From Taurinivorans muris (lineage in GTDB: Bacteria; Desulfobacterota; Desulfovibrionia; Desulfovibrionales; Desulfovibrionaceae), in contig NZ_CP065938.1 of assembly GCF_025232395.1 (NCBI RefSeq), forward strand, positions 310,001-374,000: DNA of 64,000 bases, read 5' to 3'. Shown in pieces: positions 1 to 64,000 of this stretch; the stretch's first letter is position 1, and each line of letters begins with the position of its first letter. A program made the position numbers and the translations under genes. The notes beneath the pieces were generated by a model, which did not search any database, was not told the DNA's origin, and saw nothing but the letters and a program-made list of their open reading frames with translations.

Positions 1-715
1 CTGAACCGGATATGGTTCCAAACAGAGCTGATGCAAAGATGGAAACTTTAGCAGGTCCGCCTTTTGTCTTTTTTGTGAGCAAGCAGGAAAGATCAATAAA
101 TAAATTGCTCATGGTGGAAACTTCTAAAAAAGAACCAAACAAAACAAAAGCAAAGATCATGGTTGCTGCTGCTGTGATAGCAACGCCATAAATACCTTCT
201 GTAAGAAGGAAAAGCTGTTCGATTAAAGCCTCATAGGAAATTTCAGTATGTGCCAACGGTCCGGGAAGATTAGCACCAAACAATGCATACGCGATAAAAC
301 ACAATGCTACAATGACTAAGGGCAATCCTGATGTCCTGCGGGTAGCTTCCAAAACTAATACAATAAGAATTGTACCCAAAAGTATTTGGATATCTTCTAC
401 CGGGTCGACATAGGCAAAGCGTTCCACTATGGCAACTTCATTGAGAAAATAATATGCTGCTACTGCTAATGCCAAAACTGCAAGACAAATATCAAACAAA
501 ACAAATATGGTTGGCTCATACTTTTCTTTTTTATATTTTCCTGAAACAGGAATAAAAAGAAAAACAAGACAGAGAACAATACTTAAATGGGCGACTCTCT
601 GCAAGGTTGAGTTGACCATGAAAATACCAGAAGTTGTATAAACCTGAAAACAACAAAGAAAAACAGCAAGCACTATAAAGATAGGTTGGAGCAAGGATCG
701 AAGGGCATTATTCAT
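1..715 (-). CDS. TRAP transporter fused permease (DctQM-type, TAXI family), N-terminal part, cut by window edge
   Basis: Reading back from an ATG at 713-715 gives an open frame to the window edge (about 238 residues). It starts MNNALRSLLQPIFIVLAV and has several strongly hydrophobic segments, plus a stretch near residues 115-150 (LEATRRTSGLPLVIVALCF) and an end (KVSIFASALFGTISGS) typical of fused TRAP permeases that work with TAXI binding proteins. Such permeases carry organic acids across the inner membrane using an ion gradient. A Shine-Dalgarno-like AAAGGAG lies just upstream. The gene follows the TAXI binding protein after about 90 bases, as expected for one transporter. The C-terminal DctM-like portion lies outside the window. 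Confidence 0.85.
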   Translation of the reverse strand, partial: MNNALRSLLQPIFIVLAVFLCCFQVYTTSGIFMVNSTLQRVAHLSIVLCLVFLFIPVSGKYKKEKYEPTIFVLFDICLAVLALAVAAYYFLNEVAIVERFAYVDPVEDIQILLGTILIVLVLEATRRTSGLPLVIVALCFIAYALFGANLPGPLAHTEISYEALIEQLFLLTEGIYGVAITAAATMIFAFVLFGSFLEVSTMSNLFIDLSCLLTKKTKGGPAKVSIFASALFGTISGS

Positions 716-804
716 AAAAATCTCCTTTCAATCAAAATAACGTCTATTATCAATATGAGTTATGGACGGAGTATATCGTATAAAAACGCTATACCCCATA
801 AAAA

Positions 805-1806
805 TTATTTTAACCATCCAGCTTCACGGTAATATTTTTCTGCACCCGGATGTAAGGGAAGAGCAGTACCCTTACAGGAAATTTCTGGATCATAGCTGCC
901 ATATCCGGGGTTGGCTAATGCAATATCCTTGCTGTATTTAGTCCAAATTTCAACAATTTTATAGGCAACATCATCCGGTAAATCAGCTGAACAGATAATT
1001 TCTGTAACGTCAGCAACGCAAGGAACATCCTCTTTTGGCAATCCTTCAAATTCACCGGCTTTAATCACGGAAGCATGCAGACCGCGAGTTTTCAAGTTTT
1101 CAATTTCCTTTTCACCAACAGGAAGAAAACGAACGTCTTTATTAAGCATAATTTGACGTAAAAATGCAGGACAGCCAGGACCATTCCAGCCAACCATATC
1201 AAGTTGATTGTCTTTCATAGCGTCCACCATGGCATCAAATGAAATATAGGTAACTTCTCCGCCCCATTCTTTCATTTTATTATAGTCAATGCCATATTCA
1301 TCCAATGTCCAGCGTGAAAACATATCGTTGGTTGAACCTCTTGTTGCAGGACTAAAGCGAATTGCCTGTTTATTTGCCGCAATACTTTCCAAACTGGCAA
1401 TAGGTGCATCATCACGAACAAAGAGCAATAAGCGGCAATCATCATTAATTTTAAAGAGTGAACGCAGATTAGGACATGTTTCCTTATATGGTTCTGTGCC
1501 TTTTTGTGAAGCAGCAAGCAAAGAGGCTTGAGCATGTGCTATATTGACTTGTCCCTTAGAAACTCTGATGGGATTTGCTGTACCGTTGCCTGGCATTAGA
1601 TCCAAAGTAGCTTTTGGATATTCTGCCAAAAACGCTTTCATAAAAGCCGCTAAAGCCATGGAAGCACCACCGCCCATGGGACCGCCTGACAAGGTAAGTT
1701 TAATACTGCTTCCGTCTTCCTCTGCCTTTGCTTTATAAGAAGTAAAAGATAGCAAGATAAGACTCAAACATAATAATACAGTAATGTTATAATTTTTATT
1801 AAACAT
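805..1806 (-). CDS. TAXI family TRAP transporter solute-binding protein
   Basis: Periplasmic receptor of the adjacent TRAP transporter. I place the start at 1806 (MFNKNYNITVLLC), giving 333 residues, because AAAGGA sits seven bases upstream and the first 25 residues form a classic signal peptide ending near YKAKA; an upstream frame-open ATG would bury this peptide. Family marks are a glycine-rich SGGPMGGGASMALAAF segment after the signal, a GNGTANP motif and the C-terminal LHPGAEKYYREAGW, all typical of TAXI proteins. The ligand cannot be read from sequence; neighbours (dehydrogenase, amidohydrolase, flavoprotein) suggest an organic acid that is metabolised inside the cell. Confidence 0.88.
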   Translation of the reverse strand: MFNKNYNITVLLCLSLILLSFTSYKAKAEEDGSSIKLTLSGGPMGGGASMALAAFMKAFLAEYPKATLDLMPGNGTANPIRVSKGQVNIAHAQASLLAASQKGTEPYKETCPNLRSLFKINDDCRLLLFVRDDAPIASLESIAANKQAIRFSPATRGSTNDMFSRWTLDEYGIDYNKMKEWGGEVTYISFDAMVDAMKDNQLDMVGWNGPGCPAFLRQIMLNKDVRFLPVGEKEIENLKTRGLHASVIKAGEFEGLPKEDVPCVADVTEIICSADLPDDVAYKIVEIWTKYSKDIALANPGYGSYDPEISCKGTALPLHPGAEKYYREAGWLK

Positions 1807-1822
1807 AATAAATTCCTTTTCG

Positions 1823-2608
1823 TTAAACATTAGAACGTCCGCCGTCAACAGGAATAACGGCACCATGAATAAAGCCTGCATCATCACTTGCAAGAAATGC
1901 TGTTACTTTTGCGATATCATCAGGCATCCCCAATCTTCCTGCCGGAATGACTCTTACTCTTTTCTCATAACCCTCTGGGTCATTATCCAAGCTGTCTTGA
2001 ATAAAAGGAGTAATCACAGAGCCAGGACAAATAACATTTGCCCGCACACCCTGCCATGCATATAATGCACTTAAACTCCGTATATACCCTACGAGAGCAT
2101 GCTTAGAAGAAGTATAAACAGAACCTCCGCCAGCACTGCCGCGAGGTCCGCCCATTGCAGTATTTCGCATGCCGCTTATAGAAGCAGTTGCAATAATAAC
2201 GCCTTTGCCTCGTTCAATCATCTGAGGCATGACAAGGTTGCATAAGACAAAAACGGAAATAACATTAATTTGCATAAATTTTTGAAAATCCTGTTCTGTC
2301 ATTTCCAAAGATCCTCTGCGTTGATCAAATATTCCATGGGTTGTAACAAGAATATCAACCCGACCCCACTCTTTCATAACCATTTCATAAAAAGCTTTTA
2401 TGGCATTACTGTCTTGAACATCAAAAGTCATGCCTATGGCTTTTCCGCCAAAAGAACGGATTTTTTCCAGCTCTTCATCTAATCTTTGCTGATTTCTTCC
2501 TGTAATAGCAACAAGAGCCCCTTCCTTTGCCAAAGCTTCAGCCTGCGCTGCGCCGATACCTGAATTTGAACCCGTTACAATCGCAACTTGTCCATCAAGT
2601 CGTCCCAT
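1823..2608 (-). CDS. Short-chain dehydrogenase/reductase (SDR family)
   Basis: A 261-residue classical-length SDR. The Rossmann cofactor motif TGxxxGxG is at residues 12-19 (TGSNSGIG), and the catalytic Tyr165 and Lys169 are in YTSSK, with candidate serines at 143/145. The C-terminus keeps the usual PVDGGRSNV ending. The structural NNAG motif after beta-strand 4 is replaced by VTTHG (about 88-92), a small deviation. It probably oxidises or reduces a hydroxyl/carbonyl group on the compound imported by the TRAP system; substrate and NAD/NADP preference are not readable with confidence. A GGGAG ribosome site precedes the ATG, and only 16 bases separate it from the binding-protein gene. Confidence 0.9.
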   Translation of the reverse strand: MGRLDGQVAIVTGSNSGIGAAQAEALAKEGALVAITGRNQQRLDEELEKIRSFGGKAIGMTFDVQDSNAIKAFYEMVMKEWGRVDILVTTHGIFDQRRGSLEMTEQDFQKFMQINVISVFVLCNLVMPQMIERGKGVIIATASISGMRNTAMGGPRGSAGGGSVYTSSKHALVGYIRSLSALYAWQGVRANVICPGSVITPFIQDSLDNDPEGYEKRVRVIPAGRLGMPDDIAKVTAFLASDDAGFIHGAVIPVDGGRSNV

Positions 2609-2636
2609 AATACTTCTCCCTCATTTATAACAATAA

Positions 2637-3476
2637 TTATTTATCCAACCCAAAAATGCGAGCACCGTTTTGATACATAATTTTATCCACTACTTCGGGA
2701 CGAAGCTGGCTCGCATAATTTTCTACTGCTTTTCCAAGTGGAATTGCCGGATAAGAAGAACCAAAAACAATTTGATCCTGTAATGTATAATTTGCGGCCA
2801 CTATATATTCAGATCCACCAGGAGCAAATGTCATTGCCCATGTGTCAGGTGAAAGAAAGACATTGGAGCAATCCATAGCAACTTTACAAATTGCTGTTGC
2901 ATAAGGCCAGCCGCCATGGCAAAGAACCAATTTCAAATTTCGGAATTGCATTGCAACATCATATATTAATTCAGGTGCATATAAACGAGGATCTGATACT
3001 CTGCCACCAAAAGAAAGCAATACCGGGATATTTTTTTCTTCACAATATTCATATACAGGATAAATATCAGGATTATTGACAAGCCACTTTACTGGAGTTG
3101 TGTACAATCCCGGTTCCATAATAATTGCACGGCAGCTCCCCATTACACAATATTTTTCAATAACTGAACATGCTTCTTTTGGATTTAAAGGATCAACCCA
3201 TGGCACACCTAAAAAATGATTTGGAAATTCTTTCATAAGACGTTCTGCATCATCATTATCACCATCTTGAGGTAAACGTACGGGGGCAACGCCCAGTACA
3301 ACACCCGCCTTATCCATTTCCTCAACAAGCAATGCCGTGTCTTTTTTTCGTGCTGCTTCAGAAATTTCTCCTAAATTTCGCATTGCATGAGATTTTTCCA
3401 ATGCAGGCATGTCATACATAAATGAATTAAGATACGTTTTATAAGGAGGGCGAAGACGAAAATCTATAGCACGCAT
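2637..3476 (-). CDS. Amidohydrolase-2 family protein with altered metal site
   Basis: A 279-residue TIM-barrel protein resembling the amidohydrolase-2 family (decarboxylases and lactone hydrolases such as ACMSD-like enzymes). Family signs include PNHFLGVPWVDP, LVLCHGGWPY and the late VFGSSYP. Two expected metal ligands are missing: the N-terminal HxH is replaced by IDFRLRPP, and the Asp of the usual GSDYP is a Ser. I recall a subfamily with this RLRPP start, so it may be a real variant and not decay; the frame is intact and the ribosome site good. It lies 28 bases upstream of the SDR gene in the same operon. Possible roles: non-metal hydrolase, decarboxylase, or substrate binding. Confidence 0.75.
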   Translation of the reverse strand: MRAIDFRLRPPYKTYLNSFMYDMPALEKSHAMRNLGEISEAARKKDTALLVEEMDKAGVVLGVAPVRLPQDGDNDDAERLMKEFPNHFLGVPWVDPLNPKEACSVIEKYCVMGSCRAIIMEPGLYTTPVKWLVNNPDIYPVYEYCEEKNIPVLLSFGGRVSDPRLYAPELIYDVAMQFRNLKLVLCHGGWPYATAICKVAMDCSNVFLSPDTWAMTFAPGGSEYIVAANYTLQDQIVFGSSYPAIPLGKAVENYASQLRPEVVDKIMYQNGARIFGLDK

Positions 3477-3488
3477 ATTCCTGATCTC

Positions 3489-4118
3489 CTATCGGCAAAA
3501 GTTTGCACGAACACGTTTTTCATAGGCTGGAACAGGAATTTTTCCTTTTGATGCTTCTAAAACTTTTAAAATCCATGCCATATTTTTTCCAAGCACTTGC
3601 ATTGTTTGCACACCTTCAGCATCTTGTTCCAAGAATTCATTGGGTTTCCAGCCAAAACAAACATTCCAGTACTGACTGTTAACAGTAAGAAGGTTAGCAC
3701 AGTTGAGGTAATTTTGCAGTTGATGGGAAGCATCGATAGCTCCTGCACGGCGGCATACTGTAATTGCAGCCGCTGGTTTTGGTCCCCAGCCTTCCAAATG
3801 TTCTGTTGCATAAAGCAATCTGTCCAATGCTGCCTTGAAAGGTCCAGGAATTCCCATATAGTGAACTGGGCAGCCTAAAATCAGACCGTCATATTCTGGC
3901 AGCATATCAATAAGTTTATTCACAATATCATCATGAATGCAATGATGCCCATTTGTACGGCATTTTCTGCAATCAATGCAGCCAGCAACCGCCTTTACAC
4001 CAACATGAACAATATCGAGTCCAATGTTTTCTTTTGCCAATTCTTCCGCTACGAGCTGAATTGCATGATATGTTACACCTTTTGGATTTTGACTGCCATT
4101 AAGAGCTAAAACTTTCAT
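3489..4118 (-). CDS. Iron-sulfur flavoprotein-like NAD(P)H-dependent FMN oxidoreductase
   Basis: A 209-residue flavodoxin-fold protein, first gene of the minus-strand catabolic operon. The FMN phosphate loop is NGSQNPKG (residues 7-14), and YDGLILGCPVHYMGIPGPFKAALDRL is the typical flavin-contact region. Cysteines at 47, 50, 53 and 60 form C-X2-C-X2-C-X6-C, the compact cluster motif of iron-sulfur flavoproteins (Isf), so a [4Fe-4S] cluster passing electrons to FMN is likely. An AGGTTTT-type ribosome site precedes the ATG, and 12 bases separate its stop from the amidohydrolase start. It probably supplies reducing power for the operon's chemistry or detoxifies oxidants. Confidence 0.82.
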   Translation of the reverse strand: MKVLALNGSQNPKGVTYHAIQLVAEELAKENIGLDIVHVGVKAVAGCIDCRKCRTNGHHCIHDDIVNKLIDMLPEYDGLILGCPVHYMGIPGPFKAALDRLLYATEHLEGWGPKPAAAITVCRRAGAIDASHQLQNYLNCANLLTVNSQYWNVCFGWKPNEFLEQDAEGVQTMQVLGKNMAWILKVLEASKGKIPVPAYEKRVRANFCR

Positions 4119-4358
4119 TATAAAACCTCCAAAATGAATTAATAAAAAAATAATATGTATTTTTTTATTAATTACACCTTACGGCAGAAAACAAGTATTT
4201 ATCAAATACTTTTTTTCGCTATCGCATATATATTTTAACTATACTAACTTATTAGTTGAGATTATTATTGGTTACAGCATTAAAATCTCTATTTCGCAAA
4301 TCCTGACGAATAGTTAGATTAATTCAAGAGGGATAGTGAAATTGCTTTAATGTGGTGT

Positions 4359-4722
4359 TTAGAATTGTTGGCATGTTTTAGCGGTAATTTTCCATTCACC
4401 GTTTTCTTTTATCAGTTCATGGAAATCAATGAAATTCAAGCCATGCCAGTTTTTAATACCACAGCGCCAATAACAGTATCACCTGCAATATCAGAAACCT
4501 CCACACGGAATGCTGCTCCATAAGTTGGACCTGCTTTTGCATAAAGGTCGTATAAGTTTCGGATAGGTCCTAAAACATGTTGATCATCTTCCATACTGTT
4601 CATAACAACTTTTTCATGGAAGATTTTTTTACTGTTTCAATATTAGCGGTGCAACTTTCAATTCAATGCGTTTCAAGAAATTTCTTAATTGTCTGAAATT
4701 CACAGGAATCTAAGTATTGCAT
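4359..4722 (-). pseudogene. Decayed NTF2-like (Lumazine_bd_2-type) protein gene
   Basis: No intact frame exists, but joining frames on the minus strand gives a recognisable C-terminal half: FHEKVVMNSMEDDQHVLGP, then NLYDLYAKAGPTYGAAF, then RVEVSDIAGDTVIGAVVLK, then NFIDFHELIKENGEWKITA. This is the pattern of small nuclear-transport-factor-2-like proteins of the putative lumazine-binding group. At least three frame changes and an in-frame stop break it. A possible start ATG is at 4720-4722. It sits between the catabolic operon and the TetR gene and was probably once part of one of them. Confidence 0.6.
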
Positions 4723-4754
4723 AATGCCTTCTGAGATAACCTAAAAATGTGGCA

Positions 4755-4775
4755 TTATTATAGTAATTATTATAA
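4755..4775. promoter_or_regulatory. Candidate TetR-type operator half-site region (copy 1)
   Basis: Contains TAGTAATTA (4761-4769) in an AT-rich near-palindrome. The same nonamer occurs inverted before the TetR gene (4854-4862), and a fuller version before the radical SAM gene (5598-5609). The recurrence of one motif around a TetR gene and both flanking transcription units suggests operator sites; the low complexity keeps confidence low. Confidence 0.3.
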
Positions 4776-4853
4776 AAATATAAAGCAAATTTGTTTTCTT
4801 GTCTTTAGCTTATTTTATAGAACTAAAAAAAATCATTGAAATTTTTTTTTAAA

Positions 4854-4862
4854 TAATTACTA
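4854..4862. promoter_or_regulatory. Candidate TetR-type operator half-site (copy 2)
   Basis: TAATTACTA, the reverse complement of the nonamer at 4761-4769, located 37 bases before the start of the TetR gene. It would suit autorepression. Confidence 0.3.
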
Positions 4863-4898
4863 TGAAAATGTTGATTACAGTTATCTTAAGGAATATGT

Positions 4899-5543
4899 AT
4901 GCCCACAAAAAAATCTGCTCGCTCTGTGCAGCAAGGAAAGGGACGTCCTCGTGCCTTTGACCGTTCTGAAGCTTTGCACAGTGCCTTGACAGTCTTTTGG
5001 CAGCAGGGTTATGAACCTGCTTCTGTAGCTGAATTATGCAAGGCTATGCAAATAAATCCTCCCAGCCTTTATGCGTCTTTCGGCAACAAGGCATCGCTCT
5101 TTTTGGAGGCTCTTCACCATTATGAACATACATATTGGGATGAACCTGCAAAACGTTTTCTGGCAGAACCAGATATTTATAGTGCTGTTGAAAACTTTTT
5201 TAATGAAGCAGCAAAAATCCTTCTTTCTCCAGAAACTCCTTGCGGCTGCATGGTGGTGCTGGCAGCTGTTAATATTTCTGAAACAGAGAAAGAAATTATT
5301 GAATCTGTAAGAGAACTTCGACTCGCCACAAAAAAAATGTTTGCTGACAGACTTCGTCAAGCCATTACAGAAGGACAAATTCCTGCTGATACTGATGTTC
5401 CAGCTCTAGCCGGGGCTCTCAACACCCTGCTTGAAGGATTATCCATTCAAGCAAGAGATGGTCTTTTTCAATCTGAGCTTAAAGCTTTTGCATCCTACGC
5501 TGTTCGCATGCTGCCTCCACGAATAACAATCAAGCACGAATGA
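4899..5543 (+). CDS. TetR/AcrR family transcriptional regulator
   Basis: A 214-residue repressor-type protein. The N-terminal DNA-binding domain is clear: KGRPRAFDRSEALHSALTVF followed by the helix-turn-helix EPASVAELCKAMQINPPSLYASFGNK (about residues 38-63). The C-terminal ligand domain carries CGCMVV near residue 120, a cysteine pair that could sense electrophiles or oxidants. It probably represses itself and one or both flanking units, the TRAP/SDR operon and the downstream radical SAM/flavoprotein group, which hold redox enzymes fitting a chemical-stress or substrate sensor. The ribosome site (AAGGAATAT) is moderate. Confidence 0.9.
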   Translation: MPTKKSARSVQQGKGRPRAFDRSEALHSALTVFWQQGYEPASVAELCKAMQINPPSLYASFGNKASLFLEALHHYEHTYWDEPAKRFLAEPDIYSAVENFFNEAAKILLSPETPCGCMVVLAAVNISETEKEIIESVRELRLATKKMFADRLRQAITEGQIPADTDVPALAGALNTLLEGLSIQARDGLFQSELKAFASYAVRMLPPRITIKHE

Positions 5544-5585
5544 TAACAATGTAAAAAAAAATAATTAAAAAAGAATGAAATCGTC

Positions 5586-5619
5586 TTGACATTTTTTTAG
5601 TAATCACTAAAAATATAAT
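5586..5619 (+). promoter_or_regulatory. Promoter/operator region before radical SAM gene
   Basis: TTGACA (5586-5591) and TATAAT (5614-5619) are both perfect hexamers, but 22 bases apart, longer than the usual 17. Between them lies the inverted repeat TTTTTAGT-AATC-ACTAAAAA (about 5594-5613), which contains the motif shared with the TetR gene upstream. A poorly spaced promoter containing an operator could indicate a regulator that reshapes DNA, or the true -10 may be another AT hexamer. Confidence 0.45.
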
Positions 5620-5654
5620 AACGACAAAACGACATAGATTAAGGTGAGGGAATC

Positions 5655-6545
5655 ATGAAATTTACAGAACCAGCTATGCGGCCGCCACAAGAAGCACAAT
5701 CTCTTTTATTGCGTGCAACACAAGGCTGTACATATAATAAATGCCATTTTTGCTATGTTTCACGTGGTTATCCATTTATGGCAGTTACACCAGACCAGCT
5801 TGAACAGGAAATTTTATCCCAAAAGTCGTTTTTTCCTGCAAATACCGCTGTCTATCTGACTGGTTCCAATCCGTTTGCTCTGCCAACCAATAAATTGAAA
5901 GAATACCTGGCTGTGCTCCGTAAACATTTTCCTTATTTTACTCGTGTGAGCATGCAAAGCCGCATTGATGATATTACGGCTAAAAGTGACGCAGAATTGC
6001 AGGAATTATGTGAACTTGGTCTGAGCAATATTTATACAGGTACGGAAAATGGAAATGATACAGTCCTCAAATTGATGAATAAAGGACATGGTTCGGCCGA
6101 AACAATAGAACAACTGCTTAGATTAGACAAAGCGGGAATAACCTATACCGCTTTCTATATTCTCGGCATGGGCGGCAAAGGAACGGGACTTGCCAGCGGT
6201 GAACTTACAGCAAAAATGTTCAATCAGGTTCACCCTGTGCGTATCACCACTACAGGTATGACAGTTTTTCCAGATACCCCGGTAGAAGAAATGGCAAAAC
6301 ACGGTGAATTTATTGAAGCTTCAGAACGAGAAAAGATTGAAGAACTTCAGATTTTTCTAAAAACATTGGCAATAGACACGTTTTATGACGGCGTTCATTA
6401 CTTGAACCCGCTCAATTATAGATTTGCCAACAGCGATGTAGAAAAAAAGAATTTGGTGCTTGCCGATATTGACGAAGTATTACGTTCTTATTCTGATAAC
6501 GAATTGGAAGTAATGGTCAATCGCAAACAGATGCGTTCTCTGTAG
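5655..6545 (+). CDS. Radical SAM protein
   Basis: A 296-residue radical SAM enzyme. The cluster-binding cysteines are 25, 30 and 33 in GCTYNKCHFC, a C-X4-C-X2-C spacing seen in one branch of the superfamily (Elp3/COG1032-like) in place of the standard C-X3-C-X2-C. The TGSNPFALP and YTGTENGNDTVLKLMNKGH segments match the barrel of this branch. There is no C-terminal SPASM or cobalamin domain. The reaction is unknown. A strong GGTGAGGG ribosome site precedes the ATG. It heads a plus-strand group with two flavodoxin-fold proteins and a flavin reductase, so its electron donors may be encoded beside it. Confidence 0.85.
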   Translation: MKFTEPAMRPPQEAQSLLLRATQGCTYNKCHFCYVSRGYPFMAVTPDQLEQEILSQKSFFPANTAVYLTGSNPFALPTNKLKEYLAVLRKHFPYFTRVSMQSRIDDITAKSDAELQELCELGLSNIYTGTENGNDTVLKLMNKGHGSAETIEQLLRLDKAGITYTAFYILGMGGKGTGLASGELTAKMFNQVHPVRITTTGMTVFPDTPVEEMAKHGEFIEASEREKIEELQIFLKTLAIDTFYDGVHYLNPLNYRFANSDVEKKNLVLADIDEVLRSYSDNELEVMVNRKQMRSL

Positions 6546-6600
6546 TCTCGGCGAAGCAGGGATGTCGTAGTAAAAACGGCTAGGCAAAACAGGATTCTCA

Positions 6601-6622
6601 AGCCTGTTCATGAGGACAGGCT
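6601..6622 (+). other. Intergenic stem-loop
   Basis: AGCCTGT (6601-6607) and ACAGGCT (6616-6622) form a 7-bp stem with an 8-base loop, without a T run. It lies between the radical SAM and flavodoxin genes and could serve in mRNA processing or partial termination. Confidence 0.4.
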
Positions 6623-6661
6623 GATAACAAACCTTATCTGACAACAAGGAGTATATGTAAG

Positions 6662-7216
6662 ATGAGCAAAAACATTCTTATTCTGAACGGAAGCCCTCGC
6701 TTGAAAGGCAATACGGCTATGCTTTGCGAAGCCTTCACAAAAGGGGCGGAAAGCACGGGACATACGGTTACACGCTTTGACTTGCAAAAAATGAACATTC
6801 ACGGCTGTCTCGGATGTATGAAAGGCGGTAAGGATTTGGTTAGTCCTTGTGTGCAGAAAGACGACATGGAGAAAATATACCCCGCCTACTCAAAAGCTGA
6901 TCTGGTGGTGCTGGCTTCACCTATGTACTACTGGAGCGTATCTGGCCAGTTGAAAACTGCGTTTGACCGCCTATTTGCCATGGCGGAATGTGACCCGAAC
7001 TACGCTAATCCGCATAAAGAATGCGTCCTGATCATGGCTGCCGAAGGAGACTCCACCAACAACTGGAAGCCTGTACTTGACTATTATCATTCGCTCATTG
7101 GTTTCCTGAACTGGACAGACAAGGGGCAGATACTTGCTGGAGGTGTTATGGACGCCGGAGCTGTTTCCGGAAAACCCGTTCTTGACGAGGCATTTCGCTT
7201 CGGCGAATCACTGTAA
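6662..7216 (+). CDS. Flavodoxin-fold NAD(P)H-dependent oxidoreductase
   Basis: A 184-residue FMN reductase-like protein. The phosphate loop is NGSPRLKGNT (residues 9-18), and VVLASPMYYWSVSGQLKTAFDRLFAM is the flavin-binding loop of the family. Cysteines occur as GCLGC followed ten residues later by another Cys, so the four-cysteine iron-sulfur motif of its relatives in this window is incomplete; plain FMN binding is more likely. The AAGGAG ribosome site is good. It probably reduces quinones or other small acceptors, or feeds electrons to the neighbouring radical SAM protein. By eye its codons are more GC-rich than those of the gene before it. Confidence 0.85.
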   Translation: MSKNILILNGSPRLKGNTAMLCEAFTKGAESTGHTVTRFDLQKMNIHGCLGCMKGGKDLVSPCVQKDDMEKIYPAYSKADLVVLASPMYYWSVSGQLKTAFDRLFAMAECDPNYANPHKECVLIMAAEGDSTNNWKPVLDYYHSLIGFLNWTDKGQILAGGVMDAGAVSGKPVLDEAFRFGESL

Positions 7217-7297
7217 TTATGGATAGGAGAGGACGTAGCACGGTAAAATATACAGCCACGCAAAGCGTCACCTCTTTTCCATGCAAAGGAATTTCCC

Positions 7298-8026
7298 ATG
7301 CAGGATGAACAAAATTCAGCTCTTGATACCGTTAAAGATAAAAAAATCTCTCGGCGAGGACTTTTTTCTTTTGCAGGAGCGTTTCTTTTGGCTGTGGCAG
7401 GTTGTGCATCATATAAGTATTTTTCGTCTACTTCCACAATTCATGTGGAATCTTGTGTAACCGCTGGATCGGGCATAATGAAAAATATTCTTATCCTGAC
7501 TGGCAGTTCTCGCCATAACGGCAACAGTTTTTTACTTGCGGAAGCTTTCAAACAAGGTGCAGTCAAAGCAGGGCATACAGTCAATACCTTTCACAGCGGC
7601 ATGACTCCCATGAGTGCCTGTCTGCATTGTGATAGTTGTTGGACAGACGGAAAGCCTTGTGTTGTGGCGGACAGCTTTGATACTTTTTATCCACTTTTGG
7701 AACAAGCGGACATGCTTGTTTTTTGCAGCCCTTTGTACTGGTATAATTTCAGCGGACATATCAAGTGTGCTATGGACAGAATGTATCCATATTTTCGGGA
7801 AAACAGACTCCGTGACTTGAAAGTAAAAGAAGCAATGCTGCTTATGTGCGGCGAAAGCATGTTTCCACGTTCTTTTGCTGGAGCTGCGGAAGCATATAGG
7901 CAAATGCTTGGTCTTAATCACTGGAAAGATCGTGGACGCCTTTTTGTCACTGGAGTTCATGAATTTGGTGATATAAAGGGACATAAAGCATTGAGCGTTG
8001 CAGAACAAATGGGCTGTGATGCCTGA
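7298..8026 (+). CDS. Twin-arginine-exported iron-sulfur flavoprotein (predicted lipoprotein)
   Basis: A 242-residue protein with two parts. Residues 1-36 form a twin-arginine signal: SRRGLF at 18-23, a hydrophobic stretch, then the lipobox-like VAGC ending at Cys36. From residue 61 (MKNILILTGSSRHNGNS) follows a complete flavodoxin-fold domain with Isf-type cysteines C-X2-C-X2-C-X6-C in ACLHCDSCWTDGKPC. The start at 7298 has a good AAAGGAA site, while internal Met61 (7478) has only a weak one, so I favour translation of the fusion. The Tat pathway exports folded cofactor proteins, which suits an FMN/Fe-S protein anchored outside the inner membrane. Alternative: a recent in-frame join of two genes. 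Confidence 0.8.
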   Translation: MQDEQNSALDTVKDKKISRRGLFSFAGAFLLAVAGCASYKYFSSTSTIHVESCVTAGSGIMKNILILTGSSRHNGNSFLLAEAFKQGAVKAGHTVNTFHSGMTPMSACLHCDSCWTDGKPCVVADSFDTFYPLLEQADMLVFCSPLYWYNFSGHIKCAMDRMYPYFRENRLRDLKVKEAMLLMCGESMFPRSFAGAAEAYRQMLGLNHWKDRGRLFVTGVHEFGDIKGHKALSVAEQMGCDA

Positions 8027-8069
8027 TGATACACAATAACAATTTAACCGTAAATAAAAAGGAAAAACT

Positions 8070-8579
8070 ATGAAAGCCCTTTCTCACCTTTTAGATTCTG
8101 CAAAACTTATTGACCCTAATCCTGTTTCTCTTGTTTGTTCAAAAACACCCTCTGGCATTACCAATCTTGCAACAGTTTCCTGGTGGACATATCTGAGTCT
8201 TGACCCGGCAACAATTGGTTTTGCCATGATGAAACCTTCTTATACCGGTGAAATGGTCAGAACCAACAAAAAAGTCGTACTCACTGTTCCAAGTGATAAA
8301 ATATCACCAAAACAGATTATGCAGTGTGGCAGCTTTACAGGCAGAACAAAAGAAAAGGTAAAGGAATTTGGCATTGAACTGAAAAGCCTTCCTGACTGCG
8401 ATATTCAAATTCCCGTTCATAGTGTCATCGCTATCCAGTGTGCCTTAAGAGAATTTGTAGATGCAGGCGACCACTATTTTTATATTTGTGATGTGGAAAA
8501 TGTTTATGGGGATGAAAATGAAACCCCACTCTTTGCATGGAAAGGTTATTCTAAAATAGCTCCAGCCAAAGAAGTATAA
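8070..8579 (+). CDS. Flavin reductase family protein
   Basis: A 169-residue member of the flavin reductase-like (FMN-binding split-barrel) family. Typical features are the N-terminal PVSLVCSKTPSGITNLATVSWWTYLSLDP, which binds flavin, followed by MMKPSYTGEMVRTNKKVVLTVPS and later the GSFTGRTKEKVKEFG segment. Such proteins bind FMN tightly and act as ferric or flavin reductases or as partners of oxidoreductases. The AAGGAAA ribosome site is good. It is the last gene of the plus-strand redox group and is followed by a clear terminator. Confidence 0.88.
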   Translation: MKALSHLLDSAKLIDPNPVSLVCSKTPSGITNLATVSWWTYLSLDPATIGFAMMKPSYTGEMVRTNKKVVLTVPSDKISPKQIMQCGSFTGRTKEKVKEFGIELKSLPDCDIQIPVHSVIAIQCALREFVDAGDHYFYICDVENVYGDENETPLFAWKGYSKIAPAKEV

Positions 8580-8626
8580 TAAAATCGCAATACGCTTTAT
8601 TATCAAATTTATTGATAATGATAACG

Positions 8627-8665
8627 AGCCACAAATTCTTTATGAATAGACTTTGTGGCTTTTTC
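8627..8665 (+). terminator. Rho-independent terminator after flavin reductase gene
   Basis: Stem AGCCACAAA (8627-8635) with TTTGTGGCT (8652-8660), then a T run to 8664. The placement after 8579 suits the end of the radical SAM/flavoprotein unit. The remaining bases to 8840 hold nothing I recognise. Confidence 0.75.
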
Positions 8666-8840
8666 TTTGAGTTATTTGTTACTCAACTGTCGTACTTCAG
8701 TTTACAATTAACTAAACAGCATATTATTAATATTGACAATCATAGCCAACACCCTGAATCTATATGGGTTTTTCTTTTAGAACATGCAATAAATCCGACA
8801 CTCCCAAAAAGTAAGCCAATTAAAAATTTAAGCTATCTTT

Positions 8841-9245
8841 TCAAACAGCTGCAATGATATCTGACAGTTTTTCCAGCAAGTTATTGATCTTTTTCACAAC
8901 TTCCATATTGGGATTCATTTCAAACCGTTCGGCAAGCCAAGTTGGTGAATTCCAACTTAATATAACGCCATCAGAGCTTTTCCAAACTAAAAATTTTAGA
9001 GGCAAATCCAAAGCAATTTCAGGATTTGATTGCATCAATACCGTTCCGACGGCAGGATTGCCAAAAATAAGCACACGGGCATCTGTCATATCCAAACCAA
9101 CCTGTAACGCGTTGGATTTATGATCAATTACAGCAAATACGGGGATTTTTTCTGCAGCAACAATATCCAGTAAACGTTTCCAAATTTCTTCAAAATCTCC
9201 GTCGATTTTTTTTCTGATTATTCCATTTTGTCTATTACTTAACAT
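8841..9245 (-). CDS. DUF302 domain protein
   Basis: A 134-residue protein with the DUF302 core: IPVFAVIDHKSNALQVGLDM, then RVLIFGNPAVGTVLMQSNPEIALDLPLKFLVW and SWNSPTWLAERF. DUF302 proteins are small cytoplasmic or periplasmic proteins of unknown biochemical role, often linked to redox or stress genes. No signal peptide is visible here. The AAAGGAAAA ribosome site is good. It is transcribed divergently from the NapH-like gene; 136 AT-rich bases between them must hold both promoters. Confidence 0.85.
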   Translation of the reverse strand: MLSNRQNGIIRKKIDGDFEEIWKRLLDIVAAEKIPVFAVIDHKSNALQVGLDMTDARVLIFGNPAVGTVLMQSNPEIALDLPLKFLVWKSSDGVILSWNSPTWLAERFEMNPNMEVVKKINNLLEKLSDIIAAV

Positions 9246-9381
9246 AAAAATTTTCCTTTAATAATTTGTAAGTTATTAAGTGATTATAATTTATATAGTA
9301 AATGATACTGAAAGTCAAAGTTGATTTAGCGTGATTATGATACAGTTTCCTTATTAATCATATTTAACACGGAGGCATACC

Positions 9382-10160
9382 ATGAAGTTTTTGAATAAAG
9401 GAAATGTTTTTTTTATTATGCGTGACATTGTAAGATTGTTTTTTGTCATTAATTTTTTTGTTTTTATGATCATTTTGGGTTTGAATACCGAAATAGAGAG
9501 CGAGTACGTTGTGTTGCTCTCAATCGTTATTGCCGGTCCATTTTTTTGCGGTTGGGCATGTCCGTTTGGCGGGCTCAGTTATTTCATGGCTAAACTTGGA
9601 GCATATTTATTTCCGTCCAAGCAATTTTTGTTTCTCCGGACCGTGGATTTCAAACTGCGTTATCTTCGGTATGTTTTCTTGATTTTTTTCCTGTACCTAT
9701 TTATTGTTCTTGAAGTTGATTATTTTGGCGAACATTTTGAAATGTATATGTTCACGCTTCCTTCAAAAATTTTTCTTATTGCCAAATATATCGCTGTGAT
9801 ACTTGTTTCAATGTTTATTCCGTTTTTTTTTTCTGCAAATATATGTGCTGGCAAAAGGTCGTTTATAATATTTTTTGCCGAGTAGTTGGCACAACCAAAA
9901 TAAAACGGGACGTAGCCAGCTGCGTAAACTGTGAAAAATGCGAAAAAGCGTGCCCTATGAATCTGCCCATTTCAAGCTCAAAAACACTTTCAGGCGTCGA
10001 TTGTTTCAGCTGCTTTAGCTGCATGAAGCCGAATCTTTGCCCAAAGAGCCATAAATCCCTTACTTTTTGCTGGCTTGGCAACATTGTGAATATACGTTAT
10101 TTTTCTGTTGCCGCACTGCTTGTGTACCTGATAACCACGTTAATCGTATTGCGTTATTGA
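9382..10160 (+). pseudogene. NapH-like polyferredoxin membrane protein, frameshifted at a T10 run
   Basis: Two overlapping frames (9382-9885 and 9843-10160) together encode one protein of the NapH/RdxA-like 4Fe-4S membrane family. The first part has four or more membrane segments and the FFCGWACPFGGLSYF motif; the second begins IFCRVVGTTKIKRD and carries CVNCEKCEKACPM plus CFSCFSCMKPNLC, two cluster sites. In the -1 frame the bases right after the T run (9823-9832) read FCKYMC, matching the family's conserved FCRYLC, so the break is at this T run: 11 or 8 Ts would restore about 259 residues. It may be a sequencing slip, a phase-variable gene or a true pseudogene. It would pass electrons at the inner membrane. 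Confidence 0.78.
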
Positions 10161-10189
10161 GGGCATAATTTATATGGCTGGGGGATTAC

Positions 10190-10639
10190 ATGCAAAAATT
10201 ATTATCGGCAGCACCTTCTTCCCGCACAAAAGTTGGTGAGCTTTTGCTTTCCGATGATGTGATTGAAATCACCAATGAAGAATTGAATAAAAAGAACATA
10301 TCCATAAGCAAGCTTGGAATATTGGTTCTTTTTTTGAGGAAAGATTTTTCTGAAAACTCTCTCAGCCCTTCGGCTATTGCGAAGCGTTTGCGAATTACCA
10401 GAGCTTCGGTTACAAACTATTTGAATTGGCTTGAACATCAAGGCTACATTCAAAGGCGGAAACTGGGAAAAGATCAACGCAATGTCGATGTGCAGATCAC
10501 GGAAAAGGGAAAGACCTTTTTGGATGAAGTCCATCCGTTTTTTTTAGATGTTTGTGCTGATTTTTCCAAAGCTCTCACAGACGAGGAAGTTGCGGTAATG
10601 CTCAAACGGCTTTCCAAGATACATGATTCGATTGGTTAA
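10190..10639 (+). CDS. MarR family transcriptional regulator
   Basis: A 149-residue winged helix protein. The recognition helix region LSPSAIAKRLRITRASVTNYLNWLEHQGYIQRR and the wing DQRNVDVQITEKGKTFLDEV (about residues 61-115) are typical MarR. No conserved sensing cysteine is obvious. The GGGGGA ribosome site is good. It follows the NapH-like gene by 29 bases, probably in one operon, so it likely controls that redox membrane protein and perhaps the divergent DUF302 gene. Confidence 0.88.
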   Translation: MQKLLSAAPSSRTKVGELLLSDDVIEITNEELNKKNISISKLGILVLFLRKDFSENSLSPSAIAKRLRITRASVTNYLNWLEHQGYIQRRKLGKDQRNVDVQITEKGKTFLDEVHPFFLDVCADFSKALTDEEVAVMLKRLSKIHDSIG

Positions 10640-10845
10640 GCTCATTTTTCAAAATCCTCATAACCAATCACTCTGAATTATATAACCATGGCAAATCAAT
10701 CGCGGCAAATGATTTTATCCGCTTTTGCATGGAATAGGGCGTTGAAAATTTATTTTTGTTATGGTACGGTAAGATAACTGTTTGAGATATGCACGTTACG
10801 ATTAATAAACAAAATCTGTTGCGAAATTGTTTTTTGGGGGGCTTT

Positions 10846-12696
10846 ATGCCTGAAAATGACAGAATATTTCATTTGGAAACGTCAGCCTTGGAAAATCCGG
10901 AACAGGAAGGTCTGTTTCGGAAGCTCATTGATTTTGCCAAAGTTCCGGAACATTCTCCGGGGCTTATGCGTGCCATGTCGCAAGGCAGCGCATTTTGCAT
11001 AGGGGAGTATTTTTTCATTCATGACGATGACTGGCTTATGTCGATTGCCTATCCTTTGCGCGGCGCTTATTCTCATGAAGATTTTGAAGAAGCCTTTAAA
11101 CATGCCTGTAAAGAAGCCATGAAGCATTGCGGACAGCAAACACTCCGCTGTTTCGCCATAGGTCCTGAATTGCCCCGGCGTTTGCAGAACAATATTGTCG
11201 ACCATGACCGTTTCTATGTGCTTTCCGCCAACGCGCGGATTCCGGTTCGTTTGCGCAGTCCCGTACGGAAAGCTGAAGAAGTTTTGCGTATCGAGGAAAG
11301 CACGGTTTTTACTCCTGCCCATCGCCGTCTTTGGGCGGAATTCATGGGACGGGCTGACCGTGGGGAAACCGCTTCCCTTGCTCCGCATGTCCGCGAACTT
11401 TATGCCCGCACTCCGGAAGCTCTTTCTGAAACCGCCAAGAGCGGATATTTGCGGCTTCTCAATGCATGGGACAGCGAGGGGCATTTGGTTGCCTGCCTTA
11501 TGCTTGATTATGCCCCTAAAAATTTTGTTTCCTATATTCTCGGGGCGCATTCACGTACTCATTATGTGCCGCATGCCGTGGATTTGCTTTTTGCTTCCAT
11601 GATTGAACGGGCGAAAGCGGAAGGCAAACGCTTTATTCATCTTGGGCTTGGCGTGAATGACGGAATTTTGCGTTTTAAGAAAAAATGGGGGGCTGTGCCG
11701 TCTTTGCCTTATGTCATGGCGGAATGGCGGCAGGAAACAGAAAACGAAACGCAGAGCCTTGCCCAAGATTTCGCTCTTGCCTTGCTGCGCAGCAGCACCA
11801 TGACCAAAAGGCAGATTTTGGCAATGCGTCCTGAACAGCGGCCTTTTGCCATGATTTATGAAGTGGAAAAAAACGGTAAAATTTCATGGCTTTGCGGAAC
11901 AGCACATTTTTTCCGTTATTCTTTTGAAGATTCTTTCCGCAAGCTTTTCCGCAAGGTCGACCATGTTATTTTTGAGGGACCGCTTGATGACAATTTTATG
12001 GCGGAAGTGGATAAAAACGGTAAAAGTCTTGAACCGGATTTTATTCCTCTCATAAAACAATTGACAGAAACAGAAATACGGAAATTGGAACGTGTTGTGC
12101 GTGGTCCCGAGGGGCGAGTGGTTCGTTTTTTAGGCTTGGAAGCAAGCAAAAAAGCCGATGTGCGCGAAATTCTGTCAACCATGCGTCCCTGGTGTGCTTT
12201 TTTCAGCCTTTGGACCGCGTTTCTTGAACGTCTTGAGTGGCAATGTTCGGTTGATATGGAAGCTTGGCGTATTGCCCGCGATATGGGAAAAAATGTCATT
12301 GGTATGGAAAATTTGGAAGAACAGCTTGTTTCGCTCAATTCCGTACCGGTGGAGCGTGTGCTTGCGTATTTCCGAAATTGCCACGAGTGGAAAATATATT
12401 CACAGCGTAATTTAAAAGCATATCTGGCTGGCGATTTGGAGGGAATGATGGGCTCCAGCGCGGAATTTCCCACAAGAACGGGTGCGGTTATCAGTTTGCG
12501 TGATCAGCGTTTTCGTGAACGCATGCGGCCTTATTTGGAAGAGGGGCGTACCGCTGTTTTTGTCGGGGCTGCACATCTTTTGAATTTGCGTTGGATGCTT
12601 GCCGAAGACGGATATACGTTGCGCCGCTGCCTGCCAGGTATCTCCCATAAACTGAAAGCATTTTTGCACAATGAAAAGGAGGTTCGCTGGTGGTGA
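10846..12696 (+). CDS. GNAT-type acyltransferase fused to TraB/GumN domain
   Basis: I choose the ATG at 10846 (MPENDRIF), just after a GGGGGG site, giving 616 residues. Residues about 1-310 resemble FemAB/BioF2-like GNAT acyltransferases, with the telltale FIHLGLGVNDGILRFKKKWGA near the domain end. Residues about 340-610 resemble TraB/GumN proteins, with WLCGTAHFF at the start and AVFVGAAHLLNL near the end; TraB-family domains are thought to be metal-dependent peptidase-like. No signal peptide or membrane span is seen, so it is probably cytoplasmic. It is the first gene of a tight three-gene operon with a second GNAT and a radical SAM enzyme. The joint function is unknown; transfer of an acyl group to, and trimming of, a peptide is one guess. 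Confidence 0.75.
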   Translation: MPENDRIFHLETSALENPEQEGLFRKLIDFAKVPEHSPGLMRAMSQGSAFCIGEYFFIHDDDWLMSIAYPLRGAYSHEDFEEAFKHACKEAMKHCGQQTLRCFAIGPELPRRLQNNIVDHDRFYVLSANARIPVRLRSPVRKAEEVLRIEESTVFTPAHRRLWAEFMGRADRGETASLAPHVRELYARTPEALSETAKSGYLRLLNAWDSEGHLVACLMLDYAPKNFVSYILGAHSRTHYVPHAVDLLFASMIERAKAEGKRFIHLGLGVNDGILRFKKKWGAVPSLPYVMAEWRQETENETQSLAQDFALALLRSSTMTKRQILAMRPEQRPFAMIYEVEKNGKISWLCGTAHFFRYSFEDSFRKLFRKVDHVIFEGPLDDNFMAEVDKNGKSLEPDFIPLIKQLTETEIRKLERVVRGPEGRVVRFLGLEASKKADVREILSTMRPWCAFFSLWTAFLERLEWQCSVDMEAWRIARDMGKNVIGMENLEEQLVSLNSVPVERVLAYFRNCHEWKIYSQRNLKAYLAGDLEGMMGSSAEFPTRTGAVISLRDQRFRERMRPYLEEGRTAVFVGAAHLLNLRWMLAEDGYTLRRCLPGISHKLKAFLHNEKEVRWW

Positions 12697-13568
12697 CAAA
12701 AACGGATTCAAAACGTATGAATATGGGGCTTGCACAGGTCACTGCCGGCGCGATAACGCCGGATCAGCTGATTCCCTATGTGAAAGCCGTATCCCGTCTT
12801 GATTCACGCATGTTCGGAACCTGCGTAGGGCATTTTTGCGAGGGGCAGATTGTGCTGATCGGCTTTCCGATAGGGAAACCTCTTGACAGGGAAGCCCTTG
12901 ATGCGGCTGTTGACGAAGCTTTGCAGACAAAAGGTCTTAAACATATTACCGTGCTTTGTGCGGCAAAACCGAGCCGAACGCCTGAAAACGCCAACTTCAG
13001 CGAGGACGCGTATTGGTCGCTTCCTTTGCCGTTAGCACCCTATAAACAAAAACTGCGCAATATGCTTGCCAGAGCCAAGCGTGACATATTCATCGAAGAA
13101 AGCGGAGCGGAAGGATACGGGCAGGACCATGAAGCCATTGTTGAGGCGTTCTGTTCCGGACGCAGGCTTGAAGCAGGTATGATACATATTTTTCATCAGC
13201 TGAAAACATATCTTGCGGAAAGTCCCGGCGCACGCCTTTTTTCAGCACGGACCAAAGACGGCTCATTGGCAGCCTTTGCCATCGGCGATTATTCTTCTTT
13301 CAATACGGCTTTTTACATGTTTGCCTGCCGTCTGCCCTCGGCTCCTCCGGGAACTGCCGACGCCTTGCTTGAAGCTGTTGCGAAATGCGGTGAAGAACGC
13401 GGGCACAGCCGGCTTAATTTGGGGCTTGCCGTCAATGAGGGAATAGGTTTTTTCAAAAAGAAGTGGGGAGCCGAACATTTTCTGTCTTGTTATGAATACA
13501 GCTGGGATATACAGCCGGAGAAAAAAAGTTTGCTGGCACGTTTGTTTGGGGGTAGAAAGAAAATATGA
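12690..13568 (+). CDS. GNAT-type acyltransferase (paralogue of preceding N-terminal domain)
   Basis: A 292-residue protein starting at GTG 12690 (or 12693), preceded by a perfect AAGGAGG (12676-12682); it overlaps the stop of the preceding gene. The domain end RLNLGLAVNEGIGFFKKKWGAEHF mirrors that of the GNAT half of its neighbour, and both share an APxPxxLRxxxRxAxxxxxIE-like stretch in the middle, so the two arose by duplication. The family (FemAB-like/BioF2-like) transfers amino acids or acyl groups. Its stop overlaps the next gene by four bases (ATGA), a sign of translational coupling. Confidence 0.75.
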   Translation: MVTKTDSKRMNMGLAQVTAGAITPDQLIPYVKAVSRLDSRMFGTCVGHFCEGQIVLIGFPIGKPLDREALDAAVDEALQTKGLKHITVLCAAKPSRTPENANFSEDAYWSLPLPLAPYKQKLRNMLARAKRDIFIEESGAEGYGQDHEAIVEAFCSGRRLEAGMIHIFHQLKTYLAESPGARLFSARTKDGSLAAFAIGDYSSFNTAFYMFACRLPSAPPGTADALLEAVAKCGEERGHSRLNLGLAVNEGIGFFKKKWGAEHFLSCYEYSWDIQPEKKSLLARLFGGRKKI

Positions 13569-14632
13569 CTGGAAACGATCCATTGAAAAACCGCAGTTTC
13601 AAGGCTCCTGGCATTCTTGAAATGCTAAAACGGGATTTGCTCGGAAAACGGCGTCCCCTTGACTGCATACAGGTTGAAGTCACGTCCTTTTGCGCGGGAC
13701 GCTGCACCTATTGCCCCCATACGACCATGGCGGAAACTTGGAAATCAAGACATATGGAGGCGGATGTTTTTGCCGCTCTGTGGCAGCTTATGCGGGTGAG
13801 TGAACGCGTTCACCTGCAAGGATGGGGAGAGCCGCTTCTGCACCCGAGATTTTTTGATTTTGCGGCATTGGCGCGGAAGGCGGACTGTCAGGTTTCAAGC
13901 ACAAGCTGCGGCTTGATGATGAATGATGAGATAGCCTATAAGCTGGCTCATTCCGGAATTGACACCCTGGCGTTTTCCTTGGTGGGGACCGACACAGTTT
14001 CCAACGACAGCGGACGGGTAGGCGTACCGTTTGAAAAGGTCTGTTCGGCAGTCCGAATGGTCAAGGCTGCCGTCAAAGATATGGGATACGGTCCGTTAGA
14101 TGTCCACTTCGCGTATCTTTTGCTGGTTGACAGGGTGGAAGCTGTCAAAAGTCTTCCAAATCTCATGGAAGAACTGGATATCAGCACTGCGGTCATCAGT
14201 TCTTTGGATTACATAGCCGATAAGGAACAAGCCTGCCTTGCTTTTGCTCCCCATGAAAAACAGAAAATTGCCGAAGTCAGAAGCATTTTGCAGGATGTTG
14301 CCGATAAAGCGGCGCAAATGGAACGCAAGATTGTTTTTGCCCTACCCGGAGCAAAGGCTGCGGCGCATGCCGGCGGATGCAGAGAAAATGTGACCCGCAG
14401 TCTATATATTGATGCTGAAGGCATGGTATCTCCCTGCGTGTATTTAAATGTGCCTGATAATGCAGAAAATTCCAATCGTCGGATTTTCGGTTCTGTTTTG
14501 GAAACAAATATTCTTGAAATTTGGCAGAATGAAGATTTTTTGACGTTTCGCGAAGCGCTTGCAAAAAATACTCCGGATTCTGCGTGCCTGAATTGTCCAA
14601 AACGCTTTGAAATTATTGGAAAAGCCCGCTGA
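13565..14632 (+). CDS. Radical SAM/SPASM domain protein
   Basis: A 355-residue enzyme. The cluster cysteines are 43, 47 and 50 (CAGRCTYC), followed by LQGWGEPLLHPRF, equivalent to the GGEP motif. The C-terminus has SPASM-type cysteines: GGCRENVTRSLYIDAEGMVSPC and CLNCPKRF, which bind one or two extra 4Fe-4S clusters. SPASM enzymes often modify peptides or proteins. No small precursor peptide gene is visible in the operon. It is coupled by a 4-base overlap to the GNAT gene, making a GNAT-TraB / GNAT / radical SAM unit of unknown product. The end shows no clear terminator. Confidence 0.88.
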   Translation: MTGNDPLKNRSFKAPGILEMLKRDLLGKRRPLDCIQVEVTSFCAGRCTYCPHTTMAETWKSRHMEADVFAALWQLMRVSERVHLQGWGEPLLHPRFFDFAALARKADCQVSSTSCGLMMNDEIAYKLAHSGIDTLAFSLVGTDTVSNDSGRVGVPFEKVCSAVRMVKAAVKDMGYGPLDVHFAYLLLVDRVEAVKSLPNLMEELDISTAVISSLDYIADKEQACLAFAPHEKQKIAEVRSILQDVADKAAQMERKIVFALPGAKAAAHAGGCRENVTRSLYIDAEGMVSPCVYLNVPDNAENSNRRIFGSVLETNILEIWQNEDFLTFREALAKNTPDSACLNCPKRFEIIGKAR

Positions 14633-14861
14633 TTATTTTGTTATGAAAGAGCAAACGGCTTTATTTTTTAGCTTGCTCCGTGGGTTGGGAAGATTTCCCT
14701 GTTATTATCAGGCAAACTAAGCAATGAGGATAATGCGTCAGGTTAGTTATAAAAATGCTTCAAAATTTTTTTGATAACACAAACATTATTTAAGTTATGA
14801 TAGCATATTGCCCGCAATGTGTGTTTATCGTTACGGCAGTATGCGGATATTCCTGATACGG

Positions 14862-15584
14862 TCAATTATCAATAAGTTTGTACTGTTTCAGAAAGTAATG
14901 GATATCCGGTATGGGGTTGAACATCAGAACATCAATGAATGACAGCCCGTTTACGAAATCATTTTTAAACTGTTTATAGACTATATTATCGAACTGTGTG
15001 TTGACAAATTTAAGTTCCATGTTCGCATTCTTGAAATTACTTTGTTTGTAAAGTTCAATACCGCCGATAGGATTGATATAGGTTTGCGTATTTGTTTTTC
15101 TGCAAAGTTCGATAATTTTATTTTGTCCTTTTAAAGACATGTCTTTTTCGATTTCCGATGATTTGAGTATTGTTTTTTTTATGCTCAAGTAAGCAAGAAC
15201 AGCTTTCAGGCTGTGCATGATGAAGGCTGTCAGATCGGTTTCTTCCTGCATGATGATTTCTTCAAGCAAAGGATAAACGTATGGAAAAAGGGGGGCTCTT
15301 TTATATGCCGTTTGTAAGGTTTTAAGCAGTATTCCTTTATCTTTGTCTGAAAAATTGAGTTTTGTGTCAAGTATTAATTTATTTTGCGAGGATTTTTCCA
15401 ACGGTATCGTAAATAAATGTTTTTCGCCGTTTAACAAGATGTTGTTGCGGTTTATCCAACCTTTCATTATGAAATTCACATCGTCCAAAACAACAAAGGT
15501 ATCGACAGCGCATATCAGCTGAAAATAGCCGATATAGGGCATGAAATAGGGCTGCATGACTGCTGTTTTGGTATTATGTGACAT
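14862..15584 (-). CDS. WbqC-like family protein
   Basis: A 240-residue protein with the family opening AVMQPYFMPYIGYFQLI followed by VDTFVVLDDVNFIMKGWINRN. WbqC proteins occur in O-antigen and other surface glycan gene clusters and in some natural-product clusters; they are believed to act on activated sugars or amino groups, but the exact reaction is not established to my knowledge. No transmembrane segment is seen. It is the last gene of the long minus-strand island and sits 15 bases after the glycosyltransferase gene, which supports a surface-glycan role for the whole set. Confidence 0.85.
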   Translation of the reverse strand: MSHNTKTAVMQPYFMPYIGYFQLICAVDTFVVLDDVNFIMKGWINRNNILLNGEKHLFTIPLEKSSQNKLILDTKLNFSDKDKGILLKTLQTAYKRAPLFPYVYPLLEEIIMQEETDLTAFIMHSLKAVLAYLSIKKTILKSSEIEKDMSLKGQNKIIELCRKTNTQTYINPIGGIELYKQSNFKNANMELKFVNTQFDNIVYKQFKNDFVNGLSFIDVLMFNPIPDIHYFLKQYKLIDN

Positions 15585-15599
15585 TTTGCTTTTTTGGAT

Positions 15600-16577
15600 T
15601 TATTGATTCAATTGGTGCAATTTAAGAATTTTTTGCGCATTGTGTGAAGCTGCAAGGGCGAGGCAGGCAATAAGATCATCAGCCGTTGAATATTTTTTAT
15701 AGATATTCACAATATCCTCATCGTATTTTAGATTGTCCTCATGTTTATCTTTTAAATGAACATGGGCTGTTCCATGGCTTAACAATGCCAATGTATGGAT
15801 ATAATCGCGCAATTTTCGCACGTACTCATCTTTCAAGCCATGGCGTGCAAAAATGCCCGGCAGTTCTTTATACATTTGCCATGCGTCTTCCGCCCTGCCG
15901 GCAATTTTTTCAAGGTTCTTTTTGCCTTTAGGCGGATTATAACAATAAACGGGAATATTGCAAGAACAATAGCTTTCGGCAAAAAAGAGAAACCAGCATG
16001 TCAGATAAAAATCTTCAATTCTGAAAATATGCACAGTATGCTCAAGTTCGGCAATTTTTTTATAGACTTTTTTAGAATACAGCTTATTCCATACGGAATG
16101 GGCGACACAGCCTTTTTCAAGCCATACCGCAAAAATATCGTTTCCTGACAATTCATTTGCAAAAGGCATTGACTCCGGTCTTGGAACGTCAAATCCCAAC
16201 GCATTTTTCTGCATGGTGAAAAAATGTACGATATCGGTTTGCTTTTCCAAGGCGAATTGAAAAATTTTTTCGTAGGAATTTGGCAGATAGGCTTTGTCGT
16301 CAGAGTCCATGAAAGCGAGGTAATCACCTTGAGCTTTTTTCATGCCTGCCAGCCGAGCCTGCAAGGTATAACGCCGTTTAGGCTGGCGGATATAATGAAT
16401 GGTCAAGCCTTTTTCCCGCATTGCGTGGATGATGTGTTCCGGAGATTTTTCAGAACAATCGTCAACAATGATGATTTCCATTTGCCTGAGGCTTTGGGCA
16501 TGGAGCGAATCGAGCAAATCCTGTAAATTTTCAGGCTGATTATAATAGGGAACAACGATGGAAAGCAGTTTAGACAT
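15600..16577 (-). CDS. Glycosyltransferase family 2 protein
   Basis: I place the start at 16577 (MSKLLSIVVPYYNQ), 325 residues, because GT-A glycosyltransferases normally begin at this beta strand. The nucleotide-sugar region shows MEIIIVDDCSEKSPE and YLAFMDSDDKAYL, giving the DxD metal motif (DSDD). The second half is specific to this protein and may bind the acceptor. It overlaps the stop of the preceding glycosyltransferase gene by a few bases, so the two are translationally coupled. It is probably cytoplasmic and adds a sugar to a glycan or peptide. Confidence 0.88.
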   Translation of the reverse strand: MSKLLSIVVPYYNQPENLQDLLDSLHAQSLRQMEIIIVDDCSEKSPEHIIHAMREKGLTIHYIRQPKRRYTLQARLAGMKKAQGDYLAFMDSDDKAYLPNSYEKIFQFALEKQTDIVHFFTMQKNALGFDVPRPESMPFANELSGNDIFAVWLEKGCVAHSVWNKLYSKKVYKKIAELEHTVHIFRIEDFYLTCWFLFFAESYCSCNIPVYCYNPPKGKKNLEKIAGRAEDAWQMYKELPGIFARHGLKDEYVRKLRDYIHTLALLSHGTAHVHLKDKHEDNLKYDEDIVNIYKKYSTADDLIACLALAASHNAQKILKLHQLNQ

Positions 16578-17559
16578 GGGGCAGCTCTTTAATATGTTCA
16601 TAGTTTTTTATGATTTTGTTCGCGTTTTCTACGTTTGCCAAAAGAAGGGCCTGCATAAGGGTTTCCTTGTCGATGAACGGTTCCAATTCCTCAAGAACGC
16701 CGTAAACGGCGGACGGATTTTTTTGTATTTCCTGCGCGAGCAGTATGGAAAGCTGACCGGTGTTCACCGTAATTCTTTTTTTCATATAGGCAAGAAATTT
16801 GTTTTTGATATTTTCAGGGCATTTTCTTTCTTCCATAAAGGGGAGCATGGCATTGGTGATTGTGTATAAATCCAAAATCCGGGCGGCGTATTTTTCTTTC
16901 GGCCAAAAATTGTTGGGGGTATAGTGGTAAATTTCTATCGTGCTTCCAAGGTAGGAATTTGCGAAAAGCATGGCGGCGCTTACCAAGCATTTGTCGTCAA
17001 AGCGTTTGATGGGCAGATTTTTAACTTTTTCCGCGATTTTTTTGAGAAAATCCGTTTTATACAGTTTTCCCCAAAGGTTGGCTGCAATATAATCTCTGTC
17101 GAAATAATGCTCAAAAATTTCAAGTCCGTAAAGCTCCTTGCCGAAAGGGGCGGTATTGGGCGCGTCTTGGAAAAGCTCTTTCCCGTATTTATCGCTTCCC
17201 CGCACTCTGAAATGCCCTATGTCAAATTGTTTTGAGGAAACTTCCCTCAAGGCTTTTTCAAGGTTTTGGGTGCCGATAACATCATCATCACCGTCCGCAA
17301 ACATGCAGTAATCGCCTGCTGCAAATTCGAGCCCGTGCAAACGGCTGTGCATGGCATACAGCTTTGTTTCGTTATTGATAAGTCTTATGGAGTGCACAGC
17401 GCTTTTTCTTTTTAAAACTTCTTCGGCTCCCGTATCCGCGGACATGTCGTTCACAACGATAATTTCCAAGGGAATTGACTGCGCGGTGAGGCTGTCGAGC
17501 AATTTGCCGATGCTGTCCGCCTGATTATAAAGTGGAATGATAACAGAAAGTTTGTGCAT
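16570..17559 (-). CDS. Glycosyltransferase family 2 protein
   Basis: A 329-residue GT-A enzyme: LSVIIPLYNQADSIGKLLDSL at the start, LEIIVVNDMSADTG, then the metal motif MFADGDDDV. It is related to the next gene, and the pair may have arisen by duplication. The GGGGGAA ribosome site is strong, and 11 bases separate it from the third radical SAM gene. The donor sugar cannot be deduced. Confidence 0.88.
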   Translation of the reverse strand: MHKLSVIIPLYNQADSIGKLLDSLTAQSIPLEIIVVNDMSADTGAEEVLKRKSAVHSIRLINNETKLYAMHSRLHGLEFAAGDYCMFADGDDDVIGTQNLEKALREVSSKQFDIGHFRVRGSDKYGKELFQDAPNTAPFGKELYGLEIFEHYFDRDYIAANLWGKLYKTDFLKKIAEKVKNLPIKRFDDKCLVSAAMLFANSYLGSTIEIYHYTPNNFWPKEKYAARILDLYTITNAMLPFMEERKCPENIKNKFLAYMKKRITVNTGQLSILLAQEIQKNPSAVYGVLEELEPFIDKETLMQALLLANVENANKIIKNYEHIKELPHV

Positions 17560-17570
17560 AGTTCCCCCGA

Positions 17571-18551
17571 TTAATCACCAACAATATAATCCGGTTTTTG
17601 GACATGGTAGGGATCCCATTTGGCTAATGTGACGTAAGGCGGGCATAAACATTTATCTTTTGTGCAGGTGAAAGGTTTTGTTAAAAGCGGATATTCCGTA
17701 ATAGGCTGGGAATTGAGGTTGAAGTTTTCCGTTGCCTTGATATTGACGCAGGGGCTCACGCTTCCGTCAGGCAAAACTCTTATGGCATTTTGTCCCGCAG
17801 AACATTTAAGTCCTTGATAGCTCACCAATTCATGATTGTTTCTAAAATCTTCAACATGGAATTTGATTTGTTTTTCTTGATTGTTTTCATCAAGATAATA
17901 GTTCGTATAAACCTGACTCATTTCGGCTGTTTTTTCAAACAAGTATTCAACTTCATTTTTTGTGTATGCGGGGTCGAGTTTGTTATCGACAAGAATACCG
18001 CGTATCCAAACTCTCTTGTAGCCGATATTATTAAGTTTTTGGGTTATCCTTTCCACTTCTTTCTGTTCTCCGTGTTTCATAAGGAGATTGACGGTACAAA
18101 TTTCCGCGTTTTGAAAGCGTTTTAATGTGTCAAAATAGGTATCCATATCCGCTTGTTCGTTATGAAAAGAAATGCAAACGGTGGTGCTGCAATTATCATA
18201 TATATGCGGTGACATCCTGTCGAGAAGAACACCATTCGTCATGACAAAGCACGATGCTTTGTTTTTATATCCCTCATGTTCGCGTAAGTAAGAAAAGAAT
18301 TGTTCAAGGTGGGGATATAATAATGCTTCGCCTCCCGCAAGGCTGAAGCTGTAATGGCTTTTTTTCAATTTCGGCAGGTATTCCATAAGGTTTTCAAGCG
18401 CCTTGGGGCTTAATGCCATGGGATAATTTTTTTTATAGGTTTCATTGATGCAATAGCTGCATTTGAAATTGCAAAAAAAACTGAACCAGCCCGAAATAAT
18501 CATTTTGTTCGTTTTCCAGGCAGCTTCGTTTCCGGTTTTGATGATTTTCAT
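17571..18551 (-). CDS. Radical SAM/SPASM protein, tandem paralogue A
   Basis: A 326-residue enzyme, one of three adjacent paralogues. The cluster cysteines are 27, 31 and 34 (CNFKCSYC), with the SAM motif AGGEALLYPH about 40 residues later. The C-terminus has SPASM-like cysteines: LKCSAGQNAIRVLPDGSVSPC and then CTKDKCLCPPY, ending with a conserved KWDP box. All three copies share the opening pattern IIKxG..xWKxNxMII. The AAGGAATA ribosome site is good. Genes on either side encode glycosyltransferases and FkbM methyltransferases, so the substrate is likely a glycan, lipid-linked sugar or peptide being modified. Confidence 0.88.
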   Translation of the reverse strand: MKIIKTGNEAAWKTNKMIISGWFSFFCNFKCSYCINETYKKNYPMALSPKALENLMEYLPKLKKSHYSFSLAGGEALLYPHLEQFFSYLREHEGYKNKASCFVMTNGVLLDRMSPHIYDNCSTTVCISFHNEQADMDTYFDTLKRFQNAEICTVNLLMKHGEQKEVERITQKLNNIGYKRVWIRGILVDNKLDPAYTKNEVEYLFEKTAEMSQVYTNYYLDENNQEKQIKFHVEDFRNNHELVSYQGLKCSAGQNAIRVLPDGSVSPCVNIKATENFNLNSQPITEYPLLTKPFTCTKDKCLCPPYVTLAKWDPYHVQKPDYIVGD

Positions 18552-18574
18552 AAGTTATTCCTTAAAAGAGCGGG

Positions 18575-19558
18575 TTATTCCGGTTCGCCCTTAAAATAGG
18601 CGGGAGGGGTGGCAAAATTTGGGTTCCATTTGGGAAGTTCCGTATAAGGAGGGCAGGCGCAGCGTTTGCTTGGGCAAATAACCGCTTTATTGATATAAGG
18701 ATATTCCAATATAGTCTGTTCGTTTAAATTAAAATTTGGGTCGCCTTTGTGACCGTAGCAAAGCGTCACTTTGCCGTCCGCAAGAACACGTATGGAATTT
18801 GCTCCGGCGGCACAGTGCATTCCTGAAAAATTCGCAAAACGGGAGTCAAGAATGAAATCGTCGCGTTTCAGTGTTTTTCGGATTGTTTCGTTATTTTCCA
18901 GCCATTCGTAGTCAATGGCGAAATCGTCTTGATAGGGGTTGGTTTCAAAGAATTTCAATTCTTCTTCCGAATAGTCCGGATGAGGTTTTTGGTTGATAAC
19001 GATACTTTGAACAATGAACTTTTCATATCCGAACGATTTAAGGGTGTTGATGGTTGAAAGGGCTGTGTCCAGCTTTCCGGGGTCGAGCATGAATTTGACC
19101 CTGCAATTTTGAGGATAGGGGAAATTTTGCAGTCTTTTCACGTATTCTTCAATGGGTAATTGTTCCGTATGCATGGAAATAAGCAAAGAAAGGGAGTATT
19201 TTTCTGCCGTTTTTATGAATGGCTCGAATTTATTGATGAAATAGCCGTTTGTTCCGATTGTGCATTCTGTTTCCGATGTGAACTTTTTGTTGATGATGTC
19301 AAAAAACTTGTCCCAATGCGGGTACAGGGCGGGTTCTCCGCCTGCAATGTAAAAGCTGTATTTGTCTTTTTTCAGTTCCGGCAAGTAAAGCATTAAATTA
19401 TCGAGCGCGGTTAAAGATAATTGCGTTTTATATTTGTCGTGCTGGTTTTTATTAATGCAGTAGCTGCAGTTGAAATTGCAATTAAAGTTGAAATTGCAGG
19501 TGATGACCATATTGTTTTTTGTGTTATTTTCTTTGGAATGAACTTGTGTAAGCTGCAT
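18575..19558 (-). CDS. Radical SAM/SPASM protein, tandem paralogue B
   Basis: A 327-residue paralogue of its two neighbours. The cluster cysteines are 27, 31 and 34 (CNFNCSYC), the GGE motif is AGGEPALYPH, and the C-terminal cysteines lie in MHCAAGANSIRVLADGKVTLC and CPSKRCACPPY, followed by KWNP. Compared with A and C the IIK opening is altered (MQLTQVHSKENN). It has the best ribosome site of the three (AAGGAGG). The spacing to A is 23 bases. Presumably each copy acts at a different position or on a different substrate. Confidence 0.88.
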   Translation of the reverse strand: MQLTQVHSKENNTKNNMVITCNFNFNCNFNCSYCINKNQHDKYKTQLSLTALDNLMLYLPELKKDKYSFYIAGGEPALYPHWDKFFDIINKKFTSETECTIGTNGYFINKFEPFIKTAEKYSLSLLISMHTEQLPIEEYVKRLQNFPYPQNCRVKFMLDPGKLDTALSTINTLKSFGYEKFIVQSIVINQKPHPDYSEEELKFFETNPYQDDFAIDYEWLENNETIRKTLKRDDFILDSRFANFSGMHCAAGANSIRVLADGKVTLCYGHKGDPNFNLNEQTILEYPYINKAVICPSKRCACPPYTELPKWNPNFATPPAYFKGEPE

Positions 19559-19570
19559 TTTTTCCTCCTT

Positions 19571-20569
19571 TTACCGGGAACTGATTTGTTCTTTTTTTAG
19601 GTAGCTCGGCCCTTCCGCATATTCGGGATTCCACTTGGGAATAGCAGTAAAGCCATGACAGCCGCAGTATGTGGATGTGCATGTAATCGGTTGATATATA
19701 TATATATATTCCAAAAGAGAATGCATGTTGAGATTAAAATCGGGAGCTCTTTTATGAAAATGGCAGGGAGCTATTGAACCGTCGGCAAAAACCCTCATGG
19801 ACGAATGGCCTGCAAGGCATTGCAGCCCGGAATAGTTGACAAGTTCAGGATTTAAAACAAATTCTTCTTTGGTGAAATCTTTTTTGACTGTTTGACCGTT
19901 ATTGAGGTATTCATTAAAAAGTGCCGTGTTGCTTGGATAAGGGTTGTGTGCAAAAAATAATTTTTCTTCGTCGGTATAATCAGGGTGAACGTTTGAATTG
20001 ATAATGATTGGCTGAATAATAAAATCCGCATATCCGAAACTTTTCGCCTTTTCTATAATATCATTGGCTTGTGCCAGCGTGCCCGGTTTCAACATGAGTT
20101 TTATCCTGCACATGTTTGGAAATTTAAATTGCGAAAACTTTTTTAGATAGGTTTCCGCATCCATTTGTTCCAAATGCATTGAAATAGCAAGATGAACGTT
20201 TAACTCAGGGTATTCTTTGAGATAATCTTCAAGTCTGTGCAGTAATGAACCGTTTGTTGCCATAAATACAGTATAATTTTCCGGTGAAAAGAATTCATTA
20301 ATATATTTGAGCATGTCAGGAAAATATTCGTAAAGGGAAGGTTCTCCTCCCGCAATGGCAAAGCTGTAAAAATCTTTTTTTAAAAGCGGCAGATTGGAAA
20401 ATAAATTATGAAGCGCTTTTGGGGATAACTGTTCATTAAAATTTTTGCGAGTGTTTTGATTAAAACAGTAAGAGCATTTAAAATTACAGTTCATATTGAA
20501 ATTGCAGGCAATAACCATATTGTTTTTTTTCCAGTTTTGGTCAGAACCTGCTTTAATAATTGTATTCAT
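19571..20569 (-). CDS. Radical SAM/SPASM protein, tandem paralogue C
   Basis: A 332-residue paralogue. The cluster cysteines are 28, 32 and 35 (CNFKCSYC), with AGGEPSLYEY as GGE motif. The SPASM-like cysteines are in LQCLAGHSSMRVFADGSIAPC and CTSTYCGCHGF; here the CPPY of copies A and B has become CHGF. A run of alternating TA near 19696-19710 encodes the YIYIYQ stretch, a possible slippage site. The ribosome site is weak (AAAGAAAA). Twelve bases separate it from B. Confidence 0.87.
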   Translation of the reverse strand: MNTIIKAGSDQNWKKNNMVIACNFNMNCNFKCSYCFNQNTRKNFNEQLSPKALHNLFSNLPLLKKDFYSFAIAGGEPSLYEYFPDMLKYINEFFSPENYTVFMATNGSLLHRLEDYLKEYPELNVHLAISMHLEQMDAETYLKKFSQFKFPNMCRIKLMLKPGTLAQANDIIEKAKSFGYADFIIQPIIINSNVHPDYTDEEKLFFAHNPYPSNTALFNEYLNNGQTVKKDFTKEEFVLNPELVNYSGLQCLAGHSSMRVFADGSIAPCHFHKRAPDFNLNMHSLLEYIYIYQPITCTSTYCGCHGFTAIPKWNPEYAEGPSYLKKEQISSR

Positions 20570-20588
20570 GGCATTTTCTTTTGGTTAT

Positions 20589-20744
20589 TTATTTTTCTCG
20601 CTCAGGCAGTGCTGCGGTCTTGCTGCAGCCGTATCGTACCAATTGGCACAGGAACATTAGAAAGCTGGAATTGCAGTTCAATGCAAAAAAAATGTGCATG
20701 AAATCTTTGTTCCATAATGTTTCGTTGCCGGCTTTTATAATCAT
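20589..20744 (-). pseudogene. N-terminal stump of a fourth radical SAM paralogue (51 codons)
   Basis: The frame starts at 20744 after a strong GGGGG site and reads MIIKAGNETLWNKDFMHIFF, clearly parallel to the openings of copies A and C (MKIIKTGNEAAWKTNKMIIS and MNTIIKAGSDQNWKKNNMVI). The cysteine motif is only partly present (CNSSFLMFLC) and the rest of the enzyme is absent. It is best read as a truncated paralogue left by recombination among the tandem copies. Because it is an intact short frame with a good start next to radical SAM genes, a role as a small peptide is not excluded, but similarity to the enzyme argues against it. Confidence 0.6.
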
Positions 20745-20754
20745 TGTTTTCCCC

Positions 20755-21894
20755 CTATCTTGCTGTCGCGTAAATAACCGTTTCCGCATACCAGGGGCGG
20801 TGATGTCCTGTATAGAATTTGTAGCCCAAGTCAAGTTTACGCAAAAATTCAGGTATGGTGATGAAATCTATGCAATTATGATAAATGCAAATGGCTAAAT
20901 TTGGCTTATCCCTTTGCAGTATTTGTTTCGCACCCATAAGCGCGTTCAGCTCCGCACCCTCAATATCCATTTTTATAAAATCAACTTTATCATATTTTGC
21001 GTTTAAAAAATAATCATCAATGGACGTAACGGAACATTCAAAATCTTCTTCTTTGATTTTTTGTTTGACGACTTTCACATAATTATCCGTGTTGATATAC
21101 AGTGTTCCCGTAAAATCATACAATCCTTTGGGGATAAGCCGAATATTTTTGCAGTCTTTGCACGTTGCTGCTGCTTTTGTATAATAGACAGGGTCCGGTT
21201 CAAAGGCGATGATATCGCATTTGTTCCGTAATTTTTTACAGAAATCGATTGTTGTTATTCCATCGGCAGAGCCGCCTTCGCAAACAAGATCATTTTCTTT
21301 GGCTGAAGCCAGCGGGTGCCAATACTGGTCATAGGGAACTATGGGAATATAGCTTGGATTGCATAAATGACGTGATTTCCAAAGAGACAGATAGGTGTAT
21401 CTGCTCAGATTGTCTTCAAGGACATTGTAATTGTCAATGGCTGTTTGCAGCATGTTGTTGATAAATATGAAAGAATTGCGGCGATAAAACTTGGATGCGC
21501 TTTTTGCCTCAATGGTGTATTCCTGTATGTTGAGCTTTGACAATGCGATGGATAAATTTCTATACGCCGTGCAGGCGGGTCTTAAGTCAGGAAGAAAGAA
21601 ACAATGGATATTGTCTTCTTTTGTGAACGTCGTAAAAGGAACGATTTTTATTTTCTTATTTTTTATTTCTTCTTTTAAGCCCAATACATGGAATGCGCGG
21701 ATACAATGCTCTTGTCCTTTATAAAATTCAAGCGCTGCATTTAATTCTTCATAAGCACAGAAAATAATCGTATCCGGTTTCAGTTCAAATGTCATTTGTC
21801 TGAGAAGCGGAAGGGAACACAGCAGGTTGGCTGCTTCCCGCTCCGAATTGATTTTTTCGGGTAATGCGTTTAATGTTGTTTCAAAGTTTGACAT
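20755..21894 (-). CDS. FkbM family methyltransferase
   Basis: A 379-residue protein. The FkbM methyltransferase domain occupies about residues 195-375: VCEGGSADGITTIDF and IIAFEPDPVYYTKAA form the SAM site, and DFIKMDIEGAELNALMGA is the family hallmark. The N-terminal half is a conserved region of unknown role shared with the 662-residue neighbour, including NVLEDNLSRYTYLSLWKSR. FkbM enzymes O-methylate sugars or polyketides. The AGGGAAAA ribosome site is good, and eight bases separate it from the neighbour. Confidence 0.9.
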   Translation of the reverse strand: MSNFETTLNALPEKINSEREAANLLCSLPLLRQMTFELKPDTIIFCAYEELNAALEFYKGQEHCIRAFHVLGLKEEIKNKKIKIVPFTTFTKEDNIHCFFLPDLRPACTAYRNLSIALSKLNIQEYTIEAKSASKFYRRNSFIFINNMLQTAIDNYNVLEDNLSRYTYLSLWKSRHLCNPSYIPIVPYDQYWHPLASAKENDLVCEGGSADGITTIDFCKKLRNKCDIIAFEPDPVYYTKAAATCKDCKNIRLIPKGLYDFTGTLYINTDNYVKVVKQKIKEEDFECSVTSIDDYFLNAKYDKVDFIKMDIEGAELNALMGAKQILQRDKPNLAICIYHNCIDFITIPEFLRKLDLGYKFYTGHHRPWYAETVIYATAR

Positions 21895-21902
21895 TTTTTT
21901 CC

Positions 21903-23891
21903 CTATTTGGCAATGGCGTATAAAATTGTTTCATTGTACCATGGTCTGTGATGAGCAACATAGAATTGATAATCTTTATAAAACGGAGCGAGCAGTTTGG
22001 GAATATTGATAAGGTCGAGCCCGTTTCTTCTATGGTAAATGGAAAGAAGAAGTTTCGGCTTTTGCTTTGAAATGGTTTTTAATGCGCCTTCCAAAACAGG
22101 AATTTCCGCTCCTTCAACGTCTAATTTGATACAATCAAGCTTTTTATCGGCAAAAAAATCGTCAATGCATATTGCATCGCAAAGATTTTCCGTGTCGGCA
22201 GCATTGATATATGCGCTGCTGAGGCTGAGCGTATTGGTGTTTAAACCGATTTGGCAGGTTTTTGACCAAAGGGCTTTGTTGATAAGAAGCACATTGGAAA
22301 AATTCATCAATCTTTTTTGACAATTTCGGAAGCTTTCTTTCACGGGCTCAAAAGCGTAGACTAAGCCGTCTTTTTGCAGCTGGCTGAAAAGCTCGCTTGT
22401 TTCGCCGTTGTCTATTCCCCCCTCACACATGATATCCGTTGAAAAAAACGCTACTTGAGGGTGAATGTATTGTTCAAAATTCGCCATGGGAATAAAGCCA
22501 GGACGGCCGAGTTTTCTTGCTTTGCAGGCTGCCAGGAATGTGTATTTGCTTGGCATGTCTTCAAGAACATTATAAAAAGCGATGAGAGCGTCATTATCCT
22601 CTTCTGAAAAATCGGTTTTTAATTTATTGCAGTACATAAGCTCCATGGAATACGCTTCAATGCTGTATTTTGAAACGCCTTTATAGTGCAGCGCCATAGC
22701 CAGCGATGCAAACTTTGTCATGCTCGGAGCTTTGCCTTGCTTAAAAAACACATGGATATTCATGGAATTATCAATTTGATTTAAATCATAAATTGCTAAG
22801 TCCGGATATTTATTGTAGGATAAATCTTTTACATACAAGGTCGGGACTTTTCCCAATTTCTCCGTATACCAGTTTATGGTGAAATCAAGTTCGGCATCAT
22901 GGCAAACAACGACGGTGCCGGAAATATTTGTGAGTTCTTTTTCCTCACGCAGTTCCGGAATAAGGGAATATGCCTTTTCAAGTTCTTCCAAAGAAGAAAT
23001 CCGGGCTGGAAGCGCTTTTTGCAAAAGTGTTTCTGCCGCAGGGGAATTGGTGTATCTTGTTTTGAGCAGGCTTAGAGGACTTTGCTTTGAAATAAAACGG
23101 ATTTTGGCGCTTAACGTGTTGGAAAAGTGATTTTGGTATAAGAATTCAATGGTATTGATATAATCTTTTTTTACGAAAATCATGTTGTATTGGTGGCGGA
23201 AAGCGAAATCGCGGGCAATGGGAAGAAAGTCGTTTTCAAGCATGAAATCGCACAGTTCTTTTTCATTCCATTGTTGTTTAAATTTGGTTTGTGATTCAAC
23301 TTCAACAAAAACGGAATACACATGGGGAAGAAGGTTTTTCGCCCCTTCCAAAATAAGCGAAGTCGCGCCCTCCGCGTCAATCCATAAAGAAAAGCCCTGA
23401 TTATGGGAAAGTTCATTTTTAAATAAGGTATCGAGCGTATTGCACTTTACCGTGATATCCGTTGTGCTGTCGTTTGTTTTACGTTCCAAAATGGAGTGGC
23501 GTTTGCTGTCTTTCGCTTCCTGTTTCGCTTGAATGGTGTTGCTGATATGGAATGTGACATCTCCGTCATAATTGCTGACTGCAAGGTGTTCATAATGAAT
23601 GGCGGAATTTTGAATTGCCGGCGTGTTGATATATTTTTCATAAACATAGGGATTGGCTTCATAGGCGAACACATTGAACTGCGGAAATTTTTTCTTTACG
23701 GAAAGGGAAAAACCTGCCTCATGGGCGCCGATTTCAACAATACTTTGTACAGGCAGCAAGTGTTGGATATTTATAAAGAAATCTGTTATTCTTTGCGTGG
23801 ACCATTGTCTGCCCTGCATGGAAGACAAGTCAAAAAGCATTGCTTGCTGCTGCATTTGCAGTAATAAGATATCTGAATAAGCGATCGTCAT
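21903..23891 (-). CDS. Protein with two FkbM methyltransferase domains
   Basis: A 662-residue protein, first gene of the minus-strand island. The first FkbM domain (about 40-225) has SIVEIGAHEAGFSLSV, VFAYEANPYVYEKY and SLWIDAEGATSLILEGAKN. The second (about 480-655) has MCEGGIDNGETSELF, VYAFEPVKESFRNC and CIKLDVEGAEIPVLEGA. The middle part plus the second domain align with the separate 379-residue FkbM protein, for example NVLEDMPSKYTFLAACKAR, so one gene arose from the other by duplication and fusion or splitting. The AAAGGAC ribosome site is good. It may methylate two positions of one glycan. Confidence 0.88.
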   Translation of the reverse strand: MTIAYSDILLLQMQQQAMLFDLSSMQGRQWSTQRITDFFINIQHLLPVQSIVEIGAHEAGFSLSVKKKFPQFNVFAYEANPYVYEKYINTPAIQNSAIHYEHLAVSNYDGDVTFHISNTIQAKQEAKDSKRHSILERKTNDSTTDITVKCNTLDTLFKNELSHNQGFSLWIDAEGATSLILEGAKNLLPHVYSVFVEVESQTKFKQQWNEKELCDFMLENDFLPIARDFAFRHQYNMIFVKKDYINTIEFLYQNHFSNTLSAKIRFISKQSPLSLLKTRYTNSPAAETLLQKALPARISSLEELEKAYSLIPELREEKELTNISGTVVVCHDAELDFTINWYTEKLGKVPTLYVKDLSYNKYPDLAIYDLNQIDNSMNIHVFFKQGKAPSMTKFASLAMALHYKGVSKYSIEAYSMELMYCNKLKTDFSEEDNDALIAFYNVLEDMPSKYTFLAACKARKLGRPGFIPMANFEQYIHPQVAFFSTDIMCEGGIDNGETSELFSQLQKDGLVYAFEPVKESFRNCQKRLMNFSNVLLINKALWSKTCQIGLNTNTLSLSSAYINAADTENLCDAICIDDFFADKKLDCIKLDVEGAEIPVLEGALKTISKQKPKLLLSIYHRRNGLDLINIPKLLAPFYKDYQFYVAHHRPWYNETILYAIAK

Positions 23892-24158
23892 AATTTTGTC
23901 CTTTTTGGTATTCTCTTTTTTTTATTCAATTTTTATGCCATTTGATTAAATAGGGGGATATAAAAATTTGAATACATTAATTTTTTTGTTACTGGTTCTT
24001 TTTATTTTATTTTTTTTAAAATAAAAGTCAATTACAATTTGCATTGACTTAATTCCGTATCTGTTTCAACATGATTTTCATAAAAAATGACGGCGGGCTA
24101 ATTGAGCCGGTTTTAAACATGCGCAGTGCTGTTGGTGCAAGCGCGTTACAGGGTATCT

Positions 24159-24863
24159 ATGCATAATTTTATGAAAACGCATTATCAGGATTTTGAAGAG
24201 AAAAAGGTAAGAGAAATTCTTTCTGCATATGCGGGGAAAAGAGTTCTTGATTACGGCTGCGGACAGGGCAAGTATTTGAAAATAATGAAAGAACTTGGCG
24301 TTGAGGCTGTCGGTATAGATGTCAACCCTGAACAGATCGCCGATTTGCGGTTTCTGGGTTTTGAAGTGTATGCGGACAGCGCGGAGTTAAAGAAACAGCG
24401 TTTTGACTGCATTTTGCTTTCGCACGTGATTGAACATTTCTCCGGTGATGAACTGGTTGAATTGTTTGACTCCATATTGCCTTATTTGAAAAAAGACGGA
24501 AAAATCATCATTGTCACGCCTGTTCTCGGGGAGCGGTTTTATTATGATTTCACCCATGTTCGCCCTTATTATCCGCAAAGCGTGCGAATGCTTTTTGGCG
24601 GTATCACAACGGCTATGTCGACAAAATCCCGATATTCCGCTGAATTGGACGATGTTTTCTTTTTCAGGGACAGTTTTAAATTAAGGCTTTTTCAAGCTTT
24701 TTATCCTGCAAGCAGCGCTTTGCCTGTTTTTAAAAAAATTCTTTCGGCTGTCAATTCTTGCTTTTCCTTTATACATTATTACAGCGGCGGAAAAATCGGC
24801 GGAACGGCAAGCTGGCTTGGCATTTATGCCGTAAAAGGAATGGTTGATGATGAAAAAAATTAA
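24159..24863 (+). CDS. Class I SAM-dependent methyltransferase
   Basis: The most likely start is the ATG at 24159 (MHNFMKTHYQDF), preceded by AGGGT, giving 234 residues; an upstream ATG at 24126 is also possible. The SAM-binding motif I is VLDYGCGQGKYL, with GIDVNPEQIADL as motif II and DCILLSHVIEHFSGDELVELFDSILPYLKKDGKIIIVTP as motifs III and IV, as in UbiE/Methyltransf_11-type enzymes. It is divergent from the FkbM island across 230 AT-rich bases and overlaps the following ATP-grasp gene by 17 bases, which signals coupled translation. It probably belongs functionally to the same island. Confidence 0.88.
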   Translation: MHNFMKTHYQDFEEKKVREILSAYAGKRVLDYGCGQGKYLKIMKELGVEAVGIDVNPEQIADLRFLGFEVYADSAELKKQRFDCILLSHVIEHFSGDELVELFDSILPYLKKDGKIIIVTPVLGERFYYDFTHVRPYYPQSVRMLFGGITTAMSTKSRYSAELDDVFFFRDSFKLRLFQAFYPASSALPVFKKILSAVNSCFSFIHYYSGGKIGGTASWLGIYAVKGMVDDEKN

Positions 24864-26124
24864 TGTCGGCGTTTTTCCCTGCGAAGCGGAAAATGCGTAT
24901 GAATTATACCGTTCTTTGCAGTATGCCGTCCGTTTTAATGTGATTGGCTTGGCAAGCAAAGTGGAGCATTGCAAGTTCGAATACCGTGAAATTTATGACG
25001 GTCTGCCCTATGTTTTCGAGGATGATTTTTTGCCTTCTTTCATTGACGCCCTGATTGCCAAAAAAATAGAATACATTTTCCCCACCCATGATTCTGTTGC
25101 CGAATATCTGAAAGAAGTTGAAGATAAGCTTCCCGCAAAAGTCTTGTGTTCACCTTTGCATACCGCAGTGCTGTGCAGAGATAAGGAAAAATTGTATCGT
25201 TTTTTGCGGAATGAAGATTTTTGTCCCGAAGTCTACGCTTTGGAAAATCTTGTTTTTCCCTCTTTCGCAAAACCGAAAATCGGACAAGGCGGTAATTTTT
25301 GTCAATTTTTGCAAAGCGAAGAGGATATGAAGCTTTTGACGCGTTCCTTGGACGATATGCTTTTTTGCGAATATTTACCCGGTATCGAGCTTACGGTTGA
25401 TTGTTTCACGGACAGAAAAGGACGTTTGCTTTATGCGGGGGCAAGAACCCGTGACGTCATAAAACAAGGGATCGCGTACAGTTCACGCTCGTATCCCCTT
25501 TCCGATGAAATCATGAGTATTCTGTTAAAACTTAACTCGTCGCTTGTTTTGCGCGGCTTGTGGTTTTGTCAGATAAAAAAAGATGCCTGCGGGGCATGGA
25601 AATTGCTGGAAGTTTCAACCCGTATCGCAACGACCATGAATTTGACAAGGCATAAGGGAATAAATCTGCCGCTTTTGGCTTGTTATGATGCCTTGGGCTA
25701 TGATTTGGATATATTGGACAATCCTTTTCTTGTCCGCATTTCCCGGTCGTTGCAGACAAAGTATGAGCTTTCCTTTGATTATCGGACGGTTTACCTTGAT
25801 TTGGACGATACGCTCATCGTGAACGAAGCCGTGAACATAAAAATGATCGCTTTTGTGTATCAGTGCGTCAACAAAGGTAAAACAGTTGTTTTGCTTACGA
25901 AGCATGAAGGCGATGTCGAGGAATATTTAAAAAAATATAAAATCGATACGGCGCTTTTTGCAAAAATTATCCATATTCCTGATGATGAAAAAAAATCTCT
26001 TTATTATGAAGATGAAAAGGGAATACTGATTGACAATCTTTATGTTGAAAGAAAAGAAGCGTTGAAGTGCGGTTTGGCGGTTTTTGATGTTGACGCCATA
26101 GACGCCTTGCTGGAAACATTTTAG
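24847..26124 (+). CDS. ATP-grasp/HAD-like fusion protein
   Basis: I choose ATG 24847, seven bases after AAGGA; 425 residues. The N-terminal part (about 1-300) looks like an ATP-grasp carboxylate-amine ligase of the carbamoyl-phosphate-synthase type: a pre-ATP-grasp domain with YIFPTHDSVAEYL, then FAKPKIGQGG as the ATP loop and FCEYLPGIELTVDCFTDRKGRL; LLEVSTRIATTMNL is the metal-binding end. The C-terminal part (about 310-425) begins YLDLDDTLIVNE, the DxDDT motif of HAD hydrolases, and has ILIDNLYVERKEA as the last HAD motif. Such fusions join an ATP-driven ligation to a phosphatase-like step. It is coupled to the methyltransferase gene and followed by a stem-loop. Confidence 0.82.
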   Translation: MMKKINVGVFPCEAENAYELYRSLQYAVRFNVIGLASKVEHCKFEYREIYDGLPYVFEDDFLPSFIDALIAKKIEYIFPTHDSVAEYLKEVEDKLPAKVLCSPLHTAVLCRDKEKLYRFLRNEDFCPEVYALENLVFPSFAKPKIGQGGNFCQFLQSEEDMKLLTRSLDDMLFCEYLPGIELTVDCFTDRKGRLLYAGARTRDVIKQGIAYSSRSYPLSDEIMSILLKLNSSLVLRGLWFCQIKKDACGAWKLLEVSTRIATTMNLTRHKGINLPLLACYDALGYDLDILDNPFLVRISRSLQTKYELSFDYRTVYLDLDDTLIVNEAVNIKMIAFVYQCVNKGKTVVLLTKHEGDVEEYLKKYKIDTALFAKIIHIPDDEKKSLYYEDEKGILIDNLYVERKEALKCGLAVFDVDAIDALLETF

Positions 26125-26165
26125 TTTTTGTGTTTTTGTTTGGACGGGTAACGGAAAAAAGAAAA

Positions 26166-26190
26166 AAGCCTCTGAATGAGGCTTGTTGTA
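26166..26190 (+). terminator. Stem-loop terminator after ATP-grasp/HAD gene
   Basis: AAGCCTC (26166-26172) and GAGGCTT (26178-26184) form a 7-bp stem with a 5-base loop. The tail (GTTGTAAC) has few Ts, so termination may be partial. Confidence 0.5.
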
Positions 26191-26561
26191 ACTATTGTAT
26201 GGTTTGTGCTTTTTTATTCAATAATATTTTCACCGTCCTTTTTTATTGTATTGGGCAAAAGCATTTGCATTGTGCGATGAAAGCATAAATGATTTTGCCA
26301 AGTTAGGATTAATAAGGGGATTCGACATTGTTTGGATGTGCGATCCCTTGCCGATATAATTTTTCTGCAAATATTATTCCAATACTTTTTTCTATGTTAT
26401 TTCAGCTTGTTGTGCCTGTTGCAGCGTTAGCTGCAGTGCCTGATAGATGGCTTTGCGTGTGTATTTTGGCAACAAAATTTGCAGCAAGGTGTAACTTTTT
26501 TTATCAGAAATGATTTGATTTTTGTGTTTGCATGAATTAGGTTTTTATCAAGGATATTGTT
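26191..26561. other. Gene-free stretch before the TauE/SafE gene
   Basis: A short TTG-start frame at 26328-26513 has no recognisable features or ribosome site and I do not believe it. The region includes a short imperfect repeat, GCAGCGTTAGCTGCAG (26419-26434), that can fold on itself. Otherwise I see nothing; presumably it holds the promoter of the next gene. Confidence 0.4.
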
Positions 26562-27305
26562 ATGGAACAGATATGTTTTGCGGGCATATGGATTTTGGCA
26601 GGCTTCATTAATGGAATAAGCGGCATGGGGGCGGCGTTGGTTGCTGTGCCGTTTATGACCTTATTCATGGATATTCAATTAATTGTGCCTCTTTCATGCA
26701 TTCTTGTCACAATCCTGTCTTCCGTGCTCGCCATAAAATATCGTTCCGAATTTCATGTGAAAATCATTCTTCCCGCTTTGTTTTGCGCTGTTCCCGGGGC
26801 TGTGCTCGGTTCATATTTTTTAAAAATTCTTTCTTCGCATATTTTGGAACTTGTTATGGCGTTTACCTTAATCGCTTATGTCGTGTGGAATTTCATGCAA
26901 AAATATGAAGTTGCCGAAGAAAGAAACAGCACCGTTGTCGGCGGTATCTGCGGATTTTTTTCCGGATTTTTCGGCTCAACCATTTCCTTCACCGGTCCGC
27001 CACTTGCCATATATATTTTATATACGGGCTGGAAACAGCAAAAAGCCCTTGGGGCTTTAGGTTCCGCTTTGATCATCATCACGGGAACAAGCTGCGTGAG
27101 TCATTATTTCGCGGGCTTTTATACCGAAGAATTTTTGACATACCTATATATCGGCGTGCCTGCCGGTATTTTGGGCATGCTCGTTTCTTTTCCTTTCATC
27201 AAATATATCACCCAAAAAAACTTTAGGAAAATTTTGCTTGTTGTGATTGGATTTGCAGGGCTGATGTGCTTGTCGCGGGTGATTGGTTACTATTGTTTGG
27301 GATAA
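26562..27305 (+). CDS. TauE/SafE family sulfite/organosulfonate exporter
   Basis: A 247-residue polytopic inner-membrane protein with about seven or eight hydrophobic segments and the family's two internally similar halves: GFINGISGMGAALVAVPFM near the start and GGICGFFSGFFGSTISFTGPPLAIYIL in the middle. The family exports sulfite, sulfoacetate or similar anions. In a sulfite- or taurine-using desulfovibrio this would fit export of sulfite or C2 sulfonates, but the substrate is not proven by sequence. The AAGGATA site is good. It converges with the QueH gene, 18 bases apart. Confidence 0.88.
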   Translation: MEQICFAGIWILAGFINGISGMGAALVAVPFMTLFMDIQLIVPLSCILVTILSSVLAIKYRSEFHVKIILPALFCAVPGAVLGSYFLKILSSHILELVMAFTLIAYVVWNFMQKYEVAEERNSTVVGGICGFFSGFFGSTISFTGPPLAIYILYTGWKQQKALGALGSALIIITGTSCVSHYFAGFYTEEFLTYLYIGVPAGILGMLVSFPFIKYITQKNFRKILLVVIGFAGLMCLSRVIGYYCLG

Positions 27306-27323
27306 TTTCCGCTTTGTTTGTTT

Positions 27324-28163
27324 TTACCCGGCGTTACGGATACGTTTTTTGTATTCCCGCTCCGCCGTTTGCTTCAGGCTTTCCAAACGGCTTAAAACGC
27401 AGCCGCACCATTTTTGGCGGTAAATATTCAATTCTTTCGATTTGTCAATGCCTTGCTGCCAAAATTCCCGAAAATCGACATAATGAAAATTGAGCTGTGT
27501 TTTTGTGTTGTTATTGACCACTTGCAGGGCTTTTTCAATGGCAAGGCAAATATCTTCATGATTTTGATATTTGGAATACAAAAGGGTGGAGGTAAATTCA
27601 GCAAAACCTTGTTCTTTTGCATAAAAAACACTTTTGATCATGCGTTCCTTATAACATTCCTTACAGCGTTCTTTTTCCTGATATGTGCTGAGAAATTTGA
27701 CAAAAGCGTAACTGTCTATGACCAAAAGAGACTGAAGCGTTTTAAAATCGGCAACAGCATGGTGTTTGCCTTCGGCATAAATACGCAGCGTATCAAATTC
27801 ACGGCTTGGAAAAAGCTCGGCATAGCGTTTCCATTTGGTGAGAATTTTTTGCATTGCTTCCTGCATAAGCCGGTCGGGACTGAACAATGTTTTAAAATTT
27901 TCTTGAAGGCTTGTAAGGTCAAGTTCATGATTTTCTTTTTTTATTGTTTTAAAAAAATCTTCATTATTGCCGACTACAAGGGGAGCTTGATAGGTCTTGG
28001 CGACTTGCTGCATGGCGTTCAGGCGTAAAAAATATTCCTTTTGGGGGTGGATATTGGGATTATAATAAAAAATATGCGGTTCAAAATTATTTTTTTTCAA
28101 ATATTCCAAAGCCATAATGGAACATGGTCCGCAGCAGGAATGGAGCAGGATTTTTTTTTGCAT
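27324..28163 (-). CDS. queH: Epoxyqueuosine reductase QueH (DUF208 family)
   Basis: I place the start at 28163 (MQKKILLHSCCGPCS), 279 residues, since family members begin at this motif. QueH reduces epoxyqueuosine in tRNA to queuosine, the last step of the modified base's synthesis, as a non-homologous replacement of QueG. The cluster ligands are visible: the CC pair in HSCCGPC at about 10-13, CKECYKER in the middle and the late WCGCVLS. PHIFYYNPNIHPQKEYFLRL is also characteristic. It is cytoplasmic. The ribosome site is weak, and an upstream start at 28223 cannot be excluded. It stands alone between convergent and divergent genes. Confidence 0.88.
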   Translation of the reverse strand: MQKKILLHSCCGPCSIMALEYLKKNNFEPHIFYYNPNIHPQKEYFLRLNAMQQVAKTYQAPLVVGNNEDFFKTIKKENHELDLTSLQENFKTLFSPDRLMQEAMQKILTKWKRYAELFPSREFDTLRIYAEGKHHAVADFKTLQSLLVIDSYAFVKFLSTYQEKERCKECYKERMIKSVFYAKEQGFAEFTSTLLYSKYQNHEDICLAIEKALQVVNNNTKTQLNFHYVDFREFWQQGIDKSKELNIYRQKWCGCVLSRLESLKQTAEREYKKRIRNAG

Positions 28164-28363
28164 GGTATGCCGTATCTTTTTTTTGAGCTGAAATTTAATA
28201 ATGCTATTCCAATGTGTTAGCAACTAGCATAGTTTGGAAAAAAGTGCAACAATTCTAAAGAATAATATATAACATATTGAATTTTTTATATAAATAAAAA
28301 AGTTCTTGCATTTTGATTTTAACTTATGTACAGTCGGTTTCCATAATAAAAAGTGAGGTTTCT

Positions 28364-29629
28364 ATGACCCGTAAAGACCGTACAGAAGGCATTTACAGCC
28401 GCCGTGAAGTTTTAGATGAAAGTGAGCGTAAGCAATATAATTTAATTCAATTAAAAGAATTGCTTTCTTATGCGTACCGTTATTCTGAAGACGTTAAGAA
28501 ACGTTTTGACAGAGCCCAATTCAATATTGAAAAGTTTAAAACGCTTTCGGATATTAAGCATATTCCGATTTTAAAGAAAAAAGAACTTATCTTTTTGCAG
28601 ACAATGGGTCCGCGTCTTGGCGGTTTGCTGACAAAGGACATCGGCGAATTGCGCCGTATTTTCCTTTCCCCCGGACCGATTTTCGACCCCGAAGACAGAC
28701 ACGACGATTATTGGGGATATACGGAGGCTTTTTATTCTGTCGGTTTTCGTCCCGGAGACCCCGTGCAGGTTACGTTCAACTATCACTTGGCGCCGGCAGG
28801 GCTCATGTTTGAAGAACCTTTGCGCAATTTGAGCTGTGCGACCATTCCGGCAGGACCGGTCGACGCTGCGACACAGCTCGACATCATGCAAAAACTCCGC
28901 GTTTCCGGCTATGTCGGAACGCCTAGCTTTCTCATGCACTTGGCCCAAAAAGCGGAAGAAAAAGGCATTGACCTCAGAAAAGATTTGTTCTTGGAAGTCG
29001 CTTTCGTAACCAGTGAACGTTTGACGGAAAAAATGCGCACCCAATTGGAAAAGAAATTCGATATCATTGTGCGTCAAGGCTACGGAACGGCTGATGTTGG
29101 CTGTATCGGTTATGAATGTTATCATAAAAACGGTCTGCACATTTCCAATAGGTGTTATGTGGAAATTTGCCATCCGGATACCGGTATTCCACTAAAAGAC
29201 GGTGAAGTCGGCGAAGTCGTCGTTACTTCTTTCAATAAAACCTATCCGCTTATCCGTTTTGCGACAGGCGATTTGTCTTATATTGACAGAACTCCCTGCG
29301 CCTGCGGGCGGACAAGCCCCCGTCTCGGCAATATTGTCGGACGTGTTGACACCACAGCGCGTATCAAGGGCATTTTTGTATATCCGCACCAAGTGGAACA
29401 GGTAATGGCGCGCTTTGAAGAAATCAAACGTTGGCAAATCGAAGTGACCAATCCAGGCGGCATAGATGAAATGACCCTGTATATTGAAGCAAGCAATTTC
29501 AAACGTGAGGATGAACTCATGCACTTGTTCCGTGAACGCATCAAGCTTCGCCCCGAACTCAAAATCCTTGCGCCTGCGACGCTTCCCGCAACAATACGTC
29601 CTATTGAGGATAAACGTACTTGGGACTGA
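28364..29629 (+). CDS. Phenylacetate-CoA ligase (PaaK)-type AMP-binding protein
   Basis: The best start is ATG 28364 (MTRKDRTEG), eight bases after GTGAGG, giving 421 residues, the usual PaaK length. The adenylate-forming domain has IRQGYGTADVGCIGYEC-like residues (YGTADVG as the A5 motif) and FATGDLSYIDRTPCACGRTSPRLGNIVGRVDTTARIKGIFVYPHQVEQVM as the hinge and C-terminal domain. The enzyme activates an aryl or other carboxylic acid to its CoA thioester with ATP. The carboxylic acid is unknown; in gut desulfovibrios such ligases are common for phenylacetate-like acids. A strong terminator follows. Confidence 0.9.
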   Translation: MTRKDRTEGIYSRREVLDESERKQYNLIQLKELLSYAYRYSEDVKKRFDRAQFNIEKFKTLSDIKHIPILKKKELIFLQTMGPRLGGLLTKDIGELRRIFLSPGPIFDPEDRHDDYWGYTEAFYSVGFRPGDPVQVTFNYHLAPAGLMFEEPLRNLSCATIPAGPVDAATQLDIMQKLRVSGYVGTPSFLMHLAQKAEEKGIDLRKDLFLEVAFVTSERLTEKMRTQLEKKFDIIVRQGYGTADVGCIGYECYHKNGLHISNRCYVEICHPDTGIPLKDGEVGEVVVTSFNKTYPLIRFATGDLSYIDRTPCACGRTSPRLGNIVGRVDTTARIKGIFVYPHQVEQVMARFEEIKRWQIEVTNPGGIDEMTLYIEASNFKREDELMHLFRERIKLRPELKILAPATLPATIRPIEDKRTWD

Positions 29630-29650
29630 TAAATCCAAAAATAATCTTCA

Positions 29651-29685
29651 AAAGCCCCTGACTTTTTGCTTCGGGGCTTTTTTTT
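29651..29685 (+). terminator. Rho-independent terminator after PaaK-type gene
   Basis: AAAGCCCC (29651-29658) pairs with GGGGCTTT (29673-29680), followed by a continuous T run to 29685. Confidence 0.9.
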
Positions 29686-29865
29686 GCAAAAAATTTTGTG
29701 AGTATCGAATAACTACTTTTGTGTGGGAATTTGCTTTATTTGTTACGAATATGTAGTTTTTTTTAGCCGGAAAACATACAAAAACATATTGAATGATATG
29801 GGAATAAAAAAAAATTGTGTTTTATTTCAACATATAGATATAAAATTTAAAAAAATGGACTTTAT

Positions 29866-29881
29866 TAGCATGCTTTTTGCA
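29866..29881 (+). promoter_or_regulatory. Candidate sigma-54 promoter of the glutamine synthetase gene
   Basis: TAGCATGCTTTTTGCA lies 46 bases before the start codon. Against the -24/-12 consensus TGGCAC-N5-TTGCA it keeps the GCA and the whole TTGCA with correct spacing, but the -24 GG is AG. The nearby NifA-like activator gene makes sigma-54 control plausible. Confidence 0.5.
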
Positions 29882-29926
29882 AAATTGCTGAAATAAATCT
29901 TGAAATTCACATAAGGAGCATGCACT

Positions 29927-32131
29927 ATGGAAAATGTTCGGATTGCGGTAAAAAAAGAGATTGCAAATCAAAAATTAACGTCTTTGCATCATGAGTTTTA
30001 TTCTCCAAGCCAGGTTTACGGAAAAAATGTTTTCAGTTTGAAAATAATGCGTGAGCGTTTGCCGAAACAGGTTTTCAATCGTTTGGAAAACGTTATCAAA
30101 ACGAATGCTCCCCTTGCCGAAGGTGATGCCGATATTATCGCAAGCGCCATGAAAGATTGGGCTATCGAAAACCATGCGACTCATTACACGCATTGGTTTC
30201 AACCCATGACCGGCGTAACCGCTGAAAAACACGATGCTTTTTTTGTTCCGTCCTCAAATCATAATGACGGTAATTTACTCAATGAATTTTCCGGAAAGAT
30301 GCTTGTCAAGGGTGAGCCTGATGCTTCCTCTTTTCCTTCAGGCGGCATTCGTTCGACTTTTGAGGCCCGCGGCTACACAGCATGGGACCCTACAAGCCCA
30401 GTATTCCTATTGGAAAATTCACATGGCAAAACCCTTTATGTTCCTAGTGTTTTTATTTCCTATACCGGAGAATCTTTAGACCGTAAAACGCCGCTTCTTC
30501 GTTCCAATGAAGCTGTGTCAAAACAAGCTCTTAGAATTTTACGTCTTTTTGGTAACACAACAGCAAATAATGTGACGGCAATGGTTGGTATTGAACAGGA
30601 GTATTTTTTAATTGATAAACGTTATGCCTTGCTTCGTGATGATTTAAAACTTTGCGGACGTTCCTTATATGGTGCGATGTCTGATAAGGGGCAGGAGTTG
30701 GAAGACCATTATTTTGGTACGATTAATGAACGTGTGCTTTCTTTTATGGCTGATGTGGAAAAACAAATGTTTGAGCTCGGTATTCCTGCAAAAACCCGCC
30801 ATAACGAAGTCGCTCCCGCCCAATTTGAGTTGGCTCCGGTTTTCGAGCCTGCCAATCTCGCCATTGACCACAATATGCTGACTATGCAGATTTTACGAAA
30901 CACGGCGGAAAAATATGGCTTTTTTTGTTTGCTTCATGAAAAACCCTTTGCGGGGATTAATGGTTCAGGCAAGCATAATAACTGGTCTTTATGCGATTCT
31001 GAAGGCAATAATCTTTTAGATCCGGGAAATACTCCGATGGATAATGCCCAATTTTTGGTATTCTTAGCGGGAGTGTTGAAAGCCGTACATGAACATTCTA
31101 TTTTGCTTCGTCTTGCAACTGTTGGCGCAGGCAACGATCACAGGCTTGGGGCAAATGAGGCTCCGCCAGCCATCTTGTCCGTATTCCTTGGGGCACAACT
31201 TACTTCAGTCATTGGTAGTATTATAAATGATACGGAAGAAAATGAGGATTGGAAGCAAGATATGATAAAAATTGGCATAAGCAGTTTGCCTCCGTTTCCA
31301 AAGGATTTTTCTGATAGAAACAGAACAAGCCCTTTTGCGTTTACAGGAAATAAATTTGAATTTCGTGCCGTGGGGTCTTCTGCTTCTTCAGCTCCTGCAA
31401 ATATCGCTTTAAATACGGCAATGGCAAATGCTCTTGGGGGAATTGCCCTTATGCTTGAAACTGCGATGGCAAATGGAAAAACATTGGCGCAGGCAGTGCA
31501 TGAAACGCTTGCTGCTGTTTTTAAAGCTCACTTTCCCATAGTTTTTAACGGCAATGGTTATGGGAAAGAGTGGCAAGAAGAAGCAAAACGGCGCGGTTTG
31601 CCTGACTTTAAAGATACTGTCAGCGTTCTTGCCCATTACAGCGATAGTTCCGTGATGAACGTGCTTATTCAAAATGGTGTTCTTTCTGAACGTGAATTGC
31701 TTGCCCGTCAGGATATTTTGTTTGAAAACTATATTCGCGATATTCATGTGGAAGTAAAGCTTACCCTTAGCATGGGACGGAGCATTCTTTTGCCTTCTTG
31801 CTTGCAATGGCTCAATAAAGTTGGGGAATTGGCTGAAAAGGCTGAAGAATTGTGCGGCAAACAAAGTGTAACGCAAGGTGCTGCAAATTTTGAAATGCAT
31901 TATTATCAGCAACTGCGTGAACTTATTGCCGAGTTTTATAATAACCTTAATGAACTTGATGAGGAACATATTAAAACAGATTCTTTATCAGGTGTCTTCG
32001 CCCGAGCAGAAGCCACTCGGGACAGGTTGATCCCATGCATGAATAAATGCCGGGCTGTTGCAGATAAGCTTGAAAAAATTGTTGACGATAATTTATGGCC
32101 TTTGCCCAAGTACAATGAAATGCTTTGGTAA
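29927..32131 (+). CDS. glnN: Glutamine synthetase type III
   Basis: A 734-residue protein of the expected type III length. It makes glutamine from glutamate, ammonia and ATP. Recognisable parts: the N-terminal type III segment with THYTHWFQPMTGVTAEKHDAFF, the catalytic-core motif GIEQEYFLID, the metal-binding and ATP region ARHNEVAPAQFELAPVFEP-like (KTRHNEVAPAQFELAP), GSGKHNNWS, and NDHRLGANEAPPAI. There is no adenylylation motif of type I enzymes. The AAGGAGC ribosome site is strong. Twenty bases separate it from the glutamate synthase gene, so the two form a GS-GOGAT operon, probably switched on by the adjacent NifA-like activator under low nitrogen. Confidence 0.95.
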   Translation: MENVRIAVKKEIANQKLTSLHHEFYSPSQVYGKNVFSLKIMRERLPKQVFNRLENVIKTNAPLAEGDADIIASAMKDWAIENHATHYTHWFQPMTGVTAEKHDAFFVPSSNHNDGNLLNEFSGKMLVKGEPDASSFPSGGIRSTFEARGYTAWDPTSPVFLLENSHGKTLYVPSVFISYTGESLDRKTPLLRSNEAVSKQALRILRLFGNTTANNVTAMVGIEQEYFLIDKRYALLRDDLKLCGRSLYGAMSDKGQELEDHYFGTINERVLSFMADVEKQMFELGIPAKTRHNEVAPAQFELAPVFEPANLAIDHNMLTMQILRNTAEKYGFFCLLHEKPFAGINGSGKHNNWSLCDSEGNNLLDPGNTPMDNAQFLVFLAGVLKAVHEHSILLRLATVGAGNDHRLGANEAPPAILSVFLGAQLTSVIGSIINDTEENEDWKQDMIKIGISSLPPFPKDFSDRNRTSPFAFTGNKFEFRAVGSSASSAPANIALNTAMANALGGIALMLETAMANGKTLAQAVHETLAAVFKAHFPIVFNGNGYGKEWQEEAKRRGLPDFKDTVSVLAHYSDSSVMNVLIQNGVLSERELLARQDILFENYIRDIHVEVKLTLSMGRSILLPSCLQWLNKVGELAEKAEELCGKQSVTQGAANFEMHYYQQLRELIAEFYNNLNELDEEHIKTDSLSGVFARAEATRDRLIPCMNKCRAVADKLEKIVDDNLWPLPKYNEMLW

Positions 32132-32151
32132 TTGGTTTATAAGGATAGAAT

Positions 32152-35100
32152 ATGCATAATAAGAGTTTATTTAATCCACAAATTGGGCATGATGCTTGTG
32201 GCGTGGGGTTCTTGGCAAAAATTGATGCGGCTCCTTGCCATGATTTAGTTTTACATGCAGTGCAAGCTTTAGGGAACATGGCTCATCGCGGCGGTTCTGG
32301 CTCTGGCTGTTCAAATCCTGACGGAGCGGGTATTTTATTCGCCATGCCTCATGATTTCATGAAAAAAATATGGCAAAAGCAATGTTCCGATTTTCCGGAA
32401 CAATTTGCCGTAGGGCAATTCTTTTTTCCTCAATCTGAAGAACTTGCCGTAAAACTTGAAACAATTATCCAAGAGGTTTTAATAAAGCATAATTTTCATG
32501 TTTTGGCATGGAGAACTGTCCCTATTAATACTGAATGTATTGAAAGTGAAGAAATGAAAAACAGTTTGCCTTGTTTCCGGCAAGCTCTGATAACGGATAT
32601 GGCTTTAGATAAATTGGTGCCAGTTGACGACTTTGAAAGACGCTTATTTATTGCTAGACGCAATATAGAGTTTGAAATTGCTGCCCGCTTGTCACTTGTT
32701 CCGCGTGATTGCTATGTTGTAAGCTTATCTTCGCAATCCATTATTTATAAAGGGCTTATTCGTGGCGGAAAAATCGCAGATTTTTATGTGGATTTGCTTG
32801 ATATTGATTTTAAAGCTCATTTTGCTGTTTTTCATGAACGATACAGTACAAATACAACGCCGGCGTGGCATTTGGCCCAACCTTTCAGAACGCTTGCCCA
32901 TAATGGGGAAATCAATACGCTGAGCAGTAATCTTTTTAATATGAAAATGTATGAAGCGTTGCTTTCCTCTCCTTTATTGGGCGAAAATATCCAGTATTTG
33001 AAACCGATCATTTCTTCTCAGGGAAGTGATTCCGCTGCGCTGGATAATGTTTTCGAATTTCTTTATCAAAGCGGGCGTTCTCTTTGTCATACGGCTATGA
33101 TGCTTGTTCCGGAACCTTTTGGGGCAAGTTATATTATGGGGCAAGGAAAAAGGGCTTTTTACGAATATCATGCGGCGGTTATGCCGGCCTGGGACGGACC
33201 TGCCGCTTTTGTTTTTACCGACGGAAAGCTGCTAGGGGCGAGTTTGGACAGGAACGCTTTGCGCCCTTGCCGTTATACTATAACAAAAGATGGACTTATT
33301 GTGCTTGCGTCTGAATGCGGAGTATTGAATATTCCCGCTAAAAATATTTTAAAACGCGGTTCTTTGCGTCCTCGTAAAATGCTTATGGTGGATTTTGAAC
33401 AAAAAAGGGTTATTACCGATACGGAATGTAAAAATGCGGTTATTTATTCTGCACCGTATATTCGTTGGATAAAGGAAAAAGGTATACGGCTTACAGATTT
33501 TGCTTTGCCTACACAGCGCTATGAACAAAAAAATTCTTTGCTTCAGGAGCAATTGTTATTTGGGTTGAGTGCGGATGAGATTGATGAAGTGATTAAACCT
33601 ATGTTCCAAAATGCTCAGGAACCGGTGGCAAGTATGGGGATGGATACTCCGCTTGCCGTGTTATCACAAAGACCGCAGCTTTTATTTAGCTATTTCAAAC
33701 AGCGTTTCGCGCAAGTGACTAATCCGCCTATTGATTCATTACGGGAAAGTTCGGCAATGTCTTTGACGCTGTTTTTAGGCAGCAGGAAAAACCTGTTGGA
33801 AGAAAGTCCGGAACATTATGCTTTACTCCGTCTTTCTCATCCGATTTTGCGGAAAGAAGATATGGTAAGATTGCAATATTCTGAAAAAGAGGCGGTTAAA
33901 CCTGCTTTTCTTGACATACTTTTTGATATTTCAGAAATCGATCCATATAATTTGGAACTGGATAAGGATAAAGCCGGATATCTTCTTGAAAAAGGTCTTA
34001 ATCAATTTTTACAAGAAGCTAAAAATGCTCTTTTAGGAGGAGCAACGCTTTTAATTCTTTCTGATAAAAATGCCGGACGGTATTCAGCTCCTATTCCTTC
34101 TTTGCTTGCGGTTTCGGCTTTGCAGCAGTATTTATTGGAAAATAATTTGTGTCATTTATGCAGCATTATTGTTGACAGCGGGGAAATTCGTGACTCTATG
34201 CAGATAGCTCAGCTTTTAGCCTTTGGAGCGAGTGCTGTTTGTCCTCGTCTTGCGTATGATACGATTGAATATCTGACTAATGAAAATACGTTTTCAAGTC
34301 AAACCGCATTGAATGGACAGATGGATATCAATATCAATAATTACATCACGGCGATGCAAAAAGGGCTTATGAAAGCGTGTTCGCGTATGGGAATTTCTGT
34401 TTTGAGAAGTTTTGTTGGCGGACAGTTTTTTGAGGCAGTGGGTTTGGGCGAAGAACTTATCAATAAATATTTTTGCGGAATAACAAGTAAAATCGGCGGG
34501 ATCGGATTGGAACATATTGCTGTTGATACGCTTGCCCGTCATTTAAAAGCTTTTTTTTATGCAAATGACAGGAAAAGTCCCGAACAATATGGACTTTATA
34601 AATTGCGCAAAAATGGGGAAAAGCATTTGTGGTCGGCAAAGGCAATATCTTCTTTGCACACAGCGGTTCGTGAGAACGATTCTTTTGCTTATAAACTATA
34701 TGCAAAAGAAAGTAATGAAGCTGATATACCCGTGACTCTGCGTTCGTTATTTACATTGAAAGCACAACATCCCATTTCCCTTGAGGATGTGGAACCTGCT
34801 GAAAGTATTTTGCGCCGTTTCGTAGGGGCTGCCATGAGTTTTGGTTCAATTAGCAAAGAAGCGCATGAAGCGATTGCCGTTGCTTTCAATAGAATTGGCA
34901 GCCGTTCAAATTGCGGTGAAGGCGGTGAAAAAAAGGAACGCTCTGTCATTTATGAAAATGGGGACTGCGCGAAATCAAAAATTCGGCAAATTGCTTCCGG
35001 GCGTTTTGGAGTAACTGCGGAATATTTGCATGACGCTGAAGAAATACAAATAAAAATGGCACAAGGAGCCAAACCCGGAGAAGGCGGGCAGCTTCCCGCC

Positions 35101-36771
35101 CATAAAGTTTTGCCGCAAATAGCTGAGGTACGCCATACTATTGCAGGAGTGACGCTCATTTCTCCTCCTCCGCATCATGATATTTATTCCATTGAAGATT
35201 TAGCGCAGCTTATTTATGATTTACGTAAAATAAACAACCATGCAAAAATTTCTGTAAAGCTTGTTTCCGGAACCAATGTTGGCACCATAGCCTCCGGAGT
35301 CGCCAAGGCTGGTGCGGATATCATCGTCGTTTCAGGGCATGACGGCGGAACAGGAGCTGCTTTGCGGACTGCTGTCTCATATGTTGGACTGCCTTGGGAA
35401 ATAGGGCTTGCAGAAACACATGCGGCATTGCTTTTTAATAAATTTCGCAGTCGCGTTACGTTGCAAACGGACGGACAGTTGAGAACCGGCAAAGACCTTG
35501 TCATCGCAAGCATTTTGGGAGCGGAAGAATTTGCCTTTGGCACAAGCTTGCTTGTGGCTATGGGCTGCTGCCTTTTGCGAGTCTGTCATTTAGGAACTTG
35601 TTCAGTCGGCATTGCGACACAAGATGAAAATTTGTGTAAAAAATTTAAAGGCAGCCCTGATCATGTGGAACGTTTTCTGCGTTTCCTTGCGGAAGACTTT
35701 CGGGAAGAAATGGCGAGGCTTGGCATACGTTCGGTAAACGAATTGATAGGAAGAACGGATTTATTGTCTGTGGATACGCATAAATTTGTGGATGATAATT
35801 CTTCTTTATTGAGTAATCATTATGCGTTATGGCAAAATAAGCTTGAAAGTTTGAATTTTGAAAAACTGCTCTGTCCTTTGTCTTATACGCCAAGTTTTTC
35901 GGATCGCGTTCATCTTTGCAAAGAAAATAAGCTTGAAACGGAAATAAATGAAAAGGTTTTGCGTGAACTTTCTGCAAAGCGGTTGGCTTTTTATTCCGGA
36001 AAAATTAATAATACGGACAGAAGTATCGGTACGTGTCTTACAGCCCGAATTTTGGACGAATTTAATGCGCGTTTACCTGAAAAATGCGTTTCTGTTTCTT
36101 TAGCCGGCAATGCAGGGCAAAGTTTTGGAGCTTTTCTCACAAAAGAAATTTTTCTCTCGCTTCAGGGAGAAGCGAATGATTATGTGGGGAAAGGGCTTTC
36201 CGGCGGGATTATTGTTGTTAACCCTTATCATTTCGAACATGATGTTTTTGCTGAACAAACGGCAATAGGCAATGTTGCTTTGTATGGAGCGACAAAAGGA
36301 GAACTTTTTGCTGCGGGCTCTGCGGGAGAGCGTTTTGCCGTTCGTAACAGCGGAGCTCATGCAGTGGTTGAAGGTGTTGGTGATTATGCTTGTGAATACA
36401 TGACGGGAGGAATTGTTGTTGTACTGGGGCAAACGGGTTATAATTTCGGAGCAGGCATGACCGGAGGCATAGCTTATGTTTATGACAGAAGTGAAACCTT
36501 TTCTATGCGTTGCACTATGGAAACATTTGATATAGAAAGTGTTTGGCAGGAAAACGATATAAAAGAACTTCGGACACTACTTGAAAAACATGTACGTTAT
36601 ACAGAGAGTGCACTTGCAAAATTTATCTTGGATAATTGGCAAATGCAGGTTTCATTCTTTTTAAAAGTAATTCCTTTGGAATATAAGAAAGCGCTCGCGC
36701 GTATTAAAAATACAGAAAATTGTTATGCGGAAAGTATTTCCGGTACGGAAGAAGTTTATCCGCTTTATTAA
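32152..36771 (+). CDS. gltB: Glutamate synthase large subunit (GltB-type)
   Basis: A 1539-residue protein of full length for this subunit. The N-terminal class II amidotransferase domain begins after a short propeptide at Cys16 (HDACGVGF). A central domain follows, then the FMN barrel with SVKLVSGTNVGTIASGVAKAGAD and HDGGTGAA. The 3Fe-4S ligands are in CCLLRVCHLGTC, and the C-terminal GXGXG helix domain is present (LAGNAGQSFGAFL onward). It transfers the amide of glutamine to 2-oxoglutarate. No small subunit gene (gltD) lies beside it, so electrons may come from ferredoxin or a distant GltD. It is in an operon with glnN and followed by a stem-loop. Confidence 0.95.
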   Translation: MHNKSLFNPQIGHDACGVGFLAKIDAAPCHDLVLHAVQALGNMAHRGGSGSGCSNPDGAGILFAMPHDFMKKIWQKQCSDFPEQFAVGQFFFPQSEELAVKLETIIQEVLIKHNFHVLAWRTVPINTECIESEEMKNSLPCFRQALITDMALDKLVPVDDFERRLFIARRNIEFEIAARLSLVPRDCYVVSLSSQSIIYKGLIRGGKIADFYVDLLDIDFKAHFAVFHERYSTNTTPAWHLAQPFRTLAHNGEINTLSSNLFNMKMYEALLSSPLLGENIQYLKPIISSQGSDSAALDNVFEFLYQSGRSLCHTAMMLVPEPFGASYIMGQGKRAFYEYHAAVMPAWDGPAAFVFTDGKLLGASLDRNALRPCRYTITKDGLIVLASECGVLNIPAKNILKRGSLRPRKMLMVDFEQKRVITDTECKNAVIYSAPYIRWIKEKGIRLTDFALPTQRYEQKNSLLQEQLLFGLSADEIDEVIKPMFQNAQEPVASMGMDTPLAVLSQRPQLLFSYFKQRFAQVTNPPIDSLRESSAMSLTLFLGSRKNLLEESPEHYALLRLSHPILRKEDMVRLQYSEKEAVKPAFLDILFDISEIDPYNLELDKDKAGYLLEKGLNQFLQEAKNALLGGATLLILSDKNAGRYSAPIPSLLAVSALQQYLLENNLCHLCSIIVDSGEIRDSMQIAQLLAFGASAVCPRLAYDTIEYLTNENTFSSQTALNGQMDININNYITAMQKGLMKACSRMGISVLRSFVGGQFFEAVGLGEELINKYFCGITSKIGGIGLEHIAVDTLARHLKAFFYANDRKSPEQYGLYKLRKNGEKHLWSAKAISSLHTAVRENDSFAYKLYAKESNEADIPVTLRSLFTLKAQHPISLEDVEPAESILRRFVGAAMSFGSISKEAHEAIAVAFNRIGSRSNCGEGGEKKERSVIYENGDCAKSKIRQIASGRFGVTAEYLHDAEEIQIKMAQGAKPGEGGQLPAHKVLPQIAEVRHTIAGVTLISPPPHHDIYSIEDLAQLIYDLRKINNHAKISVKLVSGTNVGTIASGVAKAGADIIVVSGHDGGTGAALRTAVSYVGLPWEIGLAETHAALLFNKFRSRVTLQTDGQLRTGKDLVIASILGAEEFAFGTSLLVAMGCCLLRVCHLGTCSVGIATQDENLCKKFKGSPDHVERFLRFLAEDFREEMARLGIRSVNELIGRTDLLSVDTHKFVDDNSSLLSNHYALWQNKLESLNFEKLLCPLSYTPSFSDRVHLCKENKLETEINEKVLRELSAKRLAFYSGKINNTDRSIGTCLTARILDEFNARLPEKCVSVSLAGNAGQSFGAFLTKEIFLSLQGEANDYVGKGLSGGIIVVNPYHFEHDVFAEQTAIGNVALYGATKGELFAAGSAGERFAVRNSGAHAVVEGVGDYACEYMTGGIVVVLGQTGYNFGAGMTGGIAYVYDRSETFSMRCTMETFDIESVWQENDIKELRTLLEKHVRYTESALAKFILDNWQMQVSFFLKVIPLEYKKALARIKNTENCYAESISGTEEVYPLY

Positions 36772-36782
36772 TTGCAGAATAA

Positions 36783-36820
36783 AACAGTCTTATAGGGTAA
36801 TTCCTATAAGACTGTTATAA
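36783..36820. terminator. Bidirectional terminator between gltB and the NifA-like gene
   Basis: A perfect 14-bp stem: AACAGTCTTATAGG (36783-36796) with CCTATAAGACTGTT (36803-36816), loop GTAATT. On the minus strand it is followed by TTTTATTC; on the plus strand the T tail is poor (TATAAAA). It lies exactly between two convergent genes and probably serves both. Confidence 0.8.
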
Positions 36821-36837
36821 AAAGATGTTGATTCAGT

Positions 36838-38328
36838 TCATATCCTGAATTTTTTATAGTCTAATGCGTATTTTTTCATGCGTAATCCGAGCATGCGTTC
36901 GGTAATACCTAAGATTTTACAGGCTTTGACCATATTTCCTTTGCTGGTGTTTAATGCATTGACTATGAGTTCTTTTTCCACTTCCTCCAAATGTTCCTCT
37001 AACGTTTTTATTTGTTGTTCTGTTTGTTTTTTTGTTTGTTGCGTAATAAAATCCGGCAAGCTCTCAATTTCGATTATTCCTTTCTCATTGCTTAAAATAA
37101 TTGCACGCTCAACAATATTGGCAAGTTCTCTAACATTTCCGTACCATGGATAGGAAAGGAATTTTTCTATCACAGGTGTGCTGATTTTTATAATTCTCTT
37201 CTTGTTTTCCTTGCAAAATTTTTCAATGAAATAATTGGCTAAAGGGATGATATCTTCTTTTCGTTCACGCAGCGGGAAGGTGTATAAAGGGAATACGTTC
37301 AAGCGATAAAATAAATCTTCCCTAAATGTTCCTTTTTGTACCATTTCCGCTAAATTTTTATTTGTTGCCGCTATAATCCGCACATCAACCTTTAGGGTTT
37401 CCGATCCTCCTATCCGTTCAAACTCTTTTTCCTGCAGGATGCGCAATAGTTTTGCCTGCGTGGAAAGGCTCATGTCACCGAGTTCGTCAAGAAAAAGCGT
37501 TCCCGTATGCGCAAGTTCGAATTTTCCTTTATGCCTTTCATTTGCTCCTGTAAACGCTCCTTTTTCATATCCGAAAAGTTCGCTTTCTATCAGGCTTTCC
37601 GGCAGAGCGGCACAATTTATTTTTATAAACGGTTTTGAATTTCTCAGGCTTTTTCTTTGGATATAAGTTGCAATCAGTTCTTTGCCGGTTCCGCTTTCAC
37701 CTTGTATTAAAACTGTTGTATTAAAAGGGGCTACTTGGTTGATTTCATTAATAATTTTTTTCATTTTATTTGAATACGATATAAAAGGGAAATCATTTGG
37801 TATGGTTTTGCCTTGTCCGAATATGTTTTGACAGGTCGATAAACGGGGCATGATTAAATATGCAGCAAGCTGTAATAGTTCAATATCATGTTTTAATTGT
37901 TCTATGTTTCCATTTTCTCTGTCAGCGGAAAGCGTGGCTTTAACTTGTCCATTTAGAATAATCGGTACACAGATGAAAGAAATTACACGGTGCTCTAAAT
38001 CTCTTGCTTGTGTTCTGTTTAAAAAACGAGGTTCATTTTGCACATTGGGAATTATCATTGGTTTGCCTGAATTTGCCACTATTCCGATAATTCCTTCTCC
38101 TAATTTGTAATGGGCTTTTTCTATTTCATGATATTGTAACCCATAACCGGCTAACGCAATCATTTCTTCATGAATGGTATCTAAAAAGCAAAGTGTACAG
38201 CGAAGCAGACCGGAATATATTCCAATAGTTTTTAAGAACCGGTTGAAATATTCGGATAAAGGGCATTCTTTTGTATTGATTTGGATGAGCTTAGAGAAAA
38301 TTTCTAAATCAGGAGCATGGGTGTTCAT
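36838..38328 (-). CDS. NifA-like sigma-54-dependent transcriptional activator with GAF domain
   Basis: A 496-residue enhancer-binding protein. A GAF sensor domain (about 20-165) has YKLGEGIIGIVANSGKPMIIPNV and FICVPIILNGQVKATLS. The AAA+ domain (about 185-420) has the Walker A GESGTGKE, the GAFTGA loop that touches sigma-54, and LFLDELGDMS as Walker B. The C-terminal Fis-type helix-turn-helix is GNMVKACKILGITERMLGLRMKKY, close to that of NifA. It probably activates the glnN-gltB operon when nitrogen is short; 2-oxoglutarate sensing by GAF is known for NifA-type proteins but not shown here. The promoter and AAAGGA site are clear. Confidence 0.92.
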   Translation of the reverse strand: MNTHAPDLEIFSKLIQINTKECPLSEYFNRFLKTIGIYSGLLRCTLCFLDTIHEEMIALAGYGLQYHEIEKAHYKLGEGIIGIVANSGKPMIIPNVQNEPRFLNRTQARDLEHRVISFICVPIILNGQVKATLSADRENGNIEQLKHDIELLQLAAYLIMPRLSTCQNIFGQGKTIPNDFPFISYSNKMKKIINEINQVAPFNTTVLIQGESGTGKELIATYIQRKSLRNSKPFIKINCAALPESLIESELFGYEKGAFTGANERHKGKFELAHTGTLFLDELGDMSLSTQAKLLRILQEKEFERIGGSETLKVDVRIIAATNKNLAEMVQKGTFREDLFYRLNVFPLYTFPLRERKEDIIPLANYFIEKFCKENKKRIIKISTPVIEKFLSYPWYGNVRELANIVERAIILSNEKGIIEIESLPDFITQQTKKQTEQQIKTLEEHLEEVEKELIVNALNTSKGNMVKACKILGITERMLGLRMKKYALDYKKFRI

Positions 38329-38367
38329 GGTATTCCTTTATGATTATTTGACAAAAATGTAATAAAA

Positions 38368-38396
38368 AATATAAAATAAATACAACTTACTGTCAA
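38368..38396 (-). promoter_or_regulatory. Sigma-70-type promoter of the NifA-like gene
   Basis: On the minus strand TTGACA (38396-38391), a 17-base spacer and TATATT (38373-38368) lie about 40 bases before the start codon. This matches the ideal promoter layout, so the activator is probably made under ordinary growth. Confidence 0.72.
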
Positions 38397-38678
38397 CAAA
38401 TAAAAAATATCAACAATATTGTAAAATATTGAATAAACTTTTTTTTGTTGTCTTTTGGAATTGTATGGGCGTATTGAAAAATAATGATTTAGTAAACGTT
38501 AAAAAATTAAGTTGACAAGTTTGTAATTAAGGGGGATAAAGGAGTTTCCTGTTTGGGGTTTTTAGAGTTTTTTTATAGGAAGCTTTTTCTAGGAGCTTTT
38601 TTCGAGAAGTTTTTTTTGAGGGATTTCAAGGAATAAAGGGCATTTTGAAAAAATATTAAAAATTTTGAAAAAAAGTTC
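38397..38678. other. AT-rich region upstream of the rRNA promoter
   Basis: No gene is visible. From about 38559 to 38617 runs of 5-8 Ts recur every 13-15 bases, interspersed with AGNAG-like bases. They may be UP-element-like or bent DNA stimulating the ribosomal promoter. Confidence 0.4.
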
Positions 38679-38707
38679 TTGACAGCGGGAATGAAATAGT
38701 GCATAAA
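38679..38707 (+). promoter_or_regulatory. Candidate rRNA operon promoter
   Basis: TTGACA (38679-38684), a spacer of 17 bases, and CATAAA (38702-38707) as -10. It lies about 290 bases before 16S, with a GC-rich discriminator-like GCACTTCGCG just downstream, as often seen at stringently controlled rRNA promoters. Confidence 0.6.
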
Positions 38708-38912
38708 CGCACTTCGCGACTGAGAGAAATTTCAGAACGGTTCTTTGCCGGTCCGGCAGGGAGCGGAGAAATTCCGGGTTTGCAAACCGTGGAAGCGGTT
38801 TAGGGATACGGACTTTTGTTTTTGAGTTTTTCGGGGTTGTGCGGGCCGATACCATGCAGGTTGGCCGAAGAATGGTTCCGGCGGCGTAGGTCGGTTGGGA
38901 CGGGTCATTGAC

Positions 38913-38930
38913 AATTGAAGAGCGAAATGG
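38913..38930 (+). other. 16S processing stem, 5' strand
   Basis: The stretch AATTGAAGAGCGAAATGG pairs nearly perfectly with 40551-40567 after 16S, forming the long helix cut by RNase III in pre-rRNA maturation. Confidence 0.65.
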
Positions 38931-38995
38931 AATAAAATAAAGAGCTTTGAGTTCAATTGTTTGAATTATTGTAATTCAGACGGAATCATATTTTT

Positions 38996-40541
<1,546 letters not shown>

Positions 40542-40550
40542 AAGAGCATT

Positions 40551-40567
40551 CCATTCGTTCTTCAATT
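40551..40567 (+). other. 16S processing stem, 3' strand
   Basis: CCATTCGTTCTTCAATT, complementary to 38913-38930 with one bulge, closing the 16S precursor stem. Confidence 0.65.
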
Positions 40568-40822
40568 ACGATACGCAAGGGTATCTTTGCGGATTGTATG
40601 AAACCTTACAGAACAGACCACACGTGAAAGCTGTAGGGTGCTTTAGCAAGGGCAAGTTATTTTGTCATTCAAGATAATTTGTAGGTTAAGGCAAGCTTTT
40701 GTGAAGCTGTTTTTGTTTTAGACAAGGAAGTTGAGTTTATCTCGAGGGAGTGTATCAAGACATACATGACCGAGAGAGAAACGAGACTGACGCGGTATAA
40801 GACAAAAAAAGCGAGCAAAAAA

Positions 40823-40899
<77 letters not shown>

Positions 40900-40905
40900 C
40901 AAATC

Positions 40906-40981
40906 GGGGGCGTAGCTCAGCTGGGAGAGCATCTGCTTTGCACGCAGAGGGTCGGGGGTTCGATTCCCTTCGCCTCCACCA
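40906..40981 (+). tRNA. tRNA-Ala (TGC anticodon)
   Basis: A 76-base cloverleaf six bases after tRNA-Ile. The acceptor stem GGGGGCG pairs with CGCCTCC (one G-U), the anticodon TGC lies in CTTTGCACG, the T loop is GTTCGATTC, and CCA is encoded. Confidence 0.97.
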
Positions 40982-41071
40982 TTGAAACAAGTTTGGCAGA
41001 AGGAATAAGTAGCCTTATTATTTTTATCCGAATTTGTTTCGGCAGTAACGCAAGTTACGGTTCTTTGACAA

Positions 41072-41106
41072 TTGAACAGAAAAAGAAGAAGACAAGTTTT
41101 TTTGAG

Positions 41107-41112
<6 letters not shown>
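41072..41112 (+). other. 23S processing stem, 5' strand
   Basis: The stretch from ATTGAACAGAAAAAGAAG to GAGACAAG is complementary to about 44011-44051 after 23S (CTTGTTTCTCAAAAAC through TTCTTTTTCTGTCAAT). Together they form the 23S precursor helix for RNase III. Confidence 0.65.
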
Positions 41113-44020
<2,908 letters not shown>

Positions 44021-44088
44021 CTCAAAAACTTTTCTTCTTTTTCTGTCAATTATATATTTTGCTCGCCGCACGGCTTGAGCATCAAATT

Positions 44089-44208
44089 TGGTTTAGTGTC
44101 CATAGAGAAGAGGGTATACCCGACCCCATTCCGAACTCGGAAGTCAAGCTCTTCTTCGCCGATGATACTGCAGTCTTTATTGTGGGAAAGTAGGACGACG
44201 CTAAACCT
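44089..44208 (+). rRNA. rrf: 5S ribosomal RNA
   Basis: About 120 bases whose ends pair: GGTTTAGTGTC with GACGCTAAACC. The middle contains the conserved CGACCCCATTCCGAACTCGG loop. It follows 23S by about 70 bases. Confidence 0.94.
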
Positions 44209-44237
44209 TTTTTTATTTAATTCCTTTCATCCCCCAA

Positions 44238-44265
44238 CCGCCTGCATAAAAAAGCAGGCGGCTTT
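44238..44265 (+). terminator. First stem-loop after 5S (likely rRNA terminator)
   Basis: CCGCCTGC (44238-44245) with GCAGGCGG (44254-44261), loop ATAAAAAA, followed by CTTTAAAATT. Confidence 0.7.
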
Positions 44266-44282
44266 AAAATTGTGTGACATGT

Positions 44283-44377
44283 AAAGCAACTGTATAAAAC
44301 AGTTGCTTTGCCAAACCCTATCCCCAAACAGCCCTTCATAAACAAATGAAAGGGCTGCTTGGAGATAGGGGTGGTTT
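44283..44377. repeat. Two further inverted repeats behind the rRNA operon
   Basis: AAAGCAACTG (44283-44292) pairs with CAGTTGCTTT (44300-44309), a perfect 10-bp stem. Right behind, CAAACC, CTATCCCC and AGCCCTTCAT pair outward-in with ATGAAAGGGCT, GATAGGGG and GGTTTG, forming a long imperfect hairpin (44312-44377). With the first stem-loop they make a triple barrier at the border to the accessory island. Confidence 0.65.
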
Positions 44378-44492
44378 GTAAGTTGATACGTTTTTCTCAC
44401 CTGTATTTCTTGCTTTTGGGGGGAGCAATTAAGACGTGTTTCTAAATTTATTTATTATCTTAACTTATATAAAAAAATTAGGCTCTAGACCA

Positions 44493-45146
44493 TCACTTTT
44501 TATTTTTGAAGTAAAGTTTTTCCATAAAAACAGCAAAATTTTCATTTCTGAGGTTAAATCTACATTCACATTCTTTTAAATGCAATATAAATTTTTCATC
44601 CGTCAGACCATTGAATTTCGCCAATCGTTTTTTAGCAAAACTCCAGAAGCTTTCTATACCGTTCACATGTGATTTCCCTCGCGCAAATTCGTTTTCATGG
44701 TGGAATACTCTGTAATGGGTGTAACCATTCAAAATAAGACCGTCATATGCTTTCTAGCCGTCTGTATGGATAGGAACCTTCAAGGATTTTTCCTTGTATT
44801 ATAGGCAATAACTCTTCCCTTGAACATCTTGGAACTATGCTAACAAAAACTTTTCCCTCACGCTTCAGGACTCCAAAAACAGGCGTCTTGCCGGCAGCTC
44901 CGCGACCTCGCTTACCTCTCACTCTTTTGGCTCAGAAATAGCTTTCGTCAAGTTCAAATATTCCAAGCTCTTTTTGATGTTTTTGAATACTGTCTTCAAG
45001 AATTAACTCACGAAATTCTATGAAATAATTGTTAACAGTTTTACGATTTAACTTTAATAATTCACTTGTTGCAGTGACAGTTAACTCCATTAAAAAACAG
45101 TTAATAATTTTTCTAATTTATACTTACTTAATTTGGTGAATTTCAT
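44493..45146 (-). pseudogene. IS1595-family transposase pseudogene
   Basis: Frames joined on the minus strand give LSKYKLEKLL, TATSELLKLNRKTVNNYF, KELGIFELDESYF, RGKRGRGAAGKTPVFGVLKR, PRCSREELLPIIQGKILEG and then the open 3' part ending FMEKLYFKNKK. The DDE-type ISXO2-like transposase is thus inactive. Confidence 0.82.
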
Positions 45147-45165
45147 TATTTGGTGAATTTCATTA
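45132..45165. repeat. 17-bp perfect tandem duplication at the start of the decayed transposase
   Basis: TTTGGTGAATTTCATTA occurs twice without gap (45132-45148, 45149-45165). It doubles the start codon region of the pseudogene and is not a multiple of three, so it also disrupts upstream reading. Nothing recognisable follows between the element end and 45442. Confidence 0.85.
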
Positions 45166-45442
45166 CTCTTAATCATAATCTCGAAAAAAATAATGTTCAA
45201 GAGCTAATTCTTAGGAAAAAGTAACACGTTTAATTAAATATCTTTGTTATAAAATATTTCTAGATGCCTGAAACAGCTAATGTTTTGGAGGCGGGTACAG
45301 TTACGATGTTATCTAATTAAAGTTATTTTATCTAATTAATTGCTATGATAAGCATGAGTTGGAAACAGACTGTAAACCGACTGTGTATTATGTATGATGA
45401 TATGATAACAACAGAATACGAGAAATTTTGTGAAACAGATTT

Positions 45443-48400
45443 TTACATGGCAATCTGTACAGCGTTTTCTTTGATTTGGTTTATGATTTGGACAAGGGCT
45501 TCTTGAGTTTTGTCATCAAAGAGGCGGAAAAAGCCTGCAGGTTTGTCAAAAGGAGCTTTCAGAAGTTCCTCTGTGTTTTCCATATAGCCATTTTGAATGA
45601 CATAATTGATGATTTTATGCACAAAGGCTATTTGGTTCTGGTTGAGGGATGAGTCATTAATAAAGGCGGAAAATGCCTGCATGGCGGCTTCACGGTCAAG
45701 TTTGGCTATTTTACGGATAAGCAGGCCGAAAGGCGTGTTGCCGTATTCTCTTGCATAATCGGTTTTGCTTCCCAGTTCGCAGGTCAGCACGCGTTCAAGC
45801 TCCTGATAATCGCCTTTGCTTAGGGGAATATTGTGGGTCAGATTGTAAATGGCAAGGGTATTTGGGTGTTCGTTGACATATCTGTTCACTTTTGCCCGAT
45901 AATCTTCAAAATCATAGGCGGAATTCAAAGGGTTCCCTTCCTGAACGTCAAGCACAGGGTCATGCAGTTTGGTGACGACAAGTTTGTTTTGTTTCTCGTC
46001 ATTATCCAGAAAACGCATAAGTTCCCGAAGTTCTATACGGATTTTTTCAAGCATAAGCACATCGCACTCCGCAAAAAAGTTTTCGGAGTTAATGGCTTTG
46101 ATTAATTCCAGTTTTTCTTTGACTTGAGGAATGGTGGTTTTCTTTTCCAGCACAGAGGCTATTTTTTTGAGCTGTTTTTGGGCTTTTTTCAAGTTTTTGG
46201 AATGTTCCATGCAATCCAGCATAAGCCCGTACATGAGATTGTCAAAGAGTTTGGCTGCCTCGTCCCTGTCATTTGACCACACAAGCGGAGCGATGATTGT
46301 CGCCAGTTCGCTTTTGCTTTCTTCGTTCAGGCAGAGAAAACTTTCTTCTTTTTGATATTTGATTACATGCCGAAGCTGCAATTTTACGGCGATAAGTTCC
46401 GTATTCAGGGAGAGGATTTGCCCCCGGCACACCTCAACGAGTTCTTTTCGCCATGTCTGGCTTGCGTCATCGGAAAATGCGCTGTCCTGCAATGCCGTAA
46501 TAAGGCGGATTTGTTTACCGAAAATGTTTTCCGTGATGGATTTTGTTTCCCTTGCTTCAAAGTCTTTCTTATTGACACGGAAAAATTCAAAGTTTGCACA
46601 GTAGTCAAAAATCAGAAAACGGCGTTTGTCTATATACTCTCCGTCAATTTGATCGGAGCAGGAAAGCCCTTTGCACAGCCTTGTTCCCCGTCCTATCATC
46701 TGCCAGAATTTTGTTTTTGAGCGGACTTTTTTGAAAAACACCAGATTTACAATTTCAGGCACGTCTATGCCCGTGTCCAGCATATCAACGGAAACGGCTA
46801 TATGCGGTTCTTTTTCGGGCTGTTTGAAATCGTCAATAAGGCTCTGTACATAGGCATCGTCACAAACCACACGGCGGGCAAAGGTTCCGCCGTACTGCGG
46901 ATACAGTTTGTTGAAACACTGCACAATAAAATCAGCATGGCGTTTGTTTTGGGCAAAAACAACGGTTTTTCCCAAACGGTCACCGCCTGCAGTCCGAATG
47001 CCTTTTTCCATTAAATCCTGCAGGACGATTTTCACGGTTTCTTCATTGAAAACAAATCTGTTCATCGCTTCGGAAGGGATATATTCGGGCGTCAGACCGT
47101 CCTCGGTGAAATCTTCTTCAAAGCGTTCCTTGTCTTTTTCGGAAAGTTCGTCATAATGTATGCCGTCGTCAAGGAATTTTGTTTTTACTTCATAATTGTA
47201 ATAGGGAACAAGGTATTTGTCCGTATGCACTGCGGTTTCATAATCATAGGCATAGGTGGGCAAACCGTGTTCCATTTCAAAAAAATCATAGGTGTTGCGG
47301 TCCACATCGGTTTTGGGCGTGGCGGTGAGCCCCACAAGCACGGCATCGAAATATTCAAAAATGGCACGGTATTTTTTGAAAATGCTTCTGTGGCTTTCGT
47401 CAATGATAATCAAATCAAAATGGGCAGGACTGAAAAGTTCCCGTCCGTCCTTAGAATTAACGTTGTTCACGGCGTTGAGCAGGGTGGGATAGGTGGAAAA
47501 TATGATTCTTGCGTTTTTGTCGTCCTTGCCCATGCACAAATTGCAAAGGGTCGTATCGGGCAGATAAGTTCTGAAATCGTCTTTCGCCTGTTTGACCAAA
47601 GCCGTGCGGTCTGCCAGAAAAAGCACGTTGGTAAGCCGATTGGCTCGGCTCAGAACGTCCACAAGGCTTGAGGAGGTGCGGGTTTTGCCCGTGCCTGTTG
47701 CCATAACCAACAAAAACTTGCGTTCTCCCTTTTCCAGACCGTCGCAGACTGCCCGTATGGCTTCTTTTTGATAATAACGGTCGGTGATTTTGTCGTTTAT
47801 GGGATATTCAAGCAGGCTTTTGGGAGCGTTTTCAAACTGTTCACGGCGTGTCATCAGCCTGTGCAAATCGCTTTTGCCGAAAATGCCGCTTACTTTGCGG
47901 GGCGGAAGTTTGCTGTCCCAAAAATACGTTTCAAAACCGTTGGTCAGAAAAATAAAGGGACGACGGGTAAATTTCCGTTCCAGACAGTCGGCATATAACT
48001 GGGCTTGACGTTCGCCCGTTTTCGGGTCTTTGCTTGCGCGTTTGGCTTCCACTACGGCAAGAGGCAAAGCATCATCATCAAACAACACATAATCGCACCA
48101 GCCCGTTTGTCCTTGGATAGCTGCCATATCCTGCACTTCATATTCTTCCGCCACATTGGCTTTCTCGCCGTCAAAACGCCAGCCGATTTGCTTTAAATCC
48201 ACATCGATAAAGATTTTACGGGTGGCAAATTCCGATATGTTTTCGCTGTGGAAAGTACGGGTGTTTTTGTGCTCTTCTTTTTCTGCCGTGTATTTTGCGG
48301 AAAGATTCTGTATCTGCTTTTGCAGTTTTTCTATTTCCGCTTCTTTTTGCCTGAGGTTTTCTTCTTGTTCCTTGATTTTGCGGGTATCGGCAATTTGGGA

Positions 48401-48820
48401 GGGGATTAAGCTTTCCTGAAATTTCCGTTCTTCATATTCTCCGCCGTAGCAGTAATCAATCCAAAGGATAAACTCAAACAAACCACGCAGGGCAAGAATG
48501 GCATCACTATGCTTTATGTTCCGCTCCGTATGCACAGCCAAATTGCCCAGTTTGAGGATATACAGGAGTTTCTGCCATGTGCCGCGTTCCATAAGGTCGC
48601 GGAAGCTCGGCTCATGGAGAAGGGATGCCAGATTGTCCTTATAGGGAACATTTACGGACGTATCCGCAGAATAGACCCATTTTACCGCCAGTTCCATTGC
48701 TTTTCGGCAGGCTGCCGCGCACATGGCAGGAACGGCGGCATAGATTTTTTCCGCTTCCATGCAGGCAGGGGCAAAAAGAGCATATTCTTTTTTATTCTCT
48801 AAAAAGGAAAAGTTTGGCAT
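45443..48820 (-). CDS. hsdR: Type I restriction endonuclease, R subunit
   Basis: An 1125-residue motor and nuclease subunit. An N-terminal DUF4145-like region (about 10-140) and a coiled coil (150-185) come first. The nuclease centre has Asp243 and Glu258-Ala-Lys260 in DYVLFDDDALPLAVVEAK, a PD-(D/E)XK site. The helicase has ATGTGKT (374-380), LIIIDESHRS as Walker B and QMIGRGTRL as motif VI. It cuts DNA that lacks the methylation set by HsdM/HsdS. The length and layout are those of the EcoEI-like type I R subunits. The ribosome site is weak; it lies nine bases after the TOPRIM gene in one operon. Confidence 0.95.
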   Translation of the reverse strand: MPNFSFLENKKEYALFAPACMEAEKIYAAVPAMCAAACRKAMELAVKWVYSADTSVNVPYKDNLASLLHEPSFRDLMERGTWQKLLYILKLGNLAVHTERNIKHSDAILALRGLFEFILWIDYCYGGEYEERKFQESLIPSQIADTRKIKEQEENLRQKEAEIEKLQKQIQNLSAKYTAEKEEHKNTRTFHSENISEFATRKIFIDVDLKQIGWRFDGEKANVAEEYEVQDMAAIQGQTGWCDYVLFDDDALPLAVVEAKRASKDPKTGERQAQLYADCLERKFTRRPFIFLTNGFETYFWDSKLPPRKVSGIFGKSDLHRLMTRREQFENAPKSLLEYPINDKITDRYYQKEAIRAVCDGLEKGERKFLLVMATGTGKTRTSSSLVDVLSRANRLTNVLFLADRTALVKQAKDDFRTYLPDTTLCNLCMGKDDKNARIIFSTYPTLLNAVNNVNSKDGRELFSPAHFDLIIIDESHRSIFKKYRAIFEYFDAVLVGLTATPKTDVDRNTYDFFEMEHGLPTYAYDYETAVHTDKYLVPYYNYEVKTKFLDDGIHYDELSEKDKERFEEDFTEDGLTPEYIPSEAMNRFVFNEETVKIVLQDLMEKGIRTAGGDRLGKTVVFAQNKRHADFIVQCFNKLYPQYGGTFARRVVCDDAYVQSLIDDFKQPEKEPHIAVSVDMLDTGIDVPEIVNLVFFKKVRSKTKFWQMIGRGTRLCKGLSCSDQIDGEYIDKRRFLIFDYCANFEFFRVNKKDFEARETKSITENIFGKQIRLITALQDSAFSDDASQTWRKELVEVCRGQILSLNTELIAVKLQLRHVIKYQKEESFLCLNEESKSELATIIAPLVWSNDRDEAAKLFDNLMYGLMLDCMEHSKNLKKAQKQLKKIASVLEKKTTIPQVKEKLELIKAINSENFFAECDVLMLEKIRIELRELMRFLDNDEKQNKLVVTKLHDPVLDVQEGNPLNSAYDFEDYRAKVNRYVNEHPNTLAIYNLTHNIPLSKGDYQELERVLTCELGSKTDYAREYGNTPFGLLIRKIAKLDREAAMQAFSAFINDSSLNQNQIAFVHKIINYVIQNGYMENTEELLKAPFDKPAGFFRLFDDKTQEALVQIINQIKENAVQIAM

Positions 48821-48829
48821 AGTTATTTT

Positions 48830-49501
48830 TTATTCATTAGTATTGGATTGTTGGGGCAAGCGTTTATTAATTTCCGTTATGAAATGATTAAAGCTAGGTG
48901 ATTTATTATTTGTAATATCCATATAGGAACCAATTTTTTTAGCCCATTCGTTTTTATATTTTCCAATTTCCATATAGGTAGGGCAATCTTTTCTAAATTT
49001 TGATAATCCTCCGGGATAAACCGCATCCGCCAGTTTTTCCCATGTGCGACAAATGCTGTCTTGGACATAAGAATGTAAAACAGCCTGTTTAGCTTGGGGG
49101 TAAGCACTTAATACTGCATTTTGATCCCCTAAGAGCCATGCTTCGACTTCTTCAACCGCAATACAGAAAGCATGGTCTATTGTTATATTATTTTTTTGAG
49201 CTACTGTTTCCAATTGGATTTGAAAATCGTTTTTATTTCGGTCATCATTATCCACTACAATAAAAATAACCGCTTCTATTCCCTGCAGACTTTTATTAAA
49301 ACCTTTCAGGTATCCTGCTAAATCATTCAGTAGTTTTCCTGTTTTTATTTCTTTTGCGTTACTTCTTTTTGTAAATCCTCCTATTCCTTTAAAAAATTTG
49401 CAGTTATAATCAACAGATGGATATTCTGTAGAAAATTTTTGCATAATTATTTCTATTAAAGTGTTGCTTGATTTGTCTTCAATTAAAAATTGAAAATACA
49501 T
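48830..49501 (-). CDS. TOPRIM-type (DUF4276-like) protein paired with AAA ATPase
   Basis: A 223-residue protein. A possible TOPRIM active site is visible: Glu8 in FLIEDKSSN and Asp84/Asp86 in IFIVVDNDDRN, followed by AVEEVEAWLLGD. This pattern occurs in DUF4276/RloB-like proteins that accompany OLD-like or AAA_15/21 ATPases in defence loci; the exact family needs a profile search. It probably cuts nucleic acid (DNA or tRNA) when its ATPase partner is triggered. The AAGGGGA ribosome site is good, and 11 bases separate it from the ATPase gene. Confidence 0.72.
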   Translation of the reverse strand: MYFQFLIEDKSSNTLIEIIMQKFSTEYPSVDYNCKFFKGIGGFTKRSNAKEIKTGKLLNDLAGYLKGFNKSLQGIEAVIFIVVDNDDRNKNDFQIQLETVAQKNNITIDHAFCIAVEEVEAWLLGDQNAVLSAYPQAKQAVLHSYVQDSICRTWEKLADAVYPGGLSKFRKDCPTYMEIGKYKNEWAKKIGSYMDITNNKSPSFNHFITEINKRLPQQSNTNE

Positions 49502-49512
49502 ACTGTTTCCCC

Positions 49513-50736
49513 TTACCCAAAGTATTGACTATACCAGAGGTCTCCCATGGGAATACCTTCTGCTGTAAGGTCTTTAACAAAATCATAAGTGGAAGCTTGT
49601 TTGGCAGTGGAAAATCCGTTTTCATCTTTCTCAAGAACCCAAACCTGCTCAGGAGATAAGGCATTGACAAAAAATGGACTATGCGTTGTTACAAATAATT
49701 GTTTTGAAAAACCTGTACCAACATTTTTTTTCATTTCTAAAGCCAAACTTCCAAGATATTGGTGATACAATCCGTTTTCAGGTTCTTCGACAAAAATGAG
49801 CTGACGCGGATTTCTTTCATGAAGCAGCAAGTAATAAGCAAATAATTTTAAAGTTCCGTCAGACATTCTTTGAGAAAAAAAAGATTGTTCAAAACCATCT
49901 TGTTTAAATTCCAAAACCATTTGACCAGTTTGCAATTTTACAGGTTTTATTTCTGTAATATTTGGAATTTTTGTTTGAATATCTTCAAGAATTTTTTTAA
50001 ATTCATTGGGATTTTCCCGATACATATATTGAGCAACATTGTTTAAATTGCTGCCAGTTCTGTTTAAATAGGGAGCAGGTGCTGCGGATTGGATTTGTCT
50101 GGCAGCGTCCGGGGTAAAATAACAGAGATACCAGCTTTTTAAAAAAAACAGAAATTTTTCAATACGAGAATATTGTTTCATTGTCCCCAATGTAACAATT
50201 CCAAGTTTTCTAATATCTGTAAGTTCAACCTCTCTTTTTTGCCCATCAAAAACACCGTCATCGTCCTGACCACCATCAAAGCCCTCAAATGCATAGCCTT
50301 TGCCTTCTTTTAGATAAAGAAAGGAAAGAGGTCTTCCTCTTTTGTTTCCTTGCCTGCGTTGACGAAGCCGTTCTTCTTTTACGTATGGTCTATTATTTTT
50401 GTCTTTTGCTATTGTTAGCTCATAGGTAATAGGACGGGAATTGCTGTTTTCTTTATAATAAATTTCAAAATGGATAGGATCACTGCTTCCTTGTGAAATT
50501 AACTGGTCATATCCTCCTCTGTTGTTAGCGTCGCAAGCATTTTCAACATCAGTAGAAAGACAATCGGAAAGAAAGCCAAAAGCATCAGCAAGAGAACTTT
50601 TTCCGTTTCCGCTCGCTCCTATAATAGCAACCATATTGCCTAATTCAGGGTTTTGTTGGGCACTGAATAGTTTGCCCATATTGATGTTTTTTAAAGATCC
50701 ATAATTTTGTATGGCAATTCCCAGTATTTTTCCCAT
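49513..50736 (-). CDS. OLD/ABC-type AAA ATPase paired with TOPRIM protein
   Basis: A 407-residue ATPase of the SMC/ABC-like AAA_15/AAA_21 group. It has Walker A GASGNGKSS (40-48), a signature-like SQRMSDGTLKLFA (288-300), Walker B LIFVEEPENG (313-322) and the H-loop THSPFFVN (351-358). Such ATPases sense phage components and control an effector encoded next to them, as in PARIS and similar two-gene systems. It sits inside the type I restriction operon between hsdS and the TOPRIM gene, with an AAAGGA site and 12 bases after hsdS. Confidence 0.85.
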   Translation of the reverse strand: MGKILGIAIQNYGSLKNINMGKLFSAQQNPELGNMVAIIGASGNGKSSLADAFGFLSDCLSTDVENACDANNRGGYDQLISQGSSDPIHFEIYYKENSNSRPITYELTIAKDKNNRPYVKEERLRQRRQGNKRGRPLSFLYLKEGKGYAFEGFDGGQDDDGVFDGQKREVELTDIRKLGIVTLGTMKQYSRIEKFLFFLKSWYLCYFTPDAARQIQSAAPAPYLNRTGSNLNNVAQYMYRENPNEFKKILEDIQTKIPNITEIKPVKLQTGQMVLEFKQDGFEQSFFSQRMSDGTLKLFAYYLLLHERNPRQLIFVEEPENGLYHQYLGSLALEMKKNVGTGFSKQLFVTTHSPFFVNALSPEQVWVLEKDENGFSTAKQASTYDFVKDLTAEGIPMGDLWYSQYFG

Positions 50737-50748
50737 AATAAAATCCTT

Positions 50749-51891
50749 TTATCCGAAAAACCTTTGCATTAAGGCTTTTTTGAGTATTTTCAGTTTATCA
50801 AGACTGGAATTAATTGCAACTTTTATTTTTTCTGTTTGCTCCACAAATTCCGCAAATTGGTTTTGCAGTTCAAGGGGAGGAACAATAACAAAGAAATTTT
50901 CTATTTGTTCCTTAGTTAAGGCTTGTCGTGTAGCTCCATTGCTTTCTCCTAAAAAAATAAGAAAGTTTTGATAAGAAGCATTTAAAAGTTGTTGATTTAA
51001 AAAGATTGGGTTTAATTGTTCTAAATTACATCTAATAATAGTAACATGTTGATTAACTCTTGCAGGAAGAAGATTTTTTGGAACAATACAAGAACGTGCC
51101 ACAGACGCACCTGTAATATTAAATAAAACGTCCTGTTCTTCTACCATTACATTATTAAGTTGCTTGGCTTGTAATTCATCAATATAGGCTAAATCTTTGT
51201 ATTCAAATTTTCCGTTATGAACATTCAGACTACGGATTAATGATATTCCCTCTGTATAGTAACTCCCTTTTCCTCCTTTTGGGGTAGAGCCAGATCCAAT
51301 TTTTTTAGTTATATTTTTTAATTGTTCTTTATTCCAATCATTAGAATTTGTCACAGGGTCGCCGAACATTTCCACAAAACGGGATTTTATGAGTTCGTCA
51401 AGTTTGGCGAGTTGTTGTTCACGTTTTTCAATAAGTTCACTGACTTTATCCAGAACCATGGCTATTTTTTCTTGTTCCTCAAGCGGTGGAAGGGGGATTT
51501 TAAGGTCAAAAAGGATTTGTTTATTAATAGCTTTAAAAGTGCTTCCTGTTCCTTTAGAAATTAATTCATGAGTTCTATTAATAAGTGAGTACCATAAAAA
51601 TTTTTGAATACATTTATCTGTAGTTATGGTCAATGAAGCTAAACCTCGCCCAATACAACATTCACAGTCAGAAATATTTAAAGCTCCGATTGGTGCTCGA
51701 ACAGAAATTAATATGTCATTTTCTTTAGCTATTTTTACAGGATTAGAACACCATAAGCGGATAGTTGGATTTATTTTTCCAAAATCAGCATTACCTTGAA
51801 AAAAGGGTATACCTTCTTTGTTATTATTATAAGTAGAAGAATCTGGGGATTGCCCCATATTAATCTTACAAATTTCCCCTAATTTTGCCAT
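50749..51891 (-). CDS. hsdS: Type I restriction-modification specificity subunit S
   Basis: A 380-residue protein with two target recognition domains, each followed by a conserved helix: IPLPPLEEQEKIAMVLDKVSELIEKREQQLAKLDELIKSRF (about 134-175) and VIVPPLELQNQFAEFVEQTEKI near the end. The first domain reads MGQSPDSSTYN, the second GSGSTPKGGKGSYY. Each domain recognises one half of a bipartite DNA site, which cannot be predicted by eye. Its start overlaps the hsdM stop by one base. Confidence 0.93.
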   Translation of the reverse strand: MAKLGEICKINMGQSPDSSTYNNNKEGIPFFQGNADFGKINPTIRLWCSNPVKIAKENDILISVRAPIGALNISDCECCIGRGLASLTITTDKCIQKFLWYSLINRTHELISKGTGSTFKAINKQILFDLKIPLPPLEEQEKIAMVLDKVSELIEKREQQLAKLDELIKSRFVEMFGDPVTNSNDWNKEQLKNITKKIGSGSTPKGGKGSYYTEGISLIRSLNVHNGKFEYKDLAYIDELQAKQLNNVMVEEQDVLFNITGASVARSCIVPKNLLPARVNQHVTIIRCNLEQLNPIFLNQQLLNASYQNFLIFLGESNGATRQALTKEQIENFFVIVPPLELQNQFAEFVEQTEKIKVAINSSLDKLKILKKALMQRFFG

Positions 51892-53414
51892 TACAGTAAG
51901 TCCTCCAAGTCTGAAAGTCCTTGGGTGATTTCCATTTCCAGTTCGTGCAGTTCTGCCATGATTGAGCTTGTGGGGGCGTATTCGACGGGTACGTATTCTA
52001 TTTTTTTGTATTTGTTGATTGACAAATCATATTCATTGCCGGCTATTTCGTTTTTGGGCACAAAAAAGCTTTGTTCCGTGCGGGCACGGCTTTTTTCTTC
52101 TTCCAAATTGTGAAAACGGCGGATAAGGTCGGGAATGTCGTTTTCCTGTGTTTCCGTGCGTTTGTCGTCAAGGCTGAAGCCGTCTGCTTTCATATCGTAA
52201 AACCAGACGTTTTCCGTTCCGCCTGCTCCTGTTTTGGTGAACACAAGCACGGCTGTGGAAACGCCCGCATAGGGTTTGAATACACCGGAGGGCATGGAAA
52301 TAACCGCACGCAGAAAATGATTTTCCACCAATTCTTTACGCAGGGCTTTATGGGCATTGGAGGAGCCGAAAAGAACGCCGTCGGGAACAATGCAGGCGCA
52401 TTGTCCGCCTTTTTTCAGGATACGCAGAAACAGGGCAAGGAACAAAAGTTCCGTTTTTTTTGTATTGGTGACCGCTTTTAAGTTGTCGTTTATGCTTTCC
52501 GCGTCAACCGTGCCTTTGAAGGGCGGATTTGCCAGACACACGGTAAAGGATTCGGAAAGGACGTTTTGCCTGGACAAGCTGTCTTGATACGCTATTTCAG
52601 GCTGGCTTATGCCGTGGAGCATTAAGTTCATGGCTGATATGCGCAGCATGGTGGGGTCTGTGTCAAAACCTGTAAAAGCCTTACTTTCAAAATGTTTCCA
52701 GTCGCTTTCCGTCATGGAGCTTTCATGGGTTTGGCGTATGTATTCGGAAGCGGAAACCAAAAACCCCGCAGTGCCGCAGGCAGGGTCGCAGATTGTGTCG
52801 CCTGGCTGTGGCTGTATAAGTTCCACCATCATTTCCCGTATATGCTTGGGGGTGCGGAATTGTCCGTTTTGTCCCGCCGTGGAAAGCTTGCCGAGCATAT
52901 ATTCGTAAACGTCGCCCTGCATGTCCAGTCCCGTGAGGTCGTGTTCAAACAAATCTTCCAGACCGCTGATTATTTTTTGCAGGACTTGGGGCGTGGGGAT
53001 CAAAAACATGGCGTCTTTCATGAAACGGGAAAAAGCGGTGTCCTGTCCGCTGTTTTGGAAAGATTGCCGTATTATTTCGCCGTGTTCGCCGATATCGGGC
53101 AGAATGCTGTTTTGCATATTCTTGACGGCAGGAAAAACACGGTTGGCAATGATGTTGTAAATATCCTGCGGGGCTTGGTTTTTGAATTTGCTCCAACGCA
53201 TGGACTGACCCGTCGGGGTTTGCGGAAAAATTTTTTTACAGGACTTACCTGTCAGATTTTCCATGCGTTCGCTGTCCTGCTCCGCCTCGTCAAGGGAACG
53301 GATAAACATGAGATAGGTCAACTGTTCAATGACGGTTAACGGGTTCGTGAGCCCACCTGCCCATATATCAGTCCAGATTTTGTCTATTTTGTTCTTTATC
53401 GCGCCTGTTATCAT
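51891..53414 (-). CDS. hsdM: Type I restriction-modification methyltransferase subunit M
   Basis: I choose the start at 53414 (MITGAIKNKID), 507 residues, as HsdM proteins begin with such a helix; an upstream ATG at 53435 is also in frame. The N-terminal HsdM domain is followed by the methylase: DPACGTAGF (210-218) binds SAM, and NPPF (296-299) is the catalytic motif for N6-adenine methylation. It forms the modification trimer with HsdS and the restriction complex with HsdR. It is the first gene of the five-gene operon hsdM-hsdS-AAA-TOPRIM-hsdR. Confidence 0.95.
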   Translation of the reverse strand: MITGAIKNKIDKIWTDIWAGGLTNPLTVIEQLTYLMFIRSLDEAEQDSERMENLTGKSCKKIFPQTPTGQSMRWSKFKNQAPQDIYNIIANRVFPAVKNMQNSILPDIGEHGEIIRQSFQNSGQDTAFSRFMKDAMFLIPTPQVLQKIISGLEDLFEHDLTGLDMQGDVYEYMLGKLSTAGQNGQFRTPKHIREMMVELIQPQPGDTICDPACGTAGFLVSASEYIRQTHESSMTESDWKHFESKAFTGFDTDPTMLRISAMNLMLHGISQPEIAYQDSLSRQNVLSESFTVCLANPPFKGTVDAESINDNLKAVTNTKKTELLFLALFLRILKKGGQCACIVPDGVLFGSSNAHKALRKELVENHFLRAVISMPSGVFKPYAGVSTAVLVFTKTGAGGTENVWFYDMKADGFSLDDKRTETQENDIPDLIRRFHNLEEEKSRARTEQSFFVPKNEIAGNEYDLSINKYKKIEYVPVEYAPTSSIMAELHELEMEITQGLSDLEDLL

Positions 53415-53502
53415 GTTTGCTCCGTTTCTTGTCATTTTATCGGTATCATTATAACGGATATCGGATATAAAGACAAATACAAATCCTGTTTGTCAAAACA
53501 AG

Positions 53503-56235
53503 CTAATAGATGAGGTCAGAAAACTGCTTAAGGCAGGTTTCGATTTTTTCCTGTTCGCCGCTTCCGTTGGTGCGCAGCCGCAGGAGAGGGAGATTGTATT
53601 TTCTGAAAATTTTGTCTTTCAGCATATCTCTTGTATGCTGAATGCTTTCTTTTCGATGATAAGCCACGCCGTCCACTTCAATGGCAAGCACGGGCATTTT
53701 ATCCATTTTGCTGATAATTAAAAAGTCGGTGTGCGTGCAGGGATTTTGCACAAAATTCTTTTCCCGTTCATTCAGTTTGGACATATCCTTGAAAATTACG
53801 GCAAGCCCCACATGGGGCGTACAGCTGAAGCTGATAAACTCCTCTTTTTGCAAAATATTCTGAAGAAGGGCAAACATAAGGTTTTCTGAATCGTACTCGG
53901 AAATTCTCTTATGCTTTTGGAGCAGTTTTTTTCTTTCCGTATTGAAATCGCTGTACAGTAAATCAAATACGGAACGGATGTTGCTTGTTTTGAGTTCATA
54001 GCCGTTGAATTGTATGTACCGTATAAGGTCGGCGTGGTTGGTATGACCGTTTTGGGCTTTGTCGTGTACGATCACGGTAAGGGACTTTACCGCACGGGAT
54101 ACTGCTACGTTCAGCATTTTGGAGTCGTCGACAAATTCCGTAATGGCATTGTCAACGGTTGAAATAATGATTGCGTCTTGTTCCCTGCCTTGGAATTTAT
54201 GTACGGTGTCTATTTCATAAGGTTTGCTGTGAACGGTTTCGGTGACGGCATGGGTGATTTCGTCAACTTGTTTATTATAAGGAGCTATGATTCCAATACT
54301 TTTATAGGAAGATTTTTCCATTTTAGGTATTAGTTCTTGGGTTATGATGTCAATTTGGCGGATGTTGATATGGTCTCTTGCGTGATTGCCGGGGCTTGTT
54401 TTCCAGACGGAAAGCACTTCGGGTTCTTTTCGGTCTTCCGTCATAATAATAAGCTGTCCGTTATAAAATTTTTGGTTGCAGAAATTAATGATTTTAGGGT
54501 GGCAGCGGTAATGTTCACGCAAAAGAGTAACGGGAATGTTTCGCCATTGTTCCATAATGGAAGAAAGCAGACTGTGTGCGGTGTAACGGTATTGGGGGGC
54601 AACATCAAATTCCTTTTGTATCGCTTCAAGAGCTTGTATTTTATTGGAGGCGATGACATTGGGAAGCTGTTTCGGGTCTCCGACAACAACAATGTTTTTA
54701 GTACAAGAAAGTGCCAATGTGCCTGTGACAAGGTCTACTTGCGAGGCTTCGTCAATAATGAGGTAATCATAGATAAAATCAGAGGATAATGAGTTTCTGA
54801 CTGAATGGGTGGTGCTTAAAATAATCGGGTATTCCGCAATAATTGAATCGCTGTTCTTTTTTAAATCCGAAAGCTCAAAATGCGGTCTTTCGTTTTCAAA
54901 ATCATATTTATTTGCCAGTACGGCCTTGAAATACTGAATCGACTTTTTGGTAAGTTCCTTGTTTTTATCGGAAAAATTCTTTTCTTCCAACAGAGTTGAC
55001 AATTGTTCTTTTTCAGTATTGAGTTCCGTAAATTTGGCGGTATAATATTCTCTTTGTAAAAAAGGGATAACTTCCGCGGGGCTATGGGCAAAAAGTTTTA
55101 AAACTTGTCTGTTGAATTTAAAGAAAAGAAATATTTTTTGGAATATGTTGGGCTTTTTTTCTTTTTCTGCATATTTTTCAAATTCAAGCCAAAGAGACAA
55201 TATTGTTTTTACCGTTAAATTTTTTGCGGGAACAGTAAAAACATTCTGCAGGCTTTGATAATATTCATTAAAATAATGTTGTTCGGGAGTTAATGTCAAA
55301 AATTCCTGTTCAATTTCCGCAAGCCTGTTTTTGGCGTAAAACAGTTCGTCAATTTCTTGAGTGAGATTTGAAATTTCCGAAAGGAGCAGGGCTTTTTCTT
55401 CTTCCTCCATCTGCCAGTCCGTCATGTCGGGATATTGTGCCTGCTGTTTTTCGATAAATTGGGTTTTCTTCTCATTTGAACCAAGAAATGCCGTAAGAAA
55501 GGAAAGCTCTTGTTTGCTCAGTTTGTCTACAACATTTTGGGTTGCCGAATTGTTGTTGGAAACAACTGCTACGGTTTTTCCCTGACAAAGAATGTTGGCT
55601 AAAATGTTTAAAATAGTTTGGGTTTTTCCTGTTCCCGGAGGACCTTGTACAATGCTTGCTCGAGACGAAAATGCTTGCTCAACTGCAATTTTTTGGCTTT
55701 GGTTTATGCCGAAAGGATAGATCAGCGTATCGGAAAAAAGTATGGGCTCAAAATTTGAAGTGCTGTCCAAGTATTGGGAAACAATGCTCTCTTCGCTGAT
55801 TTGGGTGAGCTTGTCGTATTGGATTTTCAGCAGGTTCGTATTGTTGCTTTCAAGTCCTACGTTATGGGCAATTTCACCAAAACAGGCAAAAAGTTTTTTG
55901 ATATGCGGAAGGCATAAGCAATTGTTTTCGATCGAAACTTCTGCAGGCTCATAGAGCCTGCTCTGGTTATTGTCAAAAATTATTTTATATACCGAACCGT
56001 AATCCAAAATTGCTTTTATGTCAGATTTTCCGCTGTTATTTATTTTTATGATGTGAGTTTCTGGATTGATTTTTTTGTTAAGTTTCAGTGTCTTTATTCT
56101 GTTTATTCCGTAGCTGTATGTTTTTTCGCTAGTTGTAAAAGATATTTGATATTTTTCATTAATCAGTTCTATGGAATTTATTTCATCGGTTTTATCTTTG
56201 TCGTCAATAAAAATAAGCAATTCATTATTTTCCAC
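53503..56235 (-). CDS. Superfamily 1 helicase with C-terminal nuclease-like domain
   Basis: A 910-residue protein. A helicase of the AAA_11/AAA_12 (UPF1-like) type has GPPGTGKT (198-205), YLIIDEASQVD as Walker B, and the late motifs DTVHKFQGREQDAIIIS and LNVAVSRAVKSL. A coiled-coil insertion lies between motifs I and II. The C-terminal approx. 150 residues look like DUF2726 or another Vsr-like nuclease: CTHTDFLIISKMDKMPVLAIEVDGVAYH. Helicase-nuclease proteins of this build are common in defence islands. It is upstream of hsdM in the same orientation with about 90 bases between, so it may be part of the same locus. Confidence 0.85.
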   Translation of the reverse strand: MENNELLIFIDDKDKTDEINSIELINEKYQISFTTSEKTYSYGINRIKTLKLNKKINPETHIIKINNSGKSDIKAILDYGSVYKIIFDNNQSRLYEPAEVSIENNCLCLPHIKKLFACFGEIAHNVGLESNNTNLLKIQYDKLTQISEESIVSQYLDSTSNFEPILFSDTLIYPFGINQSQKIAVEQAFSSRASIVQGPPGTGKTQTILNILANILCQGKTVAVVSNNNSATQNVVDKLSKQELSFLTAFLGSNEKKTQFIEKQQAQYPDMTDWQMEEEEKALLLSEISNLTQEIDELFYAKNRLAEIEQEFLTLTPEQHYFNEYYQSLQNVFTVPAKNLTVKTILSLWLEFEKYAEKEKKPNIFQKIFLFFKFNRQVLKLFAHSPAEVIPFLQREYYTAKFTELNTEKEQLSTLLEEKNFSDKNKELTKKSIQYFKAVLANKYDFENERPHFELSDLKKNSDSIIAEYPIILSTTHSVRNSLSSDFIYDYLIIDEASQVDLVTGTLALSCTKNIVVVGDPKQLPNVIASNKIQALEAIQKEFDVAPQYRYTAHSLLSSIMEQWRNIPVTLLREHYRCHPKIINFCNQKFYNGQLIIMTEDRKEPEVLSVWKTSPGNHARDHINIRQIDIITQELIPKMEKSSYKSIGIIAPYNKQVDEITHAVTETVHSKPYEIDTVHKFQGREQDAIIISTVDNAITEFVDDSKMLNVAVSRAVKSLTVIVHDKAQNGHTNHADLIRYIQFNGYELKTSNIRSVFDLLYSDFNTERKKLLQKHKRISEYDSENLMFALLQNILQKEEFISFSCTPHVGLAVIFKDMSKLNEREKNFVQNPCTHTDFLIISKMDKMPVLAIEVDGVAYHRKESIQHTRDMLKDKIFRKYNLPLLRLRTNGSGEQEKIETCLKQFSDLIY

Positions 56236-56351
56236 AGTGTGTTCCTTTTTGCTTGTATAAGATAATCAATTTTTATTTGTATCATTATCGCAATATTTGG
56301 CAAGTTTTTATTTTTGGCATAAAAACCAAAAAAGAAGGCATAAATTTTCAG

Positions 56352-56380
56352 ACTGCGTCAGAAATAGATGCAGTTTTTTT
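56352..56380 (+). terminator. Terminator-like hairpin before the truncated IS200 element
   Basis: ACTGCGTC (56352-56359) with GATGCAGT (56367-56374), one G-U pair, loop AGAAATA, then Ts to 56380. It points in the plus direction; no plus-strand gene is visible upstream, so it may be a relic of the integrated phage DNA. Confidence 0.5.
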
Positions 56381-59300
56381 GTCGCTTTAGCATAAAAAAA
56401 CACCAGCTAAGCTGGTGGAATAAAAAATCTTTAGATACAAGACGTTCCTTCTTTGGTATGCATTTGATGTGTTCGTCAATGATACCCAAAGGAAGACAGT
56501 GTGTTATGAACGACAGTCAAAGCTTATCCCATACCAAATGGAATTGCAAATATCATATAGTTTTTGTACCAAAATTTCGTCGTAAAGCAATTTATCTGAA
56601 AATAAAAAATGATATGGGAAAAATTCTCAGGCAATTTTGTGAACAGAAAAAAGTAATAATAGAAGGGGAGATGTGTGCAGATCATGTACATATGTTAGCA
56701 GCTATCCCTCCCAATCTAAGTGTCTCATCATTTATGGGATACTTGAAAGGAAAGAGTTCTTTAATGATATTTGATAGACATGCACATCTCATTATGCTTA
56801 GAAATACCCCTCTTGTTCTTTCTTTGCTTGGTGCGGACAAGGATTTGACTGTTTCAACCAATTACAGAACCTTGAATAAAGTTCTCAGGGAAAAGCATAA
56901 ATTGCCTGTTGATGTAATGAAGCAAGTACCAAAGGCAATGACTGATCCTATTATGATTTTTAAATCCGCCACTGTTGCTAATGACTATGTGATGATGCTT
57001 GATTTAAAAGATAATAAAGGGGCAACCGTTGTTGTGCCTGTCTCTTTGAATTATGATGGTATCGCAAATTATACCGTCAATTATGTTCCGAGTGTATACG
57101 GTAAAGCAAATGAAAATACAGGAAAACCAAATAATAATTGGTTTATCAATCAAATTGAACAAGGAAATCTTGTTTATCAAAACAATAAAAAAAGCCGTGA
57201 GTGGCGGACATCTTCAGGGCTCCGATTGCCAAGGGTTGGTTCCGATCTAATCACTCACGGCAAGAATAAGAATATCTTAACAGATGTTGATTTGTCAAGT
57301 GCAAAAAGTGCTAACCCTACGTATTATCAAAATTCTTCCCCTCGCGGGCTTATCCGGTTCAATCCAAAGACACAGGAAGCAATGATTACCGTGTTCAAAG
57401 ACAAAAAAAATTTTTCCACTGTCCTGCATGAAACAAGCCATTACTTTTTACAGACACTGGCTAATGCCTATCAAATGGAAAATGCTCCGGCATGGGTAAA
57501 GGAAAACTTTGAAACGCTTGCAAGAGAAATGGGTTTTGACCCAAGTCAGCCGCTCTCCACAGAAACACATGAACGCTTTGCAAGATTTGGAGAAGCTTAT
57601 TTTAGAGAAGGCAAAGCCCCACGGGAAGAACTTGCCGGGGCTTTCAGCATGTTCAAAGGCTGGCTTACTTCCTTATACCGTTATGTGTCAAAGCTGCTTG
57701 GCAGGGACAGTCTGAACGATGAAATACGCAGTGTCTTTGACAATATGCTGGAGACAGAGGAACAGATTGAACAGGCAAAACGAAACAGGGAAAAGGAAAG
57801 CTCCATTCAGATACTGGCAAGCAAATTCAACCTCAAACAGGAACAGCTTGATTTACTGCAAAAAGAAAAGGACAGAGCGGATAAAAAGGCTTCCGCAATT
57901 ATTTTACTCAACAAAATACAAGGCTTGAAAAATGCAGAAGAGAATGCCAGAAAGGAAGTTTCTGAAATTGTGTGGACTTCTGATTATTACAATTCTCTGG
58001 ACACTATACGTAAAAATGGAAAAATAAGCTTTGAAAGTCTGCTGGGATTTTTAGATGAAGATACAGCAAACAGTATCAAAACAAAATGGAAAGATTATTT
58101 TTCAGACAGCGAAAATGCCATGAGTATTGATGAGGCTGCAATTTATTTCAATACTTCAGCGGAACAGTTTATCAATCTTTTATTCAATGAACTGCCTGCA
58201 AAGGATTATATTGACCGGTATGTGCGGAACGCAAGGAATAAATTTGAGGCAAGTTTCAACGCTGATGTGGAATACATGGGGCTTGATAACGATGTGCTTA
58301 ATCTTGAGATTGAACTTATGGGCGGACAGAAAATTGATTTGAAAGCACTTGATACCGCCCTTTCTGAACGGGCTGACAGAAAAGCCGGAGAAGATTTGGA
58401 CAGGGACTATGAACGGCTGAAAATGTCCATTGAAAAGAAAAGCTCCATGCTTCGGGATTTGCTGAATAAAAAAGAAGATACCGCCACTAAAAAAGAAATC
58501 TTAAAACTCAAAGAACAAATGCGGATTATGCGGGCAGATCTGAAAGCCAACTATGAAAAGAAAATGGAACGGGATAAAACTGTCCGGGCAGTCCGAAAAG
58601 AAGTAAAATCAAAATCTGTGCCTGAAGAATGGCGGCAGCAGATTTTACAGCTGGTGCAAAAAGTGAAAGGGCTTGGCACGCCTGCCATGACTGCGGACAG
58701 GAATATTCCAAGCTGGCAGAAGTTTAAAGACGCAAAGTTTGGAGCAGAAAAACAGGATTTGGGAGTGGAGCTTGCTGCTCCGCCTATTCCGGAATGGCTG
58801 GAGAATTTGGCGGAATCTATTTCCTTATCAGAGCTCAGCACTGCTGATTTGAAAGACTTGCGGACAGGCATAAAATCTCTTGCCCATATCGGCAGAGCTG
58901 AAAGAACTATTCTTGACGGACAGGAAAGGAAAAGAGTGCAGGAAACAGTCAATGAGTGTACTGAAAATATGGGGAAAATTACCCAAACAAAATATTTAAC
59001 CGACAGGGAAAAAGCGGAATTTATCGGAGGAATAGTTGATAAAACTCGTGGTGTTGTTGCTCTTATGACCCAAATGCGGGACCTTTTCAGACGTGCTGAC
59101 GGGTACACAAAAGAGGGAACCGGACCAAACAGCAAATATATCACACAAAGGATACATGATGCACAGGTTCGGGAACTGGGGCTTACGGACAGTTTTCAAA
59201 AAGAATTTTCCAGCATTTGGCAGCCCATAGCGATACATTCAAACTTTACCAAAGAGTTTGTGATTGAGGGAATACAGCTTCCAAAGGAACTTATGCGGCG

Positions 59301-61029
59301 CTGGGGCGGTAAATTCAGCAAAGACAGAGTGATTGCCGTTGCTCTCAATATGGGCAATAAAGGCAATTTGGACGCTCTGATGAAAGGCTATGGCTGGACT
59401 ATGGAAGATTTAGGAAAGATTATTTCCACCTTGTCAGAAGAAGAACTTTTTGCTGTTCAGAAAACATGGGACATGCTGGAGCGGCTGCGTCCTCACCTTG
59501 AAAAAACATACAAGGAAATGAACGGCGTGGATATGAAACTGGTTGAAGCGCAGGCGATAACGGTTACTTCCAAAGAGGGAGCAAATATAACCTTGCGAGG
59601 CGGTTATTATCCTTTGCAGTTTGACCCGGAACTTGCCCAAAGCATAGGAGAAAAAGAAAAAATAGACAATATCCTGAATGCAAATGCATTTTTACCCGCA
59701 AAGCCGACAGTACGCAAAGGCATGACTATGGCTCGTACCGGCTCTAAAAAACCGCCGTTGTTGTCCTTTGTGAGCGTTGTCAGCAGACATTTGGAAGACA
59801 GTATCAAATATGCTACCCATGCCGCAGCTGTGCGTGATGTGTATAAGATTGTTAGCAATGCAGAGTACAGGGATAGTTTTGTCAGCGCTTTTGGTTCGCA
59901 GGCTTATGAACAGATTGCGCCATGGCTGAAAGCCTGCGCCACTATAAACAGGGAACCAACACACGAATTAAAGAAGTTTGCAAAGTTTTTGACTTCAAGA
60001 GGCAGCTTGTTTGCTATGGGGCTTTCTTTGCGGACTTCATGGATGCAGTTTACCAGTATTGGCTCTTCCATCAAGGTTGACGGCTTGGGCAATTTTATGA
60101 ATGGCTGCTGGATGTTTATAACCAAGCCAAGAGAAACTGTAAGAATGGTTAAAGAAATGTCTGCCTACATGAACAACAGAACAAAAATATATGACAAGAC
60201 AGTTGCTGATACGCTAGGAAAATATAATCCTAATGCAACAGCTTTACGGGTAGGAAATCATATTTTCACCAGACAGCAGTTTGACAGCGCCTGCTTTGCT
60301 CTGACGGCTATGGCGGATATGGCGGTTGCTGTTCCTACATGGCTTGGCAAATATAATGCAGAAATAAAGAAGGGGCTGACAGAACAGGACGCAATCAGAA
60401 AAGCGGACGAAGCTGTGATTATGGCACAGGGCAGCGGCATGACTATGGATACAACATCCCTTATGCGTGAAAAAGGGGCGTGGGAGTTTCTGCTGATGTT
60501 TATGTCCTTTGCCATGAACTGGCAAAACAGGCAGCGCTTTTATTTTGCAGGGTACAAAGAATATCTGAAAGGCAATCAGTCTGAAATTGACCATAAAGAG
60601 TTTTTCAGCCACATTGCCCTTGAATGGATTATGCCGCCTGTGCTTACGGTTGCCATGCTGTCCTTGCAGGATGACGAGTACACGCTGGAAGAAGCAAAAG
60701 ACGATTTAATGAATGAAGCTGTTTCTTACTGGCTTATGGGTGTGCCGATTATCCGGGATATTTACAGCGGTATCGGGTATGGCACAAAGTTTGGGGAAAC
60801 GGCAGCAAGCAAAGGAATTGAACTTGGCAAACAGGTTTATAAGGATATGCGGAAAATGCAGGAGGGAAAAGATATGTCTTATTCCACCATGAAGCATATT
60901 ATCAACTTCGTGGGTTTCAATCTGGGTATTCCTACAAATTCTTTCTTCAGAGTTGGAGAAGGCACTTACGAATGGCTTGAGGGGGATGCCGGAATAGGTG
61001 CTATTATCTTGGGCAAGCCGTATAGATGA
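56368..61029 (+). CDS. Chimeric frame: IS200 transposase fragment joined to phage-type large polyvalent protein
   Basis: A 1553-codon open frame; the best start is ATG 56506, 1507 residues. Up to about 56790 it is the N-terminal part of an IS200 TnpA. Then follows a phage-derived protein whose own beginning is lost: a MuF C-terminal-like toxin/nuclease domain (LSLLGADKDLTVSTNYRTLN to SREWRTSSG), a zincin-like HETSH near codon 355, long coiled coils (about 470-850), and a C-terminal part with hydrophobic stretches and FLTSRGSLFAMGLSLRTSWM. Such giant proteins ride in phage heads or conjugative elements and enter cells with DNA. The frame is open for 4.2 kb, so the decay is recent or the chimera is used. 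Confidence 0.65.
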   Translation: MQFFCRFSIKKHQLSWWNKKSLDTRRSFFGMHLMCSSMIPKGRQCVMNDSQSLSHTKWNCKYHIVFVPKFRRKAIYLKIKNDMGKILRQFCEQKKVIIEGEMCADHVHMLAAIPPNLSVSSFMGYLKGKSSLMIFDRHAHLIMLRNTPLVLSLLGADKDLTVSTNYRTLNKVLREKHKLPVDVMKQVPKAMTDPIMIFKSATVANDYVMMLDLKDNKGATVVVPVSLNYDGIANYTVNYVPSVYGKANENTGKPNNNWFINQIEQGNLVYQNNKKSREWRTSSGLRLPRVGSDLITHGKNKNILTDVDLSSAKSANPTYYQNSSPRGLIRFNPKTQEAMITVFKDKKNFSTVLHETSHYFLQTLANAYQMENAPAWVKENFETLAREMGFDPSQPLSTETHERFARFGEAYFREGKAPREELAGAFSMFKGWLTSLYRYVSKLLGRDSLNDEIRSVFDNMLETEEQIEQAKRNREKESSIQILASKFNLKQEQLDLLQKEKDRADKKASAIILLNKIQGLKNAEENARKEVSEIVWTSDYYNSLDTIRKNGKISFESLLGFLDEDTANSIKTKWKDYFSDSENAMSIDEAAIYFNTSAEQFINLLFNELPAKDYIDRYVRNARNKFEASFNADVEYMGLDNDVLNLEIELMGGQKIDLKALDTALSERADRKAGEDLDRDYERLKMSIEKKSSMLRDLLNKKEDTATKKEILKLKEQMRIMRADLKANYEKKMERDKTVRAVRKEVKSKSVPEEWRQQILQLVQKVKGLGTPAMTADRNIPSWQKFKDAKFGAEKQDLGVELAAPPIPEWLENLAESISLSELSTADLKDLRTGIKSLAHIGRAERTILDGQERKRVQETVNECTENMGKITQTKYLTDREKAEFIGGIVDKTRGVVALMTQMRDLFRRADGYTKEGTGPNSKYITQRIHDAQVRELGLTDSFQKEFSSIWQPIAIHSNFTKEFVIEGIQLPKELMRRWGGKFSKDRVIAVALNMGNKGNLDALMKGYGWTMEDLGKIISTLSEEELFAVQKTWDMLERLRPHLEKTYKEMNGVDMKLVEAQAITVTSKEGANITLRGGYYPLQFDPELAQSIGEKEKIDNILNANAFLPAKPTVRKGMTMARTGSKKPPLLSFVSVVSRHLEDSIKYATHAAAVRDVYKIVSNAEYRDSFVSAFGSQAYEQIAPWLKACATINREPTHELKKFAKFLTSRGSLFAMGLSLRTSWMQFTSIGSSIKVDGLGNFMNGCWMFITKPRETVRMVKEMSAYMNNRTKIYDKTVADTLGKYNPNATALRVGNHIFTRQQFDSACFALTAMADMAVAVPTWLGKYNAEIKKGLTEQDAIRKADEAVIMAQGSGMTMDTTSLMREKGAWEFLLMFMSFAMNWQNRQRFYFAGYKEYLKGNQSEIDHKEFFSHIALEWIMPPVLTVAMLSLQDDEYTLEEAKDDLMNEAVSYWLMGVPIIRDIYSGIGYGTKFGETAASKGIELGKQVYKDMRKMQEGKDMSYSTMKHIINFVGFNLGIPTNSFFRVGEGTYEWLEGDAGIGAIILGKPYR
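56396..56790 (+). mobile_element. Truncated IS200-type element (left end and 5' part of tnpA)
   Basis: The left-end hairpin CACCAGCTAAGCTGGTG (56401-56417) and the RBS-masking repeat are kept, and the transposase reads from ATG 56506 through HTKWNCKYHIVF, ADHVHMLAAIPP and SSLMIFDRHAHL, parallel to the intact copy at 62 kb. After about 56788 similarity stops abruptly; the tyrosine half and right end are gone. Confidence 0.82.
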
Positions 61030-61128
61030 TGATTTTAAAACAGTTAATGTTCGCTTTTTAGTTTTGTATAATCATATTGGCAGCAAAGAAGCAGTATGAA
61101 ATTTATGCAATTTTTTACATAAATTTAC

Positions 61129-61157
61129 TTGACAGTATGCAAAAAATTGCATAAAAA
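61129..61157 (+). promoter_or_regulatory. hicAB promoter with palindromic operator
   Basis: TTGACA (61129-61134), 17 bases, TAAAAA (61152-61157). The spacer and -10 hold a palindrome, TATGCAA-AAAA-TTGCATA (61136-61153). A related ATGCAATTTTTTACAT lies upstream (61105-61120). Operators overlapping the promoter are usual for autoregulated HicB/HicAB systems. Confidence 0.7.
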
Positions 61158-61178
61158 TATCTTCAGGACGGAGGAAAA

Positions 61179-61361
61179 ATGAAAAGAAAAGACATACTCC
61201 GAAAATTGGCAGAGGCAGGGTTTATCATTGAAGAGGGTAAAAAACATACCCACGTTATAAAAGACGGTAAAATGATAAGCGTGGTAAGCAGACAAGCAGA
61301 AATAAAAGAAAACATTGTCCGCCAAATTCAAAAACAAACCGGGGTAAAATTATTACCATAA
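61179..61361 (+). CDS. hicA: HicA-type toxin, mRNA interferase
   Basis: A 60-residue protein with a double-stranded-RNA-binding-like fold: MKRKDILRKLAEAGFIIEEGKKHTHVIKDG, then VVSRQAEIKENIVRQI. The histidine in KKHTHVI corresponds to the catalytic His of HicA. It cleaves mRNA and stops growth unless bound by HicB. The GGAGG ribosome site is strong. HicB follows after 48 bases. Confidence 0.88.
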   Translation: MKRKDILRKLAEAGFIIEEGKKHTHVIKDGKMISVVSRQAEIKENIVRQIQKQTGVKLLP

Positions 61362-61409
61362 GAAAGGGGGAATTTTCCCCCTTGCCCCGTAGCATATAGA
61401 GGGCTATTT

Positions 61410-61829
61410 ATGAGCAGATATTTTTCTATTATTTTCAAAGCAAAAGAGGGCGGTTTTATAGCTCTTTTTCCCGATATTCCAGAGGCATTTACGCAAGGAG
61501 AAGATTTGGCGGAATGTGTGGATATGGCAAAAGAGGTTTTAGATGAGGTTTTAGAAAGATATACTTTAGAACGCAGGAAACTGCCTGTACCGTCTTCTCT
61601 TGAATATATAGAGAAAAAAGCGGATGAAGAAATTGCAGAAAACGGCGATACATTAGACCTTTCTTTCAAGCCTCTTTTTCAATATATCGAGGCGGCGGAA
61701 ATGGATGTGAAGCCTGTAAGAATTACTGTTAGCTTCCCAAAATCAACCCTTGAAACTATTGACAAAAAAGCCGATAAATTAGGAATGACCCGTTCAGGGT
61801 TTTTGGCTAAATGTGCATTGGCTTATTGA
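61410..61829 (+). CDS. hicB: HicB-type antitoxin
   Basis: A 139-residue protein. The N-terminal HicB fold (1-70) reads FSIIFKAKEGGFIALFPDIPEAFTQGEDLAECVDMAKEVLDEVLE and binds the toxin. The C-terminal ribbon-helix-helix (about 103-139) reads VRITVSFPKSTLETIDKKADKLGMTRSGFLAKCALAY and binds the operator. It neutralises HicA and represses the operon. A clear terminator follows. Confidence 0.9.
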   Translation: MSRYFSIIFKAKEGGFIALFPDIPEAFTQGEDLAECVDMAKEVLDEVLERYTLERRKLPVPSSLEYIEKKADEEIAENGDTLDLSFKPLFQYIEAAEMDVKPVRITVSFPKSTLETIDKKADKLGMTRSGFLAKCALAY

Positions 61830-61860
61830 ATAATCAAACGTAAGATAAAGAATAAAAATA

Positions 61861-61890
61861 AGCCCCCGTCCGGGGGCTCTTTTGTCTTTT
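61861..61890 (+). terminator. Rho-independent terminator after hicB
   Basis: AGCCCCCG with CGGGGGCT (61861-61878), a 2-base loop by strict pairing (4 or more bases when relaxed), followed by CTTTTGTCTTTTG. Confidence 0.82.
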
Positions 61891-62123
61891 GTTGGTTTTG
61901 CCTACCAATATTTGTTTGTATTTAGTTATAATATTTTGTATTGTCAAGAAAAAGAAAAAATATAAAATCAATAAAATAATAGGGGTATTTTTAGGGGTAC
62001 AAATAATTATAGTTTTATGTTATTTTTAGTAAAAATAAGTTATTATGATGTAAGTTGTAATCTCCCCCTTGCACAATAAACCACCTGCTATGCAGGTGGA
62101 ATTAAAAATCTTTAGATACAAGA

Positions 62124-62180
62124 ATGTCCTCCTTTGGTATACATTTGTTGTGTTCGCTAATGATAACCAAAGGAGGACAT
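62124..62180 (+). promoter_or_regulatory. RBS-sequestering hairpin in tnpA leader
   Basis: ATGTCCTCCTTTGGT (62124-62138) is perfectly complementary to ACCAAAGGAGGACAT (62166-62180), which contains the ribosome site AAAGGAGG just before the ATG at 62185. In the mRNA the site would be hidden, as known for IS200, keeping transposase levels low. Confidence 0.85.
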
Positions 62181-62184
62181 TTCT

Positions 62185-62649
62185 ATGTCTGGAAATCAAA
62201 GTTTATCTCATACCAAATGGAATTGCAAATATCATATAGTGTTTGCCCCAAAATATTGTCGTCAAATAATTTATAATAAATTAAAAGAAGATATTGGCAG
62301 GATTTTACGTCAGCTCTGTGAACAAAAGAAAGTAGAAATATATGAAGCCAATGCGTGCAAAGACCATATCCACATGTTAGTATCTATTCCTCCCAATCTA
62401 AGTGTATCGTCATTTATGTGGTACTTGAAAGGAAAGAGTTCTTTGATGATATTTGATAGACATGCCAATTTAAAATACAAGTATGGCAACAGACATTTTT
62501 GGTGCAGGGGCTATTATGTTGATACAGTAGGACGCAATAGAGAAAAAATAGCGGAATACATTCGAAATCAATTGAATGAAGATATAATCAATGACCAAAT
62601 GACGTTCAAAGAATACTTTGACCCGTTTACGGGCAGTAAGAATAATTAA
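62185..62649 (+). CDS. tnpA: IS200-type transposase TnpA (HUH Y1)
   Basis: A 154-residue HUH transposase. The metal-binding HUH motif is HIH in KDHIHMLVSIPP (about 61-66) and the catalytic tyrosine is in GYYVDTVGRNREKIAEYIRNQ (about 112). SHTKWNCKYHIVFAPKYCR is the conserved opening. It cuts and joins single-stranded DNA at the hairpin ends. All catalytic residues are present, so the element may be active. Confidence 0.95.
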   Translation: MSGNQSLSHTKWNCKYHIVFAPKYCRQIIYNKLKEDIGRILRQLCEQKKVEIYEANACKDHIHMLVSIPPNLSVSSFMWYLKGKSSLMIFDRHANLKYKYGNRHFWCRGYYVDTVGRNREKIAEYIRNQLNEDIINDQMTFKEYFDPFTGSKNN

Positions 62650-62779
62650 GGCAATGGTGAGCTACTTTAGTAGCAGCTTGTGAATGTAATGCGATTGGCG
62701 AACACTTCAAAACGCCTTTAGGCGTAAGCCAGTAATATGCCCTTACAGGGCTGGAGAAAACCACCGGCTTAGCCGGTGG

Positions 62780-63187
62780 TACTTATTTGAGTGGGTTTTA
62801 TTTCGTATTCGTTCGTTATCATTCGTTTACATTCGCAAAGATTGAGATATGAAAGGGGCATAGACAAAACTGAAAAAAGGAGTGCGTATCCCTAGTCTGT
62901 CTTTGGCCGATAGTATAAAAAAGCGGGGTAAAAATTTATTCAGCTTGCTTTTTTATATTTTTTATTTCAATATTTGCAATGCCATTCCAAAACCATATCC
63001 CGCTATGGCCTATCATATCTTGGACTATTCCGGTTTTTGATATAAAATATCCCACTTTCGTTCACGATATGAAAGGCAAGGGGTGAAGCGCTATAAGATG
63101 AGCCGTATCAGGTAGTTGCCGGCAACAGGTCATATGTTTATGTAACTCCTGACGAGGGACAGAAAGGGCGTATCAGATATTTTATTA
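62780..63187. other. Gene-free stretch between the two insertion sequences
   Basis: No credible frame. TTTCG or ATTCG words recur at 62801, 62807, 62821 and 62831. Fragments such as CGCTATGGCC and TGCCGGCAACA do not resolve into a gene; possibly remnants of the phage region that ended here. No tRNA-like att site is visible. Confidence 0.4.
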
Positions 63188-63900
63188 GGCTCTTGACTAG
63201 TATCTCATATAGAAATTATATATAACTATATGGAATACAATAGAATAAGCAAGTATAAAATAAAAAAAATTATTAAATGCTTTGCAGAGGATTTAACTGC
63301 AACATCTACGAGTAATTTACTTGGTATAAATCGTAATACCATAAATGCATATTACAATCTTTTAAGGGAAAAAATTTTTCTTTTCTCTCTGGAAGAAGAG
63401 AGAAAAGAATTGGGTGAATTTGAACTTGATGAAAACTATTTTGGTGCCAGAAGAGTGGGAGGTAAACGCGGACGAGGAGCAGCTGGAAAAACACCTGTAT
63501 TTGGAGTGCTGAAACGAGAAGGAAAGGTGCATGTCAACATAGTTCCACGATGTTCCAAAGAAGAATTAATGCCTATAATTCAGGGTAAAATCCTTGAAGG
63601 TTCTACAATTCATACAGATGGTTGGAGAGCATATGACGGATTAATTTTAAATGGTTATACCCATTATAGACTATTTCACCATGAAAATGAATTTACAAGG
63701 GGAAAATCTCATGTGAACGGAATAGAAAGCTTCTGGAGCTTTGCTAAAAGACGATTAGCAAAGTTTAATGGTCTAACAGATGAAAAGTTTATCTTGCACT
63801 TAAAAGAATGTGAGTGTAGATTTAATTTTAGAAATGAAAATTTTGAGCAATTTTTAATTGAAATCTTCTTTCAAAAATAGAGATGATAGTCTAAACCCTT
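63188..63900 (+). mobile_element. Intact IS1595-family insertion sequence with 8-bp target duplication
   Basis: Imperfect inverted repeats: GGCTCTTGACTAGTATCTC (63188-63206) against the complement of GAGATGATAGTCTAAACCC (63880-63898), 14 of 19 matching. The flanks carry TTTTATTA at 63180-63187 and again at 63901-63908, an 8-bp duplication as expected for this family. It holds one transposase gene. Confidence 0.85.
63230..63880 (+). CDS. IS1595-family (ISXO2-like) transposase
   Basis: A 216-residue DDE-type transposase: a short N-terminal helix-turn-helix (LTATSTSNLLGINRNTINAYYNLLR), then ELDENYFGARRVGGKRGRGAAGKTPVFGVLKR, with the catalytic Asp in ELDE, the second in STIHTDGWRAYDGL, and HVNGIESFWSFAKRRLAKFNG carrying the later His/Asn/Glu. 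The N-terminal zinc-ribbon of some family members is absent. The stop codon TAG overlaps the right inverted repeat. The closely similar, decayed copy lies at 44.5 kb. Confidence 0.93.
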   Translation: MEYNRISKYKIKKIIKCFAEDLTATSTSNLLGINRNTINAYYNLLREKIFLFSLEEERKELGEFELDENYFGARRVGGKRGRGAAGKTPVFGVLKREGKVHVNIVPRCSKEELMPIIQGKILEGSTIHTDGWRAYDGLILNGYTHYRLFHHENEFTRGKSHVNGIESFWSFAKRRLAKFNGLTDEKFILHLKECECRFNFRNENFEQFLIEIFFQK

Positions 63901-64000
63901 TTATTATAATGGCAAAGGGAATATCTGCATGATACGTGCTTATTTAAGCCGGTAAGAGGTAATTCCTTTATATTTGATGCAATTGATTTCCGGGTCTTCT

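Follow-up and report, generated by a model that had tools for sequence, protein, structure and literature searches.

The window analysed here is a stretch of 64,000 nucleotides from Taurinivorans muris, a spiral, sulfidogenic bacterium of the mouse gut (contig NZ_CP065938.1, positions 310,001 to 374,000). It holds an operon on the minus strand, running from 23891 to 14862, in which a double FkbM methyltransferase is followed by a second FkbM protein, the remnant of a radical SAM (rSAM) gene, three rSAM paralogues, two glycosyltransferases (GT2a and GT2b) and a WbqC-family protein. In operon order, and with the flanks, the features are:

24126..26124, plus strand: right flank, a methyltransferase (245 aa; PF13489, 67.3 bits) and an ATP-grasp protein (426 aa; PF15632, 57.7 bits), divergently transcribed
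21903..23891, minus strand: the operon's first gene, a double FkbM methyltransferase of 662 aa (PF05050, 95.6 bits over two stretches; TIGR01444, 122.6 bits)
20755..21894, minus strand: second FkbM methyltransferase, 379 aa (PF05050, 58.1 bits; TIGR01444, 66 bits)
20589..20733, minus strand: rSAM remnant, a short ORF matching the rSAM N-terminus over its first 25 residues
19571..20569, minus strand: twitch-like radical SAM copy 3, 332 aa (PF04055, 49.4 bits)
18575..19558, minus strand: twitch-like radical SAM copy 2, 327 aa (PF04055, 42.8 bits)
17571..18551, minus strand: twitch-like radical SAM copy 1, 326 aa (PF04055, 49.5 bits)
16570..17559, minus strand: glycosyltransferase GT2a, 329 aa, without a membrane segment (PF00535, 65.2 bits)
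15600..16601, minus strand: glycosyltransferase GT2b, 333 aa, without a membrane segment (PF00535, 99.9 bits)
14862..15584, minus strand: the operon's last gene, a WbqC-family protein of 240 aa (PF08889, 222.6 bits)
10789..14632, plus strand: left flank and left boundary of the island, a GNAT/TraB fusion, an LPG-synthase-C-like protein and an rSAM/SPASM protein

A sequence-only reading had named this gene set and described it as lying almost without gaps on a single strand. All of the named ORFs are present, and their coordinates, spacings and Pfam matches bear this description out. In operon order, the gaps are 8, 185 (the one that contains the rSAM remnant), 12, 23, 11, -32 and 15 nt. The radical SAM (all three copies), FkbM (both proteins) and WbqC assignments are above the family cut-offs, which are 29.5 bits for PF04055, 22.7 for PF05050, 37.7 for TIGR01444 and 21.3 for PF08889. 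The second FkbM protein is paralogous to the double FkbM's second half (34% identity with blastp). No membrane segments were predicted in any operon protein. Among the operon ORFs we found no polymerase, flippase, initiating transferase, Wzx/Wzy or ABC exporter, the last two being what we looked for as the mark of an O-antigen or capsule locus. An Rfam search of 13500-26500 gave no match to an RNA family, and promoter and terminator counts in the region were close to chance. The left flank is conserved at 77-79% nucleotide identity in two congeners (G001 and G002), which carry unrelated genes in the operon's place, and we did not find the operon in the congeners.

The three rSAM copies are 35-45% identical pairwise and share an invariant CX3CX2C, a GGE, and the series C-x-A-G ... 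C ... CX4CXC ... K-W-(D/N)-P, so that the cysteine motif and the C-terminal cysteine set with its K-W-(D/N)-P box, both claimed in the sequence-only reading, are indeed found in all three. Copies 1 and 3 clearly show the unusual opening that had been ascribed to the set, whereas it is not clear in copy 2 (MQLTQVHSKENNTKNN). The label of radical SAM/SPASM enzymes holds for its first half only: against the Pfam SPASM family PF13186 (cut-off 21.5 bits), copy 1 scored 17.5 bits and copies 2 and 3 had no match. What is conserved is the half-motif CX12GX4C plus CX4CXC. A half-SPASM C-terminal domain that binds one auxiliary [4Fe-4S] cluster is known as the twitch type, and judged from these motifs the paralogues are half-SPASM, twitch-like enzymes with a predicted auxiliary [4Fe-4S] cluster.

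An AlphaFold2 model of copy 3 (mean pLDDT 88.2) was used for structure searches. Foldseek matched its fold to BtrN (E 1.4e-5), BlsE (E 1.9e-7) and SpeY (E 1.9e-4), VIA-align gave Z scores of 12.9-13.2 for BtrN, BlsE and DesII, and BtrN was also matched in a sequence-profile search (E 1.6e-5). The fold is thus like that of the twitch-type dehydrogenases BtrN and SpeY and the sugar-acting BlsE and DesII, but identity to them is only 11-17%. The structure matches do not fix the substrate, because the peptide-acting anSME, SuiB and ChlB score equally well or higher.

Local amplification of the rSAM genes had been proposed, and the tree agrees: the T. muris copies group in a single clade (95/99), and the two copies of G070, a related genome described below, cluster separately. 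The implied recency does not stand. Between most copies dS is ~1.1-2.8, so we reject a recent amplification in favor of an old duplication. The dN/dS ratios of 0.17-0.30 point to purifying selection between the copies. The remnant ORF had been called a stump of an rSAM gene, which is right for the ~25 residues of rSAM N-terminus with which it begins; the following ~30 residues, aligned to the rSAM C-terminus, gave a non-significant match (shuffle fraction 0.08).

We compared T. muris with one conspecific metagenome-assembled genome, UBA8003, which is 80%-complete. The flanks and the distal operon genes are 97-100% identical in the two (the right flank 91-100% per 100 nt); the 97-100% range covers GT2, WbqC and rSAM copy 1, the last with 99.8% nucleotide identity to its counterpart. 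The remnant ORF is present alike in both strains. Strain-level variation is limited to the rSAM array and the FkbM region. The UBA8003 array has at least five rSAM copies, against three in the window operon; of the five or more, one is nearly identical to a copy of the window operon, one is 94% identical and the others 60-75%. The 94% match is between copy 3 and one UBA8003 copy; for copy 2 we saw no close counterpart in the UBA8003 contigs. The first half of the double FkbM is 96-100% identical between strains and its second half diverges in blocks, as does the second FkbM protein.

A lack of co-occurrence elsewhere would have spoken against the sequence-only reading, and this check did not refute it. 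Among 288 Desulfovibrionaceae genomes, the double FkbM occurs in four species (T. muris and three others), plus the conspecific genome, and at every occurrence it is adjoined by rSAM, GT2a and GT2b. The three other species are G070, G095 and G309, and they share the layout of the T. muris double FkbM. T. muris GT2a is 34% identical, and GT2b 42% identical, to their counterparts in G070 and G095. Outside the two T. muris genomes we did not find the exact set with WbqC. G048 and G038, from two further families of the order, have rSAM homologues fused to glycosyltransferases near WbqC genes. A scan of genome contigs returned the conspecific contig only, a search of phage records gave no match, and local seeds gave no glycosyltransferase, FkbM or WbqC relatives in 80 viral loci. 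In the library that we searched, we came across no paper that brings radical SAM and FkbM together with glycosyltransferase or WbqC.

In G070, G095 and G309, genes for a KAS III, an ACP, an SDR and a hexapeptide acyltransferase lie directly upstream of the cassette and an SQD1-like gene lies at its end; G070 additionally carries DegT. The same enzymes make up the Pseudomonas viosamine island (vioA-vioM-vioT-vioS-vioB-vioR-acp), which serves flagellin glycosylation in P. syringae pv. tabaci and P. aeruginosa PAK (PMC3927599). KAS III (VioS), ACP, a 3-oxoacyl-reductase-type SDR (VioR) and the acyltransferase (VioB) occur together in all three relatives, and partly in G015; DegT and a glycosyltransferase are present in some, with adjoining methyltransferase and glycosyltransferase genes. 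The rSAM array, the double FkbM and the SQD1-like gene are absent from the described Pseudomonas islands. T. muris, unlike those islands, has neither the acylated-amino-sugar module nor a location near flagellins, and the only KAS III that we found in it is the housekeeping FabH (29% identity). In our reading, the operon is a variant of already known glycosylation islands and is itself new.

The closest precedent that we found, by analogy, is a block on a plasmid of 36 kb from Brachyspira hyodysenteriae. It has a row of rSAM genes, three of which vary among strains, beside glycosyltransferases and a sugar epimerase, and a role in surface glycosylation was proposed for it (PMC4267127). By its published description, the host is likewise a spiral gut bacterium, and several of the tandem rSAM genes are found in some strains but missing from others; FkbM and WbqC are not listed there. 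Plasmid searches for rSAM relatives gave no Brachyspira record among the matches listed.

From these comparisons we infer a substrate, reactions, an acceptor and a link from variation to glycan structure. We lean, at slightly better than even confidence, toward a cytoplasmic glycan-tailoring cassette whose product would be a short, heavily modified chain carried by a surface protein, flagellin being the best single guess. GT2a and GT2b would use nucleotide sugars to assemble a short sugar chain, which the FkbM enzymes would O-methylate. Each twitch-like rSAM may abstract hydrogen at a particular sugar position, leading to dehydrogenation, epimerisation or deoxygenation, and WbqC would attach a further substituent. 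The final product would sit on a surface protein and would not be a polymer exported through Wzx/Wzy or an ABC system. In the rSAM array and the second FkbM half, divergent copies would be gained, lost and exchanged, and therefore strains would make different glycans.

The viosamine-type module of the relatives speaks for this tailoring role. So do the family assignments, the recurring core of double FkbM, rSAM, GT2a and GT2b, the rSAM-glycosyltransferase fusions of G048 and G038, the operon's lack of membrane segments and of a polymerase, flippase or exporter gene, the variation between strains, the purifying selection between rSAM copies and the Brachyspira parallel. FkbM and DegT genes are also frequent in enterobacterial flagellin islands (PMC4875605). 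Against the flagellin link are the missing KAS III and the distance: the operon is at 0.325-0.334 Mb and the flagellins are at 0.995 and 1.545-1.549 Mb, more than 600 kb off. No flagellin or flagellar genes adjoin the operon, we found no glycosylation cluster beside the T. muris flagellin loci, and congeners without the operon also carry flagellins. Some accepted flagellin glycosylation islands are likewise unlinked (PMC7874193).

Instead of a protein-linked glycan, the operon could tailor a lipid-linked one (LPS core, O-antigen or another) that is mainly assembled by genes located elsewhere; we consider this unlikely, though a serious contender. O-antigen loci often contain WbqC and FkbM, a reading by eye places the rSAM homologues of G048 and G038 with UDP-galactopyranose-mutase-like, NeuB-like and PIG-L-like genes, and the SQD1-like genes of other family members sit among glycosyltransferase and FkbM genes. 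However, the operon itself lacks Wzx, Wzy, an ABC exporter and an initiating transferase, its GT2s have no membrane segments, and the module beside the related cassettes is known from flagellin glycosylation. A surface glycan had been one of two products suggested for the locus, and the core's place inside glycan islands and the rSAM-glycosyltransferase fusions near WbqC support it; the other, a glycosylated small molecule, is unsupported, as neither the operon nor its surroundings hold a gene for a scaffold, for release or for export.

We think it improbable that the operon is a decaying remnant of a viosamine-type island with no present function. The island KAS III is absent, the SQD1-like gene is located elsewhere, there is an rSAM remnant, and the operon is missing from congeners, but the remaining genes are full length with active-site cysteines kept, and both the dN/dS values and the conservation of GT2, WbqC and rSAM copy 1 between strains argue against decay. 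Very improbable, in our view, is that the rSAMs mature a ribosomal peptide, with ORF 20589-20733 as the precursor and the other genes decorating the product. SPASM/twitch rSAMs are frequently peptide-acting, the best weak NCBIfam match of copy 1 is a PapB-type maturase, and the short ORF is retained in both strains; yet that match (50 bits) is far under its cut-off of 340, and over its first 25 residues the ORF is a copy of the rSAM N-terminus. We rejected an rSAM-dependent RiPP cluster, as a precursor with a peptidase or exporter was not found in the operon and in G070 the double FkbM and rSAM abut, leaving no space for a precursor.

Changes in glycosyltransferases, polymerases or simple transferases are the usual explanation for strain diversity in bacterial surface glycans. 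In this conserved operon, two strains differ most sharply in the tandem radical SAM enzymes and the adjoining FkbM halves. If these act on glycans, a sulfidogenic gut bacterium would owe surface diversity to radical chemistry, and with so few genes the idea can be tested with one cultured strain and mass spectrometry. We also put forward, as a doubtful extension of the tailoring role, that the tandem rSAMs form an interchangeable, regiospecific sugar-modifying set, with divergent copies gained, lost and swapped among strains of one species in an operon that is otherwise almost unchanged, to give strain-specific surface glycans, possibly including sulfonated sugars derived from sulfite.

The SQD1-like proteins of the three related cassettes and of T. 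muris align over their full length to Arabidopsis SQD1 (E ~1e-98 to 1e-99), and T, Y and K are retained in the T. muris protein at the positions of the known catalytic residues of SQD1. Those of G070 and G095 score 329 and 313 bits, under the NCBIfam equivalog cut-off of 575. The product resembles UDP-sulfoquinovose synthase, and this activity is predicted. In T. muris the gene is outside the window operon (G000:C1:836577-837758), after fliF; this flagellar adjacency is weak because two congeners (G004 and G003) hold other genes at that site. Beside the operon, the methyltransferase and ATP-grasp protein of the right flank are possible partners in the pathway.

The operon comprises eight intact genes and one remnant by ORF and Pfam reading, and the row of FkbM, three radical SAM (rSAM), two GT2 and WbqC genes claimed by the sequence-only reading was found in full on one strand:

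23891-14862, minus strand: operon, transcribed as double FkbM, FkbM, rSAM remnant, three rSAMs (copies 3, 2 and 1), GT2a, GT2b, WbqC
20589-20733, within the operon: the remnant, a short ORF that starts like an rSAM N-terminus

Intergenic spacing is short throughout, except for the 185-nt stretch containing the remnant. Conserved in all three rSAMs are CX3CX2C, GGE, the half-motif CX12GX4C and, preceding K-W-(D/N)-P, a CX4CXC group. The rSAM part of their earlier description as rSAM/SPASM paralogues stands. The SPASM part does not, as the window rSAMs fall below the Pfam SPASM threshold, and "twitch-like" is the better label. Copy 3, modelled with AlphaFold2 (mean pLDDT 88.2, pTM 0.86), matched both SPASM and twitch rSAMs in a structure search; these include peptide-acting as well as sugar-acting enzymes, so the fold does not discriminate between the two kinds of substrate.

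We found dN/dS of 0.17-0.30 between the rSAM copies and dS mostly >1, and thus the copies are old and under purifying selection. The local amplification proposed earlier agrees with the tree, in which all T. muris copies group together (95/99). The pair in G070, another Desulfovibrionaceae species, groups separately (98/98), so local amplification happened at least twice.

The array also varies within the species. The window comes from a single-contig genome of 2.17 Mb, and we found a near-identical contig in the metagenome-assembled genome (MAG) UBA8003, which the species description (PMC10507020) assigns to Taurinivorans muris, family Desulfovibrionaceae, its ANI to the type strain being >98%; polar flagella are reported in the same paper. 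Near identity to this MAG, and a same-species label shared with it, suggest that the window genome is T. muris as well. The strain comparison rests on a MAG that is 80% complete and has a contig break inside the rSAM array; both operon flanks are present (contigs C72 and C116). From the right flank into the first half of double FkbM, identity is 91-100% per 100 nt (mostly 98-100%), it then varies blockwise within 60-98% from the second half through FkbM, and it is 97-100% over the stretch that begins at rSAM copy 1 and takes in both GT2s, WbqC and the left flank. The MAG has at least five rSAM copies, one of them cut at contig ends. Copy 1 is 99.8% identical there and copy 3 has one MAG counterpart at 94.2%, while the remaining MAG copies reach only ~61-76% nucleotide identity to anything in the window. 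Copy 2 has no close counterpart among the contigs of this incomplete MAG. Indels notwithstanding, the remnant has an open frame in each strain, which may reflect chance or the retention of a mini-protein.

Double FkbM and rSAM copy 3 had no match in any of four congeners (G001-G004), so the operon is specific to T. muris among these, via gain or loss elsewhere. G001 and G002 share the left flank at 77-79% identity and continue with unrelated genes. Three other features of the window were observed:

9382-10160: two overlapping ORFs resembling one frameshift-split membrane 4Fe-4S (NapH-like) protein
10789-12696: an unusual fusion of GNAT-type acetyltransferase and TraB/PrgY/gumN domains, kept in two congeners
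45443-53435: ORFs resembling a type I restriction-modification system; genes for an AAA ATPase and a small partner lie between its subunits

A class-wide rSAM search matched 11 of 297 genomes. In the family search of 288 genomes, double FkbM was found in four species (T. muris, G070, G095 and G309) and the conspecific MAG, and half of it in three more genomes. It neighbours rSAM genes, GT2a and GT2b in all four species (G070 GT2a and GT2b are 34% and 42% identical to those of the window); in G309, a MAG, one rSAM is split and another follows GT2b. The core of double FkbM, rSAM, GT2a and GT2b recurs in three other species, where it is associated with viosamine-type modules. KAS III, a W-D-S-motif ACP, an SDR and a hexapeptide acyltransferase are encoded upstream in all three, together with DegT and a 754-aa GT2-domain protein in G070, and an SQD1-like gene lies downstream in each. 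The flagellin-modifying viosamine island of Pseudomonas has the same enzyme set as these islands (PMC3927599). A looser version in G015 has half of double FkbM and a B12-dependent rSAM. In G095 and G015, the related cassettes each contain an inserted B12-binding rSAM protein (L044:9001-10779, L077:9629-11431; 34% mutual identity), which suggests radical C-methylation in the same pathway. A second G095 locus (L101:4-2454 and G095:C39:2827-3987) has three KAS III-like genes in ~4 kb, one of which shares 69% identity with the KAS III of the island, and is possibly a second glycan island.

The T. muris SQD1-like gene lies elsewhere (G000:C1:836577-837758; 394 aa, 61% identical to the G070 homologue). 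Close homologues (E <1e-150) occur in 12 of the 288 family genomes, including all four double-FkbM species, and are absent from G001-G004. The hypergeometric value for the overlap is ~2e-6, which should not be taken as a probability, since three of the four cases have both genes in a single operon and the genomes are related. The gene had no match in UBA8003, which can happen at 80% completeness. It adjoins fliF downstream, although this weighs little because G004 and G003 have other genes after fliF.

The analysis shows the gene content, the conserved core, its association with viosamine-type modules in related species and the variation between the two strains. From family knowledge, the GT2s would build a short sugar chain, the FkbM enzymes would O-methylate, the rSAMs would perform hydrogen-abstraction chemistry on sugars and WbqC would add one further group. 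Among the operon proteins there is no polymerase, flippase, exporter or membrane segment, which favours a cytoplasmic, protein-linked glycan. Our best single guess for the acceptor is flagellin. The distance of the operon from the flagellin genes weakens this guess, although some accepted flagellin islands are also unlinked (PMC7874193).

None of the papers searched brings together radical SAM, FkbM and either glycosyltransferase or WbqC. A Brachyspira hyodysenteriae plasmid has consecutive rSAM genes, several strain-variable, adjoining glycosyltransferases and an epimerase (PMC4267127), which lessens any claim to an unknown kind and lends credibility to the rSAM-array pattern. We rate the operon as a variant of known glycosylation islands.

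Relatives of the rSAMs are also domains within giant glycosyltransferase proteins in two genomes (G048 and G038). Giant proteins of this kind, at L021:7381-10674 (1097 aa) and L022:6103-11856 (1917 aa), combine glycosyltransferase-like domains with an rSAM domain of this family and sit in WbqC-containing glycan clusters. On viral contigs we retained 80 of 225 candidate stretches, and a simple count of motif matches gave at least two ORFs resembling rSAMs in 47 of the 80; this count is rough since the motif is common to many rSAMs. These viral loci (L111-L190) often have 2-4 rSAM-like genes close together (e.g. L141:5953-10809, L119:5917-7931), many with a C-terminal cysteine pattern resembling the window rSAMs. 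Further relatives are on Vibrio-group plasmids. A plasmid operon conserved between Vibrio alginolyticus (L051:6221-14342) and Photobacterium damselae (L004:8084-16353) encodes a lysine acyltransferase, a SelO-family protein, a GT2, a ~95-aa hypothetical protein, an rSAM, HlyD and a C39-type ABC transporter; its putative function is to export a modified small protein.
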